A stretch of DNA of 64,000 bases from an uncultured Prevotellaceae bacterium (GTDB lineage: Bacteria; Bacteroidota; Bacteroidia; Bacteroidales; Muribaculaceae): assembly GCA_900320055.1 (NCBI GenBank), contig ONQS01000003.1, positions 31,752 through 95,751 on the forward strand, written 5' to 3'. The notes beneath the pieces are model-generated. The model made no database searches and was not told the origin of the DNA. It saw only the letters and a program-made list of their open reading frames with translations. Below are positions 1-64,000 of the stretch, piece after piece. Within the stretch, counting starts at the first letter, position 1. Each line of letters begins with the position of its first letter. A program made the translations under genes and the position numbers.

Positions 1-43
1 GTTGTATTGTGTTGAATTAATCGTTTGGATTCTGGTTGATCAA

Positions 44-898
44 TCAATAGGCGGTGTAGTCGGGGTAGGTTCTGCCGCCAGCCACTACCGTAGCGCTGCT
101 TCCGATCATGTAGTTGATCATGAGGGTGTCGTTGACCAGATCGACGTTGGCGTCAAAGGTCTTGAACGGATACTTGTCGGTGGTCTTGGTGTTGTAGCCG
201 GTGCTGTCGGTCCAGGCCTTGTACAGGGCCGATGTCGACAGGTTGGTGCCTGTCAGGCTATAGCCGTTGGGGGTGACGGTGCAGGGCACGCTCATCGCCG
301 TGATGCTGATGAATCGTCTCAAGTCCTTGGCATGTACGATGTCCATTACCTTGACGACGGCGTTGGACGTCGTGGGCGACAGGGTGAACTGGTAGATGGC
401 ATTGTCGATTGTGGTAGCCTTGGTCGTGTCGTCATAGGTGATGACGCTCCTGGTCTTCAGGAAGAACACATCTGCTATGGTCGAGATGATGCGGATGCCG
501 TCGGCTGTGGTGTAACGGTAGCGCATCGAGGCCTCGTTAAAATCGACATAACCGCTGAACTTGCTGTCCTTGGGCGAGCGCAACTCGTAGAATCCCAGTC
601 GCTTGGGTGTTGCGGTGAGGTCGTCGAGACGGATGGTCTTGTCGCCGTTACCGTCGTTGTAGTTGAGTTCGAGCGACGCCTTGTGGTTGGTGGTGTCGAG
701 CGTCAGGCGGTTGTGGGTGCTGCTCATGCCCAGCACTTGGCCATTGACCGTGTTGTACAGGTGGTTGACCATAGGAGTGTTGACGACAAACACGCCATCG
801 CCTCGCTTGTCATTGCCGCCAGAGGGCTCGTCGTTGCCGCACGAGATGACTCCCAGGATCAAGCCTGCAGCGGCTATCATCAGTAAAATCTTCTTCAT
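44..898 (-). CDS. Lipoprotein of unknown function (larger of two neighbours)
   Basis: The product is 284 residues if translation starts at the ATG at 896-898. The reading frame is open 30 codons further upstream, but only the internal Met is followed by a lipoprotein signal (MKKILLMIAAAGLILGV, then a lipobox ending in Cys and GNDEPSGG). The mature part is rich in beta-strand-like, Thr/Asp-rich sequence with no catalytic motif I recognise. A lipocalin or calycin-like barrel is possible but is a guess. The protein is probably anchored in the outer membrane. It is the last of three minus-strand genes behind a TonB-dependent receptor. A terminator lies between it and the second lipoprotein gene, so it may have its own promoter. 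Function is unknown. Confidence 0.8.
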   Translation of the reverse strand: MKKILLMIAAAGLILGVISCGNDEPSGGNDKRGDGVFVVNTPMVNHLYNTVNGQVLGMSSTHNRLTLDTTNHKASLELNYNDGNGDKTIRLDDLTATPKRLGFYELRSPKDSKFSGYVDFNEASMRYRYTTADGIRIISTIADVFFLKTRSVITYDDTTKATTIDNAIYQFTLSPTTSNAVVKVMDIVHAKDLRRFISITAMSVPCTVTPNGYSLTGTNLSTSALYKAWTDSTGYNTKTTDKYPFKTFDANVDLVNDTLMINYMIGSSATVVAGGRTYPDYTAY

Positions 899-942
899 GT
901 CTGTGTTGGATGTAGTTGAAAAAATCTGCCTCATTGGCGCGG

Positions 943-950
943 CAAAGATA
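943..950 (-). promoter_or_regulatory. Candidate -7 element for the lipoprotein gene at 44-898
   Basis: Read on the minus strand this is TATCTTTG, a full match to the Bacteroidetes -7 consensus TAnnTTTG, 45 nt before the chosen start codon. No good TTTG/TTG element lies 19-21 nt further upstream, where the preceding terminator stem sits, so the promoter is only half supported. Confidence 0.4.
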
Positions 951-954
951 CATT

Positions 955-992
955 TAAAAAACAAATGGTGCACCGAATCTTGCACCATTTGT
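955..992 (-). terminator. Rho-independent terminator after the small lipoprotein gene
   Basis: On the minus strand a perfect 12-bp inverted repeat (ACAAATGGTGCA at 992-981 against TGCACCATTTGT at 972-961, 8-nt loop) is followed directly by six T residues. It lies 35 nt after the stop codon of the lipoprotein gene that ends at 1027, so it separates that gene from the next lipoprotein gene. Confidence 0.8.
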
Positions 993-1026
993 AATGTTTT
1001 TTATGAAAATATATGTTAATTGACGG

Positions 1027-1488
1027 TTACTTGAGTTTGCCACTATCGGCAAAGTGGCCTCCGTGACAGTCAAATGCGATGTCATAGGTGCGGTTCTTGG
1101 TGTCGACGGTACACGTGAGGTTGGTCACCAGATAGCGGTCGTCGGTGAGTTGCATCATCGTGCTGCCACGCTGCATGTAGGGGTGCATGCCTGTGCCGGC
1201 ATAGGTGAATACGTTGCCCGTCTTGTCAACGGTGAGGGGGGCGTCCACGCGGATGCTCATAGCGGGCGACTGGGCTTCGCCGATGGTAAACACGATGTTA
1301 TACATGTAGATGCTGCTTGAATCCTTCTCGGTGTTGATGGCGAACAGGAAGTGCAGATCGGTCTCGTTGTCATAAGCGCTCTCCAGGTCGGCGCTCACGG
1401 GCTTGTCGGGTTCATTGTCCTTGCCACATGCGCTGAAGACCAGGCTCAGCATGGTGACAACAAACAACAGGGTGAAAATCTTCTTCAT
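1027..1488 (-). CDS. Small lipoprotein of unknown function
   Basis: The product is 153 residues. It has a clear lipoprotein signal: MKKIFTLLFVVTMLSLVFSAC, where the cysteine is the predicted lipidation site, followed by the acidic stretch GKDNEPDKP typical of surface-exposed or outer-membrane lipoproteins. The remainder is a compact strand-rich domain of about 120 residues ending in a Cys/His-containing tail (DCHGGHFADSGKLK). It has its own promoter (1574-1605) and terminator (955-992), so it is probably transcribed separately from the receptor gene upstream. I do not recognise the family. Its position next to a TonB-dependent receptor suggests, without proof, a cell-surface role. Confidence 0.75.
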   Translation of the reverse strand: MKKIFTLLFVVTMLSLVFSACGKDNEPDKPVSADLESAYDNETDLHFLFAINTEKDSSSIYMYNIVFTIGEAQSPAMSIRVDAPLTVDKTGNVFTYAGTGMHPYMQRGSTMMQLTDDRYLVTNLTCTVDTKNRTYDIAFDCHGGHFADSGKLK

Positions 1489-1573
1489 TACTCTCTTGTT
1501 TATATAAAAATGATTGATAAAAATGATTATTCCGTTGATTGGACTAAATGGGTCTTGACGCAGTTAGCGGGTG

Positions 1574-1605
1574 CAAAAGTAGATGCTTTTGTTTTAATCT
1601 GCAAG
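1574..1605 (-). promoter_or_regulatory. Bacteroidetes-type promoter for the small lipoprotein gene
   Basis: On the minus strand a CTTG element (1605-1602) is followed after 20 nt by TACTTTTG (1581-1574), which matches TAnnTTTG. The leader to the start codon would be about 80 nt and is A/T-rich. Confidence 0.6.
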
Positions 1606-1704
1606 TTTTTTTGAGAAGAATTATTAATAATTATCAGTCTGTGCGCTTCGCTCAATCTTTGGGTGAACGGTATGGGCTGCTGTGACTTAAAGGCCCGAAA
1701 AGGC

Positions 1705-3939
1705 TCAGAAGTTGAGCCGTAGTGTGGCGCCCATCGACCGTCCGTGTCCACGCTGCAGGAAGTGATGCTGGATCGACACGAAGTAGAACGTCTTGTAGTC
1801 TGTGTCGGTGAGGTTGCGTCCCCACAGTTGCAGGCTGTAACGTGCCTGTTTCCAGGTGATGGATGCGCCCAGCAGGGCGTAGAAGGGCTGGCGCATGGTG
1901 TTGGCCTCGTCCCAGTAGATGTCGCCCGTGGCACGCACGTTGGCCGCCAGCGTGAGCAGTTTGTTGCTGTCGCCGCCTATCTCGAGCGAGTGGCTGGCCT
2001 CGGCAAACAGGGTGTGCATCGGCGCATATGGAACGCGGTTACCGCTATGATCCTGCTTGCCGTCGTTGTAGTCCTTGAAGGTGGAACGAGTGAAACCATA
2101 ACTTAAATTCAGGTGCGACAACTTGCTGGGATTGACCGACATGGTGAACTCAAAACCCCAACTGCGGGTCTTGCCCGCATTGGTCATCATGCGCCCTGTG
2201 GTCGTGCCCGGCGGGAAGACGGTCAACTGGCGGTCACGGCAGTCCATATAGAAGATGTCCATGTCGCTCTGCACACGAGCGTCCCAGCACTCGAAGTGTC
2301 CACCCAACTCATAGTTCCAAGCCTTCTCGGGCTTATAGCCCACCATCTTGTCCACATCGTATTGCGCCCCGATGCCCATCATGCCCATCAGTCGCTGCTG
2401 CAGCACGTCGCTGAACATCTGAGTGTTGAACCCTCCGGCCTTGCTGCCGCGTGAGGCAGCGATATAGACGGTGTGGTTCTTGCCGGGCCAGGGATGCCAG
2501 CACAGGCTCACATTGGGCAAGATGCCCACAAAGTCCTTGTTGAGCGTGCCCCGCTCGTCGATGTCGATGTTCTCGTGGGCATAGAGTTGGCCCGTGGCGC
2601 CCTTCAGGATGCTGTAGCCCGTGTGGGTCTCGCTGTGGTAGTTGAGGCGTGCGTGCTCATAGTCGATGCGCAGGCCGGCCGACAGTGTCCATTGGCCCCA
2701 GTTGTAGTGCGACTCGTGATAGAGCGCGGCACCCCAGTTGGGGCTGGTGAACTCGCTGCCTAGCAAGAAGGTGCGCTCATCCCAGGCGATGGGATACTCG
2801 GGCAGGGCCTCATTGGCATGGCGCTCAATCAGGTCGGCGATGCCGTAGTCATAGAAGTTGACTGGTGCCCGCATCGTGTAGCGGCGATAGAAACCGCTCA
2901 TGCCGGCCAGCCAGTTGTAGCCTTGGGCACGGTTGTGACTGCGGGCAATCAGATCTTGGGTCACGGCATGCTCACGTCGAGCCTGGGTGAGGGTGAAGTA
3001 GTCGCGCGGCGTAAAGTCCTGGTCCAGTGTCATGTTGTCGTCCAGAAACTGGTAACTGGTGATGCTGGATAGGGTGAAGCGGTCCAGCGACTTGCGCACC
3101 GTCAGGCCATCGGTGACCGAGGTGCGGCGGTAGAAGCAGGTGTCGTTATAGGCGATGCTTCCGGTCTCGACCCACTCATAGGGGTAACCTCCCTGACGGC
3201 TTGTGGTCACCGAGGCTACGTTCGACACATACCAGCCCTGTCGGTCGCGCCATTCCACCTTGGCGCGGGCGCTCAGCATGCGCTCCCAGTCGCAGCGCTT
3301 GCCGTTATGCTGGTTGCGGAACTCGCCCAGCGTGCTGCTGTACTGAGCCGACAGCGACACGCCCAGGTTGTCGTTGAGCAGGCGGTAGTGGCTTGCCCCC
3401 ACGCGCCATGAGCCGTGAGAGGCGCTCTCGACCAGGGCGCGTGTGCCCTGGTAGTTGAGCGGCGACAGGGTGTAGATGTTCATCAGGCCTCCCAGCGTGT
3501 TGCGGCCGTAGAGGGTGTTCTGCGGGCCGCGCAGCATCTCAAAGCGGGCCACGTCGGCCAGATCAAAGTCGTAGTTCTCTTTGGTCATCACGGGCACGTT
3601 GTCGATGGTCAGACCCACTGCGGGCTGGTCGATGCGTGTGCCGATGCCGCGCACATACACCGTCGAGGTCATGCGGCTGCCATAGTCGGGAATAAACAGG
3701 TTGGGTACCAGGTCGGCGGCGGTCTTGACCGACGTCACCTGGTTGCGCTCAGCCTCCTGACGGCCGATGACTGTCAGGGCCGTGGCCTGCGTGCGCAGGT
3801 CGGCGCTCTGCTTGATGGCGGTGACGGTGACCTCGTTGAGCGATAGCGTGTCGCTCAGTGTGCTGGCGTTCTCGTTGGGAACCGCCAGGGCACTCACCCC
3901 CATGCTGATGGCCAATAGGAATGAAGTCGTTTTTTTCAT
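1705..3939 (-). CDS. TonB-dependent outer-membrane receptor
   Basis: The product is 744 residues, a normal length for a TonB-dependent receptor. A signal peptide (MKKTTSFLLAISMGVSALA) is followed by a short region with NEVTVTA, resembling the start of a TonB box and plug. The plug domain spans roughly residues 50-160 and carries YVRGIGTR, GLTIDNVPV, FEMLRGPQNTLYGRNTLGG and MNIYT. The rest is beta-barrel sequence ending in a terminal Phe (ATLRLNF), as expected for recognition by the BAM machinery. There is no N-terminal carboxypeptidase-like domain and no SusD neighbour, so it is more like a siderophore, metal-chelate or cofactor receptor than a SusC glycan importer. The substrate cannot be told from sequence. 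Two lipoprotein genes follow on the same strand. Confidence 0.93.
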   Translation of the reverse strand: MKKTTSFLLAISMGVSALAVPNENASTLSDTLSLNEVTVTAIKQSADLRTQATALTVIGRQEAERNQVTSVKTAADLVPNLFIPDYGSRMTSTVYVRGIGTRIDQPAVGLTIDNVPVMTKENYDFDLADVARFEMLRGPQNTLYGRNTLGGLMNIYTLSPLNYQGTRALVESASHGSWRVGASHYRLLNDNLGVSLSAQYSSTLGEFRNQHNGKRCDWERMLSARAKVEWRDRQGWYVSNVASVTTSRQGGYPYEWVETGSIAYNDTCFYRRTSVTDGLTVRKSLDRFTLSSITSYQFLDDNMTLDQDFTPRDYFTLTQARREHAVTQDLIARSHNRAQGYNWLAGMSGFYRRYTMRAPVNFYDYGIADLIERHANEALPEYPIAWDERTFLLGSEFTSPNWGAALYHESHYNWGQWTLSAGLRIDYEHARLNYHSETHTGYSILKGATGQLYAHENIDIDERGTLNKDFVGILPNVSLCWHPWPGKNHTVYIAASRGSKAGGFNTQMFSDVLQQRLMGMMGIGAQYDVDKMVGYKPEKAWNYELGGHFECWDARVQSDMDIFYMDCRDRQLTVFPPGTTTGRMMTNAGKTRSWGFEFTMSVNPSKLSHLNLSYGFTRSTFKDYNDGKQDHSGNRVPYAPMHTLFAEASHSLEIGGDSNKLLTLAANVRATGDIYWDEANTMRQPFYALLGASITWKQARYSLQLWGRNLTDTDYKTFYFVSIQHHFLQRGHGRSMGATLRLNF

Positions 3940-3944
3940 GGCCG

Positions 3945-3960
3945 CAAAGGTACAAAGTTA
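3945..3960 (-). promoter_or_regulatory. Two adjacent -7-like elements before the TonB receptor gene
   Basis: On the minus strand TAACTTTG (3960-3953) and TACCTTTG (3952-3945) lie back to back just ahead of the start codon at 3939. Both match TAnnTTTG. Neither has a clear TTG element 19-21 nt upstream. The closer one would leave almost no leader, so the farther one, or both, may be used. Confidence 0.4.
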
Positions 3961-3989
3961 TCGGGGATTAAAGTGAGGAATTAAGATTT

Positions 3990-4190
3990 TTTTTGGCTAT
4001 GCTACAAGTGCCTTGCTCATCGGTTACCGCTTGTCTTGACCCGGCCAGCCCACTGGAATCCCTGGCGGAATGTGTGGCGGATGGCAACTGCATAACCGCC
4101 TGCGATTCAGGTCGCCTGGCGCTGCCCGTGGGCGCAGCGGCCGGTCCCCGACGGCGATGGGCCTTGTGGTGTGGAAATTGAGCGGAGTGC
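3990..4190. other. GC-rich intergenic stretch without a recognised gene
   Basis: The gap between the divergent receptor and dockerin/SUMF1 genes is 368 nt. Its centre is clearly more GC-rich than its AT-rich edges. Short open frames exist on both strands, but none has a leader, a promoter next to it or a recognisable product. It could be a decayed gene end or a structured RNA. I see no decisive feature. Confidence 0.3.
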
Positions 4191-4225
4191 GGTGTGTATG
4201 ATTTTGTCATTTTTTTTCGCGTTTA

Positions 4226-4257
4226 TTGTGATAATTAAAATTTTTGCTCTAAATTTG
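4226..4257 (+). promoter_or_regulatory. Promoter for the dockerin/SUMF1 gene
   Basis: TTG at 4226-4228 and TAAATTTG at 4250-4257 are 21 nt apart and match the Bacteroidetes sigma factor consensus. The expected leader of about 45 nt is A/T-rich and leads to the ATG at 4308. Confidence 0.55.
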
Positions 4258-4307
4258 CCGAGTTTTTTTAAGGCAATCTCACATTTAACCAATTAGAATA
4301 GACCAAA

Positions 4308-5291
4308 ATGAAGACCCTGTTTAGAGCCATATTCGGCCTCTGCCTTATGGCGATGTTCTGGATGCCGATGAGTGCTCAAGAGAGTGCCACACGCGGCGAT
4401 GTGGATAACGATAAAGATGTGACAATCAGCGATGTGACGGCATTGATCGATTACCTGCTCAAGGGCAGTGACGACCCGCGCATCGCAGTGGCGGCCGATG
4501 TGGATCAGGACAATGCTGTCACCATCAGCGACGTGACGGCTCTGATCGACTACCTGCTCAAGGGCGAGTGGCCCTATGTGGCCCAAGTCGAGGAGATTAC
4601 TGTGGGCACTGTCACTTTCAGGATGATTCCCGTGCAGGGAGGCACCTTCACCATGGGAGGGCGCGAGAGCGACCCCTATGTGAGGCCTTGGGAGACACCG
4701 GCCCACGAGGTGACCCTATCGGATTACTACATCGCCGAAACCGAGGTGACACAGGCGCTGTGGAAGGCTGTGATGGGCAACAATCCTAGTTATTTCAGAT
4801 CCTATAACGGTTATACCGACGACTTTCAGCGTCCCGTTGAGAGTGTGAGTTATAGTCAGTGCAAGGCATTCATCAACAGACTGAACCAGAAGACGGGCAA
4901 GGTGTTCCGCATGCTCACCGAGGCCGAGTGGGAATATGCCGCACGTGGCGGCCGGCTGAGCAAGGGCTACCTGTATGCCGGCAGCGACAGTTCTGAACTG
5001 GTGGGGTGGTACAACGGCACCGCCGGCAAGATGCCGCACCCTGTGGCTTCGCTGCAGCCCAATGAGTTGGGCCTGTATGACATGAGCGGCAATATCGAAG
5101 AGTGGGTCAGCGATTATTATGGCCTCTATACCGAGGAGCCGCAGACCAACCCCCAGGGACCCGCATCGGGCACTTATCATGTGTCCCGTGGTGGCAACTG
5201 GGACAGCGCCTTCAGGGGTTGCCGTGTGACCTACCGCTATGATGCCTACGATGCGGCATCGTCGCACTATGGCCTGCGACTGGCCATGTGA
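4308..5291 (+). CDS. Secreted protein with N-terminal dockerin-like pair and SUMF1 (FGE-like) domain
   Basis: The product is 327 residues. A signal peptide (residues 1-23, ending SAQ) is followed by two dockerin type I-like repeats at about 29-53 and 64-86. Each has Asp-rich calcium-loop spacing (GDVDNDKDVTISDVTALIDY and DVDQDNAVTISDVTALIDY). Residues 100-327 form a formylglycine-generating-enzyme-type domain with GGTFTMGG, ETEVTQALWKAVMG, RMLTEAEWEYAARGG, DMSGNIEEWVSDYYG and a C-terminal GLRLAM. True sulfatase-activating enzymes carry two active-site cysteines near the GGSF-type motif. Here that stretch reads SRGGNWDSAFRGCRVTYR and keeps only one, and no sulfatase is nearby. I therefore read it as a secreted binding or structural SUMF1 protein, not a sulfatase maturase. 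A strong hairpin follows the gene. Confidence 0.85.
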   Translation: MKTLFRAIFGLCLMAMFWMPMSAQESATRGDVDNDKDVTISDVTALIDYLLKGSDDPRIAVAADVDQDNAVTISDVTALIDYLLKGEWPYVAQVEEITVGTVTFRMIPVQGGTFTMGGRESDPYVRPWETPAHEVTLSDYYIAETEVTQALWKAVMGNNPSYFRSYNGYTDDFQRPVESVSYSQCKAFINRLNQKTGKVFRMLTEAEWEYAARGGRLSKGYLYAGSDSSELVGWYNGTAGKMPHPVASLQPNELGLYDMSGNIEEWVSDYYGLYTEEPQTNPQGPASGTYHVSRGGNWDSAFRGCRVTYRYDAYDAASSHYGLRLAM

Positions 5292-5319
5292 TGCCAGGCA
5301 AAATAGCCGTAACCTTATA

Positions 5320-5355
5320 GCCGGAGGGAGCCGTGACTGTGCGGTTCCCTCCGGC
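5320..5355 (+). terminator. Strong GC hairpin after the dockerin/SUMF1 gene
   Basis: A 14-bp stem (GCCGGAGGGAGCCG at 5320-5333 with CGGTTCCCTCCGGC at 5342-5355, one G-U pair, 8-nt loop) begins 28 nt after the stop codon. No T-run follows, so it may slow or stabilise transcript ends rather than be a classic intrinsic terminator. Confidence 0.5.
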
Positions 5356-5460
5356 CGCTGTTGCCAGGGTGGGGCAGGGGCGGCAGGCGCTTGGGCTATC
5401 CCAGCCGGTCCCCGTGTGTGAGGAGTTGTTAACAACTATGAAATTTAGGAAGTGAAAAGG

Positions 5461-5491
5461 TTGGTCAGTTCATAATATTTATGTATATTTG
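5461..5491 (+). promoter_or_regulatory. Promoter of the nuo/atp block
   Basis: TTGG at 5461-5464 and TATATTTG at 5484-5491 are separated by 19 nt and match the Bacteroidetes consensus well. No comparably good promoter was found between nuoA and nuoN, so this is the likely main start for the long energy block. Confidence 0.7.
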
Positions 5492-5497
5492 CACCGC

Positions 5498-5694
5498 ATT
5501 TTGGAGCGTCGCTGTGGCAATGATTTGCGCCCGATGGGCGTAAGTGGTTGTGCAGTAGAGGCTTTGATGTGTTCGTGTGAATTAACCTGCCAAAAATTAA
5601 AACCGATTTTGTGCAAGCCTCGCGACCTGAAAGCCCGCTTTCACTAACTTAGGCACCGCCAGAATTATTAAAACAACTACATACAACTTCTTTT
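5498..5694 (+). other. Long 5' leader of the nuo/atp block
   Basis: About 195 nt separate the predicted transcription start from the nuoA ATG. The leader contains a small hairpin (GCGCCCGATGGGCG) and ends in an A/T-rich stretch without a Shine-Dalgarno site. I see no known riboswitch core. The length leaves room for regulation, but nothing specific can be shown. Confidence 0.4.
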
Positions 5695-6069
5695 ATGGAT
5701 TTATCAATTTTCGGAGTACAGAGTACCACACTCGCCATCACAGCGGCCTTGACCGGTGTGTTGCTGGTAGTCGGCGCTCTGGTTATCGCGTGGCTTATCG
5801 GCCCGCGCAGTTACACTGAGAAGAAAGGCGAGCCCTTTGAGTGCGGTATCCCCACCAGGGGCGACTCGATGGCCCAGTATCATGTGGGCTATTACCTGTT
5901 TGCCATCCTGTTCCTGATGTTTGACGTGGAGACGGTGTTCCTGTTCCCCTGGGCAACCATCTGTAAGGGTATTGGCAGTCAGGCCCTGCTCGCCGTGGGC
6001 ACTTTCCTTGTTATTTTGGTTTTAGGTCTGGCTTATGCCTGGAAGAAAGGAGCGTTGAGATGGAAGTGA
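5695..6069 (+). CDS. nuoA: NADH-quinone oxidoreductase subunit A
   Basis: The product is 124 residues with three hydrophobic segments (about 10-35, 65-88, 95-116), as in NuoA, a membrane-arm subunit of NDH-1 near the quinone site. Diagnostic motifs are KKGEPFECGIP in the loop after helix 1, and HVGYYLFAILFLMFDVETVF with the conserved acidic residues of helix 2. It is the first gene of the block and overlaps nuoB by 10 nt, which suggests translational coupling. Confidence 0.96.
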   Translation: MDLSIFGVQSTTLAITAALTGVLLVVGALVIAWLIGPRSYTEKKGEPFECGIPTRGDSMAQYHVGYYLFAILFLMFDVETVFLFPWATICKGIGSQALLAVGTFLVILVLGLAYAWKKGALRWK

Positions 6070-6671
6070 AAATCAAGTCGATGAAGTATGAGGACTTCAA
6101 GGACAACGAGTATATCGAAAACCTGGTAGAGCAACTGCGCGCTGGCGGCACCAACATCATCGTTGGCAAGTTGGACCAGTTGATGAACTGGGGCGTGAGC
6201 AACTCGCTGTGGCCGCTGTGCTTCGGCACCAGTTGCTGCGCCATCGAGTTTATGTGCCTGGGTGCTGCCCGCTACGACATGGCCCGCTACGGCTTTGAGG
6301 TGGCGCGCAACAGCCCCCGCCAGGCCGACTACATCATGTGCCAGGGCACGATCAACTACCGCATGGCACCGGCCCTCAAGCGCCTGTATGAGCAGATGGC
6401 CGAGCCCAAGTATGTCATCGCCTGCGGCTCGTGCACCGTCAGCGGCGGCCCGTTCAAGAACAGTTACTGCGTGGTTAAGGGCGTGAACGAGATCATCCCC
6501 GTGGATGTGTATCTGCCCGGCTGCCCCCCGCGTCCCGAGGCCTTCTTCTATGCCCTGATGCAGTTGCAGCGCAAGATCAAGGTGCAGAAGTACTTTGGCG
6601 GCGTTAACCGCAAAGAGAAACTCGAGGGCCTGAAGTATGACGGCAAGGTCCTGCAAGAGGAAGCCAAATAA
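6060..6671 (+). CDS. nuoB: NADH-quinone oxidoreductase subunit B
   Basis: The product is 203 residues. NuoB binds the terminal 4Fe-4S cluster N2 that hands electrons to quinone. The four expected ligands are visible: the adjacent pair C59-C60 in FGTSCCAIEF, C125 in ACGSCTVSGG and C155 in YLPGCPPRPE. The start overlaps the end of nuoA. The C-terminal tail beyond about residue 170 is charged and a little longer than in short NuoB forms. Confidence 0.97.
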   Translation: MEVKIKSMKYEDFKDNEYIENLVEQLRAGGTNIIVGKLDQLMNWGVSNSLWPLCFGTSCCAIEFMCLGAARYDMARYGFEVARNSPRQADYIMCQGTINYRMAPALKRLYEQMAEPKYVIACGSCTVSGGPFKNSYCVVKGVNEIIPVDVYLPGCPPRPEAFFYALMQLQRKIKVQKYFGGVNRKEKLEGLKYDGKVLQEEAK

Positions 6672-6698
6672 TTTAACCCGACAAAAATCCATTCAGAT

Positions 6699-8333
6699 AT
6701 GGCAGATATACAAGAAAAAATCACTCAGTTGTGCCTCCAGGCTCAAGTCGACACCACGGGCGAGTTCCCCATGGTGACCGTCGATGACGCTCAGTGGCAC
6801 GACCTGGCACGCGCCTTGAAGGAGCAGTTGCACTACGATGTGCTGAGCGCCGTCGTGGGCATGGACTGGACCGAGGCCCTGGGCTGTGTTTATTACCTGA
6901 CCAACACCAGCACCCATGAGTTGCTGCACGTGAAGGTGGCTACCGCCGACCGCGAGAATCCCCGCCTGCACTCGGTGGTGGACCTGTGGCCCGTGGCCAA
7001 CTTCCAGGAGCGCGAGGTGTATGACTTCTTCGGCATCGTGTTTATCGGCCACCCCGACATGCGCCGCATGTTTCTGCGCACCGACTGGGTGGGCTACCCC
7101 CTGCGCAAGGACTATGATCCCGCGAGCAATCCCCTGCGTCTCGACGACGAGACCAACGAGGACTACACCTGCCGCTGGGTCGAGGACGAGCAGGGCAATG
7201 TCAAGAAGATCGACGGCAAGGTGTTTGAGGACGACGAGTATGTCGTGAACGTGGGCCCGCAGCACCCGTCCACCCATGGTGTGATGCGCTATCGCGCCAG
7301 CCTCGACGGCGAGATCGTCAAGAAGATCGACGTCGTGAGCGGATACATCCACCGCGGCATCGAGAAGTTGTGTGAGAACCTGACCTATCCCCAGATGCTG
7401 CTCTACACCGAGCGCATGGACTATATGGCCGCCCACATCAACCGTCACTGCATGTGCATGTGTGTGGAGAAGGCCCTGGGTCTGGAAGTGCCCCGCCGTG
7501 CCGAACTCATCCGCCTGATGATGGACGAGTTGATGCGCCTGTCGTCACACCTGCTCAGTTACGGCTGCTTGACGATGGACCAGGGCGCTACGACCGCCTT
7601 CTTCTACGGTTTCCGTGAGAGGGAATTGATCTATGACATCTTTGACCGCACCTGCGGCGCCCGCATGTCGATGAGTTACAGCACCATCGGCGGTGTGGTG
7701 GCCGACGTGCATGAGGACTTTATTAAAGATGTGCGCCACGCCTGTGACGTCATCGAGAAGAATCTGGCCGAGTATCACAAACTCTTTACCGGTAACGTCA
7801 TCGCCGTGAACCGCATGACGGGTGTGGGCATCCTCACCAAGCAGGAAGCCATCGCCTATGACATCACCGGCCCCTCGGGTCGCGCCAGCGGATGGCACTG
7901 CGACGTGCGCAAGACCAACCCCTACTCGCTGTATAACGAGTTTGACTTCGACGAGGTGACCTACGAGCATGGCGACTCGATGGACCGCTACATGGTGCGT
8001 ATGCGCGAGATGGAGCAGTGCATCAAGATTCTGCGCCAGGCTTGCGACAAACTCGAGGCCGAGGGTATCCAGGGCGAGTACTGCGCTGCAAAGGTGCCCA
8101 AGGTGATGAAACTGCCCGCCGGCCACTGGTACCAGCAGGTAGAGGCTAGCCGCGGCGCCTTCGGCGTGTACATCGAGAGCGATGGCGGCACCAAGCCCGT
8201 GCGCGTGCACTTCCAGTCGCCGTGCTACAACCTGATCGGCGTGGTCGACCTCACTTGCAAGGACAACATGATCGCCGACCTGATCACCATCACGGCATCG
8301 CTCGACTTCGTAATCCCCGATATCGACCGCTAG
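6699..8333 (+). CDS. nuoCD: Fused NADH-quinone oxidoreductase subunits C and D
   Basis: The product is 544 residues and fuses NuoC (about 1-150) to NuoD (about 180-544). The C part ends with the NuoC signature around NFQEREVYDFFGIVFIGHPD and RRMFLRTDW. The D part starts with NVGPQHPSTHGVMR (residues 184-197), followed by HRGIEKLCE and ERMDYMAAH, which line the quinone cavity together with NuoB. C-D fusion also occurs in Escherichia coli and is usual in Bacteroidetes. The gene lies 27 nt after nuoB and 64 nt before nuoH. Confidence 0.97.
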   Translation: MADIQEKITQLCLQAQVDTTGEFPMVTVDDAQWHDLARALKEQLHYDVLSAVVGMDWTEALGCVYYLTNTSTHELLHVKVATADRENPRLHSVVDLWPVANFQEREVYDFFGIVFIGHPDMRRMFLRTDWVGYPLRKDYDPASNPLRLDDETNEDYTCRWVEDEQGNVKKIDGKVFEDDEYVVNVGPQHPSTHGVMRYRASLDGEIVKKIDVVSGYIHRGIEKLCENLTYPQMLLYTERMDYMAAHINRHCMCMCVEKALGLEVPRRAELIRLMMDELMRLSSHLLSYGCLTMDQGATTAFFYGFRERELIYDIFDRTCGARMSMSYSTIGGVVADVHEDFIKDVRHACDVIEKNLAEYHKLFTGNVIAVNRMTGVGILTKQEAIAYDITGPSGRASGWHCDVRKTNPYSLYNEFDFDEVTYEHGDSMDRYMVRMREMEQCIKILRQACDKLEAEGIQGEYCAAKVPKVMKLPAGHWYQQVEASRGAFGVYIESDGGTKPVRVHFQSPCYNLIGVVDLTCKDNMIADLITITASLDFVIPDIDR

Positions 8334-8397
8334 AGCGCCGCCTGATGACGAGAGTTAATATCACAAGAGAACAAAACCACTAAAAGAGACAAGAGAT

Positions 8398-9480
8398 ATG
8401 TTTGACTTCGGAACAGTCACGAGATGGTTAGATGAGTTGCTCAACAGTGTGATGCCCGCATGGCTCACGACGACGATCGAGTGTGTGCTGGTGGCCGTTG
8501 GCCTGCTGGTGGCTTATTCGCTCATCGCCATGTTCTACATCTTCTATGAGCGCAAGGTCTGCGGTTGGATTCAGTGCCGCCTGGGCCCGATGCGCGTGGG
8601 CAAGTGGGGCTTGCTCCAGGTGTTTGCCGACGTGATCAAGATCCTGCAGAAGGAGTTGATTACCCTGTGGCACACCGACAAGTTCCTCTTCAAGTTGGCT
8701 CCCTATCTGGTGCTCATCGCCTCGATGCTGACCTTTGCATGCCTGCCTTGGGGCAAGGGCCTGCAGATTGTGGACATGAACATCGGCGTGTTCTTTATCA
8801 TCGCTGTGTCGTCGATCGGTGTGCTGGGCATCCTGCTCGCCGGTTGGGCCAGCAACAGCAAGTACACCCTGATCGGTGCTATGCGTAGCGGAGCCCAGAT
8901 GATCAGTTACGAACTGAGTTGTGGCATCTCCATCCTGACGATCGTGTGCCTGGCTGGCACCATGTCGATCACCGGCATCGTCGAGGCTCAGGCCGACGGC
9001 TGGTTCCTGTTCAAGGGACACCTGCCCGCCATTCTCGCCTTCATCATCTATATGATCGCCGCTAATGCCGAGAACAACCGTGGCCCGTTTGACCTGCCTG
9101 AGGCAGAGCACGAGTTGACCGCAGGCTACCATACCGAGTATTCGGGTATCCACTTCGGCTTCTTCTATCTGGCCGAGTACCTCAACCTGTTTATCGTGTC
9201 GGGTATCGCCACGCTGCTCTTCCTGGGTGGCTGGATGCCCCTGCACATTCCCGGCTGGGAAGGCTTCAACCATGTGATGGACTTCATCCCCAGCGTGGTA
9301 TGGTTCTTGGGCAAGGCCTTCTTCATCACCTTCATCTTCTTCTGGATCCGCTGGTCGTTCCCGCGCGTGCGCATCGACCAGATGCTGGCTCTGGAGTGGC
9401 GTTACCTGATGCCCATCGGCCTGGTCAACCTGGTGGTTATGGCCATCATCGTGACCCAGGGCTGGTACTTCGGCGCCTGA
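8398..9480 (+). CDS. nuoH: NADH-quinone oxidoreductase subunit H
   Basis: The product is 360 residues with about eight membrane helices. NuoH connects the peripheral and membrane arms and forms the quinone entry chamber. Characteristic sequences are [19 protein letters not shown] near the first cytoplasmic loop and [20 protein letters not shown] with [13 protein letters not shown] at about residues 222-260, which contain the conserved acidic residues. In a standard nuo locus lacking E/F/G the next gene is nuoI. Here eight ATP synthase genes intervene. Confidence 0.97.
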
Positions 9481-9539
9481 TCTCCGACAGCGCGATATAT
9501 TAATTATATAAGGAGAGACTAACACAGAATTATCTATAA

Positions 9540-11081
<1,542 letters not shown>

Positions 11082-11151
11082 TGACCGCTCGGCCCGCGTG
11101 CAGTTGAGAAAAAGATTATTATAACTGAGTTATACATTATTAATATATAAC

Positions 11152-11385
11152 ATGACACTCAAGATCATATCGGCTGAACAAATCGAGTTTGAAGGCACTG
11201 TCGAGCAGGTGACCCTGCCTGGCGTCATGGGACAGTTCCAGGTGCTGAAAAACCACGCCGCCCTCATCGCCGCCCTGCAGGCCGGCAAGATGAGTTATGT
11301 GGCCGATGGCAACACCGTGGAGCGTGACATTCACGGCGGTGTGGCCGATGTCAAGGATAATGTGGTGTCGGTGTGCTTGTATTGA
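11152..11385 (+). CDS. atpC: ATP synthase F1 subunit epsilon, short form
   Basis: The product is only 77 residues. It covers the N-terminal beta-sandwich of epsilon (LKIISAEQIEFEGTVEQVTL, GVMGQFQVLKNHAALIAAL, VERDIHGGVADVKDNVVSV). The C-terminal two-helix domain, which inhibits ATP hydrolysis in many bacteria, is absent. The frame ends cleanly with TGA, 7 nt before the atpB start, so the shortness is natural and not a frameshift. Short AtpC forms are known in Bacteroidetes. Confidence 0.9.
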   Translation: MTLKIISAEQIEFEGTVEQVTLPGVMGQFQVLKNHAALIAALQAGKMSYVADGNTVERDIHGGVADVKDNVVSVCLY

Positions 11386-11392
11386 TACAGGA

Positions 11393-12469
11393 ATGAAAAG
11401 CAAGATTATTACTGCGATTGTGGCCCTCGTGATTGTGGCACTGATGGGACTGGGCTATTACAGTTCGGCCCAGCACCGTGCCGCCGGTCACGCCAGCGAG
11501 TTGGACCCCAAGGAGACCATCTTTGAGCACTTGGGCGACGCCTACGGCTGGGAGGTGCCCTTCAATCACAACGCGCGCATCCCGTTGCCCATCATCGTGT
11601 GGGGACAGGATGGCCTGCACTGTTTCATGAGCAGCCGCATCACCGGTGGGGAGACCTATGAGGGCTACAAGATCTCGACCAGCGAGCAGTATCACGGCAA
11701 GGTCGTGCAAGTGCTGCCCGACGGTGGCGAGTACCGCCCCTGGGACTTCTCGATCACCAAGAATGTCGCCGCCCTCATCATCGCCGCCCTGTTGGTGCTG
11801 TGGATGGTGCTGTCGCTCAAGCGCTGGTATGCCCGTCAGGGCATGAAGGCGCCTCGTGGCGGTAAGGGCGCCCTGGAGTTTGTGATCGGATTTGTCTATA
11901 CCGACACCATCCGTCCCATCCTGGGCAAGCATGCGCCCAAGTATGCCCCCTACTTGCTGACGGCCTTCTTCTTTATCTTGACGATGAACCTGCTGGGACT
12001 GATCGTGATCTTCCCCGGTGGCGCCAACCTCACGGGCAATATCGCCGTGACGATGGTGCTGGCCGTGCTCACCTTCCTGATCACGACCTTCAGCGGCACC
12101 AAGGAGTACTGGAAGGAAATCTTCTGGCCCGAGGTGCCCATGGCACTGAAGTGCCCCGTGCCCATGATGCAACTCATCGAGGTGCTGGGTATGTTCACCA
12201 AGCCGCTGGCCCTGATGGTCCGTCTGTTTGCCAACATGATGAGCGGCCACATGGTGGTCCTCGTCCTCGTGTTGCTTATCTTTATCTTCACCAACCTGTT
12301 TGGGGTCGGTGTCGGCATCGGCACGAGCATCTTCTCGGTGGCTTTCACCCTGTTTATGCTCCTGCTCGACACCCTGGTGAGTTTCATCCAGGCCTATGTG
12401 TTCACCATCCTGAGCACCATCTTCATCTCGATGGCGCTTGTGGAGCCGCATGAGCATGAGGCCAAGTAA
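11393..12469 (+). CDS. atpB: ATP synthase Fo subunit a
   Basis: The product is 358 residues from the ATG at 11393. The frame is open further upstream, but that part overlaps atpC and encodes no sensible protein. An N-terminal hydrophobic segment (MKSKIITAIVALVIVALMGL) and about 100 mostly hydrophilic residues precede the usual five-helix a-subunit core. The essential arginine is R277 in LALMVRLFANMMSGH. The enlarged N-terminus (most a subunits are about 250-280 residues) fits the Bacteroidetes form. The segment may be a signal peptide or an extra helix. The usual small AtpI-like gene is not present between atpC and atpB. Confidence 0.95.
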   Translation: MKSKIITAIVALVIVALMGLGYYSSAQHRAAGHASELDPKETIFEHLGDAYGWEVPFNHNARIPLPIIVWGQDGLHCFMSSRITGGETYEGYKISTSEQYHGKVVQVLPDGGEYRPWDFSITKNVAALIIAALLVLWMVLSLKRWYARQGMKAPRGGKGALEFVIGFVYTDTIRPILGKHAPKYAPYLLTAFFFILTMNLLGLIVIFPGGANLTGNIAVTMVLAVLTFLITTFSGTKEYWKEIFWPEVPMALKCPVPMMQLIEVLGMFTKPLALMVRLFANMMSGHMVVLVLVLLIFIFTNLFGVGVGIGTSIFSVAFTLFMLLLDTLVSFIQAYVFTILSTIFISMALVEPHEHEAK

Positions 12470-12521
12470 CAAAGACCAAACCGGAATTTCAAAACAAACA
12501 ACAAAAAATATTAACAATTAA

Positions 12522-12773
<252 letters not shown>

Positions 12774-12788
12774 TTTCCCTGAACTCAG

Positions 12789-13286
12789 ATGGAACTTTTC
12801 ACGCCTGAATTTGGCCTGGTCTTCTGGATGTTCCTGGCATTTCTGTGCCTGTACTTCATCCTTGCCAAGTGGGCATGGCCCTTCATCATCAAGTCGATTG
12901 AAGAGCGTGCCGAACTGATCGACAAGGGTGTGGCCTATGCACAGGAGGCCAAGTCGCATCTCGACAATGCCAAGGCCGAGGCCGACAAGTTGCTCGCCCA
13001 AGCGCGTGACGAGCAGGCCGACATCCTGCGTGAGGCCACCAAGATGCGCAACGAACTCATCGAGCAGGCCCGCGGCGACGCTGCCGAGGAGGCCAAAAAG
13101 GTGGCTCAGGCTGCCCAAGTGTCGCTCGAGCAGTCGCGCAAGGAGGCCGAGAAGCAACTGCGCGAGCAGGTGGGCGACTTGGCACTGCAAATCGCCGAGA
13201 AGGTCATCCGCCGCAACATTGCCAGCGATGATGCCCAGCGGGCGCTTGTTGACCAATATCTGAGTGAGGTTGAGACTAAAAACTAA
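12789..13286 (+). CDS. atpF: ATP synthase Fo subunit b
   Basis: The product is 165 residues. One N-terminal membrane helix (about 8-28, FGLVFWMFLAFLCLYFILAK) is followed by a long charged helix rich in Glu, Lys, Ala and Gln that forms the peripheral stator stalk. The gene starts 15 nt after atpE and ends 6 nt before atpH, so it is tightly coupled to both. Confidence 0.95.
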   Translation: MELFTPEFGLVFWMFLAFLCLYFILAKWAWPFIIKSIEERAELIDKGVAYAQEAKSHLDNAKAEADKLLAQARDEQADILREATKMRNELIEQARGDAAEEAKKVAQAAQVSLEQSRKEAEKQLREQVGDLALQIAEKVIRRNIASDDAQRALVDQYLSEVETKN

Positions 13287-13292
13287 CGCGAT

Positions 13293-13838
13293 ATGAGTGA
13301 CGGACTGATTCCACGCCGATACGCTAAAGCGCTCTACAAGTACGCCGTCGAGAACGGTGACGCCCAGGAGATCTATGAACTCCTGAAGACGCTCAGTTTC
13401 CGCTACACCGCTATCGACGAACTCAAGCGCGCGGTGCTCAACCCCGAAATCTCTGACGAGGCTAAGGGGGCCTATATGCTCAATCTCGTGGGCGGCAAGC
13501 CCGGCAGTTCGCTGGACAAGTTCCTGCTGCTGTGCGTGCGCAACGGCCGCGCCGAGTATCTGCAGAAGATATCCCTGGCCTATGTCGAACTCTATCGCGA
13601 GGCGCATGAGATCGCCCACGTGGTCATCACCACCGTGGTGCCCATGCCCGAGCAGGAGGTCAATGCCATTATCGACATCGTCAAGAAGCGCCTGGGGGCC
13701 ATGACGCTCGAGATCGAGCAGGTGATCGACCCCAGCCTGATTGGCGGCTTCACCGTCAAGATCAACGGCCTGGTGCTCGACGCGTCGGTAAAGAGAGAGT
13801 TGAACGAATTGCGATTACAACTGCAAAAGAAAAACTAG
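13293..13838 (+). CDS. atpH: ATP synthase F1 subunit delta
   Basis: The product is 181 residues, the normal length of the OSCP/delta subunit that links the b stalk to the top of F1. It starts with the typical IPRRYAKALYKYAVENG and ends with the C-terminal signature DPSLIGGFTVKINGLVLDAS followed by VKRELNELRLQL. It lies between atpF and atpA with short gaps. Confidence 0.95.
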   Translation: MSDGLIPRRYAKALYKYAVENGDAQEIYELLKTLSFRYTAIDELKRAVLNPEISDEAKGAYMLNLVGGKPGSSLDKFLLLCVRNGRAEYLQKISLAYVELYREAHEIAHVVITTVVPMPEQEVNAIIDIVKKRLGAMTLEIEQVIDPSLIGGFTVKINGLVLDASVKRELNELRLQLQKKN

Positions 13839-13850
13839 AATTCTACAGAG

Positions 13851-15446
13851 ATGATTAATCCCAGTGAAATATCTGACATACTGAAACAACAACTCGTCGA
13901 GGACATCGCCAAGCGGCAGGCCGCCTTTGAGGAAGAAGGCACCGTCCTGGAGGTGGGTGACGGTGTGGCTCACGCCTATGGCCTGCACAATGTCGAGGCC
14001 AACGAACTGGTGCAGTTCGAGAATGGTGTGACCGGCGTCGCTATGAACCTGGAAGAGAGTGATGTGGGTATCATCCTGCTCGACGAGGTCGACAGTGTGA
14101 CCGAGAACATGAAGGTGCGCCGCACCGGCGAGATCGCCTCCATCGAGGTGGGCGAGGGCTTGCTGGGCCGCGTGATCAACGTGCTGGCCAAGCCCATCGA
14201 CGGCAAAGGATCCATCGAGGGCAAAAAACTGCGTCTGCCGCTCGAGCGCAAGGCTCCTGGCGTTATCTTCCGCCAGCCCGTGAACCAGCCGCTGCAGACC
14301 GGCCTCAAGGCCATCGACTCGATGATCCCCATCGGCCGCGGACAGCGCGAACTTATCATCGGTGACCGCCAGATCGGCAAGACCGCCATCGCGGTGGACA
14401 CCATCATCAACCAGCGTGCTGGCTACGAGGCCGGCAAGCCGGTATACTGCATCTATGTCGCCATCGGTCAGAAGGCTTCGACCGTGGCAGCCCTGGTCAA
14501 CAAACTCGAGGAGAGCGGCGCACTGCCCTATACCATCGTGATTGCCGCCACCGCTGCCGACTCGGCATCGATGCGCTATTATGCCCCCTTTGCCGGTGCA
14601 GCCATCGGCGAGTACTTCCGCGACACCGGCCGCGACGCTCTGGTCATCTATGACGACCTGTCCAAGCACGCGGTGGCCTACCGTGAGATCTCGCTGATCC
14701 TCAAGCGCCCCTCGGGCCGTGAGGCTTATCCCGGCGACATCTTCTATCTGCACAGCCGTCTGCTGGAGCGTGCAGCCAAGATCAACGAGAACCAGGCTGT
14801 GGCCAGCGTGATGAACGACCTGCCCGAGCCGCTCAAGCCCATCGTCAAGGGCGGCGGTTCTCTCACGGCACTTCCCATCATCGAGACGCAGGCCGGCGAC
14901 GTGAGCGCCTACATCCCCACCAACGTGATTTCGATCACCGACGGTCAGATCTACCTCGAGTCGGCCCTGTTCAACTCCGGTATCCGTCCTGCCGTCAACG
15001 TGGGTATCTCGGTATCCCGTGTGGGTGGTAACGCTCAGATAAAGTGTATGAAGAAGGTGGCTGGTACCCTCAAGATCGCCCAGGCGCAGTACCGTGAACT
15101 CGAGGCCTTCACCAAGTTTGGTGGCGACATCGACCCCGTTACGGCACGCACCATCGACACTGGCCGCAAAAACGAGCGCCTGCTCGTGCAGCCCCAGTAC
15201 ACTCCCATGCAAGTCGAGGAACAGGTGGCCATCATCTACTGCGGTGTGAACGGTCTGTTGCGCGACGTGCCCCTGGACAAGGTGGGCGAGTTTGAGAAAC
15301 TGTTTATCCAGTACCTGCGTGGCAAGCACCAGAGCGATGTGCTCGACGTGCTGCGCAGCGGCAAGATCGACGACGATGTCATGAGCAAACTCAAGGCTGC
15401 CGCTGCCGAGATTTCGGCTAAGTATACCGAGGCTCCTGCCAAATAA
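13851..15446 (+). CDS. atpA: ATP synthase F1 subunit alpha
   Basis: The product is 531 residues. The nucleotide-binding loop GDRQIGKT is at residues 171-178, and the regulatory alpha features [13 protein letters not shown] and [19 protein letters not shown] are present, as is [17 protein letters not shown]. Alpha binds nucleotide without catalysis and alternates with beta in the F1 hexamer. The gene starts 12 nt after atpH. Confidence 0.98.
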
Positions 15447-15473
15447 AATTTCAGCAATCATTTAGTTCGCAAG

Positions 15474-16352
15474 ATGTCAACATTAAGAGAACTCAAAACG
15501 CGTATAGGCTCGGTGGCCTCGACCCAGAAGACGACAAGCGCCATGAAGATGATCTCGTCGTCCAAGATGCGCAAGGCTACCGGCCAGTTGCAGCGCCTGT
15601 CACCCTACCGCCACATGGTGCAGCACGTGATCAGCCACCTGCTGGTGACTGACCAGCAGTTTGACTCGCCGCTCATCGCCGAGCGCGAGGTGCAGCGTGT
15701 TGCCCTGGTGGTGTTTGGCAGTGACGATGGCCTGTGCGGCGGTTTCAACGTCAACATCTTCAAGCAGTTGCTCGTCACTATCGACGAGGTGCGCCGCCAG
15801 TATGGCGACCAGGTGGGCATCACCGTGGTGCCCGTGGGCAAGAAGATGGCTAAGGCTGTCGACAAGATCGGCGGCGTCCAGGTGGAGCGCGTGGCCCTCA
15901 ACACCCGCAGCGGCAGCGAGGACCTGTATGCCTTTACCGACCTGATGAAGACCCGTTTCCTGGAGCACACGTTCGACCGTGTGGAGATGCTCTACATGCA
16001 CTTCATCTCCACCGGCAAGCAGGTGTTCACGCGCGAGCAGTTGCTGCCCGTGAGTTATCAGGGTCTTGCCGACAATGTTGACCCGCGTGCCGCCAACAGC
16101 CCTTGCCTGTTTGAGCCCGACGCCAACACCATCTTCAACACGGTGCTGCCCCTGCACGTGAAGTCGATGCTCCAGGATGTGTTCATCCAGAGCGCGGCCA
16201 GCGAGCAGAGCGCGCGCGTGATGGCGATGCAGGCGGCGAGCGACAACGCCAAGGAGTTGCTCGACGAGTTGCAACTGGAGTACAACAAACTGCGTCAGCA
16301 GGGCATTACCACCGAGTTGCTCGACATCCTGGGCGGCCAGGTGGAACGCTAA
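15474..16352 (+). CDS. atpG: ATP synthase F1 subunit gamma
   Basis: The product is 292 residues and forms the central rotor shaft. The N-terminal helix (STLRELKTRIGSVASTQKT then TSAMKMISSSKMRKA) and the C-terminal helix (MAMQAASDNAKELLDELQ then LEYNKLRQQGITTELLDI) are the conserved coiled-coil parts. GLCGGFNVN marks the central domain. This is the last atp gene, and nuoI begins 44 nt later on the same strand. Confidence 0.97.
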   Translation: MSTLRELKTRIGSVASTQKTTSAMKMISSSKMRKATGQLQRLSPYRHMVQHVISHLLVTDQQFDSPLIAEREVQRVALVVFGSDDGLCGGFNVNIFKQLLVTIDEVRRQYGDQVGITVVPVGKKMAKAVDKIGGVQVERVALNTRSGSEDLYAFTDLMKTRFLEHTFDRVEMLYMHFISTGKQVFTREQLLPVSYQGLADNVDPRAANSPCLFEPDANTIFNTVLPLHVKSMLQDVFIQSAASEQSARVMAMQAASDNAKELLDELQLEYNKLRQQGITTELLDILGGQVER

Positions 16353-16396
16353 CGCGAAGTAGTAACACATCAGCATCTAAGTAAAAACATTGAAAT

Positions 16397-16978
16397 ATGA
16401 GCATCAAGGAGTATTTCGTCTCAATCTTTAAAGGCTTTTACAGCCTGATCAAGGGCATGGAGGTGACCGGTAAGGAACTGGTGACCCCCAAGGTGACCGA
16501 GCAGTATCCCGAGAATCGCGCCACACTGCACATTCCGGAGCGATTCCGTGCGACATTGGAGTTGATCTATGTTGACGGTTACCACAAGTGTATCGCCTGT
16601 GGCAGTTGCGAGCGCAACTGTCCCAACCAGACCATCAGCATCACCAAGCGCATGGTGGAGCAGCCCGACGGCAAGAAGAAAATGAAACTGGACAAGTACA
16701 TGTATGACCTGGGAAGTTGCACCTTCTGCGGCCTGTGTGTACAGGTGTGCCCCACCAACGCGATCCGGTTCAGCAACGATTTTGAGCAGGCCGTGTTCAC
16801 GCGTGACAAACTCGTTAAGCGGCTCAATTACCTGCCCGAGAAGGACGACGCTCCCGCACCCGCCGCCAAGCCTGTGGCACCCGCTGCGCCCAAGGCTGCT
16901 GCCGAGCCCAAGCCGGCTTCCGCGGCACCCGCTGCTGCCGACGAGACTAAACAAGAACCTAAAGAAAACAAGGAATAA
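16397..16978 (+). CDS. nuoI: NADH-quinone oxidoreductase subunit I with Ala/Pro-rich tail
   Basis: The product is 193 residues. Two 4Fe-4S motifs are complete: C65, C68, C71, C75 (CIACGSCERNC) and C108, C111, C114, C118 (CTFCGLCVQVC). They carry clusters N6a and N6b that lead electrons to NuoB. After about residue 150 the protein continues as a low-complexity tail of Ala, Pro, Lys and Glu that is unlikely to fold on its own. With NuoE, F and G absent from the locus, NuoI is the outermost redox subunit encoded here and a likely docking site for the unknown electron donor. The stop codon overlaps the nuoJ start by one base (TAATG). Confidence 0.96.
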   Translation: MSIKEYFVSIFKGFYSLIKGMEVTGKELVTPKVTEQYPENRATLHIPERFRATLELIYVDGYHKCIACGSCERNCPNQTISITKRMVEQPDGKKKMKLDKYMYDLGSCTFCGLCVQVCPTNAIRFSNDFEQAVFTRDKLVKRLNYLPEKDDAPAPAAKPVAPAAPKAAAEPKPASAAPAAADETKQEPKENKE

Positions 16979-17493
16979 TGGAATCATTAGGTAACATCAT
17001 TTTGTATTTTATCGTTGCGATCGCCATCATCGTCTTTTCGGTGCTGACGGTGACCACGCGCAAGATTTTGCGCTCCGCAACCTATCTGCTGTTTGTGCTG
17101 TTTGCCACAGCCATCATCTACTTCCAGATGGACTATCAGTTCCTGGGAGCGGTACAGATTGCCGTCTATGCCGGTGGCATCCTGGTGCTGTTTGTGTTTG
17201 CCATCATGCTCACGCATCAGCCGGGCAAGAATGCCGAGGCGCTGTCCACGCATCGCCGTTGGCTGGGACTGACGGCCGCGCTGGCAGGTGTCGCCGTGTG
17301 CGGCTATAGCCTGTTCAGTTATGCCGGATTCGGTGGCAGGCTGCTCAGCGGCGATGTGGACGTCAATATGGAGAAGATAGGCCAGTTCTTGTTGAGTACC
17401 GACAAGTGGGGCTATCTGTTGCCTTTTGAGGCCATCAGTGTGTTGTTATTGGCTTGTATCATTGGAGGTGTGGTTATTGCCCGTCGCCGCTAA
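16978..17493 (+). CDS. nuoJ: NADH-quinone oxidoreductase subunit J
   Basis: The product is 171 residues with five membrane helices. NuoJ packs against NuoA and NuoK and contains the pi-bulge helix. The diagnostic stretch is FQMDYQFLGAVQIAVYAGGI followed by LVLFVFAIMLT. Its start shares a base with the nuoI stop, so the two are probably translated together. Confidence 0.95.
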   Translation: MESLGNIILYFIVAIAIIVFSVLTVTTRKILRSATYLLFVLFATAIIYFQMDYQFLGAVQIAVYAGGILVLFVFAIMLTHQPGKNAEALSTHRRWLGLTAALAGVAVCGYSLFSYAGFGGRLLSGDVDVNMEKIGQFLLSTDKWGYLLPFEAISVLLLACIIGGVVIARRR

Positions 17494-17509
17494 ACATGAA
17501 GTTAAGATT

Positions 17510-17821
17510 ATGGATTTGACACTGTTTATGTATCTCATTCCCAGCCTGATCATGTTTGGCTGTGGCGTTTATGGTTTCATCACCCGCAAAAACATGATTG
17601 CGATCATGATTTCCCTGGAGTTGATGCTCAACTCGGTGGATATCAACTTTGTGGTGTTTAACCGTTACCTGTTCCCTGGTCAGATGGACGGCATGTTCTT
17701 CTCGCTGTTTGCGATTGCTATCGCAGCGGCCGAGACGGCGTTGGCCCTTGCCATCATCATCAATGTGTTCCGCTTGGCCAAGAACGTGGACATCAACCAA
17801 ATCACTAAACTGAAATTCTAA
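17510..17821 (+). CDS. nuoK: NADH-quinone oxidoreductase subunit K
   Basis: The product is 103 residues from the ATG at 17510. The frame is open 28 codons further upstream inside nuoJ, but family length and the first helix support this start. Three membrane helices are evident, with the conserved glutamates of helices 2 and 3 in ISLELMLNSVDINFV and AAAETALALAIIINVFR, part of the proton path. Confidence 0.95.
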   Translation: MDLTLFMYLIPSLIMFGCGVYGFITRKNMIAIMISLELMLNSVDINFVVFNRYLFPGQMDGMFFSLFAIAIAAAETALALAIIINVFRLAKNVDINQITKLKF

Positions 17822-17826
17822 CGATT

Positions 17827-19824
17827 ATGCCATTAAGTTTAGCAATAGTAGTTGTAGCATTGCCCCTGCTGATGTTCCTGTTCCTGGGACTCGTCGGGGT
17901 GAAGATGGGTAGAAAAATCACGGGTGTGATTGGCGTGTTGGCCATGCTGGTCGATACCGTTCTGGCCTATGGCGTTGCGTTGACCTACTTCTTCGGCAGC
18001 GGTCAGGGTCAGATGGTGGATGGCGTGCGTCAGGCCGTCGTCGTAGCCAATCCCGCCTGGCTGTCGTTTACCGACACGCTGGTGGTGCGCATGGGTGTCC
18101 TGGTGGATCCCATCGCAGCCATGATGCTTGTGGTCATCACCACGGTATCGCTGATGGTGCACCTCTACAGCCTCGGTTACATGAGCGACCATGAGGGCAA
18201 CGCCGAGAAGGGATTCCAGCGTTACTATGCCTTCCTGGCCCTGTTCACGTTCTCGATGCTGGGTCTGGTGGTTGCCACCAACATCTTCCAGATTTTTATC
18301 TTCTTTGAGATGGTGGGTCTGTCGTCCTACCTGCTCATCGGTTTCTATTATTCCAGTCCTGCAGCCAATCATGCCAACAAGAAGGCCTTTATCGTCACCC
18401 GTCTGGCTGACTTGTTCTTCCTGTTGGGTATCATGATCCTGAGTTACTACACGGGCACGTTCGACTTCGACAAACTGGTCTTTGGACCCACGATGTCGGG
18501 TAGCCTCGAGACGGCTCAGAGCGCCATCAGCACTGCCGGAGGCGCCACCTTTATGGGCTGCTCGGTAATGGCTTGGGCGCTGACCTTCATCTTCATTGGC
18601 GGCGCTGGTAAGAGTGCGATGTACCCGCTGCACATCTGGCTGCCCGATGCCATGGAGGGTCCCACGCCTGTGTCGGCCCTGATCCATGCTGCTACGATGG
18701 TTGTCGCCGGTGTGTTCCTGGTGGCTAGGCTCTTCCCGCTGTATGTGCTTGTGCAGGGTGCTATGAACATCATCCTGGTCGTTGGCGCCTTCACGGCATT
18801 CTATGCAGCCGCCATCGCCTGCACCCAGAGCGACATCAAGCGAGCGCTGGCCTTCTCGACCATCTCTCAGATTGCCTACATGATGACTTCGCTTGCCGTT
18901 AGTTCGATGAACAATAGCCTGATCGAGATACACGAGGGCTATGGTCTTGGCTACATGGCATCGATGTTCCATCTGTTCACCCACGCCATGTTCAAGGCGT
19001 TGCTCTTCCTGTGCGCCGGTGCTATCATCCACGCCGTTCACAGCAACGAGAACAGCAAGATGCACGGTCTGCACAAGTTCATGCCCATCACCAGCATCGC
19101 CTTCCTGATCGGCTGTCTGGCCATCGCGGGTATTCCCCCGTTTGCCGGCTTCTGGAGCAAGGATGAGATCCTTGTCGCTGCCTACCAGCGCGGTCTGGGT
19201 TGGGGCCTGTGGATGTCGATGGTGGCTGGTATGACCGCCTTCTACATGTTCCGCATCTACTACCTCATCTTCTTCTGGAAGAAACATGAGGTACACGATC
19301 CGCATCACGCTCCCAAGGATCAGCCCTGGACGATGACGCTGCCGCTCATTATCCTGGCATCGATTTCGGTTGTGGCTGGCTTTGTTCCCTTCCACGACAT
19401 GGTGACTTGGGACGGCAAGGCTCTGCACACCGCCCTCGACTGGACGGTTGCCGGCTCGAGCGTCTGCGTTGCCCTGGTGGGTATCGGCTTGGCCACGGTG
19501 ATGTACTACAAGGAGAACCCGCTGCCCGAGCGCATGGCCAATGCGATGCGCGGCTTGTGGACCGCTTCCTACAAGCGCTTCTACATGGACGAACTCTACC
19601 AGTTCATCACCCACAAGGTGATCTTCCAGGCCATCTGCGTTCCCATCGCCTGGTTCGACCGTCACATCATCGACGGGTTCATGAACCTGCTGGCCGATGC
19701 GACCAACTCGTTCTCCTACTCGATCCGCCGCCTGCAGTCGGGTAGCATCCAGTCCTACGTGTTTGTGTATCTGCTGGGAGCCCTTCTGCTCGCCGCAGTC
19801 ACTATGGTGTGTGTGTTACTCTAA
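17827..19824 (+). CDS. nuoL: NADH-quinone oxidoreductase subunit L
   Basis: The product is 665 residues, the distal antiporter-like proton-pumping subunit. Typical sequences are IFIFFEMVGLSSYLLIGFYY, GKSAMYPLHIWLPDAMEGPT then PVSALIHAATMV, GIPPFAGFWSKDEIL, and the long C-terminal part that forms the lateral helix. It is the largest protein of the membrane arm and follows nuoK after 5 nt. Confidence 0.97.
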   Translation: MPLSLAIVVVALPLLMFLFLGLVGVKMGRKITGVIGVLAMLVDTVLAYGVALTYFFGSGQGQMVDGVRQAVVVANPAWLSFTDTLVVRMGVLVDPIAAMMLVVITTVSLMVHLYSLGYMSDHEGNAEKGFQRYYAFLALFTFSMLGLVVATNIFQIFIFFEMVGLSSYLLIGFYYSSPAANHANKKAFIVTRLADLFFLLGIMILSYYTGTFDFDKLVFGPTMSGSLETAQSAISTAGGATFMGCSVMAWALTFIFIGGAGKSAMYPLHIWLPDAMEGPTPVSALIHAATMVVAGVFLVARLFPLYVLVQGAMNIILVVGAFTAFYAAAIACTQSDIKRALAFSTISQIAYMMTSLAVSSMNNSLIEIHEGYGLGYMASMFHLFTHAMFKALLFLCAGAIIHAVHSNENSKMHGLHKFMPITSIAFLIGCLAIAGIPPFAGFWSKDEILVAAYQRGLGWGLWMSMVAGMTAFYMFRIYYLIFFWKKHEVHDPHHAPKDQPWTMTLPLIILASISVVAGFVPFHDMVTWDGKALHTALDWTVAGSSVCVALVGIGLATVMYYKENPLPERMANAMRGLWTASYKRFYMDELYQFITHKVIFQAICVPIAWFDRHIIDGFMNLLADATNSFSYSIRRLQSGSIQSYVFVYLLGALLLAAVTMVCVLL

Positions 19825-19859
19825 TATCAACGGTCTTGACAAAATAGAAAGGATATACA

Positions 19860-21389
19860 ATGGAAATTTTCAATAATATACTGATTTACTTTGTGATCGT
19901 GCCTCTGTTGACACTCGGAGGTCTGGCCTTGTGCAGCAACCGCGGCATCAAGGCCATCAGGACCGTTGCCGTCGTTGGCGCCAGTGTGCTTGTGGTGCTG
20001 GCAGCGATGCTCGTGAGCATCTTCCTGCAGGCCCGCGGCGCTGGTGACACCAGCGAGATGATCCTGCGCAGCGACGTGATGTGGTATGCCCCGTTCAACG
20101 TGCATCTGGCCCTGGGTGTGGATGGCGTCAGCGTCGTGATGATCCTGTTGTCGGCCTTTATCGTGTTTGCCGGCGTCTTTGCCTCGTGGAAGATGAACCC
20201 GCTGCCCCGTCAGTTCTTCATGTGGTTCTTCCTGCTGTCCACGGGTGTGTTTGGCTTCTTTATCTCGATCGACCTGTTCACGATGTTCATGTTCTATGAG
20301 GTCGCTCTGATTCCCATGTACCTGCTTATCGGTGTGTGGGGCAGCGGCAACAAGAACTACAGTGCGATGAAACTGACGCTGATGCTGATGGGTGGCTCGG
20401 CCTTCCTGATGCTCGGCCTGATCGGTATCTACTTCCACTCGGCTCCCGAGGGTCAGCCCTTGACGATGAACATCCTGGACATCGCCCATAACAATGCGAT
20501 TCCCCACGGCTGGCAGTATGTGCTGTTCCCGCTGACGTTTGTCGGCTTTGGCGTGCTGGGTGCCATGTTCCCGTTCCACACATGGTCTCCCGATGGTCAT
20601 GCCTCGGCGCCCACCGCGGTGTCGATGCTCCACGCCGGTGTGCTGATGAAGTTGGGTGGTTATGGCTGCTTCCGCATCGCCATCTATCTGATGCCGTTTG
20701 CCGCCAACGAGTTGGCTTGGATCTTCCTGCTGCTCACGGGCTTCAGCATCGTCTATGGTGCCTTGAGTGCCTGTGTCCAGACCGACCTGAAGTACATCAA
20801 CGCCTACTCGAGCGTGAGCCACTGCGGTATGGTGCTGTTTGCCATCCTGATGTTCAACACCACGGCGATGACGGGTGCTGTGCTGCAGATGCTGTCTCAC
20901 GGTCTGATGACGGCCTTGTTCTTTGCCCTGATCGGTATGATCTATGGCCGCACCCACACGCGTGACATCCGCGACATGGGCGGTATGATGCACATCATGC
21001 CTTACCTGGGCGTGGGCTACGTGATTGCCGGTCTGGCATCGCTGGGTCTGCCGGGTCTGAGCGGTTTCGCTGCCGAGATGACCATCTTCTTCGGCTCGTT
21101 CCAGCACACCGACATGTTCCACCGTGTGCTCACCATCATGGCGACCACGTCGATTGTCGTGACGGCGGTCTACATCCTGCGCGTTGTTGCCAAGTTGCTC
21201 TTTGGCGAGGTACAGGACGAGCATCACCGCACGCTCACCGACGCCAGTTGGGAAGAGCGCCTGTCGACGGCCACGCTCATTCTGGCCGTGGCTGCCATCG
21301 GTTGCTTCCCCAACTTCTTTATTAACATCATCAGCAGCAGTTTTGACCCCGTCGTTAAGGCGCTGCAGGCTGCTCTGCCCGTGTTGTGA
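19860..21389 (+). CDS. nuoM: NADH-quinone oxidoreductase subunit M
   Basis: The product is 509 residues with about 14 membrane helices, the second antiporter-like subunit. The conserved motor residues lie in MFMFYEVALIPMYLLIGVWG, FPFHTWSPDGHASAPTAVSM and LHAGVLMKLGGYG. GLPGLSGFAAEM near the end is also typical. The gap to nuoL is 35 nt. Confidence 0.97.
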   Translation: MEIFNNILIYFVIVPLLTLGGLALCSNRGIKAIRTVAVVGASVLVVLAAMLVSIFLQARGAGDTSEMILRSDVMWYAPFNVHLALGVDGVSVVMILLSAFIVFAGVFASWKMNPLPRQFFMWFFLLSTGVFGFFISIDLFTMFMFYEVALIPMYLLIGVWGSGNKNYSAMKLTLMLMGGSAFLMLGLIGIYFHSAPEGQPLTMNILDIAHNNAIPHGWQYVLFPLTFVGFGVLGAMFPFHTWSPDGHASAPTAVSMLHAGVLMKLGGYGCFRIAIYLMPFAANELAWIFLLLTGFSIVYGALSACVQTDLKYINAYSSVSHCGMVLFAILMFNTTAMTGAVLQMLSHGLMTALFFALIGMIYGRTHTRDIRDMGGMMHIMPYLGVGYVIAGLASLGLPGLSGFAAEMTIFFGSFQHTDMFHRVLTIMATTSIVVTAVYILRVVAKLLFGEVQDEHHRTLTDASWEERLSTATLILAVAAIGCFPNFFINIISSSFDPVVKALQAALPVL

Positions 21390-21429
21390 TGAAAGTGTTT
21401 AACCTGATAAAAATTGCACAATAATAGAT

Positions 21430-22899
21430 ATGATGGATTATTCACAATTCTTGTTGATGCCGCAGGAGATAGGCCTGTTGCTGGTTTTCCTGCTTGTTTT
21501 CATCTATGACACTTTCATGCCAGAGCGCTCACAGCGTTACATGCCCGTGTTCTCGGTCATCATGATGGCGCTCTACACGATATACTGTTTCTGCTGCCCC
21601 GCTGGGGTGGGAGAGGCCTTTGGCGGAATGTTTGAGTCTAACGCGGCCACCTGGGTGATGAAGAACATCCTCAACGTGGGTGTCGTGCTGGTACTCCTGC
21701 AGGCCGTGAAGTGGACCAACAGCGACTTTGTGAGTGTTCGCCGCGGCGAGTTCTACGAGTTGACGCTGTTGACGCTGCTGGGCATGTTCCTCATGATTTC
21801 GGCACGCCACTTCCTGCTGTTTGTCATCGGTCTGGAGACGGCTTCGCTGCCCATTGCCGCGCTGGCCGCTTTTGAGAAGCGCTACTATGAGTCGCACGAG
21901 GCAGCCGCCAAGTACATCTTCACGGCTATCTTCTCGTCGGCGATCTTCCTGCTGGGCATCTCGTTTGTCTATGGTATGAGCGGTTCGCTCTACTTCAAGG
22001 ACATCGCCACCGCGCTCATCGGCAACGGCTCGGCCCTGCTGATCGCTTCGCTGGCCTTTGTCATCGCCGGTGTGGGCTTCAAACTCTCGCTGGTACCGTT
22101 CCACCAGTGGACAGCCGACGTCTATCAGGGTGCTCCCACCGCTGTGACCAGTTATCTGTCGGTCATCAGCAAGGGCGCTGCCGCGTTCTCGTTCCTGGTG
22201 ATTCTGGTGCAGGTGTTCGGCTCGGCCTACTCTCAGGTGTGGGAGTGGATGCTCTATGCCGTGATTATCCTCACCATCACGCTGGGTAACCTGTTCGCCA
22301 TCCGTCAGCGCAACCTCAAGCGCTTCCTGGCCTTCTCGTCGATCTCGCAGGCCGGCTACATCATGCTCGGTGTGATTGCCGTCAACGTGATGGGCATGTC
22401 GTCGATGATCTACTACGTGCTGGTCTACATCTTCAGCAACCTCGCCGCCTTTGGCGTGATTGCCGCTATCGAGCGCCACACGGGCCGAGTGACGATGGAC
22501 GACTATAACGGTCTGTTCAAGACCAATCCTTGGCTGGCCTTCGCGATGATGCTTGCGATGTTCTCGCTGGGCGGTATTCCCCCGTTTGCAGGCTTCTTCA
22601 GCAAGTTCTTCATCTTTGTGGGCGCATGCCATCAGGGTTCTGTTGCCATCTATGCGCTGGTACTCATCGCCCTGGTCAACACCATCATCTCGCTGTACTA
22701 CTACCTGCTGGTGGTTAAGGCCATGTTCCTGCGTCAGGACGATTGCGTGATCGAGCACTTCACGAGCCACTGGACCGAGCGTCTGGGACTCATCCTGTGT
22801 GTGCTGGGCATCATCTTCATCGGCTTGGTATCCTGCATCTACGCCAGCATCAATGGCGCTGTGGATGCCATCGGCGCAATGTTTGCAGCCGTGCAGTGA
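21430..22899 (+). CDS. nuoN: NADH-quinone oxidoreductase subunit N
   Basis: The product is 489 residues, the third antiporter-like subunit. Visible signatures are LFVIGLETASLPIAALAAF, GFKLSLVPFHQWTADVYQGA and PTAVTSYLSVISKGAAAF, and GGIPPFAGFFSKFFIF. Two ATG codons open the frame. I use the first, 40 nt after nuoM. This ends the nuo/atp block, and a hairpin terminator follows about 95 nt later. Confidence 0.97.
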   Translation: MMDYSQFLLMPQEIGLLLVFLLVFIYDTFMPERSQRYMPVFSVIMMALYTIYCFCCPAGVGEAFGGMFESNAATWVMKNILNVGVVLVLLQAVKWTNSDFVSVRRGEFYELTLLTLLGMFLMISARHFLLFVIGLETASLPIAALAAFEKRYYESHEAAAKYIFTAIFSSAIFLLGISFVYGMSGSLYFKDIATALIGNGSALLIASLAFVIAGVGFKLSLVPFHQWTADVYQGAPTAVTSYLSVISKGAAAFSFLVILVQVFGSAYSQVWEWMLYAVIILTITLGNLFAIRQRNLKRFLAFSSISQAGYIMLGVIAVNVMGMSSMIYYVLVYIFSNLAAFGVIAAIERHTGRVTMDDYNGLFKTNPWLAFAMMLAMFSLGGIPPFAGFFSKFFIFVGACHQGSVAIYALVLIALVNTIISLYYYLLVVKAMFLRQDDCVIEHFTSHWTERLGLILCVLGIIFIGLVSCIYASINGAVDAIGAMFAAVQ

Positions 22900-22994
22900 T
22901 CTGCCGGCACCGTACTGATATGAATACATTACTTCTGATATCATTTAGCATAACCAAACAACTAAATTAATCAGGTTTATTCATAACAATGATT

Positions 22995-23038
22995 GGGAGA
23001 GCATCGTGGTGGTCCACTGTGCTCTCCTCTCTTTTTTT
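22995..23038 (+). terminator. Rho-independent terminator after nuoN
   Basis: GGAGAGCA (22996-23003) pairs with TGCTCTCC (23020-23027), and inside it GTGG pairs with CCAC. The stem is followed by TCTC and seven T residues. It closes the energy block and isolates it from the leucine-rich-repeat gene. Confidence 0.85.
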
Positions 23039-23058
23039 CTGAATTCATTAGCCCTTTA

Positions 23059-23090
23059 CTTGCGAATTTGACATTTTCTTGCTATATTTG
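23059..23090 (+). promoter_or_regulatory. Promoter of the leucine-rich-repeat gene
   Basis: CTTG at 23059-23062 and TATATTTG at 23083-23090 are 20 nt apart. The leader of about 50 nt is A/T-rich and has no Shine-Dalgarno site. Confidence 0.65.
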
Positions 23091-23145
23091 TGGCGAATAG
23101 TAATTGGATATACTAAAATTTATTAATTTTTAAACATATTGTGCT

Positions 23146-25443
23146 ATGAATAGAAAACTACTCCTCTCAATGATGATGGTGCTCACGGCATCGTTGACCC
23201 TGTGGGCTGATGTCACCATCAACAGCACCAACTTCCCCGATGCTAACTTCCGCAGTTACCTGCTGAGTGAGTATCCCAGTGGAACGATCACTACTGCGCA
23301 ACTGCAGGCCCGCACCACGCTGAACATGCCTTACAAGAGCATCTCTAATGCCAAGGGCATCGAGCATTTCACCCAGTTGACGAGGCTGGACCTGTATTCC
23401 AACAACTTGACCACGGTTGATGTGAGCGCCAATACCAAACTGACTTACCTCAACGTGGGAGGCAACAAGTTGACGTCGATCGACGTGAGCAACAACACTG
23501 CACTGGAGCAGTTGTACCTGCAAAAAAATAACTTGACCGGCACTGTTATAGTAACGGAACATTCCGCTTTGCGCACCTTGTGGGTGAATAATAACCCTGA
23601 CTTGAAGGGGATTAACTGCTGGCGCAATGTGTTGACCAATTTTGATGTAAGTGGCTGTACCGCTTTGCAGGACATCAAGTGCTTCTCGAATAGAAATCTG
23701 AGCACCATCACGGGCCTGGCCGACTGCACGGCCATGAAGTATCTGGACTGTGAGGATTGCTCGATCACCGACTTGAGCGCCACACAAGGTATGAGTAATT
23801 TGGAGGTCCTGTATGCGCAAAACAACAAGTTGACGACACTCACGCTCACCTCGAAGAGCAAATTGAGAAACCTCAGGGTGCTGGGTAACACGTCGCTGAC
23901 CGAGTTGAATTGCTATTCCAACGTATTGACCTACCTGAATGTGACGGGTTGCTCGGCGCTGAAGACGCTCAGGTGCTATTACAACTCTGGCCTCGAAACG
24001 ATCGTCGGCCTGAATGACTGTGTAGCGATGGAGTATCTGGATTGTGAGGATTGCTCAATCACTGGCCTGGGCGGTATCGACAATTTATCTAATCTGCAAA
24101 CGCTGCTGGCACGTAACAACAAGTTGACGGCACTCAGTGTCAACAATAAGAGCAAGTTGACCAACCTGCGAGTGTCGGGTAACACGTTGCTCACTGAATT
24201 GGGTTGCTATAGGAACGCATTGACCATCCTGAATGTGACGGGCTGCACTGCCTTGAAGATGCTCAAGTGCTATTACAACTATGGCCTCGAAGCGATCACT
24301 GGCCTGAATGATTGTGTAGCGATGGAGTATCTGGATTGTGATGGCTGCCCCGTTACCGACTTGAGTGCCGTGCGCAACATGCCTAATTTGCAGACTTGCT
24401 ATGCTAAAAATACTTCCGTGGCAGAACTAGACGTCTCAGGTCTGAGTCATCTGCAAGAATTGCTAGTCGATGGCTGCACTAAATTGACCACGCTGAAATG
24501 TCAAGACTGCGCCCTGTCAGGACTTGGAGTGACCAATTGCACGGCAATGACCGTCTTGTTATGTTATAATAACAACCTGAAGTCACTTGACCTGACGGGA
24601 TGTGATGCGGTAAAGGAAATCTATTGCCGGAGTAATAAGATCAACGGAGAAGGAGCCACCACGCTGGTCAACAGTCTGCCTTCTCGCCCCCGCACTTCTC
24701 CTGGCGAACTCTTGTTTAAACAAACTTTCAATGATGATAATAATGATTTGACTCAACTCGATATAAAGATCGCGAGACTGAAGAATTGGTGCCTTTATTA
24801 CAGTTTTTCCGAGTACGTATGGGATCTTGTCTACTCCTTGGACGAGGCTCTGAATGTCGGCGGTGGCGACATCTTCTTTATCAGTGAAGGTGACTATCCA
24901 TGGTTGGGCGTGAATTTGGATGGCCGAATCTGTGCAAAGTCAGGCAATGCAGGTGTCGGCGGTTCGTCGTCGGTATTGAAGGCCAACGTCAATTTGGCCA
25001 GAGCAGGCACCTTGTCGTTTGACTTTAAGGCTTGGGGCGAAGGCACCTCTTCGTTCTGGGACAAGTGTGCGTTCAGCATCGATGGCGTGGAGAAACTGGC
25101 CTATGGAGCCTATGCTAACGAGGAGTGGGAGACCGTTACCGTCGATGTGCCGGCTGGCGCCCACACCCTTACCTGGAGTTATGCCAAGGATAGCAGCGTC
25201 AATCCTGATGGTGACTACTTTGCGGTAGATAACGTATTCATCACCCAGAAGACTATGACACGCGGCGACGTGGACAACGATGGCAGTGTCAACATCAGCG
25301 ATGTGACGGCTCTGATCGACTATCTGCTGAGTGGTAACGCCTCGGGTGTCAACCTCGGTGCGGCCGATTGTGACCAGGATGGCAGCATCAACATCAGTGA
25401 CGTGACTGCCCTGATCGACTTCCTGCTCAAAGGCAGTTGGTGA
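23146..25443 (+). CDS. Secreted leucine-rich-repeat protein with C-terminal dockerin-like pair
   Basis: The product is 765 residues. A signal peptide (MNRKLLLSMMMVLTASLTLWA) is followed by leucine-rich repeats of the bacterial surface type to about residue 515, with units such as LTRLDLYSNNLTTVDVSAN. Within this, a 98-residue super-repeat is visible from residue 190: two full copies and part of a third, each starting GLxDCxAMxYLDC and rich in Cys. Residues about 525-700 resemble a carbohydrate-binding or jelly-roll module (GTLSFDFKAWGEG, HTLTWSYAKDSS). The last 60 residues are two dockerin type I-like repeats ending in LLKGSW. The protein is probably exported and surface-attached. The binding partner is unknown. 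It has its own promoter. Confidence 0.88.
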   Translation: MNRKLLLSMMMVLTASLTLWADVTINSTNFPDANFRSYLLSEYPSGTITTAQLQARTTLNMPYKSISNAKGIEHFTQLTRLDLYSNNLTTVDVSANTKLTYLNVGGNKLTSIDVSNNTALEQLYLQKNNLTGTVIVTEHSALRTLWVNNNPDLKGINCWRNVLTNFDVSGCTALQDIKCFSNRNLSTITGLADCTAMKYLDCEDCSITDLSATQGMSNLEVLYAQNNKLTTLTLTSKSKLRNLRVLGNTSLTELNCYSNVLTYLNVTGCSALKTLRCYYNSGLETIVGLNDCVAMEYLDCEDCSITGLGGIDNLSNLQTLLARNNKLTALSVNNKSKLTNLRVSGNTLLTELGCYRNALTILNVTGCTALKMLKCYYNYGLEAITGLNDCVAMEYLDCDGCPVTDLSAVRNMPNLQTCYAKNTSVAELDVSGLSHLQELLVDGCTKLTTLKCQDCALSGLGVTNCTAMTVLLCYNNNLKSLDLTGCDAVKEIYCRSNKINGEGATTLVNSLPSRPRTSPGELLFKQTFNDDNNDLTQLDIKIARLKNWCLYYSFSEYVWDLVYSLDEALNVGGGDIFFISEGDYPWLGVNLDGRICAKSGNAGVGGSSSVLKANVNLARAGTLSFDFKAWGEGTSSFWDKCAFSIDGVEKLAYGAYANEEWETVTVDVPAGAHTLTWSYAKDSSVNPDGDYFAVDNVFITQKTMTRGDVDNDGSVNISDVTALIDYLLSGNASGVNLGAADCDQDGSINISDVTALIDFLLKGSW
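23713..24366 (+). repeat. 294-bp tandem repeat inside the leucine-rich-repeat gene
   Basis: Copies start at exactly 23713, 24007 and 24301 (spacing 294 nt, 98 codons), each opening with a GGC CTG codon pair and a conserved Asp-Cys. The first two are full length and the third is partial. The codons differ at many positions, so the duplication is not very recent. Confidence 0.8.
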
Positions 25444-25503
25444 GAACCGTTGACAGAGCATGGATCATAGAAGGTATCCGCACTGTTGACTGCGACCTGT
25501 GTG

Positions 25504-25661
25504 CCCTGGTGACGCCTCCAGCGACGTTCACCAGGGTGCCACAACATTTTGTGGCGCGATTGCCCTTAATTTGCGGGCATTTGGTTGGAGGCCTGAAGAG
25601 GCTGCCCTCAAAACTCTACCGCCAGGCCGACCTGGGCCGCGACGGTTGAGTTTTGAGGGCA
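25504..25661. repeat. Three successive hairpins in the gap after the LRR gene
   Basis: CCCTGGTGA (25504-25512) pairs with TCACCAGGG (25528-25536). GCCACAA (25538-25544) pairs with TTGTGGC (25549-25555). TGCCCTCAAAACTC (25603-25616) pairs with GAGTTTTGAGGGCA (25648-25661). None is followed by a T-run. They may shape the 3' end of the LRR transcript or belong to a structured RNA. No gene is visible between 25444 and 25711. Confidence 0.5.
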
Positions 25662-25711
25662 ACCACTACTATAACAAATTGTGAAGTGGTAGTAGCATCC
25701 GGAAAAAAAAG

Positions 25712-25741
25712 TTGGAATGCCACGTTTTTTTTGTACTTTTG
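25712..25741 (+). promoter_or_regulatory. Promoter of the propeller-amidase operon
   Basis: TTG at 25712-25714 is followed after 19 nt by TACTTTTG at 25734-25741. Transcription would start near 25748, so the dispersed inverted repeat at 25750-25900 would form almost the entire leader of the mRNA. Confidence 0.65.
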
Positions 25742-25749
25742 CCTTGGCA

Positions 25750-25900
25750 ATGATATGGAAGTCCTGCCCGAACCCTGTGGGGCTAATGCGAATTACGCGA
25801 ATCAAACTGATTGAATGAGAGATATTTAATTGATTCAGTAAAATTCGCTTGATTAGCGAAATTAGCATTAAATAGTCTGACAGGGTCAACTGCTATATCG
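25750..25900. repeat. Dispersed intergenic repeat, two diverged arms in inverted orientation
   Basis: The left arm (25750-25817), read in reverse complement, matches 63871-63938 at 60 of 68 positions. The right arm (25831-25900) resembles the same sequence in forward orientation, less well and with a small insertion. Together they form a loose palindrome within the predicted leader of the downstream operon. Confidence 0.6.
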
Positions 25901-25938
25901 TATCCCTTGCCTATGATAACCAAAATGATGATAAAAAG

Positions 25939-27852
25939 ATGAAAAAGCGTTTGATCCTAGCCATAGTAGTGTGTTTTTGTTGCCTGGGCGCATCGGCAGC
26001 CGGTGTGAAGCCAGGTAGTGCAGTGACGCTGGTGGACAGTTGCGGCTTCTTCCCGCAGATGAGTGCCGACGGCCAGTGGTTGCTGTATTCGCCCACCGAG
26101 GGCACTAGCCTGATGCTGAAAAATCTGGCGACCGGGGCTGTGACCACGGTGGCCACGACGGGTTATCCCGGCTTTGACGCCATCGTGGCCAGCGACGGCA
26201 AGGTGTACTATGTCACCCAGCAGCGTAAAAAGAATGGCCTGCTCTATCGCACGGGTCACTGCTATGACCCCGCCACGGGCAAGGACCGCGTGGTGCTCAA
26301 GGCCCAGCATGGCCGTGTGCAGCCCCTGCATGCGGCGAGCGGCGTGGTAATCAATGGTGAGCACCGCATCTACCGCAGCAGCGCGCAAGTGGGCTCCTAT
26401 TGCTACACGCGTGGCGATAGCCTGCTTGTGGTCGACCCGGCAGGCGTGACGCGCGCCTTACAGCCGGTAGCGGGCAGCAACGGCTATCTGTGGGCGTCGC
26501 TATCGCCCGATGGCCGGCGGGTACTCTTTGAAGCCGCGGGCAAGGGTCTGATGGTGTGTGACCTGAATGGCGCGCTACTGGCCAACCTGGGCCAATTCCT
26601 GATGCCGTGCTGGTATGACAACGACTACATCGTGGCGATGAGCAACGCGGGCAACGTGCGCACTAGCGGCAGCCGCATCTGGCTGCTCTCGGTCGACGGC
26701 AGCGTGTGTGAGCCCATCACCGACGAGGGCGAGCGCGCCGTGCAGCCCATGGTGGCAGGCGACAAGGTGGTCTACAGTGTGATCTATGGCGGCGAGGTCA
26801 AGCAAGTGCAACTGGACATCCCGGCAGCCACCCGCCTCGTGCCGACCGCCGGCAAGGGTATGACCGTCAAGGCTGCGGGCCAAGCCGGGCGCAAGGCCGT
26901 GCCGCGCATCTATATCAATCCTGGCCACGGAGGTCACGACAGCGACGACCGTCCCATTCCCACGTGGGTGATCGGCTGCCAGGACACCGTGGGCTACTTT
27001 GAGTCCAACTCCAATCTGACCAAGGGACTTGCCCTGCGCGAGATCCTGGGTGAGAAGGGCTATGAAACCGCGATCTCGCGTGTGACCAACACCACCGACG
27101 ACGATCTGGACCTGTTTGAGATCGTATCTCTGGCGGCCAACAGCGGCGCTGACGTCTTCTTTGCCATCCATAGCAATGCCACGGGCATCGACAAGCGCAT
27201 CAATTTCCCCCTGGGCCTGTATCGCGGTTGGGACGGACAGCCCGCCGTGGAGGGGAGCCTGAGGCTGAGCGATGCCGTGATGCGGCATGCCATCAGCAAT
27301 GAGTTGGCCGTGTGGACCCACGGCGAGCGCAGCCGTGGCGACTGGTCGTTCTATGACTGGGGCTACAAGGTGGGCCTGGGTGTGCTGCGATTCAACAAGT
27401 TGCCCGGTTTTTTGAGCGAAGGCTCATTCCATGACTATCTGCCCGAGCGTGAGCGCCTGTTCAACGACAGTTACTGCTGGCTCGAGGCCTGGAACCAGTC
27501 GCTGGGCATGGATGACTATTTTGGCCGCAAGGGCAAGTACCAGAACGGCGTGTTGGCCGGTACCGTGCGCTGGCAGAACGTGATGCGTCAGGACGAGGAT
27601 CAGCGGCGCTTTGGCAAGGACGAGTTGCAGCCCGTCAATGGTGCCTTGCTGCGCCTGTATAACAGCCAGGGTACGTTGGTACGCACCTACACGACCGACC
27701 ATCTTGACAACGGCGTGTTTGTGTTCACGCGGCTGAAGCCCGGCAAGTACCGTCTGGAGTTGTACTATGGCGACCAGTCGCCCCGCAGTGTGACCCAGAT
27801 CAAGGTGAAGAAAAACCAGGCTGCCTACTGCAATCTGGAGATTAGTGATTAG
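25939..27852 (+). CDS. Secreted propeller-amidase fusion (N-acetylmuramoyl-L-alanine amidase, Amidase_3 type)
   Basis: The product is 637 residues. After a signal peptide (to about residue 20), residues 25-315 form a beta-propeller-like domain (SADGQWLLYSPTEG, SDGKVYYVTQQ, YLWASLSPDGRRVLF). Residues 322-555 form an Amidase_3 domain with the expected zinc ligands H330 (INPGHGGHDSDD), E355 (YFESNSNLTKG) and H411 (AIHSNAT), and the catalytic-type Glu E494 (LSEGSFHDYLPE). A short beta-sandwich resembling a carboxypeptidase regulatory domain ends the protein (residues about 565-637). It would cut the amide between MurNAc and the stem peptide outside the cytoplasm. The next two genes encode the same two modules as separate proteins. 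Confidence 0.88.
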   Translation: MKKRLILAIVVCFCCLGASAAGVKPGSAVTLVDSCGFFPQMSADGQWLLYSPTEGTSLMLKNLATGAVTTVATTGYPGFDAIVASDGKVYYVTQQRKKNGLLYRTGHCYDPATGKDRVVLKAQHGRVQPLHAASGVVINGEHRIYRSSAQVGSYCYTRGDSLLVVDPAGVTRALQPVAGSNGYLWASLSPDGRRVLFEAAGKGLMVCDLNGALLANLGQFLMPCWYDNDYIVAMSNAGNVRTSGSRIWLLSVDGSVCEPITDEGERAVQPMVAGDKVVYSVIYGGEVKQVQLDIPAATRLVPTAGKGMTVKAAGQAGRKAVPRIYINPGHGGHDSDDRPIPTWVIGCQDTVGYFESNSNLTKGLALREILGEKGYETAISRVTNTTDDDLDLFEIVSLAANSGADVFFAIHSNATGIDKRINFPLGLYRGWDGQPAVEGSLRLSDAVMRHAISNELAVWTHGERSRGDWSFYDWGYKVGLGVLRFNKLPGFLSEGSFHDYLPERERLFNDSYCWLEAWNQSLGMDDYFGRKGKYQNGVLAGTVRWQNVMRQDEDQRRFGKDELQPVNGALLRLYNSQGTLVRTYTTDHLDNGVFVFTRLKPGKYRLELYYGDQSPRSVTQIKVKKNQAAYCNLEISD

Positions 27853-27922
27853 TTTTTAGTTTTTAGTTTTTAGTTCTTAGTTCTTAGTTTTTAGTTCTTA
27901 GTTTTTAGTTCTTAGTTTTTAG
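27853..27922 (+). repeat. Heptamer array, ten copies of TTYTTAG
   Basis: Ten uninterrupted 7-nt units (TTTTTAG or TTCTTAG) begin at the base after the TAG stop codon of the amidase gene, and the stop codon itself fits the end of a unit. A nine-unit array of the same heptamer lies at 38186-38248, in the same position relative to another stop codon. Confidence 0.9.
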
Positions 27923-27925
27923 TTC

Positions 27926-28080
27926 AACAAACAACTACACAACTAACAACTACACAACTAACAACTACACAACTAACAACTACACAACTAACAACTACAC
28001 AACTAACAACTACACAACTACACAACTACACAACTAACAACTAACAACTACACAACTACACAACTAACAACTACACAACA
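27926..28080 (+). repeat. 15-bp tandem array (AACAACTACACAACT)
   Basis: About 155 nt are built from a 15-nt unit with some shortened copies, made only of A, C and T on this strand. It directly follows the heptamer array and ends just before the leader of the next gene. It has no start codon and no spacers, so it is neither a gene nor a CRISPR array. Confidence 0.9.
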
Positions 28081-28094
28081 AAACAAGATAAAGT

Positions 28095-28985
28095 ATGAAA
28101 AAACTGACGATTTTGATTATGTTGGCCGCGCTGGTGATGCCAGCGATGAGCCAAGAGGTAGAGGTGACCTCGCAACGCCGACTGCTCGACGGTGTGGAGT
28201 CTCCGGCCTATTATCCCGTGCTTAATGCTACGGGCGACCGCTTGCTCTATCTGACCGAGGCGGGCGCCCTCAAGTGTTATGACCTGACCGACAACGTGAC
28301 CCAAGTCATCAGCCACGACTATGTGGCAGGCCATGATGCCTGCTGGGGTGGGGATGGCAAGGTGTACTACGTCACGCAGCAGGCCGATGAGAACCATCTG
28401 GTGTACCGTACGGGCCACTGCTATGACCTAGCGACACGCCAGAGCATCCAGGTTACCGAGCCACAGCATGGAGCCGTGCGCGCCGTGAGTGCCACCCGCG
28501 GTGGTGCGTTGAAGGCGCCGGGCAGGGGCTATGCTTCGTCGGCCGACATCGGCAGTGCCGCCTGGACCGAGCAAAACCGCGTGCATGTGACCGTGGGCGG
28601 CGAGGAGCGCGTGTTCTCACCTGTGGACTGCTGGGCCGGCTACCTGTGGGCTTCGCTCTCGCCCGATGGGCAGAGGGTGGCCTTCTTTGCTGCTGGCAAG
28701 GGCATCGTGGTCATCGACCTGCGAGGCCAGATTCTGGCCATGCTCGGCAACTACGAGATGCCGTGCTGGTACAACAACGACTACCTGGTGGCACAGAACG
28801 CCAAGGACGATGGTCACCAGTTTACCTCGTCACAGATCGTGCTGCTCAAGGCCGACGGCACCTGGCAGTCTGAACTGACGCGTCCCGTCTCGATGACGAT
28901 GCAGCCCACCTGCGGTGGCGGCAAGATCGTGTATACGACCATCGACGGTCTGCTGTATGAAATCAGAATCAACATTTACGAGTAA
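28095..28985 (+). CDS. Secreted beta-propeller protein, stand-alone paralogue of the fused propeller
   Basis: The product is 296 residues with a signal peptide (MKKLTILIMLAALVMPAMS). It matches the N-terminal half of the fusion protein encoded upstream in many places: DGKVYYVTQQ, YRTGHCYDLATRQ, GYLWASLSPDGQRVAFFAAG, and EMPCWYNNDYLVA (compare LMPCWYDNDYIVA). It stops where the amidase domain would begin. The next gene, 15 nt downstream, supplies an amidase. The pair therefore looks like a split version of the fusion. It probably acts in the periplasm or at the surface as a sensor or binding partner for the amidase. The function is inferred. Confidence 0.8.
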   Translation: MKKLTILIMLAALVMPAMSQEVEVTSQRRLLDGVESPAYYPVLNATGDRLLYLTEAGALKCYDLTDNVTQVISHDYVAGHDACWGGDGKVYYVTQQADENHLVYRTGHCYDLATRQSIQVTEPQHGAVRAVSATRGGALKAPGRGYASSADIGSAAWTEQNRVHVTVGGEERVFSPVDCWAGYLWASLSPDGQRVAFFAAGKGIVVIDLRGQILAMLGNYEMPCWYNNDYLVAQNAKDDGHQFTSSQIVLLKADGTWQSELTRPVSMTMQPTCGGGKIVYTTIDGLLYEIRINIYE

Positions 28986-29000
28986 AAACCGCCTGAAGTC

Positions 29001-31394
29001 ATGAAGAAGAATCTGTTACAATCAGCGATGATGGTGTTGCTCGCCGCGCTCACCGTGAATGTGGCCAGCGCCCAGCAGCCTCACGTATACATCAACCCCG
29101 GCCATGGCGGCTACGACAGCGACGACCGCAACATGGTCATCTATCCCTTCACTCAAGGCGACAGTGCCGGTTCCTGGGAGAGCAAGTCCAACTTGCGCAA
29201 GGGACTCGCCCTGCGCGAGATTCTGCAGAATAAGGGCTACAAGACGAGCATCTCGCGTGTGACCAACACCACGGCCGACGACTTGGCCCTATCGACCATC
29301 GTCGCACTGTGCAACCAGAGCGGTGCCGACGTGTTCTACTCGATCCACAGCAACGCTACGGGCACCAGTTCGGTGGCCAACTTCCCGATGGTGTTCTACC
29401 GCGGCTATACCGGATCTCCCCAGATTGCCAACGCCGATGTGCTGGCCGCCGACCTGGAGCCTTACCTGTATGCCAGCACCAACACCGTCTGGACCAGCAA
29501 TTACCAGATATGGGGCGACTGGTCGTTCAGGCCAGAGTGGGGCACCCAGGGCTATGGCGTGCTGCGCGGCAACTATGCCGTGGCCAACCTGAGCGAGGGC
29601 TCCTTCCACGACTATATCCCCGAGGCCTACCGCCTGCTCAGTTTCTATTACTGCTGGATGGAGGGCTGGAACATCTCGCTGGGCGCCGACAAGTACTTCG
29701 GCCGTCTGGATCAGTTCGACAAAGGCGTGGTCACGGGCAACGTGCGTGACGACCGCATCAAGCGCCTGCAGGAGTGTGCCCAGCCGTTTATCGTCTATGG
29801 CGACGACAACCTGATGCCTATCCACAGCGCCACTGTGCGCCTGCTGGATGGCTCTGGCAACGAGGTGCAGCGTTGTGTGACCGACACGTTGCGCAACGGC
29901 ATCTACGTGTTTAAGTATGTTGAGCCGGGCGACTACACCGTCGAGGTGAGCGAGCCGTCACACTTCACCCAGACTGCCGCCGTCACGGTCCGCGCCAATG
30001 AGCCGACCTACCAGAACTTCTACCTCAAGCGCGTGCGCGACACGCCTCCCGTGGTCGTGGACTACAGCCCCGTGTGGAACGAGGGCGACCCTGCCGTGAA
30101 GTGCAGCGAGCAGGTGGCGCTCACCTTTAACTGGGACATGGATAGCGTGACCACGTGCGACGCCTTCACGCTCGATCCGCCCGTGGAGGGCACCTTCCGC
30201 TGGGAGGATTCCTACTACCGCCTGATCTTCACGCCGACCGATGCCTTTGACGTGAACACCCTCTACACACTCACGCTCAAGCGCAGTGCCGAGCATGGCG
30301 GCGGCACGCCGATGGACGAGGACTTTGTGATGCGCTTCTACACGCAGCACCGCAACCATCTGGAGGAACTGGCCGTCTTCCCCTATGAGGGCGCGCCAGT
30401 GCATTACAAGACACCCACCGTGGAGTTGCGTGTCGACTCGATGCTCAACACCTACAATCTGTTCCAGCGACTGCGCGTTCTCGACAATGCGGGCAACGAA
30501 CTGGCGTGGAATAAGCGCAGCATCAAGTATAACAAGAAGGGCGACGACTATGGCTACATACGAGTGCCGCTGGTGAGCAACATCGTGCCCGGCCAGGACT
30601 ACACGCTGATATTGGATGTGGATATCGCCGACACGGCCGGCATACACCTGCCTGCCGAGCGCGTCATCCCCTTCAAAGGTGTGGACGCCGGGGCCGACAA
30701 ACCCGGTATGGAGGTCATCGACGGCTTTGAGAGCGCCGATGGCTATAATTGCTCGAACAACACGATTACCGCATCGAGCGAGAGGCTCTTTGGCAGTAAG
30801 TCGATGCAGGTGGCTTATGCCCTGGCTTCAGGCATGGACGGCTATCAGGCCACCGTCACGGCTCCTGGCTATCTCGAGTCGTTGAGCCATCAGTATGCCA
30901 GCGGCGACACGCTGGGCATCCACGTGTGGGGCGATATGAGCATGAACAACCTGTATGCCATCCTGTGGGCTGACGACGAGGCTTGTGAGAAGCAGGTCGC
31001 TTTGGGCAAGATCGATTACCACGGCTGGCGCTATGTGGAAGTGCCCGTCGGTGAGTTGCCCGAGGGCGATTTCAGGTTTGCCGGCTTCAGGATTGATGGC
31101 GGAGAGGATCCCATGTGCGAGAGCGGCACCATCCGCTTCGACAACCTGCTCAAGAAGGCCTCCAGCGGCATCAACGAGGCACGCCTGGCCAACATGCAGG
31201 TGCGCGTCGCCGGCGACTACATCGTCGTGAGTGCCGACACCTGGGTACAGGGCGTGGAACTGATCGACGTCAACGGACGCGCCATCAAGTCGGCTGGCGG
31301 CAACTGCTTGAACGTGGCCGACGTGGAGCATGGCGTCTATCTCGTGCGCGTGCACATCAACGGTCGCACAGCGACGCACAAGGTCGCCATCTGA
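29001..31394 (+). CDS. Secreted N-acetylmuramoyl-L-alanine amidase with Ig-like domains and T9SS-like C-terminus
   Basis: The product is 797 residues. After a signal peptide ending near residue 25, the Amidase_3 domain has H35 (INPGHGGYDSDD), E60 (WESKSNLRKG), H116 (SIHSNAT) and E199 (LSEGSFHDY). A short regulatory-like sandwich follows at about 270-345. An Ig-like domain (SPVWNEGDPAVKCSEQVALT, about 350-450), another beta module, and a galactose-binding-like region (GFESADGYNCSNN through VPVGELPEGDFRFAGFR) come next. The last 70 residues (VRVAGDYIVVSADTWVQGVE onward, ending YLVRVHINGRTATHKVAI) look like a type IX secretion sorting domain. This suggests export to the cell surface. A hairpin follows. 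Confidence 0.87.
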   Translation: MKKNLLQSAMMVLLAALTVNVASAQQPHVYINPGHGGYDSDDRNMVIYPFTQGDSAGSWESKSNLRKGLALREILQNKGYKTSISRVTNTTADDLALSTIVALCNQSGADVFYSIHSNATGTSSVANFPMVFYRGYTGSPQIANADVLAADLEPYLYASTNTVWTSNYQIWGDWSFRPEWGTQGYGVLRGNYAVANLSEGSFHDYIPEAYRLLSFYYCWMEGWNISLGADKYFGRLDQFDKGVVTGNVRDDRIKRLQECAQPFIVYGDDNLMPIHSATVRLLDGSGNEVQRCVTDTLRNGIYVFKYVEPGDYTVEVSEPSHFTQTAAVTVRANEPTYQNFYLKRVRDTPPVVVDYSPVWNEGDPAVKCSEQVALTFNWDMDSVTTCDAFTLDPPVEGTFRWEDSYYRLIFTPTDAFDVNTLYTLTLKRSAEHGGGTPMDEDFVMRFYTQHRNHLEELAVFPYEGAPVHYKTPTVELRVDSMLNTYNLFQRLRVLDNAGNELAWNKRSIKYNKKGDDYGYIRVPLVSNIVPGQDYTLILDVDIADTAGIHLPAERVIPFKGVDAGADKPGMEVIDGFESADGYNCSNNTITASSERLFGSKSMQVAYALASGMDGYQATVTAPGYLESLSHQYASGDTLGIHVWGDMSMNNLYAILWADDEACEKQVALGKIDYHGWRYVEVPVGELPEGDFRFAGFRIDGGEDPMCESGTIRFDNLLKKASSGINEARLANMQVRVAGDYIVVSADTWVQGVELIDVNGRAIKSAGGNCLNVADVEHGVYLVRVHINGRTATHKVAI

Positions 31395-31424
31395 CCCGCG
31401 CCACAATACCGTCAAAACCCAATA

Positions 31425-31455
31425 ACCGCGCTGAAGGCCCGCCCCTCAGCGCGGT
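31425..31455 (+). terminator. Hairpin ending the propeller-amidase operon
   Basis: ACCGCGCTGA (31425-31434) pairs perfectly with TCAGCGCGGT (31446-31455) across an 11-nt loop, 30 nt after the stop codon. The following CATTTC is only weakly T-rich. Confidence 0.6.
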
Positions 31456-31504
31456 CATTTCATAAGTTGAAGGCGGAAGCAAAACCACATAGTCTCGAAC
31501 TACT

Positions 31505-31539
31505 TACTTTTGGCGAAAAACTGACAAAATGGCAGTTTT
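31505..31539 (+). promoter_or_regulatory. Candidate promoter and operator of the Hsp20 gene
   Basis: TACTTTTG (31505-31512) fits the -7 consensus. Five bases later begins a 23-nt palindrome, AAAACTGACA-AAA-TGGCAGTTTT (31517-31539, 9 of 10 arm positions paired), which would cover the predicted transcription start. The placement is typical of a repressor site. No clear -33 element was found, and the regulator is unknown. The leader to the Hsp20 start would be about 200 nt. Confidence 0.5.
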
Positions 31540-31725
31540 ATGATTTAAAATTGTTTAAAAACCTGACACTGTGGCTCGGACTTTTAACGGTGCTTAAACT
31601 TTGGGCCCTTGGCATCGGTTTTGCTCTATCGTGAGGTGCAAGCGGGTCGCAAGGCCCGCGACAGAGAGCAAACAATATTAAATCATCAAACAACAAAACA
31701 AAAATAAAATAAGGAGGTATTTACT

Positions 31726-32175
31726 ATGTTATTTCCGGTAATTCGTAACAACAATCGTAACAATTGGTTAGACACCGCATTTAATGACTTTTTTGAAACA
31801 GATTGGATGCCCAGGACCGCATCGACCGCTCCTGCCGTCAATGTCAAGGAGAGCGAGAAGGCCTTTACCATGGAGGTCGCCGCTCCTGGCTTGAAGAAGG
31901 AATACTGCAAGGTGAACATCAACAACGAGGGCAATCTGGTCGTTAAGATCGAGCATAAGGCCGAGCACGAGGACAAACAGCCCGAGGCCGAACAATTCCA
32001 CTACGTGCGCCGCGAGTTCTCCTACACCAACTATGAGCAGACCTACATCCTGCCCGACGAGGTGGACAAGGAGCACATCAGCGCCAAGGTAGAGGACGGC
32101 GTCCTGACCGTGGAACTGCCCAAACTCGCCCCCGAGCCCGAGAAGAAGATGGACCGCGTCATTGAGATTGGCTAA
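31726..32175 (+). CDS. Small heat-shock protein, Hsp20/alpha-crystallin family
   Basis: The product is 149 residues, a typical length. It opens with FPVIRNNNRNNWLDTAFNDF. The alpha-crystallin domain spans about residues 37-135 (FTMEVAAPGLKKEYCKVNIN, DKEHISAKVEDGVLTVELPK), and the C-terminal I-x-I type motif VIEI is present. It is a cytoplasmic ATP-independent chaperone that holds unfolded proteins. The start has a near-perfect Shine-Dalgarno site, AAGGAGGT at 31711-31718, which is unusual among the A-rich leaders of this window and suggests high translation. A terminator follows. Confidence 0.95.
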   Translation: MLFPVIRNNNRNNWLDTAFNDFFETDWMPRTASTAPAVNVKESEKAFTMEVAAPGLKKEYCKVNINNEGNLVVKIEHKAEHEDKQPEAEQFHYVRREFSYTNYEQTYILPDEVDKEHISAKVEDGVLTVELPKLAPEPEKKMDRVIEIG

Positions 32176-32204
32176 GGAGTGTAAGGCACACATTGTTATC
32201 GAAT

Positions 32205-32243
32205 AAAAAGCCATCCGCACCATCAGGTAGCGGGTGGCTTTTT
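32205..32243 (+). terminator. Rho-independent terminator after the Hsp20 gene
   Basis: AAAAAGCCATCCGC (32205-32218) pairs with GCGGGTGGCTTTTT (32230-32243) with one wobble pair. The stem ends in five T residues. It begins 30 nt after the stop codon. Confidence 0.85.
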
Positions 32244-32369
32244 AGGTTTTGTACGCATAGTTGCCGGCGGCTACGATAGGGTGAAATGAGTGAGCGAATG
32301 GGAAAATAGTTAACGAATGTGACTGTATGTTAAATTTATCTTTATTTCGGGAAATTAAGGTGAAAAATA

Positions 32370-32400
32370 TGTGTTTTAATGACCGTTTTGCATAACTTTG
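32370..32400 (+). promoter_or_regulatory. Candidate promoter of the BadF-type kinase gene
   Basis: TAACTTTG at 32393-32400 matches the -7 consensus. The best upstream partner at correct spacing is TGTG (32370-32373, 19 nt), a weak -33. The leader would be about 63 nt. Confidence 0.45.
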
Positions 32401-32469
32401 CGGTCTTGTAAATAGTCATAAAGCCGTTTTTAACGGAATATTAACATAAAAGTACATTCGTTAACCGAG

Positions 32470-33330
32470 ATGGCAGCGATTAAAGGTCAAAATATAACAC
32501 TGATAGCCGAGAGTAGCACCACGCGCACCGAGTGGTCGTTGATCGAGGATGGCCAGGAGGTAGAGCACGCGTTCACCCAGGGCTTGAACCCGTTTTTCAT
32601 GACACGCCGAGAGATCAGCCACAGCATCCGCCTGGAGTTGCCGGCCGAGTTCTTCAAGCGTCGTTGGGGGCACGTCTACTTCTATGGTGCCGGCTGTTCC
32701 GGCCCGGAAAAGAATAAGATCATCGAGTCGTCGCTGGTGGCGCAGTTCAAGACGCCGGTGACGGTGATGAGTGACTTGCTGGGCGCCGCCCGCGGCCTGT
32801 TGGTGCGTGAGCCCGGCTTGGCGTGCATCTTGGGCACCGGCAGTAACTCATGCTTCTATGACGGTCGTGAGATCGTCAAAAACGTGCCTGCGCTGGGATT
32901 CATCTTGGGTGACGAGGGCAGTGGCGCTGCGCTGGGCCGTGTGTTTCTGGGCGATGCGCTCAAGGGGCTGGCGCCGCAAGCGCTGACCGAGGCCTTCTTT
33001 GACAAATACAAGGTGACCCGTGCCGAGGTGCTCGACGCCGTGCTCAACAATCCCGCTGCCACGCGCAATCTGCGTGCCTACTCGTTCTTCCTAAGCGAGC
33101 ATCTCGATAGCCCTTATGTCCACGACCTGATTGTGGGCGAGTTCAGGCGATTCTTTGAGCGCAATGTGTCGCAGTATGACTACAAGAGTTATCCTGTCAA
33201 CTTTGTGGGTCCCATTGCCACGACCTATAGCGAAATCCTGCTTGAGGTGGCTAGCGACTTTGGCGCAACGGTGCGCAAGATTCTGCTCAGCAGCATGCCT
33301 GGTCTGGTGGCCTATCACAGCGAGGCCTAA
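32470..33330 (+). CDS. BadF/BadG-type sugar kinase-like protein with altered phosphate-binding loop
   Basis: The product is 286 residues and belongs to the BadF/BadG ATPase and N-acetylhexosamine kinase family. It is a paralogue of the MurK-like protein encoded at 44771-45622, with shared stretches such as ACILGTGSNSCFYDG, FILGDEGSGAALG and FVGPIATTYSEILLE. The N-terminal phosphate-1 loop, however, reads LIAESSTTRTEW where the paralogue has LIADCGSTKINW: the Asp is Glu and the Gly is Ser. That may lower or change ATP handling. It lies alone between the Hsp20 and large amidase genes. It may phosphorylate GlcNAc, MurNAc or GlcN-type sugars, or may be regulatory. Confidence 0.8.
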   Translation: MAAIKGQNITLIAESSTTRTEWSLIEDGQEVEHAFTQGLNPFFMTRREISHSIRLELPAEFFKRRWGHVYFYGAGCSGPEKNKIIESSLVAQFKTPVTVMSDLLGAARGLLVREPGLACILGTGSNSCFYDGREIVKNVPALGFILGDEGSGAALGRVFLGDALKGLAPQALTEAFFDKYKVTRAEVLDAVLNNPAATRNLRAYSFFLSEHLDSPYVHDLIVGEFRRFFERNVSQYDYKSYPVNFVGPIATTYSEILLEVASDFGATVRKILLSSMPGLVAYHSEA

Positions 33331-33467
33331 GAGGGAGGTGTGCTCGCACATCCACCACCTTTTATCGGGTGATCCGTCTTAGGGTCAGACTCTGGTGGGC
33401 GTTTTTCTTAAAAAGTGTAGTTAATTTATAAAAAATGTTGTAGATCGGTCGATTTGGTGGCATTTGT

Positions 33468-33498
33468 TTTGGCTTTTCGTTTGGTTTGACTAATTTTG
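33468..33498 (+). promoter_or_regulatory. Promoter of the large amidase gene
   Basis: TTTG at 33468-33471 and TAATTTTG at 33491-33498 are 19 nt apart, a full consensus match. The leader is only about 28 nt. This is the clearest promoter upstream of the cell-wall island. Confidence 0.7.
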
Positions 33499-33532
33499 TT
33501 GCATTAGAAAACGACAAAAATCAGGATAACCA

Positions 33533-36500
33533 ATGAAGAAATCGATTAAAGTGATGTTGAGCGCCGTGGCGGCCATGAGTGCCGTGCTGCCCGTGTGGGG
33601 CCAGGACCAAGCCTTCACAGCCGAGCAGAAGGAGGCTGTGCAGCGCATTGTTGCCAGCAAGTTGCCCGAGCACATGGGTGTAGGCGACCTCAAAGTGCGG
33701 TCCCTCAATATCGAGAACGACACCATTAAGGTGGATGTGAGTGAGAACTTCGGCGACGTGCCGTTTACCGAAGAGGGCGTGGAGCGGATGCGCTCCGAGA
33801 TCCGCAGCGCCTTGGGCAGTGAGTATAGCGACAGCCCCGTGCTGATCACCATCGTGGGCAACGACATCAACAAGTACTTTGCCGACTACGAGCCCGCCTA
33901 CAAGCGCTCTCACAAGCCGTTTATCAGCGAGTTGGACGCCAACCGCCACTACAAGCACGGCCTGGACGGCAACATCATTGCCATGTGGCCCAGCCACGGC
34001 TGGTATTTTGAGCCCAAACTCAACCGCTGGGAGTGGCAGCGAGCCCGCCTGATGCAGACTGTCGAGGATATGTACACCCACAGTTATGTGCTGCCCTTCC
34101 TGATACCGATGCTGGAAAATGCCGGTGCCTATGTGTGGAATGCCCGCGAGCGTGACACCCACAACTATGGTGCCGTGGTCGATAATGACCCGAGCGAGTT
34201 GGCCCAAGATGGTTACAGCGAGCACAACGGCAAGCAGAAGTGGCAGGACGGCAAGGGCTCGGGCTTCGCCTTTCTGCGCGACCAGTACAAGGACTTTGAA
34301 AACCCCTTTGCCGAGGGCACTTACCGCATGGTCAAGGCCGAGAAAGACAAGAAGAAACTGTCGACCGCCACGTGGGATGCGGATATGCCCTATGGTGGTG
34401 ACTATGCCATCTATGTCTCCTACAAGACGTTGCCCAACAGCGCCCGCGATGTGACCTATACCGTCAACAGCCTGGCCGGCAAGCGCCAGTTCCGCGTCGA
34501 TCAGACGATGGCAGGCGGCGTGTGGGTGTATCTGGGTACCTTCCCCCTGGCTCAGGGCGTCAACAAGGCCGTGGTCGAGGTTTCCAACCTAAGCGACGAT
34601 AAAAATGCCGTCATCACAGCCGACGCCATCAAGGTGGGCGGCGGTTATGGCACCATTGCCCGCCGTGTGGCCCTGCCCAGCGAGCAGAACCTCAACATTG
34701 TCGCCGAGCAGAAGGCTCAAGGCGAGAACAACGAGGCCTGCCTGGGTAAGCCCGGTGTGGAATACAGTTACATTGGCAGCGGCAACCATCCCTGGTTCCA
34801 CCTGGGATCGCGCTACTACCTGCAGTGGGCCGGATTTCCCGACAGTGTTTACTCTACCTCGCGGGGCATCAACGATTATACCGACGACTACCGCAGCCGC
34901 GGCGAGTGGGTCAACTATCTGGCCGGAGGCAGCGAGGTGTTGCCCGACCGCGGTGGCCTGAACGTGCCTATCGACCTGTCGTTCTGCCTGCACACCGACG
35001 CCGGTGCTACGCCCGACGACGAAATCGTGGGCACGCTGCTGATCTACTGCACCCGTAGTGGTGGCAAGCAATTTGGCAAATATGCCAACGGCACGCCGCG
35101 CGAACTCTCCCGCCGCTTGGCCAACCTGCTCTCGAGCGAGATTGTCAAGGACGTGCGCGCCAAGTGGGAGCCCAACTGGACTCGCCGTGGCATGTGGGAC
35201 AAGAGTTACTATGAGGCCCGAGTGCCTGAGGTACCCGCTGTGCTCATGGAGTTGCTCTCGCACCAGAATTTTGCCGATATGAAATACGGCCTCGACCCGA
35301 TGTTCCGCTTCGATGTGAGCCGCGCCATCTACAAGGGCATGCTCAAGTTCATCGCCCAGCGCGACCACCGCAACTACGTCATCCAGCCGCTTCCCGTCAA
35401 CAGTTTCGCCATCAGCAAGGCAGACAAGGGCTTGTATCTGCTCACTTGGGAACCCACTCACGACGACCTGAGCGAGGGCGCCGACGCCACATCCTATATC
35501 GTGTGTGAACGCGTGGGCCTGGAGGGCGGCTTCAAGGAGATCGCTACCGTCAAGGGCCCGCAGTACAGCGTGCGCATCAGCGACAACCGTCTGCACAGTT
35601 ACCGCATCATCGCCATGAACGATGGCGGACGCAGTTTCCCCAGCGAGACGTTGAGCCTGGGCGAGGCAGCATCGAGCCACGGCGACGTGCTGGTGGTGAA
35701 CGGCTTCACCCGCGTGAGCGGTCCCGACTGGTTTGAGGACAGCATTCGCGCCGGTTTTGACGACAACAAGGACCACGGTGTTCCCTATATCCAGCAGATC
35801 AATTACCTGGGCTCGCAATATGAGTTCCGCCGCAGCATCGAGTGGAAGGACGACGACTCGCCCGGCTTCGGCGCCAGCCGCAGCGACTGTGAGACGATGA
35901 ACGTGGCCGGCAACACCTTTGACTATCCCGCTATCCACGGTCAGGCCTTGCTCAATGCGGGCTATTCCTTCGTCTCCTGCAGCCAGCAGGCTCTGGAACA
36001 CAACTACAGCACCGATGGCTACCGCCTGATGGATCTGATCCTGGGCAAACAGAAGGAGATCTCGACCGGTAGCGGACTGAAGCCCACTCGCTTCAAGATC
36101 TATACCACGGGCCTGATGAACGCCTTGCGCGCCTTTACCGGTCGCGGTGGCAGCGTGCTGATGACAGGCTCCTATGTGGGCAGCGACCTGTGGGACAACG
36201 CCGCGGGTAACAACGATGAGGCCGGCAAAGCCTTTGTCCGCGAGGTGCTCGGTTTTGAGGGGCTGAACGGGCGCGCTTCGGTCGATGGCTCGGTGGTGAC
36301 GGTCGATTGTCCTGCCAGCGCTCTGGCCGCAGAAGGTGCATGGTCGTTTGTCAACAAGTTGAACGACAAGCAGTATGCTGTGGAGTCGCCCGATGCCATC
36401 CGTGCCAGTGACAGTCGAGGTTTTACCTGGCTGCGCTATGGCGAGAACGGTCTGCCCGCTGGTATTGCCAGCGATCGTGGCGGCTACCGCACCGTGGTGT

Positions 36501-36580
36501 TGGGATTCCCGCTCGAGTCCATGACCTATCAGAGCGATGTCACCAGTCTGATGCAGCGCATCCTCGACTACCTCAAGTGA
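33533..36580 (+). CDS. Large secreted amidase with golvesin-like insert and C-terminal Rossmann-like domain
   Basis: The product is 1015 residues with a signal peptide ending VWGQ. An N-terminal domain of about 125 residues is followed by the first half of an Amidase_3-like fold (H155 in MWPSHGWYF). Residues about 255-375 form a golvesin/xanthan-lyase-type beta-sandwich (YAIYVSYKTLPNSARDVTYT, GVWVYLGTFPL). The second half resumes with H487 (FCLHTDAGATPDD) and E573 (PAVLMELLSHQNF). A fibronectin III-like domain (about 625-720) and a C-terminal Rossmann-like region (DVLVVNGFTRV, GGSVLMTGSYVGSD) end the protein. Proteins of this type are often labelled xanthan lyase, but the metal-ligand pattern favours peptidoglycan amide hydrolysis. 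It heads the wall-salvage island. Confidence 0.78.
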   Translation: MKKSIKVMLSAVAAMSAVLPVWGQDQAFTAEQKEAVQRIVASKLPEHMGVGDLKVRSLNIENDTIKVDVSENFGDVPFTEEGVERMRSEIRSALGSEYSDSPVLITIVGNDINKYFADYEPAYKRSHKPFISELDANRHYKHGLDGNIIAMWPSHGWYFEPKLNRWEWQRARLMQTVEDMYTHSYVLPFLIPMLENAGAYVWNARERDTHNYGAVVDNDPSELAQDGYSEHNGKQKWQDGKGSGFAFLRDQYKDFENPFAEGTYRMVKAEKDKKKLSTATWDADMPYGGDYAIYVSYKTLPNSARDVTYTVNSLAGKRQFRVDQTMAGGVWVYLGTFPLAQGVNKAVVEVSNLSDDKNAVITADAIKVGGGYGTIARRVALPSEQNLNIVAEQKAQGENNEACLGKPGVEYSYIGSGNHPWFHLGSRYYLQWAGFPDSVYSTSRGINDYTDDYRSRGEWVNYLAGGSEVLPDRGGLNVPIDLSFCLHTDAGATPDDEIVGTLLIYCTRSGGKQFGKYANGTPRELSRRLANLLSSEIVKDVRAKWEPNWTRRGMWDKSYYEARVPEVPAVLMELLSHQNFADMKYGLDPMFRFDVSRAIYKGMLKFIAQRDHRNYVIQPLPVNSFAISKADKGLYLLTWEPTHDDLSEGADATSYIVCERVGLEGGFKEIATVKGPQYSVRISDNRLHSYRIIAMNDGGRSFPSETLSLGEAASSHGDVLVVNGFTRVSGPDWFEDSIRAGFDDNKDHGVPYIQQINYLGSQYEFRRSIEWKDDDSPGFGASRSDCETMNVAGNTFDYPAIHGQALLNAGYSFVSCSQQALEHNYSTDGYRLMDLILGKQKEISTGSGLKPTRFKIYTTGLMNALRAFTGRGGSVLMTGSYVGSDLWDNAAGNNDEAGKAFVREVLGFEGLNGRASVDGSVVTVDCPASALAAEGAWSFVNKLNDKQYAVESPDAIRASDSRGFTWLRYGENGLPAGIASDRGGYRTVVLGFPLESMTYQSDVTSLMQRILDYLK

Positions 36581-36589
36581 CCCAAACGA

Positions 36590-36639
36590 CCCTAAGGACC
36601 TTAAGGACCTTAAGGACCTTAAGGACCTTAACGACCTTT
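36590..36639 (+). repeat. Nonamer array (CTTAAGGAC) after the large amidase gene
   Basis: Five 9-nt units (four close to CTTAAGGAC, the last CTTAACGAC) start 9 nt after the stop codon. The unit contains the palindrome CCTTAAGG, so the array can form short hairpins. Related arrays lie at 43423-43462 and 44683-44727. Confidence 0.85.
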
Positions 36640-36688
36640 TAAGAGAGAAAAGAAAAATTACCAATCAACAATAATAACATCAACAATT

Positions 36689-38185
36689 ATGGGACGAATT
36701 AATTGCTTTATTCCGTTTGTGAGCCCTGAGCAGGCCGAGCAAACCATCCAGAACCTCAAGGATCAGGAACTGGTGAACAAGATTTACCTCCTGGCCACAG
36801 TCGACAAGCCGACCCCCGTCGAGGGCTGCGAGATGGTGCCCGTGAACGTGCTCTTCTCGAGCGAGACCATGCGTGAGATCGCACAGCGTGCCGATGCCGA
36901 CTACGTGCTGTTCTACACCAAGTATGACACTCTGAAGATGGCTCCGTTTGCCATCGAGCGTTTCGTCAAGTTGGGCGACGACACCCAGTCGGGCTTGCTC
37001 TATGCCGACCACTATAACGTGACCGACAAGGGCGCCGACAAGGCTCCGGTCATCGATTACCAGATGGGTAGCCTCAGGGATGACTTCGACTTTGGCTCGG
37101 TGATGTTTTTCTGCGGTAAGTGCTTCAAGCAGGCCGTCGAGGCCATGAAGGCCAACTATGAGTTTGCCGGCTTGTATGACCTGCGCCTGAAGTTGTCGCA
37201 GTTTGCCGCCATTACTCACATCAACGAGTTCCTGTATAGCGACGTAGAACTGGACACCCGCAAGAGTGGCGAGAAGATCTTTGACTACGTAGACCCGCGC
37301 AACCGCGGCCGCCAGATCGAGATGGAAAAAGCCTGCACCGAGCACCTCAAGGAGGTGGGCGGTTACCTCTCGCCCAAACGCGTGGATGAGAACGGTGAGA
37401 AGGTGCCCAACTTCCGCCATATCGAGTTCAACCAGGGCGACTTTGAGGTCGAGGCCACGGTGATGATTCCCGTCAGGAACCGCATCCGCACCATTCGCGA
37501 TGCCATCGACTCGGTGCTCAAGCAGGAGTGCAACTTCAAGTTCAACCTGATGGTGGTGGACAACTTCTCGACCGACGGCACCCGTGAGGCCATCGCCGAG
37601 TATAACGATCCGCGCCTGATCCACATCATTGCCGACTACTATGATATGGGCATTGGTGGCTACTGGAACCTGGCAGCCCACCGCGCCAACGTGGGCAAGT
37701 TTATCGTGCAACTCGACAGTGACGACATGTACAAGGACGAGCACACCTTGCAGACGATGATCGATGCCTTCTACGAGCAGAATGTAGCCATGGTTGTGGG
37801 TACCTACCAGATGACTGACATCAACCTCAATCCCATTCCCCCCGGCATCATCGACCACAGGGAATGGACACCCGAGAATGGACGCAACAATGCCTTGCGT
37901 ATCAATGGACTGGGCGCGCCGCGTGCCTTCTACACACCCGTGCTGCGCGAAGTTAAGATTCCCAACACCAGTTATGGCGAGGACTATGCTTTGGGCCTGA
38001 ATATCTCGCGCCATTACCAGATCGGCCGCGTGTATGATCCCGTGTATCTGTGCCGCCGCTGGGACGACAACAGCGATGCATCGCTCGATGTCGAGAAGAT
38101 GAACCGCAACAACCTCTATAAGGATCGTATCCGCACTTGGGAGTTGCAGGCTCGCATCGCGATGAACAAGAAGGGGGAGTGTTAG
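36689..38185 (+). CDS. Two-domain family 2 glycosyltransferase
   Basis: The product is 498 residues without a signal peptide. The C-terminal domain (about 245-470) is a canonical GT-A fold family 2 transferase: ATVMIPVRNRIRTIRDAIDS, LMVVDNFSTDGTREAIAEYN and the metal-binding QLDSDDMY near residue 341. The N-terminal half (about 1-230) looks like a second, degenerate GT2 domain, with DADYVLFYTKYD where the DxD motif would be. It is presumably cytoplasmic and uses a nucleotide-sugar donor. The acceptor is unknown. The gene is followed by the DUF4922 and SpoIID-like genes, which suggests a shared cell-envelope task. Confidence 0.82.
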   Translation: MGRINCFIPFVSPEQAEQTIQNLKDQELVNKIYLLATVDKPTPVEGCEMVPVNVLFSSETMREIAQRADADYVLFYTKYDTLKMAPFAIERFVKLGDDTQSGLLYADHYNVTDKGADKAPVIDYQMGSLRDDFDFGSVMFFCGKCFKQAVEAMKANYEFAGLYDLRLKLSQFAAITHINEFLYSDVELDTRKSGEKIFDYVDPRNRGRQIEMEKACTEHLKEVGGYLSPKRVDENGEKVPNFRHIEFNQGDFEVEATVMIPVRNRIRTIRDAIDSVLKQECNFKFNLMVVDNFSTDGTREAIAEYNDPRLIHIIADYYDMGIGGYWNLAAHRANVGKFIVQLDSDDMYKDEHTLQTMIDAFYEQNVAMVVGTYQMTDINLNPIPPGIIDHREWTPENGRNNALRINGLGAPRAFYTPVLREVKIPNTSYGEDYALGLNISRHYQIGRVYDPVYLCRRWDDNSDASLDVEKMNRNNLYKDRIRTWELQARIAMNKKGEC

Positions 38186-38248
38186 TTTTTAGTTCTTAGT
38201 TCTTAGTTTTTAGTTCTTAGTTTTTAGTTCTTAGTTCTTAGTTCTTAG
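38186..38248 (+). repeat. Heptamer array, nine copies of TTYTTAG
   Basis: Nine 7-nt units start at the base after the TAG stop codon of the glycosyltransferase gene. This is the same unit and the same placement as at 27853-27922. The segment after it (38255-38280) contains CTAATCACTAAT, the reverse complement of bases at the end of the amidase gene near 27841. Confidence 0.9.
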
Positions 38249-38286
38249 TTCTTCCTAACCACTAATCTCTAATCACTAATGTGAAT

Positions 38287-39246
38287 ATGATGGACTACAG
38301 CAAGGCGGTAGACAGGCTGATTGCCAAGCAACAACGCGATTGGGACCTTGCCGGGCGCAACTATGAGGCGCTCGGCAAGGCCACCACACGTGTGCTGCAA
38401 GTGGCGCAGTCCAGCATCGTGCTGCAGTTCAATCCTGAGCGCCGCCGCTCATCGGCCGCTGCCATCGACGAGGCGTCGCTGGGCAGGAGGCAGTGCTTCC
38501 TGTGCACCGAGCATCAGCCCGCGCGGCAGAAGGCCATCCTGTGGGGCGGCCATTACAAGATACAGGTCAATCCCTATCCCATATTCCAGCGTCACCTGAC
38601 CATCGCCGACCTGCGGCATGTGCCGCAGCGGCTGGCGGGTAGGGTCGACGATATGTTGCAGTTGGCGTCGAGTCTGCAGGACTATGTGGTGTTTTACAAC
38701 GGGCCGCAGTGTGGGGCCTCGGCTCCCGACCACGCCCATTTCCAGGCCGCCGGCAAGGGCGAGATGCCCTTGTGTGACGAGGTGCTGCATGCCACGACGT
38801 GTATCCTGGCCGACGGCGACGAGGGCTCAATCGGATTTATCGACAGCCTGGGCCGCAACCTCTTCACGATCGAGACGTCGACCCGCCGTGCCGCCGAGCG
38901 CTACGTCCTGCGCCTGCTGGACCTGCTACCCGTGCCTCAAGGGGGAGTCGAACCGATGGTCAATGTGCTGTGCTGGTGGAACCGCATCGACCGCTTGTGG
39001 CACATGGTCGTGTTTGCACGGCGCAAGCATCGTCCTGCCTGCTATGGCGATGGCAACGGACAACTGTTGCTCAGTCCCGCGTCGACCGAGATGGGAGGCG
39101 TTTGGGCCGTGCCGCGTGAGCAGGACTACAACGACCTTACATCCAGTCAGATACAAGCCTTGTACGACGAGTTGTGTATGAGCCGTGACGACCTTAATGC
39201 CTTGATGGCCAATTACAATCAGCGCTGGGATGATGCGGTGATATAG
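38287..39246 (+). CDS. DUF4922 protein, GalT/GGP-like member of the HIT superfamily
   Basis: The product is 319 residues from the ATG at 38287. A GTG two codons upstream and a second ATG right after are alternatives. There is no signal peptide. The catalytic-type motif HAHFQ (H149, H151, Q153 in the sequence PDHAHFQAA) fits the HxHxQ of galactose-1-phosphate uridylyltransferases and GDP-hexose phosphorylases, and C70-x-x-C73 (QCFLC) could be part of a metal site as in GalT. I infer a nucleotidyltransferase or nucleotide-sugar phosphorylase acting through a His-nucleotide intermediate. The substrate is not known. It lies between the glycosyltransferase and SpoIID-like genes and may supply or recycle a nucleotide sugar. 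Confidence 0.7.
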   Translation: MMDYSKAVDRLIAKQQRDWDLAGRNYEALGKATTRVLQVAQSSIVLQFNPERRRSSAAAIDEASLGRRQCFLCTEHQPARQKAILWGGHYKIQVNPYPIFQRHLTIADLRHVPQRLAGRVDDMLQLASSLQDYVVFYNGPQCGASAPDHAHFQAAGKGEMPLCDEVLHATTCILADGDEGSIGFIDSLGRNLFTIETSTRRAAERYVLRLLDLLPVPQGGVEPMVNVLCWWNRIDRLWHMVVFARRKHRPACYGDGNGQLLLSPASTEMGGVWAVPREQDYNDLTSSQIQALYDELCMSRDDLNALMANYNQRWDDAVI

Positions 39247-39275
39247 ACAGAATCTAAACCATTTATACAATCATA

Positions 39276-40613
39276 ATGATGGACGAGAAACAAATACCTC
39301 AAGTGAGGGTGGGCATTATGAATGAGCCGATGCTCGATGTGGTGTTCAATGGGGAATACCGTGTGGGCGGTGCCGCCTGCACTGGCGAGCACCATATGAC
39401 TTGTGCCGACGGACAGGTGCTCTGGAACGGCCAGCGCTACGGCGAACTGCTGTTTGAACCTGTTGATGCCGATGCGGCGTCATTCACGCTCAAGGCAGTG
39501 ACCATCGGCGTGAGTTTCCACTGGAAGCGCCAGGAGGACCAAACCTTCAAGGGCGCTCTGCACATTATCGTCGAGAATGACAAGTTGACGCCCGTCAACG
39601 TGCTGAGTGTCGAGGACTACTTGCTGAGCGTGATTTCCAGCGAGATGAGCGCCAATGCCTCGCTCGAGTTGCTCAAGGCCCACGCCGTGATCTCGCGCAG
39701 TTGGCTGCTGGCACAGATCCACACCGAGGAGACTGTCCATCGTGCCGAGCGCCGTCCCGACGAACCGGGCGAAATGATGGATACGCCCGACGAACAAGTC
39801 AAGTGGTGGGATCGTGACGACCATGTCAACTTCGACGTGTGTGCCGACGACCACTGCCAGCGCTATCAGGGCATCACCCGTGCCACGACCGATAAGGTCG
39901 CAAAAGCCATCAGCGCCACATGGGGCCAGGTGCTCATGCAGGGCGGCGCGCTGTGCGACGCACGCTTCAGCAAGTCGTGTGGCGGTGTGATGGAGGAGTT
40001 TGAGAACTGCTGGGAACCGCATCACCACGACTATCTGCAAGCGCGGCGCGACGGCAAGGACGAGGCCGACTTCCCCGACCTGACCCGCGAGGACAATGCT
40101 GCCGAGTGGATATTGTCGAGCCCCAGCGCGTTCTGCAATACCCGTGATCCCGAAATCCTCTCGCAGGTGCTCAACGACTATGACCAGGAGACCAAGGACT
40201 TCTACCGCTGGAAGGTGGAATATGGCCAGGCCGAACTCGCCGCGCTCATCCGCCAGCGCACAGGCATCGACTATGGCCGCATCCGCGATCTGCAGCCGGT
40301 GGCACGCGGAACCAGCGGACGTCTCTACCGCCTGCGCATCGTCGGCGAGAAGCGTGAGCGCATCATTGGCAAGGAACTCACCATACGCTATGCCTTGTCG
40401 CCCTCGTGCCTCTACAGTTCGGCCTTTGTGGTCGAGAAGCACGATGTGGACGCCGACGGCTATCCCGCCAAGTTTGTCCTGCGTGGGGCAGGGTGGGGCC
40501 ATGGTGTGGGCCTGTGCCAGATCGGAGCCGCTGTAATGGGTGCCCAGGGCTATGACTACAAGCAAATCCTGCTGCACTACTTCGTTGGCGCCAGCATCGA
40601 GAAGAGATACTAA
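39276..40613 (+). CDS. SpoIID/LytB-domain protein without signal peptide
   Basis: The product is 445 residues. The SpoIID/LytB fold is shown by the conserved Glu in SVISSEMSANASLELLKAHA (E123, position of the catalytic Glu in SpoIID lytic transglycosylases) and by the C-terminal GAGWGHGVGLCQIGA. A His/Asp-rich insert lies at about residues 160-300 (DDHVNFDVCADDHCQRY, WEPHHHDYLQ). The N-terminus, MMDEKQIPQVRVGIM, is not a signal peptide, and no upstream start would add one. The protein may therefore act on muropeptides in the cytoplasm or be exported by another route. The gene starts 29 nt after the DUF4922 gene. Confidence 0.82.
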   Translation: MMDEKQIPQVRVGIMNEPMLDVVFNGEYRVGGAACTGEHHMTCADGQVLWNGQRYGELLFEPVDADAASFTLKAVTIGVSFHWKRQEDQTFKGALHIIVENDKLTPVNVLSVEDYLLSVISSEMSANASLELLKAHAVISRSWLLAQIHTEETVHRAERRPDEPGEMMDTPDEQVKWWDRDDHVNFDVCADDHCQRYQGITRATTDKVAKAISATWGQVLMQGGALCDARFSKSCGGVMEEFENCWEPHHHDYLQARRDGKDEADFPDLTREDNAAEWILSSPSAFCNTRDPEILSQVLNDYDQETKDFYRWKVEYGQAELAALIRQRTGIDYGRIRDLQPVARGTSGRLYRLRIVGEKRERIIGKELTIRYALSPSCLYSSAFVVEKHDVDADGYPAKFVLRGAGWGHGVGLCQIGAAVMGAQGYDYKQILLHYFVGASIEKRY

Positions 40614-40651
40614 TCAATCATTATTCGCCTCCTAACTAAACAGATAATGTA

Positions 40652-41986
40652 ATGGACCAAGTTAAGATGAAAAGAAGAAATCCGTGGTTGTGGATTCCCA
40701 CGTTGTATTTTGCCGAGGGAATACCCTACTTTGTCGTCAACAATATCTCGGTGCTCATGCTTGCCAAGATGGGCGTTCCCAATGGTCAGATGGCGCTGTT
40801 CACCAGCCTGCTGTATCTGCCATGGACGATCAAGCCGTTCTGGAGCCCGTTTGTCGACATTATCCGCACCAAGCGCTGGTGGACCATCAGCATGCAGATG
40901 GTGATGAGCATTGCCTTTATCCTGCTCACACTGACGATGCCAAAACCCGATGTGGCAACCATCGCGTCAGGCCAGACGCCCATCAGCATGTTTGCCGTGA
41001 CACTGATCCTGTTTGTGATCACGGCCTTTGCCTCGGCCACGCACGACATCGCTGCCGACGGATTCTACATGCTGGCTCTGCGCCAAAACGAGCAGGCGGC
41101 CTTTGTGGGCATCCGCAGCACGTTCTATCGTCTGTCGTCAATCTTTGGCCAGGGGGTGCTCGTGGCCATCGCTGGTGCCATCGAACTCAAAAATGGCAAT
41201 ATCCCTATGTCGTGGATGGTCACCATGGGCGTTGCCGCTGTGCTGTTCACGGCCATCACGCTGTATCACACTTTTGCCATTCCCAAGGTGGGCAGCGACG
41301 CCTCGACCCTCAAGGATGAGAAGCCTACTGCCGGCGCCATCTTCAAGGAATTTGGACGCACGTTTGTCACCTACTTCACAAAGCCCTATGTGTGGCTAGC
41401 CATCGTGTTTATGCTGCTGTACCGCCTGCCCGAGGCGTTCCTCATCAAGATGTGTACCCCCTTCCTGGTGGCCAGCAAGGACGTTGGCGGTCTGGGGCTG
41501 TCGACTGCCGAGGTGGGCATTGTCTACGGCACAATCGGTGTGCTGGCGCTGACCATCGGTGGCATCTTGGGCGGTCTGTTCGCTGCCAAGACGGGTCTGA
41601 AGAAGTCACTGTGGTGGATGGCAGCCTGCATGACACTGCCTTGTGCCACGTTTGTCTATCTGGCTGTCGGACAGCCTGATAACCTGATTGCTATCTCTAC
41701 GGCAATCGCTATTGAGCAATTTGGCTACGGTTTCGGCTTCACGGCCTATATGCTATATATGATCTACTTCAGCGAGGGCGAGTTCAAGACCTCGCATTAC
41801 GCCATCTGCACGGCCTTTATGGCTCTGAGCATGATGATTCCGGGCATGTTTGCCGGCTATATCCAGGAGGCTATCGGTTATGCCAACTTCTTCTGGATGG
41901 TGATGGTGTGCTGCGTGGCCACGCTGGTAGTGACCTATCTGGTGGATCGCCGCATCGATCCCAACTACGGCAAAAAAAACGACTGA
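40652..41986 (+). CDS. ampG: AmpG-like muropeptide permease (MFS)
   Basis: The product is 444 residues with about 12 membrane helices and an AmpG-type start: RNPWLWIPTLYFAEGIPYFV, followed by LLYLPWTIKPFWSPFVDI. AmpG imports GlcNAc-anhydroMurNAc (and its peptides) in Gram-negative bacteria, and in Tannerella forsythia an AmpG homologue takes part in MurNAc utilisation. The position 38 nt after the SpoIID-like gene and ahead of namZ, murT, murK and murQ strongly supports this role. Nucleotide or sugar MFS transport is the alternative. Confidence 0.85.
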   Translation: MDQVKMKRRNPWLWIPTLYFAEGIPYFVVNNISVLMLAKMGVPNGQMALFTSLLYLPWTIKPFWSPFVDIIRTKRWWTISMQMVMSIAFILLTLTMPKPDVATIASGQTPISMFAVTLILFVITAFASATHDIAADGFYMLALRQNEQAAFVGIRSTFYRLSSIFGQGVLVAIAGAIELKNGNIPMSWMVTMGVAAVLFTAITLYHTFAIPKVGSDASTLKDEKPTAGAIFKEFGRTFVTYFTKPYVWLAIVFMLLYRLPEAFLIKMCTPFLVASKDVGGLGLSTAEVGIVYGTIGVLALTIGGILGGLFAAKTGLKKSLWWMAACMTLPCATFVYLAVGQPDNLIAISTAIAIEQFGYGFGFTAYMLYMIYFSEGEFKTSHYAICTAFMALSMMIPGMFAGYIQEAIGYANFFWMVMVCCVATLVVTYLVDRRIDPNYGKKND

Positions 41987-42146
41987 TATCTAAAAAACAA
42001 CTGAATATCTGAATAATCTGAAAGGACTGTGACGAAGCGTTTGCTTGGAGTGAACATGATGAATCAGAGAACCTGAGATTAGTCAGTTGTCAGTAAGAAA
42101 TCAGTTGTGGCAAAGATTGTTGTAAAGAATTTAAAGATAAGCGATT

Positions 42147-43400
42147 ATGAAGAAGATTTTTTTAGTGATATGGATGACGGTTGCCGCACTGGCGGCCAGT
42201 GCTGCTGTCAAGCCTGGCGTCGAGGTGCTGCGTGACGGCGGATTTGCCCAGTTGCAGGGCAAGCGCGTGGGCCTGGTGACCAACCCTAGCGGTATCGACA
42301 ACAACCTCAAGAGCACCGTCGATATCCTCAACGAGGCTCCCGGTGTGAAACTAGTGGCGCTGTTTGGCCCTGAGCATGGCGTGCGCGGCAATGCCCATGC
42401 GGGTGATGCTGTGGGCGATGCCGTTGACCCCATCACAGGAGTGAAACTGTACTCGCTGTTTGGCAAGACACTGGAACCGACGGCCGAAATGCTCAAGGAC
42501 ATCGACGTGCTCATCTACGACATCCAGGACGTGGGCTGCCGCAGTTACACCTTCTATGCCACCATGGGCGTGTGTATGGAGGCTTGTGCCAAGCACGGCA
42601 CCGAGTTTATGGTGCTGGATCGTCCCAATCCTCTGGGCGGCAACAAGGTGGAGGGTAACCTTGTGGAACCGGGCTATTTCTCGTTTGTGAGCAAGTATCC
42701 CATTCCCTACATCTATGGCCTGACGCCAGGCGAATTGGCCATCTTCCTGAACGAGGAAGGCATCATCGCCGACCGTTCCAAGACGGGCCACGGATGCCAT
42801 CTGACGGTCATCCCCATGGAGGGCTGGACGCGTGACATGAAGTTCCGCGACACGGGCATGCCTTGGGTGCTGCCCTCGCCGCAGATTCCTACCCCTGAGA
42901 GCGCTTTTTTCTATCCTGTGTCGGGCATTCTGGGCGAACTCTACATCTTCAACACCGGCATTGGTTACACGCTGCCGTTCCAGACGTTTGCCGCATCATG
43001 GATCAATGCCGACTCACTGGCGATGAACATGAATGCCCTGAACCTGCCTGGCATGCATTTCAGGCCCATCAACTACAAGCCCTTCTTCGCCCTGAGCGTG
43101 GCAGTCGACAAGTCGCTGCAGGAGGTGCACGGTGTGCAGACCTACATCACCGACCCCGATGCCGCCAACCTGTGCCTCACGCAATTCTACTTCCTGCAGG
43201 TCATCCACGAGATGTACCCCCAGGTGGAACTGTTTGAGCAGAACACCAAGCGCTACAACATGTTTGACAAGGTGTGTGGCAGCAAGGAGATTCGCGAGCG
43301 CTTTGTCAAGCGTTACCGTGTCGAGGATATGGCCGACTATTGGAACAAGGATGTGGACGTGTTCAAGATCCGCTCGGCCAAATACTACCTGTATCATTAA
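42147..43400 (+). CDS. namZ: Exo-beta-N-acetylmuramidase, NamZ family (DUF1343, GH171)
   Basis: The product is 417 residues with a signal peptide (MKKIFLVIWMTVAALAASAA). NamZ enzymes remove terminal MurNAc from the non-reducing end of wall fragments. The family signature is clear: GKRVGLVTNPSGID, LFGPEHGVRG with E76-H77 (E is the proposed catalytic acid), DVLIYDIQDVGCRSYTFY and VLDRPNPLGG. Length and motifs match characterised NamZ proteins. It would act in the periplasm and feed MurT, MurK and MurQ downstream. About 160 nt separate it from ampG, and a nonamer array follows its stop codon. Confidence 0.9.
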   Translation: MKKIFLVIWMTVAALAASAAVKPGVEVLRDGGFAQLQGKRVGLVTNPSGIDNNLKSTVDILNEAPGVKLVALFGPEHGVRGNAHAGDAVGDAVDPITGVKLYSLFGKTLEPTAEMLKDIDVLIYDIQDVGCRSYTFYATMGVCMEACAKHGTEFMVLDRPNPLGGNKVEGNLVEPGYFSFVSKYPIPYIYGLTPGELAIFLNEEGIIADRSKTGHGCHLTVIPMEGWTRDMKFRDTGMPWVLPSPQIPTPESAFFYPVSGILGELYIFNTGIGYTLPFQTFAASWINADSLAMNMNALNLPGMHFRPINYKPFFALSVAVDKSLQEVHGVQTYITDPDAANLCLTQFYFLQVIHEMYPQVELFEQNTKRYNMFDKVCGSKEIRERFVKRYRVEDMADYWNKDVDVFKIRSAKYYLYH

Positions 43401-43422
43401 AGAGTTATTGCGTGGCTACCGC

Positions 43423-43462
43423 CCCTAAGGACCTTAAAGACTTTAACGACCCTAAGGCCCTA
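43423..43462 (+). repeat. Nonamer array after namZ, diverged copies
   Basis: Four units related to CTTAAGGAC (CCTAAGGAC, CTTAAAGAC, TTTAACGAC, CCTAAGGCC) start 22 nt after the stop codon. It is shorter and more decayed than the array at 36590. Confidence 0.7.
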
Positions 43463-43518
43463 AAAAAGAATCCTGGCGCCCACGCAAAGCCCAAACCCAA
43501 ATAGTCATTCAAGATATT

Positions 43519-44679
43519 ATGAGTAAAGACAATAAACGATTGCTGTCGCTCGACATCCTGCGAGGTATCACCATTGCGGGGATGCTGCTGGTCAATAATC
43601 CCGGCTCGTGGAGCCACCTGTATCGTCCGCTGGAGCATGCCGACTGGATCGGCCTGACGCCAACCGACCTGGTGTTCCCCTTCTTTATCTTCTGCATGGG
43701 TGTGGCCATGGCATTCTCGCTCAAGAAGTTCAACTACAAGATATCGGGCCCGCTGATGTTGAAGATCGTGCGCCGCACGGTAATTCTGTTTCTCATCGGC
43801 TGGGCCGTGCAGTGGTTTGGCCACCTGGTGCGCGGCTTGTGCAAGGGCGATCCTCTGAGCGAGGCCATCAACAATCTGGACACGCTGCGATACCTGGGGG
43901 TGTTCCAGCGCTTGGCGTTGGTCTACTTCTTTGGCTCGCTGTGTGTGGTGCTGTTCAACAAGCGCTTCATCCCGTGGCTGGTAGGCATCATTCTGGTGGC
44001 CTATGCGCTGATACTGGGGCTGGGGCATGGCTATGACTTCTCGCTGGACAACATCATCGCGCAGATCGATAATAGCGTGCTTGGCACCGATCACATGTAT
44101 CACGAGAGCGCCTATGGCGAGAGCATCTCGTTTGACCCCGAGGGCATCTTAAGCACTCTGCCGTGCATCGCCCATGTGCTCATCGGCTATCTGGTGGGCC
44201 GCATGATCCTGGCCACGCACAACAACACCGAGCGCGTGACCAAGATGCTGCTGGCAGGCACGGTGATGCTGCTGGCCGGATGGCTGCTGCAATATGGCAT
44301 CCCCTGCGGCAAGAAGATGTGGTCGTCGACCTATGTGCTCATCACCTGTGGCATGGCCATGTGCATCCAGGCGATGCTCATCCACTTTGTGGACATCAAG
44401 GGCAACAAGCGTGGCTGGGGCCGGTTTTTCGAGACGTTTGGCGTGAATCCTCTGGCTCTGTACCTGCTGGGTACGGTGCTGGCCATCCTGTTTGGCGCCA
44501 TTCCCCTCGGCCACAATGCCGATGGCGACACCATCACCATCCACAGCGCGGTCTACAACTTCTACACGACGTTCAGCAGCGAGTGTATGGCTTCGGCCCT
44601 GTATGCCATCTCGTTTGTGCTGCTCAACTGGGTGGTAGGTCACGTGCTTTATAACAAGAAGATATTTATCAAGATTTAA
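43519..44679 (+). CDS. murT: MurT-like MurNAc transporter (DUF5009, HGSNAT-like membrane protein)
   Basis: The product is 386 residues with about ten membrane helices. It opens with RLLSLDILRGITIAGMLLVN and WIGLTPTDLVFPFFIFCMG, the signature of heparan-alpha-glucosaminide acetyltransferase-like and DUF5009 proteins. In Tannerella forsythia a DUF5009 protein named MurT, encoded next to murK and murQ, was identified as the inner-membrane MurNAc transporter. The same gene neighbourhood here supports the name. Transmembrane acetyl transfer to an amino sugar remains an alternative for this family. Confidence 0.8.
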   Translation: MSKDNKRLLSLDILRGITIAGMLLVNNPGSWSHLYRPLEHADWIGLTPTDLVFPFFIFCMGVAMAFSLKKFNYKISGPLMLKIVRRTVILFLIGWAVQWFGHLVRGLCKGDPLSEAINNLDTLRYLGVFQRLALVYFFGSLCVVLFNKRFIPWLVGIILVAYALILGLGHGYDFSLDNIIAQIDNSVLGTDHMYHESAYGESISFDPEGILSTLPCIAHVLIGYLVGRMILATHNNTERVTKMLLAGTVMLLAGWLLQYGIPCGKKMWSSTYVLITCGMAMCIQAMLIHFVDIKGNKRGWGRFFETFGVNPLALYLLGTVLAILFGAIPLGHNADGDTITIHSAVYNFYTTFSSECMASALYAISFVLLNWVVGHVLYNKKIFIKI

Positions 44680-44682
44680 GGG

Positions 44683-44727
44683 CCTTAAGGTCTTTAGGGT
44701 CCTTAGGGCCTTTAGGGTCTTTAAGGT
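44683..44727 (-). repeat. Nonamer array after murT, inverted orientation
   Basis: Five 9-nt units (such as CCTTAAGGT and CTTTAGGGT) start 3 nt after the stop codon. Read on the minus strand they resemble the CTTAAGGAC units of the other two arrays. Confidence 0.8.
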
Positions 44728-44770
44728 CTCTGGATTTGGAACAAACAACTAATAACATAAACAGAATATT

Positions 44771-45622
44771 ATGATGATTCTTATTGCAGATTGCGGCTCC
44801 ACTAAGATCAACTGGACGCTGCTCAATGGTAAAGAGAAGGTGGCTCAAATCTTCACCACCGGTATGAATGCGCTGTTGCTCACCGAGGAGGAAATGAAAG
44901 AGCAGATCAAGCGTGAACTGATGCCTCACCTGACCAACTACAAGGTGGATGAGATCTACTACTATGGCGCAGGCATCGTCTCTGACGAGATCAAGCAGCA
45001 GGTGGTCAACGCGCTGCGAGCCAATTTGGTCAGCGCCGTTAAGGTGGAGGTGGCCAGTGATCTGCTGGCGGCAGCCCGTGCAGTGTGTGGCCGCAAGCCC
45101 GGCATCGCCTGCATCCTGGGCACGGGCAGCAACTCGTGCTACTACGATGGCGAGAATGTGGTGCAGAATGTCTCGCCCCTGGGCTATATCCTGGGCGATG
45201 AGGGCAGTGGCGCCGTGCTGGGCAAACTGCTGGTGGGCGATGTGCTCAAGAAGCAACTGCCCCAGCACTTGTGCGACAAGTTTATGAAGGAATACGATCT
45301 GGACTACACCACGATCATCACGTCGGTCTATCGCAAACCTGCCGCAAACCGCTTCCTGGCCCAGTTTGCCCCCTTCCTGGAGCGTAACATCGATGAGCCG
45401 TCGATCCACAACATCGTCTTGCGGTCGTTCACCGACTTCTTTACCCGCAACGTGGCCAGTTATCCAGGCTACAAGGAGTTGCCGTGCAACTTTGTGGGAT
45501 CAATCGCCCTGTGCGAGAAGGCTGTCCTGCAAGAGGCTGCCCAAGCACTGGGCATCACCATAGGCACCGTCATCAAAGACCCCATGGAGGGCCTGGTGAA
45601 GTACCACTCCACGGCCGAGTGA
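44771..45622 (+). CDS. murK: N-acetylmuramic acid kinase, BadF/BadG family
   Basis: The product is 283 residues. The phosphate-1 loop is intact (MMILIADCGSTKINWTLL). The second and third motifs read ACILGTGSNSCYYDG and YILGDEGSGAVLGKLL. With MurT before and MurQ directly after, the gene matches the Tannerella forsythia murTKQ arrangement, where MurK phosphorylates MurNAc at O6 in the cytoplasm. GlcNAc may also be accepted. The paralogue at 32470-33330 has lost the key Asp. The gap to murQ is 79 nt. Confidence 0.87.
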   Translation: MMILIADCGSTKINWTLLNGKEKVAQIFTTGMNALLLTEEEMKEQIKRELMPHLTNYKVDEIYYYGAGIVSDEIKQQVVNALRANLVSAVKVEVASDLLAAARAVCGRKPGIACILGTGSNSCYYDGENVVQNVSPLGYILGDEGSGAVLGKLLVGDVLKKQLPQHLCDKFMKEYDLDYTTIITSVYRKPAANRFLAQFAPFLERNIDEPSIHNIVLRSFTDFFTRNVASYPGYKELPCNFVGSIALCEKAVLQEAAQALGITIGTVIKDPMEGLVKYHSTAE

Positions 45623-45701
45623 GACCATCGCTGCCTGTCTGGCATGCGACAAGCAAAGTTTGAGAAAACGTAACGAAGATGAATAAAAATTTGATAAGAC
45701 T

Positions 45702-46517
45702 ATGGCATTTGTGAAAATTAGCGAGCAGGCGTCGCTCTATGATAATCTGGAAAAGAAGTCGGTGCACGAACTGCTCACCGACATCAATCAGGAAGACCAC
45801 AAGGTGGCCGATGCCGTGAAACTGGCTATCCCTCAGATCGAGCGCTTGGTGACGGGTATCGTCGAGCGCATGAAGAAGGGCGGGCGCATCTTCTATATGG
45901 GCGCTGGCACCAGTGGCCGCTTGGGTGTGCTCGATGCCAGTGAGATACCTCCCACCTTCGGCGTGTCGCCCGGGTGGATCATCGGTCTGATTGCAGGCGG
46001 TGACACGGCCTTGCGCAATGCCGTCGAGAATGCCGAGGATGACACCGAACAGGGTTGGAAAGATCTGCAGGAGTATGACGTGTCGCCACTCGACACGGTT
46101 ATCGGTATTGCCGCTTCGGGGACGACGCCCTATGTGATCGGCGCCCTGCGCGACGCGCGGGCCAATGGCTGCCTCACCGCAGCCATCACGAGCAATCCCG
46201 ACGCCCCGGTGAGTGAGGTCGCCGAGATTCCCATCGAGATGATCGTGGGACCGGAATTTGTCACGGGCAGTTCGCGCATGAAGAGCGGCACGGGACAGAA
46301 GATGATCTGCAACATGATTTCGACCAGTGTGATGATCATGATGGGCCGCGTCAAGGGCAACAAGATGGTGAATATGCAACTCACCAACCAGAAACTTGTG
46401 GACCGTGGCACGCGGTGGCTCGTCGAGGAGTTGAAACTGCCCTATGAGGAGGCTAAACGCTTGCTGCTATTGCATGGCTCGGTCAAGAAGGCCATCGACG
46501 CCGTGCGCAACGGCTGA
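45702..46517 (+). CDS. murQ: N-acetylmuramic acid 6-phosphate etherase
   Basis: The product is 271 residues of the SIS family. MurQ cleaves D-lactate from MurNAc-6-P to give GlcNAc-6-P. Clear signatures are FYMGAGTSGRLGVLDASEIP followed by PTFG (with the catalytic-type Glu), IGIAASGTTPYVIGAL, and EFVTGSSRMKSGTGQKMICN. The C-terminal extension of longer homologues is shortened, as in other Bacteroidetes. It ends the salvage cluster and provides the link to amino-sugar catabolism. Confidence 0.95.
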   Translation: MAFVKISEQASLYDNLEKKSVHELLTDINQEDHKVADAVKLAIPQIERLVTGIVERMKKGGRIFYMGAGTSGRLGVLDASEIPPTFGVSPGWIIGLIAGGDTALRNAVENAEDDTEQGWKDLQEYDVSPLDTVIGIAASGTTPYVIGALRDARANGCLTAAITSNPDAPVSEVAEIPIEMIVGPEFVTGSSRMKSGTGQKMICNMISTSVMIMMGRVKGNKMVNMQLTNQKLVDRGTRWLVEELKLPYEEAKRLLLLHGSVKKAIDAVRNG

Positions 46518-46586
46518 CCTCTGGCAGGGGAATAGGGCTGCTTAGGCCCGATCTATAGCATTTGTAACCAGTCAATTAATGTGAAT

Positions 46587-47243
46587 ATGAGAAGGATAGC
46601 ATTGTTGTGGGCTATGATGGTACTGATGTGCCTCACGGCAGCAGCGCAGGCCAACCAAGACCCCTACTATGCGCGACGGGCAACACTGTTCGATGAGTTG
46701 TCCATTGGCAAGAAGGACATCGTGATGCTGGGCAACAGCCTCACCGACGGTTGTGAGTTTAACGAGTTGCTGGGCAACCGTCACATCAAGAACCGCGGCA
46801 TCGTGGGTGACATCGTGCAGGGACTGATCGACCGCATCGGCCCCATCATCCAGGGGCAACCGCGCAAGTTGTTTATCATGAGCGGTGTCAACGATATCTC
46901 GCACGACGTGAGTGCCGACAGCATCGCCCGCGCCATGGAGCGTCTCATCGTCATGGTCAAGCAGGGCTCTCCCAGGACCAAAATCTACCTGCAGAGCCTG
47001 TTGCCGTTTAACAACGACGTACGCGAGTGGAAACTGCTCAAGGGGCGCGACCACGTTGTGGTCGAGGCCAATGTCCTGCTTGAGCAGGTGGCTCGCCGTC
47101 AGGGCGTGACATGGATCGATCTGTATCCCCTGTTTGCCGATGAGCAGGGCCGGTTACGCGCCGACCTGACCAACGATGGGCTGCACCTGATGGGCAAGGG
47201 CTACCTGATCTGGCGCGACGCCATCCGTCCCTATATCAAATAA
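46587..47243 (+). CDS. Secreted GDSL/SGNH-family hydrolase
   Basis: The product is 218 residues from the ATG at 46587. A GTG two codons earlier is possible. The signal peptide reads MRRIALLWAMMVLMCLTAAA. SGNH blocks are visible: GNSLTDG with nucleophile S51, N102 in SGVNDISHD, and D197-x-x-H200 in NDGLHLMGKGY. It probably removes acetyl or other acyl groups from a glycan in the periplasm or outside. A role in peptidoglycan O-deacetylation is plausible given the wall island next to it, but a general sialate or carbohydrate esterase fits as well. Confidence 0.85.
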   Translation: MRRIALLWAMMVLMCLTAAAQANQDPYYARRATLFDELSIGKKDIVMLGNSLTDGCEFNELLGNRHIKNRGIVGDIVQGLIDRIGPIIQGQPRKLFIMSGVNDISHDVSADSIARAMERLIVMVKQGSPRTKIYLQSLLPFNNDVREWKLLKGRDHVVVEANVLLEQVARRQGVTWIDLYPLFADEQGRLRADLTNDGLHLMGKGYLIWRDAIRPYIK

Positions 47244-47383
47244 CGGCTTGGCAGCCGTGCAGAATGTGTAAGGGATAAAGGATAATGGATAAAGGCGGCC
47301 CCTTTATCCATTATCCTTTATCCTTTATCCTTTATGCACGGCTTTAGCCGTTAGAATCCTTTATGCACGGCTGCTAAGCCGTT
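47242..47383. terminator. Nested inverted repeats between two convergent genes, likely bidirectional terminator
   Basis: A perfect 23-bp hairpin with 5-nt loop (47273-47295 with 47301-47323) is built from GGATAAA-type heptamers. Outside it, AACGGCTTGGCAGCCGTGCA (47242-47261) pairs at 19 of 20 positions with TGCACGGCTGCTAAGCCGTT (47364-47383). The left outer arm overlaps the stop codon of the GDSL gene, and the right arm ends 10 nt before the stop of the opposing gene. Confidence 0.7.
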
Positions 47384-47393
47384 CTGTTAACTA

Positions 47394-48764
47394 TCACCAT
47401 TTGCCCTTGAGCAGATAGTCAATCAGAGACGTCACGTCGTCGATGGTGATGTTGCCGCTAGCGTCGCAGTCGCCGTTCAGCGGGGTGTTGCCGCCCTTGA
47501 GCAGATAGTCGATCAAGGCTGTCACGTCATCGATGTTGACGTTGCCATTGCCATCCACGTCGCCGCGCACGGCCACGGTCTCAGGCTCCTGCTCGCCATC
47601 TACCCACATCAGGGCAAACATGTAGCGGTCGTCGATATTGGCCAGGCGGGTGGCCTCACCAGTGGTGACATCCACCTCATAGAGCGACGTGTCATACTTG
47701 CCTGTCTCGATCCAGTTCTTGTCGCTCAGGGGATTCCAGTTGCCGTTCTCGTCATATCCCATACCGCTGTTGTAATAGCCGATCCAATACATCTTATTGG
47801 GGTCGTTCTTGCTGAAGCAGGCAGCCTGACGCCTTACCTGTGACATATAGCCCGTGCTGGAACGGTGGTCCTCAATCATCAGACCCGATTGGAGGTCAAA
47901 CTCAAACAGATGAGCACCAGTGAGTTTGCCATCGATGTCATAGACCTTGCCATCGGCGCTGGGAATGGCGATGGTGCCACCACTGGTCAGCGCAAAGGCG
48001 CGGCCCTCGCTGTTGATGGCAAAGGTGACGAAATTCTGGTAGTACAGACCCGGAGTGATCTGGCTGATCTGCATCTTGTCGAGGTCGATGGTGCAGATGG
48101 CGTAGCCGCTGTCGGTAGAGTCGGCGTTCTCATCGGCAAAGAAGTCGGGATCGTTGAGGATCGAGTCGGGCAGATACTTGTTGGTGATGTGGAACAGGCC
48201 ATAGACCTTGCCGTCCTTGGGGTTAACAGCCATACCGGCCGACTCCAGGCAGTCCCATGCGGGACGGTAGTCATCGCCCACGCTCAGCAGGTCATAGGTG
48301 CGGGCATCCCACTTGCGGATGGCAAAGCGGTTGGTGTCGTTGGTGACCCAGGTGCCGTCGGGGTTCTGCATGTCGGTGCGCGACATGATGGTGGTGAGTA
48401 TGCCATTGTGGACGATGGCGCCCGAGTTGGCATACATCATGTTGAAGTTGGATGCCCACAGCGCTTTGTCGTTATCGGTAAACTGTCCGTTGCTGTAGAA
48501 GTCGCTCTTGTTCACCTCGGGGTCCTTGACGGGCATCGACAGCGTGCTGCCGTCCCATTGCATCTTGTACACGCCTTGCTGCACGAGGAAGATGGCTTTT
48601 TGCAGCGCGTAGTTCCAACCCACGTATTCGCTATAATAACCGTTAGGGTAGTCGTCGTCGCGGCTGGTCTGGTAGATGCCGCGCAGGGTCACACTCTGTG
48701 CCATGACCTGCATGCCAATCGCGGCAACCAGGGCAAGTGCGATGGTCGTTGTGAATCTTCTCAT
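47394..48764 (-). CDS. Secreted protein with C-terminal dockerin-like pair
   Basis: The product is 456 residues with a signal peptide (MRRFTTTIALALVAAIGMQVMA). Residues about 25-385 have repeated strand-turn patterns typical of a beta-propeller-like fold (AGMAVNPKDGKVYGLFHITN, FAINSEGRAFALTSGGTIAI, CFSKNDPNKMYWIGYY), but no enzyme motif was found. The last 60 residues are two dockerin-like repeats (RGDVDGNGNVNIDDVTALID and CDASGNITIDDVTSLIDYLL) ending in LLKGKW. The same ending occurs in the LRR protein of this window. Export and surface attachment are likely. The function is unknown. Confidence 0.83.
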   Translation of the reverse strand: MRRFTTTIALALVAAIGMQVMAQSVTLRGIYQTSRDDDYPNGYYSEYVGWNYALQKAIFLVQQGVYKMQWDGSTLSMPVKDPEVNKSDFYSNGQFTDNDKALWASNFNMMYANSGAIVHNGILTTIMSRTDMQNPDGTWVTNDTNRFAIRKWDARTYDLLSVGDDYRPAWDCLESAGMAVNPKDGKVYGLFHITNKYLPDSILNDPDFFADENADSTDSGYAICTIDLDKMQISQITPGLYYQNFVTFAINSEGRAFALTSGGTIAIPSADGKVYDIDGKLTGAHLFEFDLQSGLMIEDHRSSTGYMSQVRRQAACFSKNDPNKMYWIGYYNSGMGYDENGNWNPLSDKNWIETGKYDTSLYEVDVTTGEATRLANIDDRYMFALMWVDGEQEPETVAVRGDVDGNGNVNIDDVTALIDYLLKGGNTPLNGDCDASGNITIDDVTSLIDYLLKGKW

Positions 48765-48858
48765 CTCTAAAATTGTTTTTAATAATGTAAATAATTGATG
48801 GTGGTTGGTAGTGATGCTAAAAGTAGCATTTTGTTAATGGTGATGTTGAGAGAGGTTG

Positions 48859-48866
48859 CAAAGATA
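48859..48866 (-). promoter_or_regulatory. Candidate -7 element of the dockerin protein gene
   Basis: On the minus strand TATCTTTG matches the consensus and lies 95 nt before the start codon. A TTG lies 23 nt further upstream (48892-48890), slightly beyond the usual spacing. Confidence 0.45.
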
Positions 48867-49086
48867 CTGTTAATTGTGGGAAATGGTGGCAAGTTGACCG
48901 CTTTTTTTTGAATATCACATAATTAATCAATTTTAGGAAATTGGCCGCTTTTGTATTGGCAAAGTGCTGGAAAACAGTAGGATGAAAAATATTGCGGTCA
49001 CAAAATGACAAGTATCGGGGTAAAAAAACACAAATAATCCTAACCGAAAAATTTACTTTTCCTAATCTGATCAGCGCGTTGAACCC

Positions 49087-49254
49087 TACCTTTGTGGCAT
49101 CAATCTCGCTTGTACTTGTCTTATGATGCGAAATATGAACCAATAGAATAAAGACTTGATACTATAACCCGAATCATGGCTTGCATTGCAAGAGGAATCA
49201 TCCAAATTTATTTTACGTTGGTGGAGGTGTGGACGCGCATCTCCATCTTTTTTT
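49087..49254 (+). ncRNA. Candidate small RNA in a gene-poor gap
   Basis: A -7 element TACCTTTG (49087-49094) is followed about 155 nt later by an intrinsic terminator. The terminator is a 9-bp stem (49223-49231 with 49236-49244, two wobble pairs, 4-nt loop) and seven T residues at 49248-49254. In between, GCATCA (49097-49102) can pair with TGATGC (49124-49129), and CTTGC with GCAAG (around 49180-49192). No clear -33 element was found. The family is not recognised. Confidence 0.4.
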
Positions 49255-49337
49255 CTTCTGGAGTCAAGGTATTGCAAAACTATGACCCCAAAAAGAAGAA
49301 GATCGCGCTTAGCGCGAGAACCGTTCGCTCGGCATAG
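49176..49337 (+). CDS. Possible small protein, 53 residues
   Basis: An ATG at 49176 opens a frame of 53 codons ending at TAG 49335-49337. The sequence starts MACIARGIIQIYFTLVEVW and ends in a basic part (YDPKKKKIALSARTVRSA). It overlaps the terminator of the candidate small RNA, so both cannot be expressed in full from the same promoter. It may be a remnant or part of a dispersed repeat rather than a gene. Confidence 0.2.
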   Translation: MACIARGIIQIYFTLVEVWTRISIFFSSGVKVLQNYDPKKKKIALSARTVRSA

Positions 49338-49461
49338 CCAAATTTCGCAAAATCATAAATAAATGATTATATAAAAATCATTTTGATCAATTTGTATAGA
49401 TATTTTCAATAATTTCTCGGCCGTTAGGCCGATTTAAAAAATACGGCGTCGAGTTTTGCAA
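49272..49461. repeat. AT-rich element bounded by 10-bp inverted repeats
   Basis: TTGCAAAACT (49272-49281) and AGTTTTGCAA (49452-49461) bound about 190 nt containing two small GC hairpins (CGCGC-TTA-GCGCG at 49304-49316 and CGGCC-GTTA-GGCCG at 49418-49431) and a very AT-rich centre. It resembles a small non-coding mobile or repeat element. No second copy exists in this window. Apart from this element and the candidate RNA, the 870-nt gap from 48765 to 49635 shows no gene. Confidence 0.35.
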
Positions 49462-49635
49462 CATCCACGCTTATCCTCCCACCTTAATTATGGGGTGGGG
49501 CAAGGCAGGCGATGCGTTAATGTGAAAAAATGTTGTAGTGAGGAGATTTTTCGGGCAAGAGGTGGCAGGGTTTAGCGCAATTGTAGTAATTTAGCAGTTT
49601 AATAAGGTGGCCTCTATGGCCGGTAAAACATTGAT

Positions 49636-50532
49636 ATGAAGCGTATTTTATTGTTAATCACGGCATTGACGATGTCTGCCGCTGCGCTCATGGCTCAGGA
49701 TCAACTGGCCGAGCGTCAGCCAGGCACGCTGTTTGCCTATCCGCTGGCGCCCGACACGTGTGCCAACCTGGAAAGCCGTTGCAACTACATCATCACCCAC
49801 TTCTGGGAGAATTACGACATCAGCAAGCCCATCACCGACGATGCGGCCTTTGAGACGACTTTCCGCGACTTTGTGGGGTTTTTCCGCTATGCTCACCGCA
49901 ATGTGGTGATGATGGTGGTGCGTGATCTGGTCAACAAGGCTCAGTCCAATGTCACCAACCTGCAGAAGTTGGGCCAGGTTGCCGAGCGGGCTCTCTATGG
50001 CGTTGAGGCCGAGTACTGGAGCGACGAGGTCTATGTTGCTTTTGCCAAGGGGCTGGCCTCTAGCAAGCAGTTGCCCAAGGACGTGCGTGACCACTATGGT
50101 TCGCAGTTGGCTCGCATCAATGCCGTGCAGGTGGGTGCCGTGCTTGATTTTGAGTACGTTGGCGCCGATGGCTTGAAGCATCGCTTGAACGAGTTGCCCG
50201 CAGCCAAGTCCTATATCCTGCTCTTTGTCGACGACTCGACCGACAGCACAATCGGCCGCCTGCGCCTGAGCACCGATGTGGCGCTGAACGCCCTGCTCGA
50301 GTCGGGCGACGCTGTGCTGCTGTGCCTGGAGGCGAAAAAGTATAGCGCAGAGTGGGCCGCGGCAGCATCGGCCTATGCCGACAAGTGGATGGTGGGCTGC
50401 GACGAGTCGCTGACCAGCACGCTCGACCTGCGTCTGCTGCCGTGCTGCTATGTCCTCGACGAGAACCGCACCATCGTCAATAAGAGTCTATCGGTCGATG
50501 GACTGATGTCGGCCGTCAATCCTCGTTATTAA
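49636..50532 (+). CDS. Secreted DUF5106 thioredoxin-like protein
   Basis: The product is 298 residues with a signal peptide (MKRILLLITALTMSAAALMA). The first part (about 25-160) fits DUF5106 (LESRCNYIITHFWENYDISK, FVGFFRYAHRNVVMMVVRDL). The second part has a thioredoxin-like strand order (KSYILLFVDDSTD, LLPCCYVLDENRTIVNKSLS) but no CxxC motif, so it is unlikely to be an active disulfide oxidoreductase. It is probably periplasmic. It is followed after 29 nt by a DoxX-family gene. Confidence 0.75.
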   Translation: MKRILLLITALTMSAAALMAQDQLAERQPGTLFAYPLAPDTCANLESRCNYIITHFWENYDISKPITDDAAFETTFRDFVGFFRYAHRNVVMMVVRDLVNKAQSNVTNLQKLGQVAERALYGVEAEYWSDEVYVAFAKGLASSKQLPKDVRDHYGSQLARINAVQVGAVLDFEYVGADGLKHRLNELPAAKSYILLFVDDSTDSTIGRLRLSTDVALNALLESGDAVLLCLEAKKYSAEWAAAASAYADKWMVGCDESLTSTLDLRLLPCCYVLDENRTIVNKSLSVDGLMSAVNPRY

Positions 50533-50561
50533 TCCCCACAATCCTTTTTATTACAGCCGTT

Positions 50562-51047
50562 ATGACCCGATTCTTCAAAAATCTGTTCCTGTATAGCGCC
50601 GGACACACCTACAGCAACCTGTCGCGTCTGTTCCTGCGCCTGTTCACGGGCATCATGTTTCTGCAACTGTGCATCAGGCAGATGCTTAACATCGATGCGA
50701 TTGTCCCGACCTTTGATGGATTTATGGGCCTGTCGCCCGAGGCTTCGTTGACGGTGCTGGTGGCTATCGAGTTGCTCAGTGCCGTGTGCATCATGCTGGG
50801 CTTCCTCATGCGACTGGCTGTGCTCTTCCCGCTGGGACTGATGCTGGTGGCGGAGCGCGTGATCATGTCGTCGCCCGAATCAGTGACCGACCAGTTGTTT
50901 AACTTCCAGCCGGGCTATCCCGTGATGTTTATGGGCATCTTTGTGTACATGCTGCTGGCTGGGCCCGGTAAGATTTCGCTGGACTACATCATCGCCGCCC
51001 ACTTTACTGAGAGCGCCAGCGACGAGGACGTCCTGGACCATGCCTGA
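50562..51047 (+). CDS. DoxX-family membrane protein
   Basis: The product is 161 residues with four hydrophobic segments, matching the small DoxX/DoxD-like proteins. Typical parts are LSRLFLRLFTGIMFLQLCIR, LTVLVAIELLSAVCIMLGFL and FMGIFVYMLLAGPGKISLDY. Some relatives are quinone-linked oxidoreductase subunits, and many have no known role. It may be co-transcribed with the DUF5106 gene before it and mnmA 78 nt after it. Confidence 0.75.
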   Translation: MTRFFKNLFLYSAGHTYSNLSRLFLRLFTGIMFLQLCIRQMLNIDAIVPTFDGFMGLSPEASLTVLVAIELLSAVCIMLGFLMRLAVLFPLGLMLVAERVIMSSPESVTDQLFNFQPGYPVMFMGIFVYMLLAGPGKISLDYIIAAHFTESASDEDVLDHA

Positions 51048-51125
51048 TACTCCCCGAGTGGCCGTCCGGTGCAGCGGATGCCACAGGAGTCATAACCTAA
51101 TCAACAAACAGACGATACACAAAAC

Positions 51126-52190
51126 ATGAATATAGCGGTACTCATATCGGGAGGCGTGGACAGCGCCGTGGTGGTTCATCAACTGAAGGAGCAGGGCGAG
51201 GAGCCTCACCTGTTCTACATACGCATCGGCATGGACAATGACGAGGGCGATTGCAGCGCCGAGGAGGATATCGAGATGTGTACGCTCATCGCTAAGCGCT
51301 ATGGCTTGCCGCTCGACGTGGTGTCGCTGCACAAGGAGTATTGGGACCACGTGATGGAGTATGCGCTAAGGACTGTCAAACAGGGTCTTACGCCTAATCC
51401 TGACATGATGTGCAACCGCATGATCAAGTTCGGCTTTTTTGAGCAGCGGTGGGGCAAGGACTTTGACATGACTGCGACAGGCCACTATGCCACAACCGAC
51501 GTTGTGGATGGGGTGAAATATCTGGCCACGGCGGTAGATCCCGTCAAGGACCAGACCGATTTCCTGGCTCAGATCACCTATGAACAGTTGCAGCATGTGA
51601 TGTTCCCCATCGGTAACCTGCCCAAGGAGGAGGTGCGCCGCATTGCCGAGCAGGCCCATCTGCCCAATGCCTATCGCCGTGACAGCCAGGGCATTTGTTT
51701 CCTGGGTCAAATCGATTATAACGACTTTATCCGCCGGCACCTGGGCGAGCGCCCCGGTCCGATTGTCGAGTTGGAAACCGGACGTGTGCTGGGCGAGCAT
51801 CGCGGCTTCTGGTTCCACACCATCGGCCAGCGTAAGGGCTTGGGCCTGAGTGGCGGACCATGGTATGTCGTGCGCAAAAACGTGCGTGACAATGTCATCT
51901 ACGTCTCCAACGGCTATGGCACCGCCAAGCAGTATGGCCGCATCTTGCGCCTCGACGAGATGCACTTCATCTCGGGCAACCCGTGGCAGGGTGTAGAGGG
52001 GCCTGTGGAGATTATGTTCAAGAACCGCCACACACCCCACATGATGCGTGGCCGCTTCACCCATCTCGAGGATCTACAGTGGGTGATCGAGAGTGAGGAG
52101 GACGTGCAGGGCATCGCGCCCGGCCAGTTTGCCGTCGTGTATGACCCTCAGGGGCACCTGTGCTACGGCAGTGGCATCATCACCAGTTGA
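51126..52190 (+). CDS. mnmA: tRNA-specific 2-thiouridylase
   Basis: The product is 354 residues. MnmA inserts sulfur at the 2-position of U34 in tRNA for Lys, Glu and Gln. The PP-loop SGGVDS is at residues 8-13. The two catalytic cysteines are C96 ([13 protein letters not shown]) and C191 (DSQGICFLG), and [11 protein letters not shown] marks the second domain. The ATG at 51126 places the PP-loop at the expected distance. Some Bacteroidetes carry two MnmA paralogues, so this may be one of a pair. Confidence 0.93.
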
Positions 52191-52272
52191 CCCGCATGCT
52201 GCACCAGGCGTTAACCATCGCTCGAGGTTGTGCCTGCCAATGCTCCGATAATCAATCAGTAATCCGATAATC

Positions 52273-54060
52273 ATGAAGGCTGTAACCGACCGCATAACCA
52301 TTGTGCTGAAGACGCTCCTGCGGCTTGTGACCCAGGAGTGGCCCTTGTGGCTCACGATGGTAATGACGCTTGTGCCCGTGTCGTGGCATCATGTGGACTA
52401 TCATGTGCGGTGGATGCACGATTTGCCTTTAGGCCTCGTGCTGTCGACGCTCAACAGCATGTGTGTCGTGGCCGTCGTGGCTACTGTGGTGACGGCCGCT
52501 GTTGCTGCTCTGCCACGTCGCCGTGTGGTCAAGTGGGTACTCTATGCGCTGCTGTTGGCTCTGTGGCTGGTGAGCGTGTTTCTGTGGAAAAACTTCAATA
52601 CGACTTATACACCCCAAGTGCTGCAACTGCTGCTGGAGACCAACCGTGGCGAGAGCAGCGAGTTTCTGCAGGCTTGGATGGGCGCTGCAGGCACGCGCCG
52701 TGCCCTGCAGATGGTGGCTTTGACTCTGGTGCTCGTGCTATTGGCCGAGTGGCGTCGGCGTCCGGTGGCAGCCTGGCTCTCGCGCCGTGTGCCTGCCGGC
52801 GTGACGGCAGTGCTGCTGGCCGTGATGGTGGGCTGGGGAATGTATCAGGGCCACAAACTGGTGATGCCCTGCCACTCGCTCTATGACCTGGAGATGATGG
52901 AGGCACGCTATCGCAGCAATGACGTGTTCTCGACACTGCACTCATCGGTGCTGACCCTTAAATTCCAGCGCCAAGAGACCGACAAGGCTATCGGCCTTGC
53001 CCTGCAGGCAGCCACGAGCGGCACGGTGATTTGCCAGGCCGATTCGATGGACCTGGTGCTGGTCATCGGCGAGAGTTACAACAAGCGGCGCTCCAGCCTG
53101 TATGGATACCCCCTGGACACCTCCCCGCTCATGCGCGCCGAGCGCGACAGAGGCTTGCTCACGGTGTTTACCGATGCCATCGCCCCCTATAACCTGACCA
53201 GTGTGACTATCAAGAACATGCTCAGCCTCAATAGCATGGGGCATGGCGAGCAATGGCACGAGCGGCCCATGTGGCCAGCGGTCATGCGCCGAGCCGGATG
53301 GCAGGTCGACGTGTGGGACAACCAGCGCGACTTCATGGCGGGCGAGTTGTTTACCCTGTCGCTCAACTCCTATCTGTTCTCACCCTCGATTGTGAGCGCG
53401 GTGTATCATGCCGTCAACGACACCACCTATCTGATGGACGGTGACCTGGTGAGTGACTATTTCTCGAAGTGGCGGCCTGCAGCCCGCAATCTGGTGATCT
53501 TCCACCTGATGGGGCAGCACACGGCCTATGATGCCCGCTACCCCCACACGCCCCAGTGGCAGGTGTGGAGCCCCGCCGATGTGCCCGACGCCACCGCCCC
53601 CTATATCGACGAGGAACGGCGCCAGGTGATGCTGGATTACGCGCGAGCCACACGCTATAATGACTATGTGCTGGCCGCCATCCTGGACCATTACCGCTCG
53701 CGCAATGCCGTGGTGGTGATGCTCAGCGACCACGGCGAGGAAGTGTATGACTACCGCGACTTCATGGAGCGTGACCACGACCCGCACAAGACGCCCCAGA
53801 TGGTGCGCTACGAGAACGAAATCCCGCTGCTGGTGTGGTGCTCACCCATCTATCTGCAGCGCCACCCCGATCGTGCCCGTGCCCTGACTGCTGCGGCCTC
53901 GCGACCCCTGACCAGCGATGATCTGGGCCAGATGATGCTGTGGCTGGGCCAGACGCGCTGCCAGTGGAGCGATAGCACACGCAATGTGCTGCACCCGTCT
54001 TATAGTCCAGGGCCGCGTATCATCTATGACGGGCTGGACTATGACCGCCTGATGCGTTGA
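52273..54060 (+). CDS. Phosphoethanolamine transferase, EptA-like (sulfatase fold)
   Basis: The product is 595 residues. Residues 1-220 contain about five membrane helices. The periplasmic domain begins near residue 255 with LVLVIGESYNKRRSSLYGY, the metal-binding and substrate signature of lipid A phosphoethanolamine transferases. The likely nucleophile is a Thr in NLTSVTIKNM (about residue 307). Metal ligands are expected in VVMLSDHGEEVYD and ERDHDPHKTP. It would modify lipid A or another glycan with phosphoethanolamine. The exact acceptor cannot be told. The gene follows mnmA after 82 nt. Confidence 0.85.
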   Translation: MKAVTDRITIVLKTLLRLVTQEWPLWLTMVMTLVPVSWHHVDYHVRWMHDLPLGLVLSTLNSMCVVAVVATVVTAAVAALPRRRVVKWVLYALLLALWLVSVFLWKNFNTTYTPQVLQLLLETNRGESSEFLQAWMGAAGTRRALQMVALTLVLVLLAEWRRRPVAAWLSRRVPAGVTAVLLAVMVGWGMYQGHKLVMPCHSLYDLEMMEARYRSNDVFSTLHSSVLTLKFQRQETDKAIGLALQAATSGTVICQADSMDLVLVIGESYNKRRSSLYGYPLDTSPLMRAERDRGLLTVFTDAIAPYNLTSVTIKNMLSLNSMGHGEQWHERPMWPAVMRRAGWQVDVWDNQRDFMAGELFTLSLNSYLFSPSIVSAVYHAVNDTTYLMDGDLVSDYFSKWRPAARNLVIFHLMGQHTAYDARYPHTPQWQVWSPADVPDATAPYIDEERRQVMLDYARATRYNDYVLAAILDHYRSRNAVVVMLSDHGEEVYDYRDFMERDHDPHKTPQMVRYENEIPLLVWCSPIYLQRHPDRARALTAAASRPLTSDDLGQMMLWLGQTRCQWSDSTRNVLHPSYSPGPRIIYDGLDYDRLMR

Positions 54061-54084
54061 AAAATCTAAAAAAATCCCTAATGT

Positions 54085-54116
54085 TTTGTGCTACTCGCCA
54101 AATGTCGCTATTTTTG
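54085..54116 (+). promoter_or_regulatory. Promoter of the bifunctional nuclease gene
   Basis: TTTG at 54085-54088 and TATTTTTG at 54109-54116 are 20 nt apart, a full match to the Bacteroidetes consensus. The leader to the ATG at 54161 is about 38 nt. Confidence 0.65.
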
Positions 54117-54160
54117 CATCACGATAGCCAATCAAGAATACTACTATACCGATCATAGCA

Positions 54161-54757
54161 ATGGAAAAAGATAATCTGATTGAACTCAAGGTGCTTGGCA
54201 TCACGCGTAGCGAGGTGCAGCCCGGCGCTTATGCCCTGTTGCTCGAGAATGCCGACAGCACGCCCGACCAGGCCCGCCGCATCCCCATCGTGGTGGGTGC
54301 CGCCGAGGCTCAGTCCATCGCCGTTCGGCTGGAGCAAGTGGTGCTGTCACGCCCCCTGACGCATGACCTGTTTGTGAGTCTGTTTCACGTGTATGGTATT
54401 GAGTTGCAGTATGTTACTATCTATAGTTTCAAGGATGGTGTGTTTGCCGCCATGCTGCACGTGACCAACGGCAACGTGGAGGTCGACATCGACTCGCGCA
54501 CGAGCGACGCCATCGCCATTGCCCTGCGGGTGGGGGCTTCGATCTATACCACTCCCGAGGTGATGTCCCTCACCAGTTATGAGTGGCGCCGTGACGGTGA
54601 TTACAAGCCCCAGCACAACGTGCGTCTTGAGGACCTGCCCGTCGAGAAACTGGAGCGCCGCATGCAGCAGTATGTCCTCAAGGAACAATACGAAAAAGCC
54701 GCCCGAATCCAAAAAATCATCGCCCAGAAAACTAATCCCTCGCAAAATGAGGAATAG
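54161..54757 (+). CDS. Bifunctional nuclease family protein (DUF151) with UVR-like tail
   Basis: The product is 198 residues. The first 135 residues match the DUF151/BFN fold (IELKVLGITRSEVQPGAYAL, RRIPIVVGAAEAQSIAVRLE, DIDSRTSDAIAIALRVGASI). The last 40 residues form a helical UVR-type segment (EKLERRMQQYVLKEQYEKAA), as in Bacteroidetes and Thermotoga-type members. The family has reported DNase/RNase activity in some species. The cellular role here is unknown. Confidence 0.85.
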   Translation: MEKDNLIELKVLGITRSEVQPGAYALLLENADSTPDQARRIPIVVGAAEAQSIAVRLEQVVLSRPLTHDLFVSLFHVYGIELQYVTIYSFKDGVFAAMLHVTNGNVEVDIDSRTSDAIAIALRVGASIYTTPEVMSLTSYEWRRDGDYKPQHNVRLEDLPVEKLERRMQQYVLKEQYEKAARIQKIIAQKTNPSQNEE

Positions 54758-54772
54758 TTGGCGGATTTTTAT

Positions 54773-54780
54773 TACTTTTG
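54773..54780 (+). promoter_or_regulatory. Possible -7 element of the NupG-like gene
   Basis: TACTTTTG fits the consensus and lies 43 nt ahead of the ATG at 54823, but no TTG element sits at the usual distance. The gene could also be read through from the nuclease gene 65 nt upstream. Confidence 0.35.
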
Positions 54781-54822
54781 CCAGTTGAAAAAAATATCAA
54801 TTCACTAAATAAACAGGTTCTT

Positions 54823-56142
54823 ATGAAAAATCTTAAGTTGAGACTTATCGTGATGAATTTCCTGGAGTTTGCCGTGTGGGGCGCTTACCTGACCTGCATG
54901 GGCAATTATCTGGGACGTGCCGGCATGGGTGCCGAGATCTCGTGGTTCTATGCCATCCAGGGTATCGTGTCGATCTTCATGCCCACACTCATGGGTATTG
55001 TTGCCGACAAGTACATCCAGCCGCAGCGTCTGCTGGGCATCTGCCACCTGATTGCCGGTCTGGCGATGATTGCTCTGGCTTATATGGGTATGACTAACCC
55101 GATGCCCGACAAGGCTGCCTTCATCACGCTCTATACGCTGAGTGTTGCCTTCTATATGCCCACGCTGGCACTGGCCAACACCACAGCCTTCACCATCCTC
55201 AAGGACAATGGCATGGACACCGAGAAGGACTTCCCGCCCATCCGCGTGTTTGGCACCATCGGCTTTATCTGCACGATGTGGTTTGTCAACTGTGCCGTGC
55301 TTGACGGTGGCAGTTTCGGCTTTACCCTGGGTGAGAACGCCAACAAGTTCCAGTACACTTACATGCAGTTTATGGTATCGGGCCTGCTGAGTGTGGTCCT
55401 GTTCCTGTATTGCATGACATTGCCCGAGTGCAAACTCGTCAAGAAGGAGTCTCAGTCGCTGGCCGATTCGCTGGGCTTGAGTGCCTTCAAGTTGTTCAAG
55501 ACCAAGAAGATGGCGATGTTCTTCATCTTCTCGGCGATGCTGGGCATGTCCCTGCAGGTGACCAATGGCTTTGCCACTCCCTATCTGACCCACTTCAAGA
55601 GTGATCCCGCGATGGCCGACACCTTCGGCGCCAACAATGCGACGATGCTCGTGTCGCTCTCGCAGATTGCCGAGGCGCTGTGCATCCTGCTGATCCCCTT
55701 CTTCCTGAAGCGCTACGGCATCAAGGTGGTGATGCTGATCGCTATGTTTGCTTGGGTGCTGAGGTTTGGCTTTTTCGGTGCCGGCAATCCCGCCTTCCCG
55801 GGTGTGATCCTGATTGTGCTCTCGTGTGTGGTCTATGGCGTTGCGTTCGACTTCTTTAACGTCTCGGGTGGTATCTTTGTTGACAAGGAGTGCGCTCCCG
55901 ATGTGAAGGCTTCGGCTCAGGGTCTGTTCATGCTCATGACCAACGGCCTGGGCGCTACTATCGGCACGCTGGCTGCGGGCGCGATTGTCAACAGCCTGTG
56001 CCACTGGACCGAGGATGGCTTCCTGGTAGGCAACACGCCCACCAGTTGGAGCACGGCATGGTACATCTTCGCCTCCTTCGCTCTGGTAGTGGCCGTGTCG
56101 TTCATGTTCCTGTTCAAGTACAAGCATGAGCGTCAGCAATAA
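54823..56142 (+). CDS. Nucleoside:proton symporter, NupG family
   Basis: The product is 439 residues from the ATG at 54823. The frame is open 15 codons earlier from a TTG, but without a fitting N-terminus. Twelve membrane helices are expected. The NupG-type start is clear (LKLRLIVMNFLEFAVWGAYL followed by TCMGNYLG), as are FYAIQGIVSIFMPTLMGIVA, FPPIRVFGTIGF and FFNVSGGIFVDKE. It would import nucleosides across the inner membrane. The substrate range is not visible. Confidence 0.85.
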   Translation: MKNLKLRLIVMNFLEFAVWGAYLTCMGNYLGRAGMGAEISWFYAIQGIVSIFMPTLMGIVADKYIQPQRLLGICHLIAGLAMIALAYMGMTNPMPDKAAFITLYTLSVAFYMPTLALANTTAFTILKDNGMDTEKDFPPIRVFGTIGFICTMWFVNCAVLDGGSFGFTLGENANKFQYTYMQFMVSGLLSVVLFLYCMTLPECKLVKKESQSLADSLGLSAFKLFKTKKMAMFFIFSAMLGMSLQVTNGFATPYLTHFKSDPAMADTFGANNATMLVSLSQIAEALCILLIPFFLKRYGIKVVMLIAMFAWVLRFGFFGAGNPAFPGVILIVLSCVVYGVAFDFFNVSGGIFVDKECAPDVKASAQGLFMLMTNGLGATIGTLAAGAIVNSLCHWTEDGFLVGNTPTSWSTAWYIFASFALVVAVSFMFLFKYKHERQQ

Positions 56143-56223
56143 GTCCTGACCGGCTCAATTATCCAGACAGATACACAACAAGCGCCGTTGTATTGAGACT
56201 AACCGTGTCATCCGAGACCCACT

Positions 56224-56946
56224 ATGCATCGCTTCTACTGTCCTGACATAGCATCCACCCTGACCCTGGGCGAGGAAGACTCCAAGCACTGCGTCAAGGT
56301 GCTGCGCATGGTCGAAGGCGACACCATCGAGGTGGTCGATGGCCAGGGCATGCTCTATGCTTGCCGCATCACGATGGCTCATCACAAGCGGTGTGCTGTG
56401 GAGGTGATCGACGAGCGGCACATGCCCCCGCACTGGGGACACCGCATCGTGCTGGGTATCGCGCCGACCAAAAATCTGGACCGCATCGAGTGGGTCGTAG
56501 AGAAGTGTGTGGAGATGGGTGTGGACCGCATTGTGCCGCTGCGCTGCCATAACAGCGAGCGCACGGTGCTCAAGACCGAGCGCCTGCGCAAGATTATGGT
56601 TTCGGCCATGAAGCAGTCGCTCAAGGCGACCCTGCCCCGACTCGACGAGATGACGCCTGTGGAGCAGGTCATTGCCGAGCCATGGAGCGGTGTGCGGTGC
56701 ATCGCCTACTGCGACGAGCAGTTGCCGCGTGAGACACGCCGCACGCTGGCCGACGTCTATACCGCTGGCCAGGACGTGATGGTGCTCATCGGCCCCGAGG
56801 GCGACTTCAGCCCCGAGGAGGTGCAGGCCGCCACAGCAGCCGGCTTCAGCGCAGTGACGCTGGGCGAGAGCCGCCTGCGCACCGAGACGGCCGGCATGGT
56901 GGCCGTGGCTGCCATCCACACGCTCGACGCCGCCTCACGAGGGTGA
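56224..56946 (+). CDS. rsmE: 16S rRNA m3U1498 methyltransferase
   Basis: The product is 240 residues, the normal RsmE length. The N-terminal PUA-like domain covers about 1-70. The SPOUT knot includes IVLGIAPTKNLDRIEWVVEK, VLIGPEGDFSPEEV and TLGESRLRTETAGM, the S-adenosylmethionine-binding region. It methylates N3 of U1498 in 16S rRNA. It starts 81 nt after the NupG-like gene and 69 nt before kdsA. Confidence 0.93.
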   Translation: MHRFYCPDIASTLTLGEEDSKHCVKVLRMVEGDTIEVVDGQGMLYACRITMAHHKRCAVEVIDERHMPPHWGHRIVLGIAPTKNLDRIEWVVEKCVEMGVDRIVPLRCHNSERTVLKTERLRKIMVSAMKQSLKATLPRLDEMTPVEQVIAEPWSGVRCIAYCDEQLPRETRRTLADVYTAGQDVMVLIGPEGDFSPEEVQAATAAGFSAVTLGESRLRTETAGMVAVAAIHTLDAASRG

Positions 56947-57015
56947 CCCGATCAAGACAATGGCTTGTTTTTTAAAAATTAAGATTGCAATTTTACTATT
57001 AAGAGATATAACACT

Positions 57016-57834
57016 ATGTTGAACGAATTACTGGCATCGCCGCGACACAACTTCTTCCTGCTGGCAGGTCCCTGCGTGATCGAGGGAGAACAGATGGCGA
57101 TGGAAATAGCCGAGCGGGCAATGACGATTACCCAGTCGCTGGGCATCCCCTACGTGTTCAAGGGCAGTTACCGCAAGGCCAACCGCTCACGCATGGACTC
57201 CTTTACCGGCATCGGCGACGAGAAGGCTCTGCGCATCCTGCGCAAGGTGCGCGAGACCTTTGGCATCCCCGTGGTGACGGATATCCACGAGCCCGTCGAG
57301 GCCGATATCGCCGCCGAGTATGTAGATGTGCTGCAGATTCCCGCCTTCTTGTGCAGGCAGACCGAGTTGCTGGTGGCAGCAGCCCACACAGGCCGCATGA
57401 TCAACATCAAGAAGGGCCAGTTTCTGGCTCCGGAATCGATGCGCTTTGCTGTGCAGAAGGTGCGTGACGCCGGCAACGACGATGTAGCCATCACCGAGCG
57501 CGGCACCACCTTTGGCTACCAAGACCTGGTGGTGGACTTCCGTGGCGTGCCCGTTATGCAGGCCTTTGCGCCCGTGATCGTGGATGTGACCCACTCGCTG
57601 CAGCAGCCCAATCAGGGCGGTGGCGTGACCGGTGGCCGTCCCGAACTCATCGAGACGATGGCACGCGCCGCACTCGCCTCGGGTGCCGACGGCATCTTCC
57701 TCGAGACGCATCAGGATCCCTCGGTGGCCAAGAGCGATGGCGCCAACATGCTGCGTCTGGATCTGCTCGAGGGCTTGCTCACCCGTCTGTCTCGACTGCG
57801 TGAGGTGATGAACGAGATCGACAACAAACTATAA
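57016..57834 (+). CDS. kdsA: 3-deoxy-8-phosphooctulonate (KDO-8-P) synthase
   Basis: The product is 272 residues. KdsA condenses PEP with arabinose-5-P for the KDO core of lipopolysaccharide. Motifs are FLLAGPCVIEGEQ, FKGSYRKANRSRMDSF, PVVTDIHEP, ERGTTFGYQDLVVD, and LETHQDPSVAKSDGAN. C20 in AGPCVIE is the cysteine that marks the metal-dependent class (Escherichia coli KdsA has Asn there), so a divalent metal is likely needed. TPR and TamL genes follow. Confidence 0.94.
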   Translation: MLNELLASPRHNFFLLAGPCVIEGEQMAMEIAERAMTITQSLGIPYVFKGSYRKANRSRMDSFTGIGDEKALRILRKVRETFGIPVVTDIHEPVEADIAAEYVDVLQIPAFLCRQTELLVAAAHTGRMINIKKGQFLAPESMRFAVQKVRDAGNDDVAITERGTTFGYQDLVVDFRGVPVMQAFAPVIVDVTHSLQQPNQGGGVTGGRPELIETMARAALASGADGIFLETHQDPSVAKSDGANMLRLDLLEGLLTRLSRLREVMNEIDNKL

Positions 57835-57879
57835 CAGTGTCAACTCAGATTATTAATTACACTATCCAAATATAGCGCT

Positions 57880-59472
57880 ATGAATTTTACTAGAATGTTT
57901 ATCCTGTCGATCATTGCCGCCATGTGCGCAATGACCGCAGTGGCCCAGAGCAGCGATGCTGCCCTCAGGGACAAGGTGACCAACGCCGTGATGAAAGTCT
58001 ATGACGAGCATCTGGCGCAGAATCCCAACGATTACAACACACTGTTTGCCCGTGCCCATCAGCACTATTACAATGGCGACTACAACGCCGCCATCGCCGA
58101 CGTCAACCAGGCACTGCTGATCACGCCCAAGACCGACACCGAACTGCGTTTTGATGAGTACATCCTGCGCGCCCGCATCAGCGAGGCCCGTCAGGACTAC
58201 ACGAGCGAACTGGCCGACCTGCGCGTGGCTCAGGAACTGGAGCCGAAGTCTCTGGCCTGCACCGACATGATCGCCAAGGCCAATCTCAAGGCCGGCAATC
58301 TGGATGCTGCAGAGAAGTCGTTCAAGACCATCCTGCGTGCCGAGGCCATGAACTATGATGCCATGTACGGTCTGGCTCAGGTAGAGCAGAGCCGAGGCAA
58401 CGTCAAGGGAGCCCTCGAGCATGTGGACAAGGCCGTGGAATTGTTCCGCGCCGAGCCTCAGGTCTACATCAACCGTGCTGACATCAACACCCGCCAGGGC
58501 AACATCGAGGCTGCAGTGGTTGACCTGCTGCTGGGTATGTCGGTGGGCAACGGCGGTGATGCCGTCGAGCGACTGTTTGACTTGAGCGACAAGAACTACG
58601 ACGCAGTGATGCAGACGCTGGCCGATCTGTCGGACAAGTCGACCGACAATGGCATGTATCGCTATCTGCGCGCCAACATCGCCATGGACCACATGCACTA
58701 CGGCCAGGCCTTGCAGGACCTGAACTACATCAAGCGCAATGGCCTGTATGACAACCACACGGTGTATTACAACATCGCTAAGTGCTGCCTGGAGTTGGCC
58801 CGCTTCGACGAGGCTATCCTCAATGTGGATCAGGCTATCGAGAAGGATCCTTCGCAGCCCGAGTATTACATCGTTAAGGCTTTGGCCGAGTATAACGTGG
58901 GCGAGGGCAAGCACTACGATGCCGCAATGGAGGCCCTGAACCGCTGCTCGACCGTCGCTCCCCAATACACCCCGATGCTCATCACCAAGGCATCCCTGCT
59001 CTCGGCTCAAGGCAAGGACAAGGATGCTCAGATGTTCCTCAACGCCGCTCTGGGTAATGAGCCCGGCAATGGCGAGGCACTGGTCGCCCGAGGCCTGCTG
59101 CTGAAGAAGATGGACCAACTGAAACTCGCCGTGAAGGATTTCAACACGCTGGCCCGCTTGAGTGATGATGTGTACGACTTCAAAGGCTTTGGCCTGAGCG
59201 AGTTGGGCCGTGACAACGATGCCTTGCGCTGGTTGCAGTTGGTGACCCTGAGCAATGTCCCCGGCGGTGAGAACTTCTACTATGCTGCCATCTTTATGGC
59301 CATGCGTGGTGATAACTTCAAGGCTATGGAGTATCTCCAGAAGGCTATTGACCTGGGTTATGGCAGCCTGTACCGTCTGCGCTACGATGACCTGTCACCG
59401 CTCAACCTCAAGTCGCTGCGCAGCGAGCCTGGCTTCGACTTGCTCATCGAGAAGGCTCAGCGTAATTTCTAA
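57880..59472 (+). CDS. Periplasmic tetratricopeptide-repeat protein
   Basis: The product is 530 residues with a signal peptide (MNFTRMFILSIIAAMCAMTAVA). The rest is a series of about a dozen helical hairpins with TPR consensus residues, for example NDYNTLFARAHQHYYNGDYN, DAMYGLAQVEQSRGNVKGAL, ARFDEAILNVDQAIEKDPSQ and NFYYAAIFMAMRGDNFKAME. It lies between kdsA and the TamL-like gene, so a scaffold role in outer-membrane or envelope assembly is plausible. That is inference from position only. Confidence 0.82.
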   Translation: MNFTRMFILSIIAAMCAMTAVAQSSDAALRDKVTNAVMKVYDEHLAQNPNDYNTLFARAHQHYYNGDYNAAIADVNQALLITPKTDTELRFDEYILRARISEARQDYTSELADLRVAQELEPKSLACTDMIAKANLKAGNLDAAEKSFKTILRAEAMNYDAMYGLAQVEQSRGNVKGALEHVDKAVELFRAEPQVYINRADINTRQGNIEAAVVDLLLGMSVGNGGDAVERLFDLSDKNYDAVMQTLADLSDKSTDNGMYRYLRANIAMDHMHYGQALQDLNYIKRNGLYDNHTVYYNIAKCCLELARFDEAILNVDQAIEKDPSQPEYYIVKALAEYNVGEGKHYDAAMEALNRCSTVAPQYTPMLITKASLLSAQGKDKDAQMFLNAALGNEPGNGEALVARGLLLKKMDQLKLAVKDFNTLARLSDDVYDFKGFGLSELGRDNDALRWLQLVTLSNVPGGENFYYAAIFMAMRGDNFKAMEYLQKAIDLGYGSLYRLRYDDLSPLNLKSLRSEPGFDLLIEKAQRNF

Positions 59473-59544
59473 GTTTAGTCTGTAGAGAAGCCGACCTCGA
59501 GCCTTCTGGTCACAGGAGGCCGTGCTGGCACAAGATACGGCTCG

Positions 59545-61890
59545 ATGCAGCAGCGCTTTGCCGCCCATACAATCACAAGCATCGCCGTGGCAATTGTTGC
59601 CATGGCGGTGCTCGTGTCATGTTCATCGACCAAGCATGTGCCTCAAGGCAAGATGCTGCTCGACAAGGTTAAGATCAAGATTGCCGATCCGCATAGCGAT
59701 GTTGAGACCAACGAACTGGCCAACTATCTGCGCCAGAACGCCAATCACCGAGTGCTGGGCGGTCTCAAATTGCAGTTGGCCATCTACAACATGTCGGGCC
59801 GCGATTCCACCAAGTGGTTCAATCGCTGGATCCAGCGTGTGGGCACGCCGCCCGTGATCTACGACAGCGCCCTCACGGTGGCCAGTGCCGAGCAGTTGCA
59901 CATGGCGCTGAGCAACCGCGGCTTCATGTACAATCAGGTCAATTACAGCGTCGATGCCGACACGGCCAAGCGCAAGGCGAGTGTTGAGTTTGACGTGACG
60001 CTGGGCGAGCCCTATTACATCCGCTCGATCGACTATCAGATTCCCGACGAGGACTTGCGTGAGATCATTCTGGCCGATTCGGCCCGTTTTGCCGTGCATC
60101 GTGGCGACCTGCTGAACTTTAACCGCTTGGACGAGTGGCGCCAAAGTATTACCGAAAACCTGCGCAACCACGGCTACTTTGCCTTCAACAAGGAGTACAT
60201 CACCTTCACGGCCGACACCGCTGCCGGCTCGCGCGCCGTGGACCTGACGCTTAACAGCCGTGATCCCTACCGCAACGACCACATGCCCTATTACACCGAG
60301 CACCGGCCATTTACCGTGCGTGACGTGGTGTATGTGACCAACTACGACCCGGTGTCGATGCACAACGGCTTGTGGGGTGCCGACACGGTGACCCTGGCCA
60401 GTGGCGTCCAGGTGATCGAGGACAGCGAGCACTACCTGAAGCATAGTGTCATCACAGAGTGCAACCATATCGAGCCGGGAGCCTTGTATAGTGCCGAAGC
60501 CGTGGCGCGTACCTACCGCGCCTTGAGCCGCCTGAACGTGCTCAAGCAGATCAACGTCGACGTGCGTCCCGTGGGCGAGGTCGATGGCCTGCTCATGGTC
60601 GATGCCTATGTGCTGTTGCAGCCCGACAAGTCGCAGACGGTCTCAATCTCGCTCGAGGGCACCAACAGCGAGGGTGACCTGGGATTTGGCGTGGGCGTGG
60701 ACTATCAGCACCGCAATCTGTTCAAGGGTGCCGAAGTCTTCAGTGCCAAGGCCAAGGTGACCTACGAGAGCATCTCGGGCAACTTGAGCGGCCTGATCAA
60801 CAACAACTACAGCGAGTACTCGACCGAATTGGGCTTGACCTTCCCCAAGTTTATGTTCCCATTTCTGCGTCAGTCGTTCAAGCGCAAGATTCAGGCCTCG
60901 ACAGCGTTTACCGTCAACTTTGACTATCAGGCGCGCCCCGAATACACCCGCGTGATTGCCGGCGGTGCTTGGCGCTACCAGTGGACCGAGCGTAGCCGCC
61001 GCATGTCCCACACGCTCACGCTCTTTGACCTGAGTTTCATCAATGTGCCCAAGTTTAACGACAGTTTCTTTGACCGCATCCATCAGTATCCGTTGCTGCT
61101 CTACAGTTATCAGGACCACCTGATTCTGCGCATGGGCTACAACTTCTACCGAACCAACAAGGCCGAGATGAACGTGTTGCAGATGGGACGTTTCCAGCGC
61201 AATGTGTTCACCATCCGCGCCAATGCCGAGACAGCGGGCAACCTGCTCAACGGATTGTCACACCTCTTGGGTCAGAAACCCGATGCCAATGGCAGTTACA
61301 AGGCACTGGGCATCCGCTACTCGCAGTATGTCAAGGCCGATGCCGACTATGCCCTTACCCACTACTTTGACCGTCGCCAGAGCATAGCCTTCCATGTGGG
61401 TGCGGGCGTGGCCATCCCCTATGGCAATAGCGACGTGTTGCCGTTTGAGAAGCGTTTCTACAGCGGCGGTGCCAACAGTGTGCGTGGTTGGGGTGTGCGC
61501 ACCTTGGGCCCTGGCAGTTACAACAGCAATAACGTTCTGGAAGACTTCATCTACCAGTGCGGTGACATCCGCTTCGACATCAATCTGGAATACCGGGCCA
61601 AACTGTTCTGGGTGGTGGAACTGGGCCTGTTTGTGGATGCGGGCAACATCTGGACCATCCGTGACTATGAGACACAGCCGGGAGGCGTGTTCAAGTGGAA
61701 CAAATTCTATGAGCAGATTGCCTGTGCCTATGGCGCAGGCATCCGTCTGGACTTCAAGTATTTTCTGGTGCGTGTGGATATGGGTATGAAGGCCCATAAT
61801 CCCGCAAGTGGGCAGGAACATTGGCCCCTGATTCACCCCAAGTTTAAGCGCGATAGCGAGTTCCACTTTTCGGTGGGCTACCCCTTCTGA
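59545..61890 (+). CDS. tamL: Outer-membrane Omp85-family lipoprotein, TamL-like
   Basis: The product is 781 residues. It starts with a lipoprotein signal (MAVLVSC with Cys as lipid site, then SSTKHVPQGKMLLDKVKI), which sets TamL apart from BamA. POTRA-like domains cover roughly residues 40-400 (KASVEFDVTLGEPYYIRSID, FTVRDVVYVTN, VARTYRALSRLNVLKQINVD). The C-terminal 380 residues form the Omp85 barrel with FYSGGANSVRGWGVRTLGPG (the VRGW motif) and a terminal Phe (SEFHFSVGYPF). TamL is known in Bacteroidetes as a lipidated TamA-like protein that works with TamB in outer-membrane maintenance. No tamB gene is in the window. Confidence 0.87.
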   Translation: MQQRFAAHTITSIAVAIVAMAVLVSCSSTKHVPQGKMLLDKVKIKIADPHSDVETNELANYLRQNANHRVLGGLKLQLAIYNMSGRDSTKWFNRWIQRVGTPPVIYDSALTVASAEQLHMALSNRGFMYNQVNYSVDADTAKRKASVEFDVTLGEPYYIRSIDYQIPDEDLREIILADSARFAVHRGDLLNFNRLDEWRQSITENLRNHGYFAFNKEYITFTADTAAGSRAVDLTLNSRDPYRNDHMPYYTEHRPFTVRDVVYVTNYDPVSMHNGLWGADTVTLASGVQVIEDSEHYLKHSVITECNHIEPGALYSAEAVARTYRALSRLNVLKQINVDVRPVGEVDGLLMVDAYVLLQPDKSQTVSISLEGTNSEGDLGFGVGVDYQHRNLFKGAEVFSAKAKVTYESISGNLSGLINNNYSEYSTELGLTFPKFMFPFLRQSFKRKIQASTAFTVNFDYQARPEYTRVIAGGAWRYQWTERSRRMSHTLTLFDLSFINVPKFNDSFFDRIHQYPLLLYSYQDHLILRMGYNFYRTNKAEMNVLQMGRFQRNVFTIRANAETAGNLLNGLSHLLGQKPDANGSYKALGIRYSQYVKADADYALTHYFDRRQSIAFHVGAGVAIPYGNSDVLPFEKRFYSGGANSVRGWGVRTLGPGSYNSNNVLEDFIYQCGDIRFDINLEYRAKLFWVVELGLFVDAGNIWTIRDYETQPGGVFKWNKFYEQIACAYGAGIRLDFKYFLVRVDMGMKAHNPASGQEHWPLIHPKFKRDSEFHFSVGYPF

Positions 61891-61978
61891 TACTTTTGCG
61901 GTTGTGTAGCCGAATTTCCTTTGGCCTTATCGAAAATGATAGTTGTGAATAAACGGATGCTGTTTTATTTACGATTTG

Positions 61979-62009
61979 TTTGTATTTTGGCCAAAATGTG
62001 ATATCTTTG
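61979..62009 (+). promoter_or_regulatory. Promoter of the choice-of-anchor protein gene
   Basis: TTTG at 61979-61982 and TATCTTTG at 62002-62009 are 19 nt apart, a full consensus match. The leader of about 40 nt is A/T-rich. Confidence 0.7.
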
Positions 62010-62055
62010 CAGATAACAGAGTATAATTGTTTAACTTTTAAATTTTTATTTGCCT

Positions 62056-63645
62056 ATGAAATCAAGATTATTATTGTTTGGATTAATGGCTGCTTTGGCT
62101 TTGCCGATGATGGCCCAGAAGGCAACGGCTACCAAGGCCGATGCTATGGCTCGCAACGATCGCAGTCAGATGGAGGAGATTATCCCCTTCAAGGTTAATG
62201 AAAACGCTGCGCCCACGTTCAAGATGAACCGTGGTCAGATGCTGTGGGATTTTGAGACCGATGACCAATTCAACGGTTGGCTGATCTATGATGCTGATGG
62301 TGATGGCTACAATTGGGAAGTGGATGACTACTACAGTTACAACGGTGGTACCATCAGTCTGACATCCCGTAGTTTTTATAATAACAGCGCACTGAATCCC
62401 GACAACTGGCTGATTTCGCCAGAGGTAACCCTTGAGGGCGACTTGACGATTCATGCCCAGAACTATTCTTCCTCATGGCCTGATGTGTTTGCCGTTTACG
62501 TTTTTGTTGGTGGCCAGCCTGAAACTGTTGAGGATTTTGAAAACTTCGTGCCGATTTCTGAAGATATCATAGCACCTGACGATTGGACTGAGTATACCTT
62601 TGACCTGAGTGAATATGAGGGCAAGACAGGATGCTTCGCAATCCGTCACTACAACTGTTCGGATAAGTTCCGTATTCTTATCGATTACATCACCCTTGGC
62701 ACTAATGAGCCCGACCCCACAACTCCCGAGAACCTTGAGGCCGATCCTCTGGCTACTTCAGCCACCATCACTTGGGACGACGATGACGATGCGATGTGGA
62801 ATCTGCGCTACCGCGTCTACAATCCCGAGGCTGCTCCTAGTTTCTTTGAGGACTTTGAGAACCAGGGCGTAACTGGCGATGCTGTGGCTGGCGGCTGGAC
62901 TGCCGTTGATGCCAATGGCGATGGCTACACCTGGTACATCTGGGATCCCGTATATAGCGGATATGACTCGGGCGACGGCATTATGATGTTTGGCAACAAG
63001 TGTGTGACTTCGCCCAGTTATATGGGTGGAGCACTGAATCCCGACAACTGGCTGATCAGCCCGAAGGTTACCTTCGACGGCAATCTCTCGTTCTGGGCAT
63101 GTGGCCAGGATCCCAGTTATGCAGAAGAACACTTCGCTGTATTTGTTACCACTGGCGATCCCACAGATCTGGATAGTTATGTGCAGGTATCCGACGAGTT
63201 TGTCGCTGGCTATCCCATTCAGGAATACAATGTTGACTTGAGCCAGTTTGCAGGTCAAGAGGGCTATGTGGCCTTCCGTCACTTCAACTGCAGCGACATG
63301 TTCCGCCTGAACCTGGATAACGTGATGATCGGCGAGCCTGGCGAGCAAGCCGAGTGGATTGAGATCGACGGCATCTTGGAGCCCAGCATCGTGCTCACTG
63401 GCCTTGATACCGAGACGACCTATGAGGTACAGGTACAGGCCACCAATGGCGATAAGAGCAGCGACTGGACCGAGTCCACTATCTTTACCACGCTCGACAA
63501 GGATCCCCATTCGGCTGTAGAAGAGATCAGCGTTGCCACCGAGGATAACGGTGCCTACTACAACATCATGGGCCAGAAGATGGATGCCGGCAACCTGCCC
63601 GCAGGCATCTACATCCACAATGGCAAGAAGGTGCTGGTTAAGTAA
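62056..63645 (+). CDS. Secreted choice-of-anchor J / cleaved-adhesin protein
   Basis: The product is 529 residues from the ATG at 62056. A TTG two codons upstream is less likely. After a signal peptide (MKSRLLLFGLMAALALPMMA), two related beta-sandwich domains are visible at about 60-215 and 255-425. Each carries ALNPDNWLISP and a matching RHxNCSDxFRxxxD segment, as in choice-of-anchor J or cleaved-adhesin domains. Fibronectin III-like stretches follow each (PENLEADPLATSATITWDDD; LTGLDTETTYEVQVQATNGD). The C-terminus (YNIMGQKMDAGNLPAGIYI plus HNGKKVLVK) resembles a short T9SS sorting tail. It probably acts as a surface adhesin or glycan- or peptide-binding protein. Confidence 0.85.
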   Translation: MKSRLLLFGLMAALALPMMAQKATATKADAMARNDRSQMEEIIPFKVNENAAPTFKMNRGQMLWDFETDDQFNGWLIYDADGDGYNWEVDDYYSYNGGTISLTSRSFYNNSALNPDNWLISPEVTLEGDLTIHAQNYSSSWPDVFAVYVFVGGQPETVEDFENFVPISEDIIAPDDWTEYTFDLSEYEGKTGCFAIRHYNCSDKFRILIDYITLGTNEPDPTTPENLEADPLATSATITWDDDDDAMWNLRYRVYNPEAAPSFFEDFENQGVTGDAVAGGWTAVDANGDGYTWYIWDPVYSGYDSGDGIMMFGNKCVTSPSYMGGALNPDNWLISPKVTFDGNLSFWACGQDPSYAEEHFAVFVTTGDPTDLDSYVQVSDEFVAGYPIQEYNVDLSQFAGQEGYVAFRHFNCSDMFRLNLDNVMIGEPGEQAEWIEIDGILEPSIVLTGLDTETTYEVQVQATNGDKSSDWTESTIFTTLDKDPHSAVEEISVATEDNGAYYNIMGQKMDAGNLPAGIYIHNGKKVLVK

Positions 63646-63710
63646 TGTGATCCACCCATGTGACCCGTCCGCAAGGCTCCATGCCGATAGCGGGTCATAA
63701 CCGACCTAAA

Positions 63711-63754
63711 AGCGAACGCGCTCCTCGTCATCGAGAAGCGCGTTCGCTCTTTTT
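63711..63754 (+). terminator. Strong Rho-independent terminator after the choice-of-anchor gene
   Basis: AGCGAACGCGCT (63711-63722) pairs perfectly with AGCGCGTTCGCT (63737-63748). An inner CTCG/CGAG stem extends it, and C plus five T residues follow. It lies 66 nt after the stop codon. Confidence 0.88.
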
Positions 63755-64000
63755 AGGGCTCACCCGATAAAAGGTGTGGGCGGTGTGGTCGAAGACCAAG
63801 CAAGGCCAGCGGCCTTGAATTGAGGTAATCCCACGGCGCACAGGCCGTAGGCCTCACCCGATAAAAATCGCATTCAATCAGTTAAATTCGTGTAATTAGC
63901 ATTAGCCCCGCAGGGTTTGGGCAGGGCTTCTATATCATAGCCAATTAATTATGGGAACACACCTGGAGGGTGGCCTCTGAGTAACCCGTGTTAACGCATT
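63755..64000. other. Intergenic end of the window with small repeats
   Basis: No gene is visible. The stretch holds TCACCCGATAAAAGGTG (63760-63776), which is the reverse complement of 33356-33372 and is partly repeated at 63854-63866. It also holds a 7-bp hairpin (CAAGGCC-AGC-GGCCTTG, 63801-63817) and the dispersed repeat at 63871-63938. Confidence 0.6.
63871..63938. repeat. Second copy of the dispersed 68-nt intergenic repeat
   Basis: It matches the reverse complement of 25750-25817 at 60 of 68 positions without gaps. It contains the AATTCG-tGTAATTAG core and ends in TATATCAT. Confidence 0.65.

Follow-up and report, generated by a model that had tools for sequence, protein, structure and literature searches.

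An ATP synthase operon within the complex I locus of a Bacteroidales clade appears to have lost its own promoter

In the window (the 64,000-nucleotide stretch of DNA from an uncultured Muribaculaceae bacterium that was analysed), the genes for the F-type ATP synthase lie inside the complex I locus, which raises the question of whether the two gene sets are simply neighbours or form one transcription unit. The fused arrangement is already known: Ormerod et al. (2016, PMC4936053) described F-type ATP synthase genes within the complex I locus of the family S24-7 ('Ca. Homeothermaceae'), and the novelty claimed in the original prediction does not hold. The S24-7 genomes of that account encode 11 of the 14 Nuo subunits, lacking NuoEFG, and most have Nqr; the window resembles them both in the position of its atp set and in a complex I without NuoE, NuoF and NuoG. 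The passages of that account considered here do not cover junctions, promoters, an order-wide survey or the origin of the locus, and the clade described below carries seven GTDB family labels. What is added to the published record is a regulatory comparison of the motif before atpD in fused and unfused loci.

Our preferred reading, to which we give a probability of about 0.7, is that a complete and already contiguous atp operon (beta-epsilon-a-c-b-delta-alpha-gamma) landed once between nuoH and nuoI, in the ancestor of a clade of Bacteroidales to which Muribaculaceae-labelled bacteria belong; that the fused locus was then passed on mainly vertically, as gene order and trees support; and that atp lost its own promoter, perhaps also its own terminator. 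Because of this loss, both enzymes in the window's lineage would be supplied by one predicted transcript of ~17.5 kb that starts at the nuoA promoter and ends at the terminator behind nuoN, encoding an 11-subunit-type complex I that is without the NADH module together with a predicted H+-type ATP synthase. We infer the single transcript from the loss of the motif and the short gaps. Its likely effect would be that a quinone-linked ion pump is obligatorily co-expressed with the enzyme that consumes the pump's gradient, from which a fitness benefit can be conjectured.

All 18 genes from 5695 to 22899 were named with Pfam (18/18) and lie on the + strand in the order nuoA-B-CD-H, atpD-C-B-E-F-H-A-G, nuoI-J-K-L-M-N, with intergenic gaps of -10 to 101 nt, as had been predicted. 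The features are as follows.

5461..5491, +, predicted Bacteroidetes-type promoter: TTGG, 19 nt, TATATTTG at 5484-5491; ~200 nt before nuoA
5695..6069, +, nuoA (PF00507, 2.4e-34)
6060..6671, +, nuoB (PF01058; NF011391 over cut-off)
6699..8333, +, nuoCD fusion (PF00329 and PF00346)
8398..9480, +, nuoH (PF00146, 1.5e-116)
9481..9581, +, nuoH-atpD junction, 101 nt, AT-rich, without TAnnTTTG
9582..11081, +, atpD, beta (TIGR01039 over cut-off)
11152..11385, +, atpC, epsilon (PF02823), 77 aa, N-terminal domain only
11393..12469, +, atpB, a (PF00119), start reassigned from 11297 in the mechanical ORF list
12534..12773, +, atpE, c (PF00137)
12789..13286, +, atpF, b (PF00430)
13293..13838, +, atpH, delta (PF00213)
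13851..15446, +, atpA, alpha (PF00006, PF00306)
15474..16352, +, atpG, gamma (PF00231, 3.8e-80)
16353..16396, +, atpG-nuoI junction, 44 nt, terminator-like stem not found
16397..16978, +, nuoI (Fer4 domains), with a long Ala/Pro-rich tail
16978..17493, +, nuoJ (PF00499)
17510..17821, +, nuoK (PF00420), start reassigned from 17426 in the mechanical ORF list
17827..19824, +, nuoL (PF00361, PF00662)
19860..21389, +, nuoM (PF00361)
21430..22899, +, nuoN (PF00361)
22995..23038, +, predicted intrinsic terminator after nuoN: 15-bp stem and T-run

The eight ATP synthase subunits alpha, beta, gamma, delta, epsilon, a, b and c are all encoded in the locus (8/8). Helix 2 of the c subunit reads LIEG, with Gly following Glu; an H+-type c subunit has the carboxylate without the Na+ ligand pattern. 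Among the Pfam-named genes of the locus there is no nuoE, nuoF or nuoG, a lack that the original prediction did not mention, and 'NDH-1' is a loose name here because this complex I is without the NADH module. The sole Complex1_51K match in the source genome (93% complete, 73 contigs) is a 668-aa HydB-like ORF adjoining FeFe-hydrogenase-like ORFs, named by sequence reading. NuoH has one match in that genome and PF00006 three, of which two fall in the window; the third, in a 700-aa open frame on a different contig, we take to be Rho. Neither Rfam elements at gathering score nor tRNA genes were found in the window.

The good promoter before nuoA, the strong terminator after nuoN and the lack of a clear promoter between them, all part of the original prediction, were borne out. 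The motif TAnnTTTG occurs at only three sites on the + strand between 5291 and 23150: at 5484, within the predicted promoter; at 8397, the sole internal site, overlapping the nuoH start codon; and at 23083, preceding the next gene beyond nuoN. The Bacteroidetes consensus behind this motif was taken from PMC7366714; a sigma-70 scan, ill-suited to the phylum, was excluded from the promoter evidence.

The nuoH-atpD join was also found in independent assemblies, being seen in 96 loci overall, two of them in single-contig genomes. The loci compared here and below are related, so that counts over them are not independent. nuoH and atpD adjoin in 86 of 91 loci and both junctions are present in 69, the contigs of the other 17 ending before nuoI; both are also present in all 10 additional loci of the clade that extend as far as nuoH, including those of the single-contig genomes G430 and G463. 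Where the contig is long enough to show nuoJ, it follows nuoI in 75/77 fused loci; in the remaining two (L065 and L217) there is a run of N at this point. L037, L039, L077, L079 and L080 were excluded from the fused set, as was L215, whose contig ends inside atpD, short of the expected nuoH.

Since TAnnTTTG lies within 250 nt before atpD in 5/96 fused compared with 18/24 unfused loci, the ATP synthase genes seem to have lost their own promoter. Before nuoA the motif is present in 71/89 fused loci, in favour of our preferred reading; its absence from the other 18/89, including all eight from f60, f68 and f88, and its presence in only 7/17 unfused loci weigh against that reading. Before the internal genes of fused loci it was found at nuoH in 4/95, nuoCD in 2/95, atpA in 2/95, nuoI in 3/79 and nuoL in 9/75. 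The merged transcript of the original prediction is upheld to the extent that, with the usual atp motif gone over the 96 fused loci, the genes look like one transcription unit; as a discovery it is not new.

The strongest rival, which we consider unlikely, is that the operons are merely neighbours, with an internal promoter other than TAnnTTTG (an ECF sigma promoter or one inside nuoH) driving atp at a level of its own, and that the arrangement has little regulatory meaning. The AT-rich 101-nt gap before atpD in the window would suit such a promoter, as would L037, in which one gene separates nuoH from atpD. The motif itself precedes atpD in L069, L093 and L212 and in both f88 loci (L091 and L216), so an internal promoter may persist in f88; it is, however, absent in 91/96 fused loci, the junctions are in places very short (26 nt and 6 nt, stop to start, in L093) and the clade as a whole retains the arrangement. 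Several lineages have strong hairpins in the stretch from atpG to nuoI, which would also fit separate operons. The idea that the junctions share a conserved hairpin or attenuator was considered and rejected, as strong folds matched shuffles overall: at 63 junctions, with duplicate, very short and very long ones omitted, 17 were found and 15.7 expected, with no excess.

Terminator-like sites follow nuoN in 12/14 fused loci. After atpG they occur in 11/79 fused loci, similar to the internal background (14/95 each after nuoB and nuoCD), and in 8/18 unfused loci. Of the nearest unfused pair, both with a separate atp operon, G461 carries the motif as well as a terminator around it, and G142 carries neither, which counts against our preferred reading. 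Because G142 is without both signals and the unfused sites number only 8/18, these data point only weakly to loss of the atp terminator.

Although described for S24-7 (PMC4936053), the arrangement is not common across the order, where it was found in one clade comprising 11/57 NuoH-bearing genomes of the order sample (table pairs matched by eye). Labels of close relatives include Muribaculaceae, Prevotellaceae, Porphyromonadaceae and Bacteroidales, and no fused locus was found outside the clade in the order and phylum samples (pairs again matched by eye). In the atp tree (UFBoot 98, 20 tips) and in the nuo tree (UFBoot 100, 17 tips) the fused loci make up a single group, and they do so again in a wider AtpD tree of 80 tips (UFBoot 97, 19 tips); the concatenations retained 33/39 genomes for nuo and 31/39 for atp, G058 being dropped from the atp tree. 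These trees fit a single origin. An origin of atp outside the order, at which the long stem branch of the first atp trees had hinted, was dropped because the wider AtpD tree places the fused atp within a Bacteroidales group, sister to f106 (G142 and G461). Nearer unfused relatives were sought with the G142 AtpB in 295 genomes of the order.

Spread of the fused cluster as a unit by horizontal transfer is improbable. It would account for the seven family labels, for G142, whose atp is sister to the fused clade and whose nuo groups with G173/G059 (UFBoot 99), so that atp and nuo histories can differ nearby, and for the odd placement of G147 (no NuoH match, unfused atp) beside G000 (95) inside the fused group of the RpoB tree. 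Against it, the ten fused genomes that have an RpoB match form one group, which also holds G147 (UFBoot 100), and the order of fused families is similar by eye in the three trees. G149 was dropped from the RpoB tree (branch 4.6, probably a wrong ORF) and G124 had no RpoB match. An assembly or binning artefact, conceivable for a genome in 73 contigs, is ruled out for practical purposes because the same junctions recur across dozens of genomes that were assembled separately, as well as in the two single-contig genomes.

In Bacteroides fragilis, nuo is a separate operon (BF638R_0841-0850) in which the account cited names no atp genes; its complex, likewise without NuoEFG, showed no NADH:quinone activity, and nuo is reported to be poorly expressed in rich medium and its loss to have caused no mouse colonisation defect (PMC7002350). 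The minor ATP synthase transcription unit of Bacteroides/Prevotella shares the window's atp gene order, and joining to nuo is not reported in PMC5709465, in whose text the word 'nuo' does not occur. If co-transcription is true, these gut and rumen bacteria, unlike Bacteroides, would be unable to adjust the amount of ATP synthase independently of that of complex I. They would also be a natural experiment on the enigmatic NuoEFG-less complex I: with its expression tied to a central enzyme, they would allow a test of whether it matters in conserving energy. More doubtful than our main reading is a clade-wide extension of it, in which ATP synthase, its promoter and terminator lost, would be transcriptionally captive to an NADH-incapable complex I; a pump that B. 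fragilis expresses poorly and can colonise without would be locked to housekeeping levels, and both enzymes would be gained, lost and regulated only together. The promoter-loss comparison also illustrates, in a worked case, how one operon can absorb another.

The UBA1754 tandem cluster (L080/L094) also has nuo and atp adjoining on one strand. Unlike in the window, its nuoA-N is uninterrupted and atpD-G comes afterwards; the nuoN and atpD matches lie 264 nt apart, promoter motifs precede atpD, and atpG is followed by a terminator. The cluster was rejected as an evolutionary intermediate, in which a tandem stage would have preceded a swap, because in the trees its Nuo joins G169 (UFBoot 100), away from the fused clade, and its AtpD falls outside the fused group. 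As a separate exception, an LRR-dockerin gene follows nuoH in two MAG loci.

The original prediction placed a complete ATP synthase gene set inside the NDH-1 locus, and the ORF list together with profile scans (Pfam for all 18 genes, NCBIfam for the first ten) confirmed the order nuoA-B-CD-H, then atpD-C-B-E-F-H-A-G, then nuoI-J-K-L-M-N on the + strand of the window (5695-22899), with a spacing between genes of -10 to 101 nt. The window's genome, which is 93% complete, contains one NuoH match and two F1 alpha/beta matches, both inside the window; a third PF00006 match, on another contig, was taken as Rho. The window NuoI (16397-16978) has an additional Ala/Pro-rich tail and is 193 amino acids long; the matched length in the other genomes compared is 132-173 amino acids, mostly about 145. 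Dockerin type I domains are found on both flanks of the cluster, in FGE-sulfatase-like and LRR proteins (window 4308-5291 and 23146-25443).

The arrangement is not an artefact. The junctions were checked in 91 loci, comprising the best 80 of 123 NuoH-encoding stretches in named genomes, ten further regions and the window, and atpD directly follows nuoH in 86 of them. The atpG-nuoI join is also visible in 69 of the 91 loci; in the remaining 17 nuoH-atpD loci the contig end is reached before this join could show. Both junctions are present in all ten additional loci that reach nuoH, two of which are from single-contig genomes (G430 and G463); an eleventh (L215), where the contig ends inside atpD, was not counted. 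Of the 77 fused loci (atp genes lying between nuoH and nuoI) with room to see it, 75 have nuoJ after nuoI and the other two have a run of N at this point. The exceptions to the nuoH-atpD adjacency are five loci: nuo is uninterrupted in L077 and L079, nuoA-N is followed by atp in L080, and a secreted-type ORF directly follows nuoH in L037 and L039. In L037 this is a 716 amino acid LRR_5 and dockerin ORF (11139-13289), on the same strand between nuoH and atpD, and the L039 contig ends within a matching ORF (from 2345). The L039 nuoH is a second copy in the bin of genome G020.

A promoter before nuoA, a terminator after nuoN and the absence of a clear promoter in between had also been proposed, and all three agree with the motifs present. 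The Bacteroidetes promoter consensus is TAnnTTTG, with TTTG upstream (PMC7366714), and a promoter of this type was identified before nuoA:

5461-5491, + strand, Bacteroidetes-type promoter TTGG-N19-TATATTTG, about 200 nt upstream of nuoA

A 15-bp stem with a T-run lies 3' of nuoN. On the + strand of 5291-23150, TAnnTTTG occurs only at 5484, 8397 and 23083; the 8397 copy, the sole one between the other two, overlaps the nuoH start codon and the 23083 copy precedes the next gene. One transcript across the nuo-atp cluster is predicted for the window's lineage.

Among 60 relatives, NuoH was matched in 31 of the 36 genomes of the same genus (completeness of the other five is 62-89%), and in 30 of the 31 an atpD match lies no more than about 110 nt from it; in the remaining genome (G028) the distance is 2.4 kb and the coordinates are those of L037. 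An order-wide sample of 149 genomes had NuoH in 57 (E up to 1e-60) and AtpD in 129 (E up to 1e-100). The fused arrangement, first proposed as a departure from separate nuo and atp loci, is not common in this sample (11 of the 57 NuoH-bearing genomes) and occurs under seven family labels (f1, f22, f28, f60, f68, f88 and f109). Of 128 genomes sampled from the phylum, 115 had NuoH and 68 had AtpD at the cut-offs used, and none of the 54 genomes with both (window's own genome aside) had the two on one strand at a distance of 20 kb or less; pairing in both samples was done by eye from match tables. UBA1754 (L080 and L094, the latter from genome G185) has an independent tandem clustering: nuoA-N is unbroken, and atpD-C-B-E-F-H-A-G comes after it in the same orientation. 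In L094, promoter motifs lie upstream of atpD. The gene order and conservation of the nuo-atp cluster are supported. Its implied novelty does not stand, as the arrangement is already known from family S24-7 (Ormerod et al. 2016, PMC4936053); a search covering part of the open-access titles and abstracts found no study of its transcription or origin.

TAnnTTTG was counted within 250 nt upstream of gene starts. The motif precedes atpD in 5/96 fused versus 18/24 unfused loci, and nuoA in 71/89 versus 7/17. In the fused loci it is upstream of nuoI in 3/79 and, as internal controls, of nuoH in 4/95, nuoCD in 2/95, atpA in 2/95 and nuoL in 9/75. A smaller first run gave the same picture before atpD (3/86 fused versus 11/17 unfused). 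For the difference at atpD, Fisher's test returns a value of 3e-12, which is not a true probability because the loci are related. Terminator-like sites follow nuoN in 12/14 fused and 13/17 unfused loci, and atpG in 11/79 and 8/18, respectively; the fused-locus background (14/95 for both nuoB and nuoCD) is similar to the atpG value. The two nearest unfused genomes differ: in G461, atpD is preceded by a motif and atpG is followed by a strong terminator; neither feature is present in G142. The median gap is 51 nt for nuoH-atpD (96 loci) and 39 nt for atpG-nuoI (69 loci). The counts support an apparent loss of the atp promoter motif in fused loci, but the picture is not uniform: in both f88 loci TAnnTTTG is present upstream of atpD and absent upstream of nuoA, the three f60 and the three f68 loci also lack it upstream of nuoA, and strong stems are found at the atpG-nuoI junction in several lineages. 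Long GC-rich stems at this junction, some with T-runs, were seen in L038, L045, L047, L053, L058, L060, L087, L089 and L090. The atpG-nuoI stems are possible attenuators setting the Atp to Nuo ratio.

No nuoE, nuoF or nuoG was found in the nuo-atp locus. Electrons would therefore enter this complex I, which lacks the NADH module, from another donor. The sole Complex1_51K match in the window's genome is a 668 amino acid HydB-like ORF. On contig C63 of this genome (L159:2149-8499), this HydB-like ORF, two FeFe-hydrogenase-like ORFs and a 163 amino acid NuoE/HydC-like ORF lie in a row (names assigned by reading the sequences); this row, away from nuo, is a possible electron partner. Helix 2 of the c-subunit has Glu then Gly, a pair that would suggest coupling to H+ over Na+. 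If so, the merger would couple an ion pump without an NADH module to an H+-driven synthase. An NqrA match was found in 13/13 genomes tested, over the cut-off in 12. In B. fragilis, nuo deletion was reported to lower neither NADH:quinone activity nor mouse colonisation, and nuo to be poorly expressed in rich medium (PMC7002350).

The fused genomes form one group in maximum-likelihood trees of concatenated Atp (20 tips, UFBoot 98) and concatenated Nuo (17 tips, UFBoot 100). In the RpoB tree, the ten fused genomes with data group only when genome G147, placed beside the window's genome (95), is included (100). G147 (L108, L152) has no NuoH match and its atp operon is unfused and different; candidate readings of this are loss with replacement, long-branch error or a mixed bin. 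In a wider AtpD tree of 80 sequences, 19 fused sequences cluster together (97), their sister is the two f106 genomes, G142 and G461 (100), and both are nested within other Bacteroidales (36 tips, 100). In G142 (L095, L096) an unbroken nuo operon lies about 23 kb from the separate atp operon, which is on the opposite strand. The atp order beta-epsilon-a-c-b-delta-alpha-gamma has already been described for Bacteroides and Prevotella (PMC5709465). Based on the trees and the unfused state of G142, atp was probably still a contiguous operon of its own in the ancestor, with the Bacteroides/Prevotella-type order, and joined nuo once; a single origin of the fused arrangement is supported. The Nuo of G142 groups with genomes G173 and G059 (99), although for Atp the sister group of this genome is the fused clade; the nuo and atp operon histories of this unfused neighbour are discordant. 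A small hydrophobic ORF (about 120-150 amino acids), AtpI-like in position, lies between atpC and atpB in all six unfused loci inspected (L094, L098, L100, L118, L203 and L204). Neither the fused clade nor f106 has an atpC-atpB gap wide enough to hold this ORF, and its loss may therefore have preceded the nuo-atp merger.
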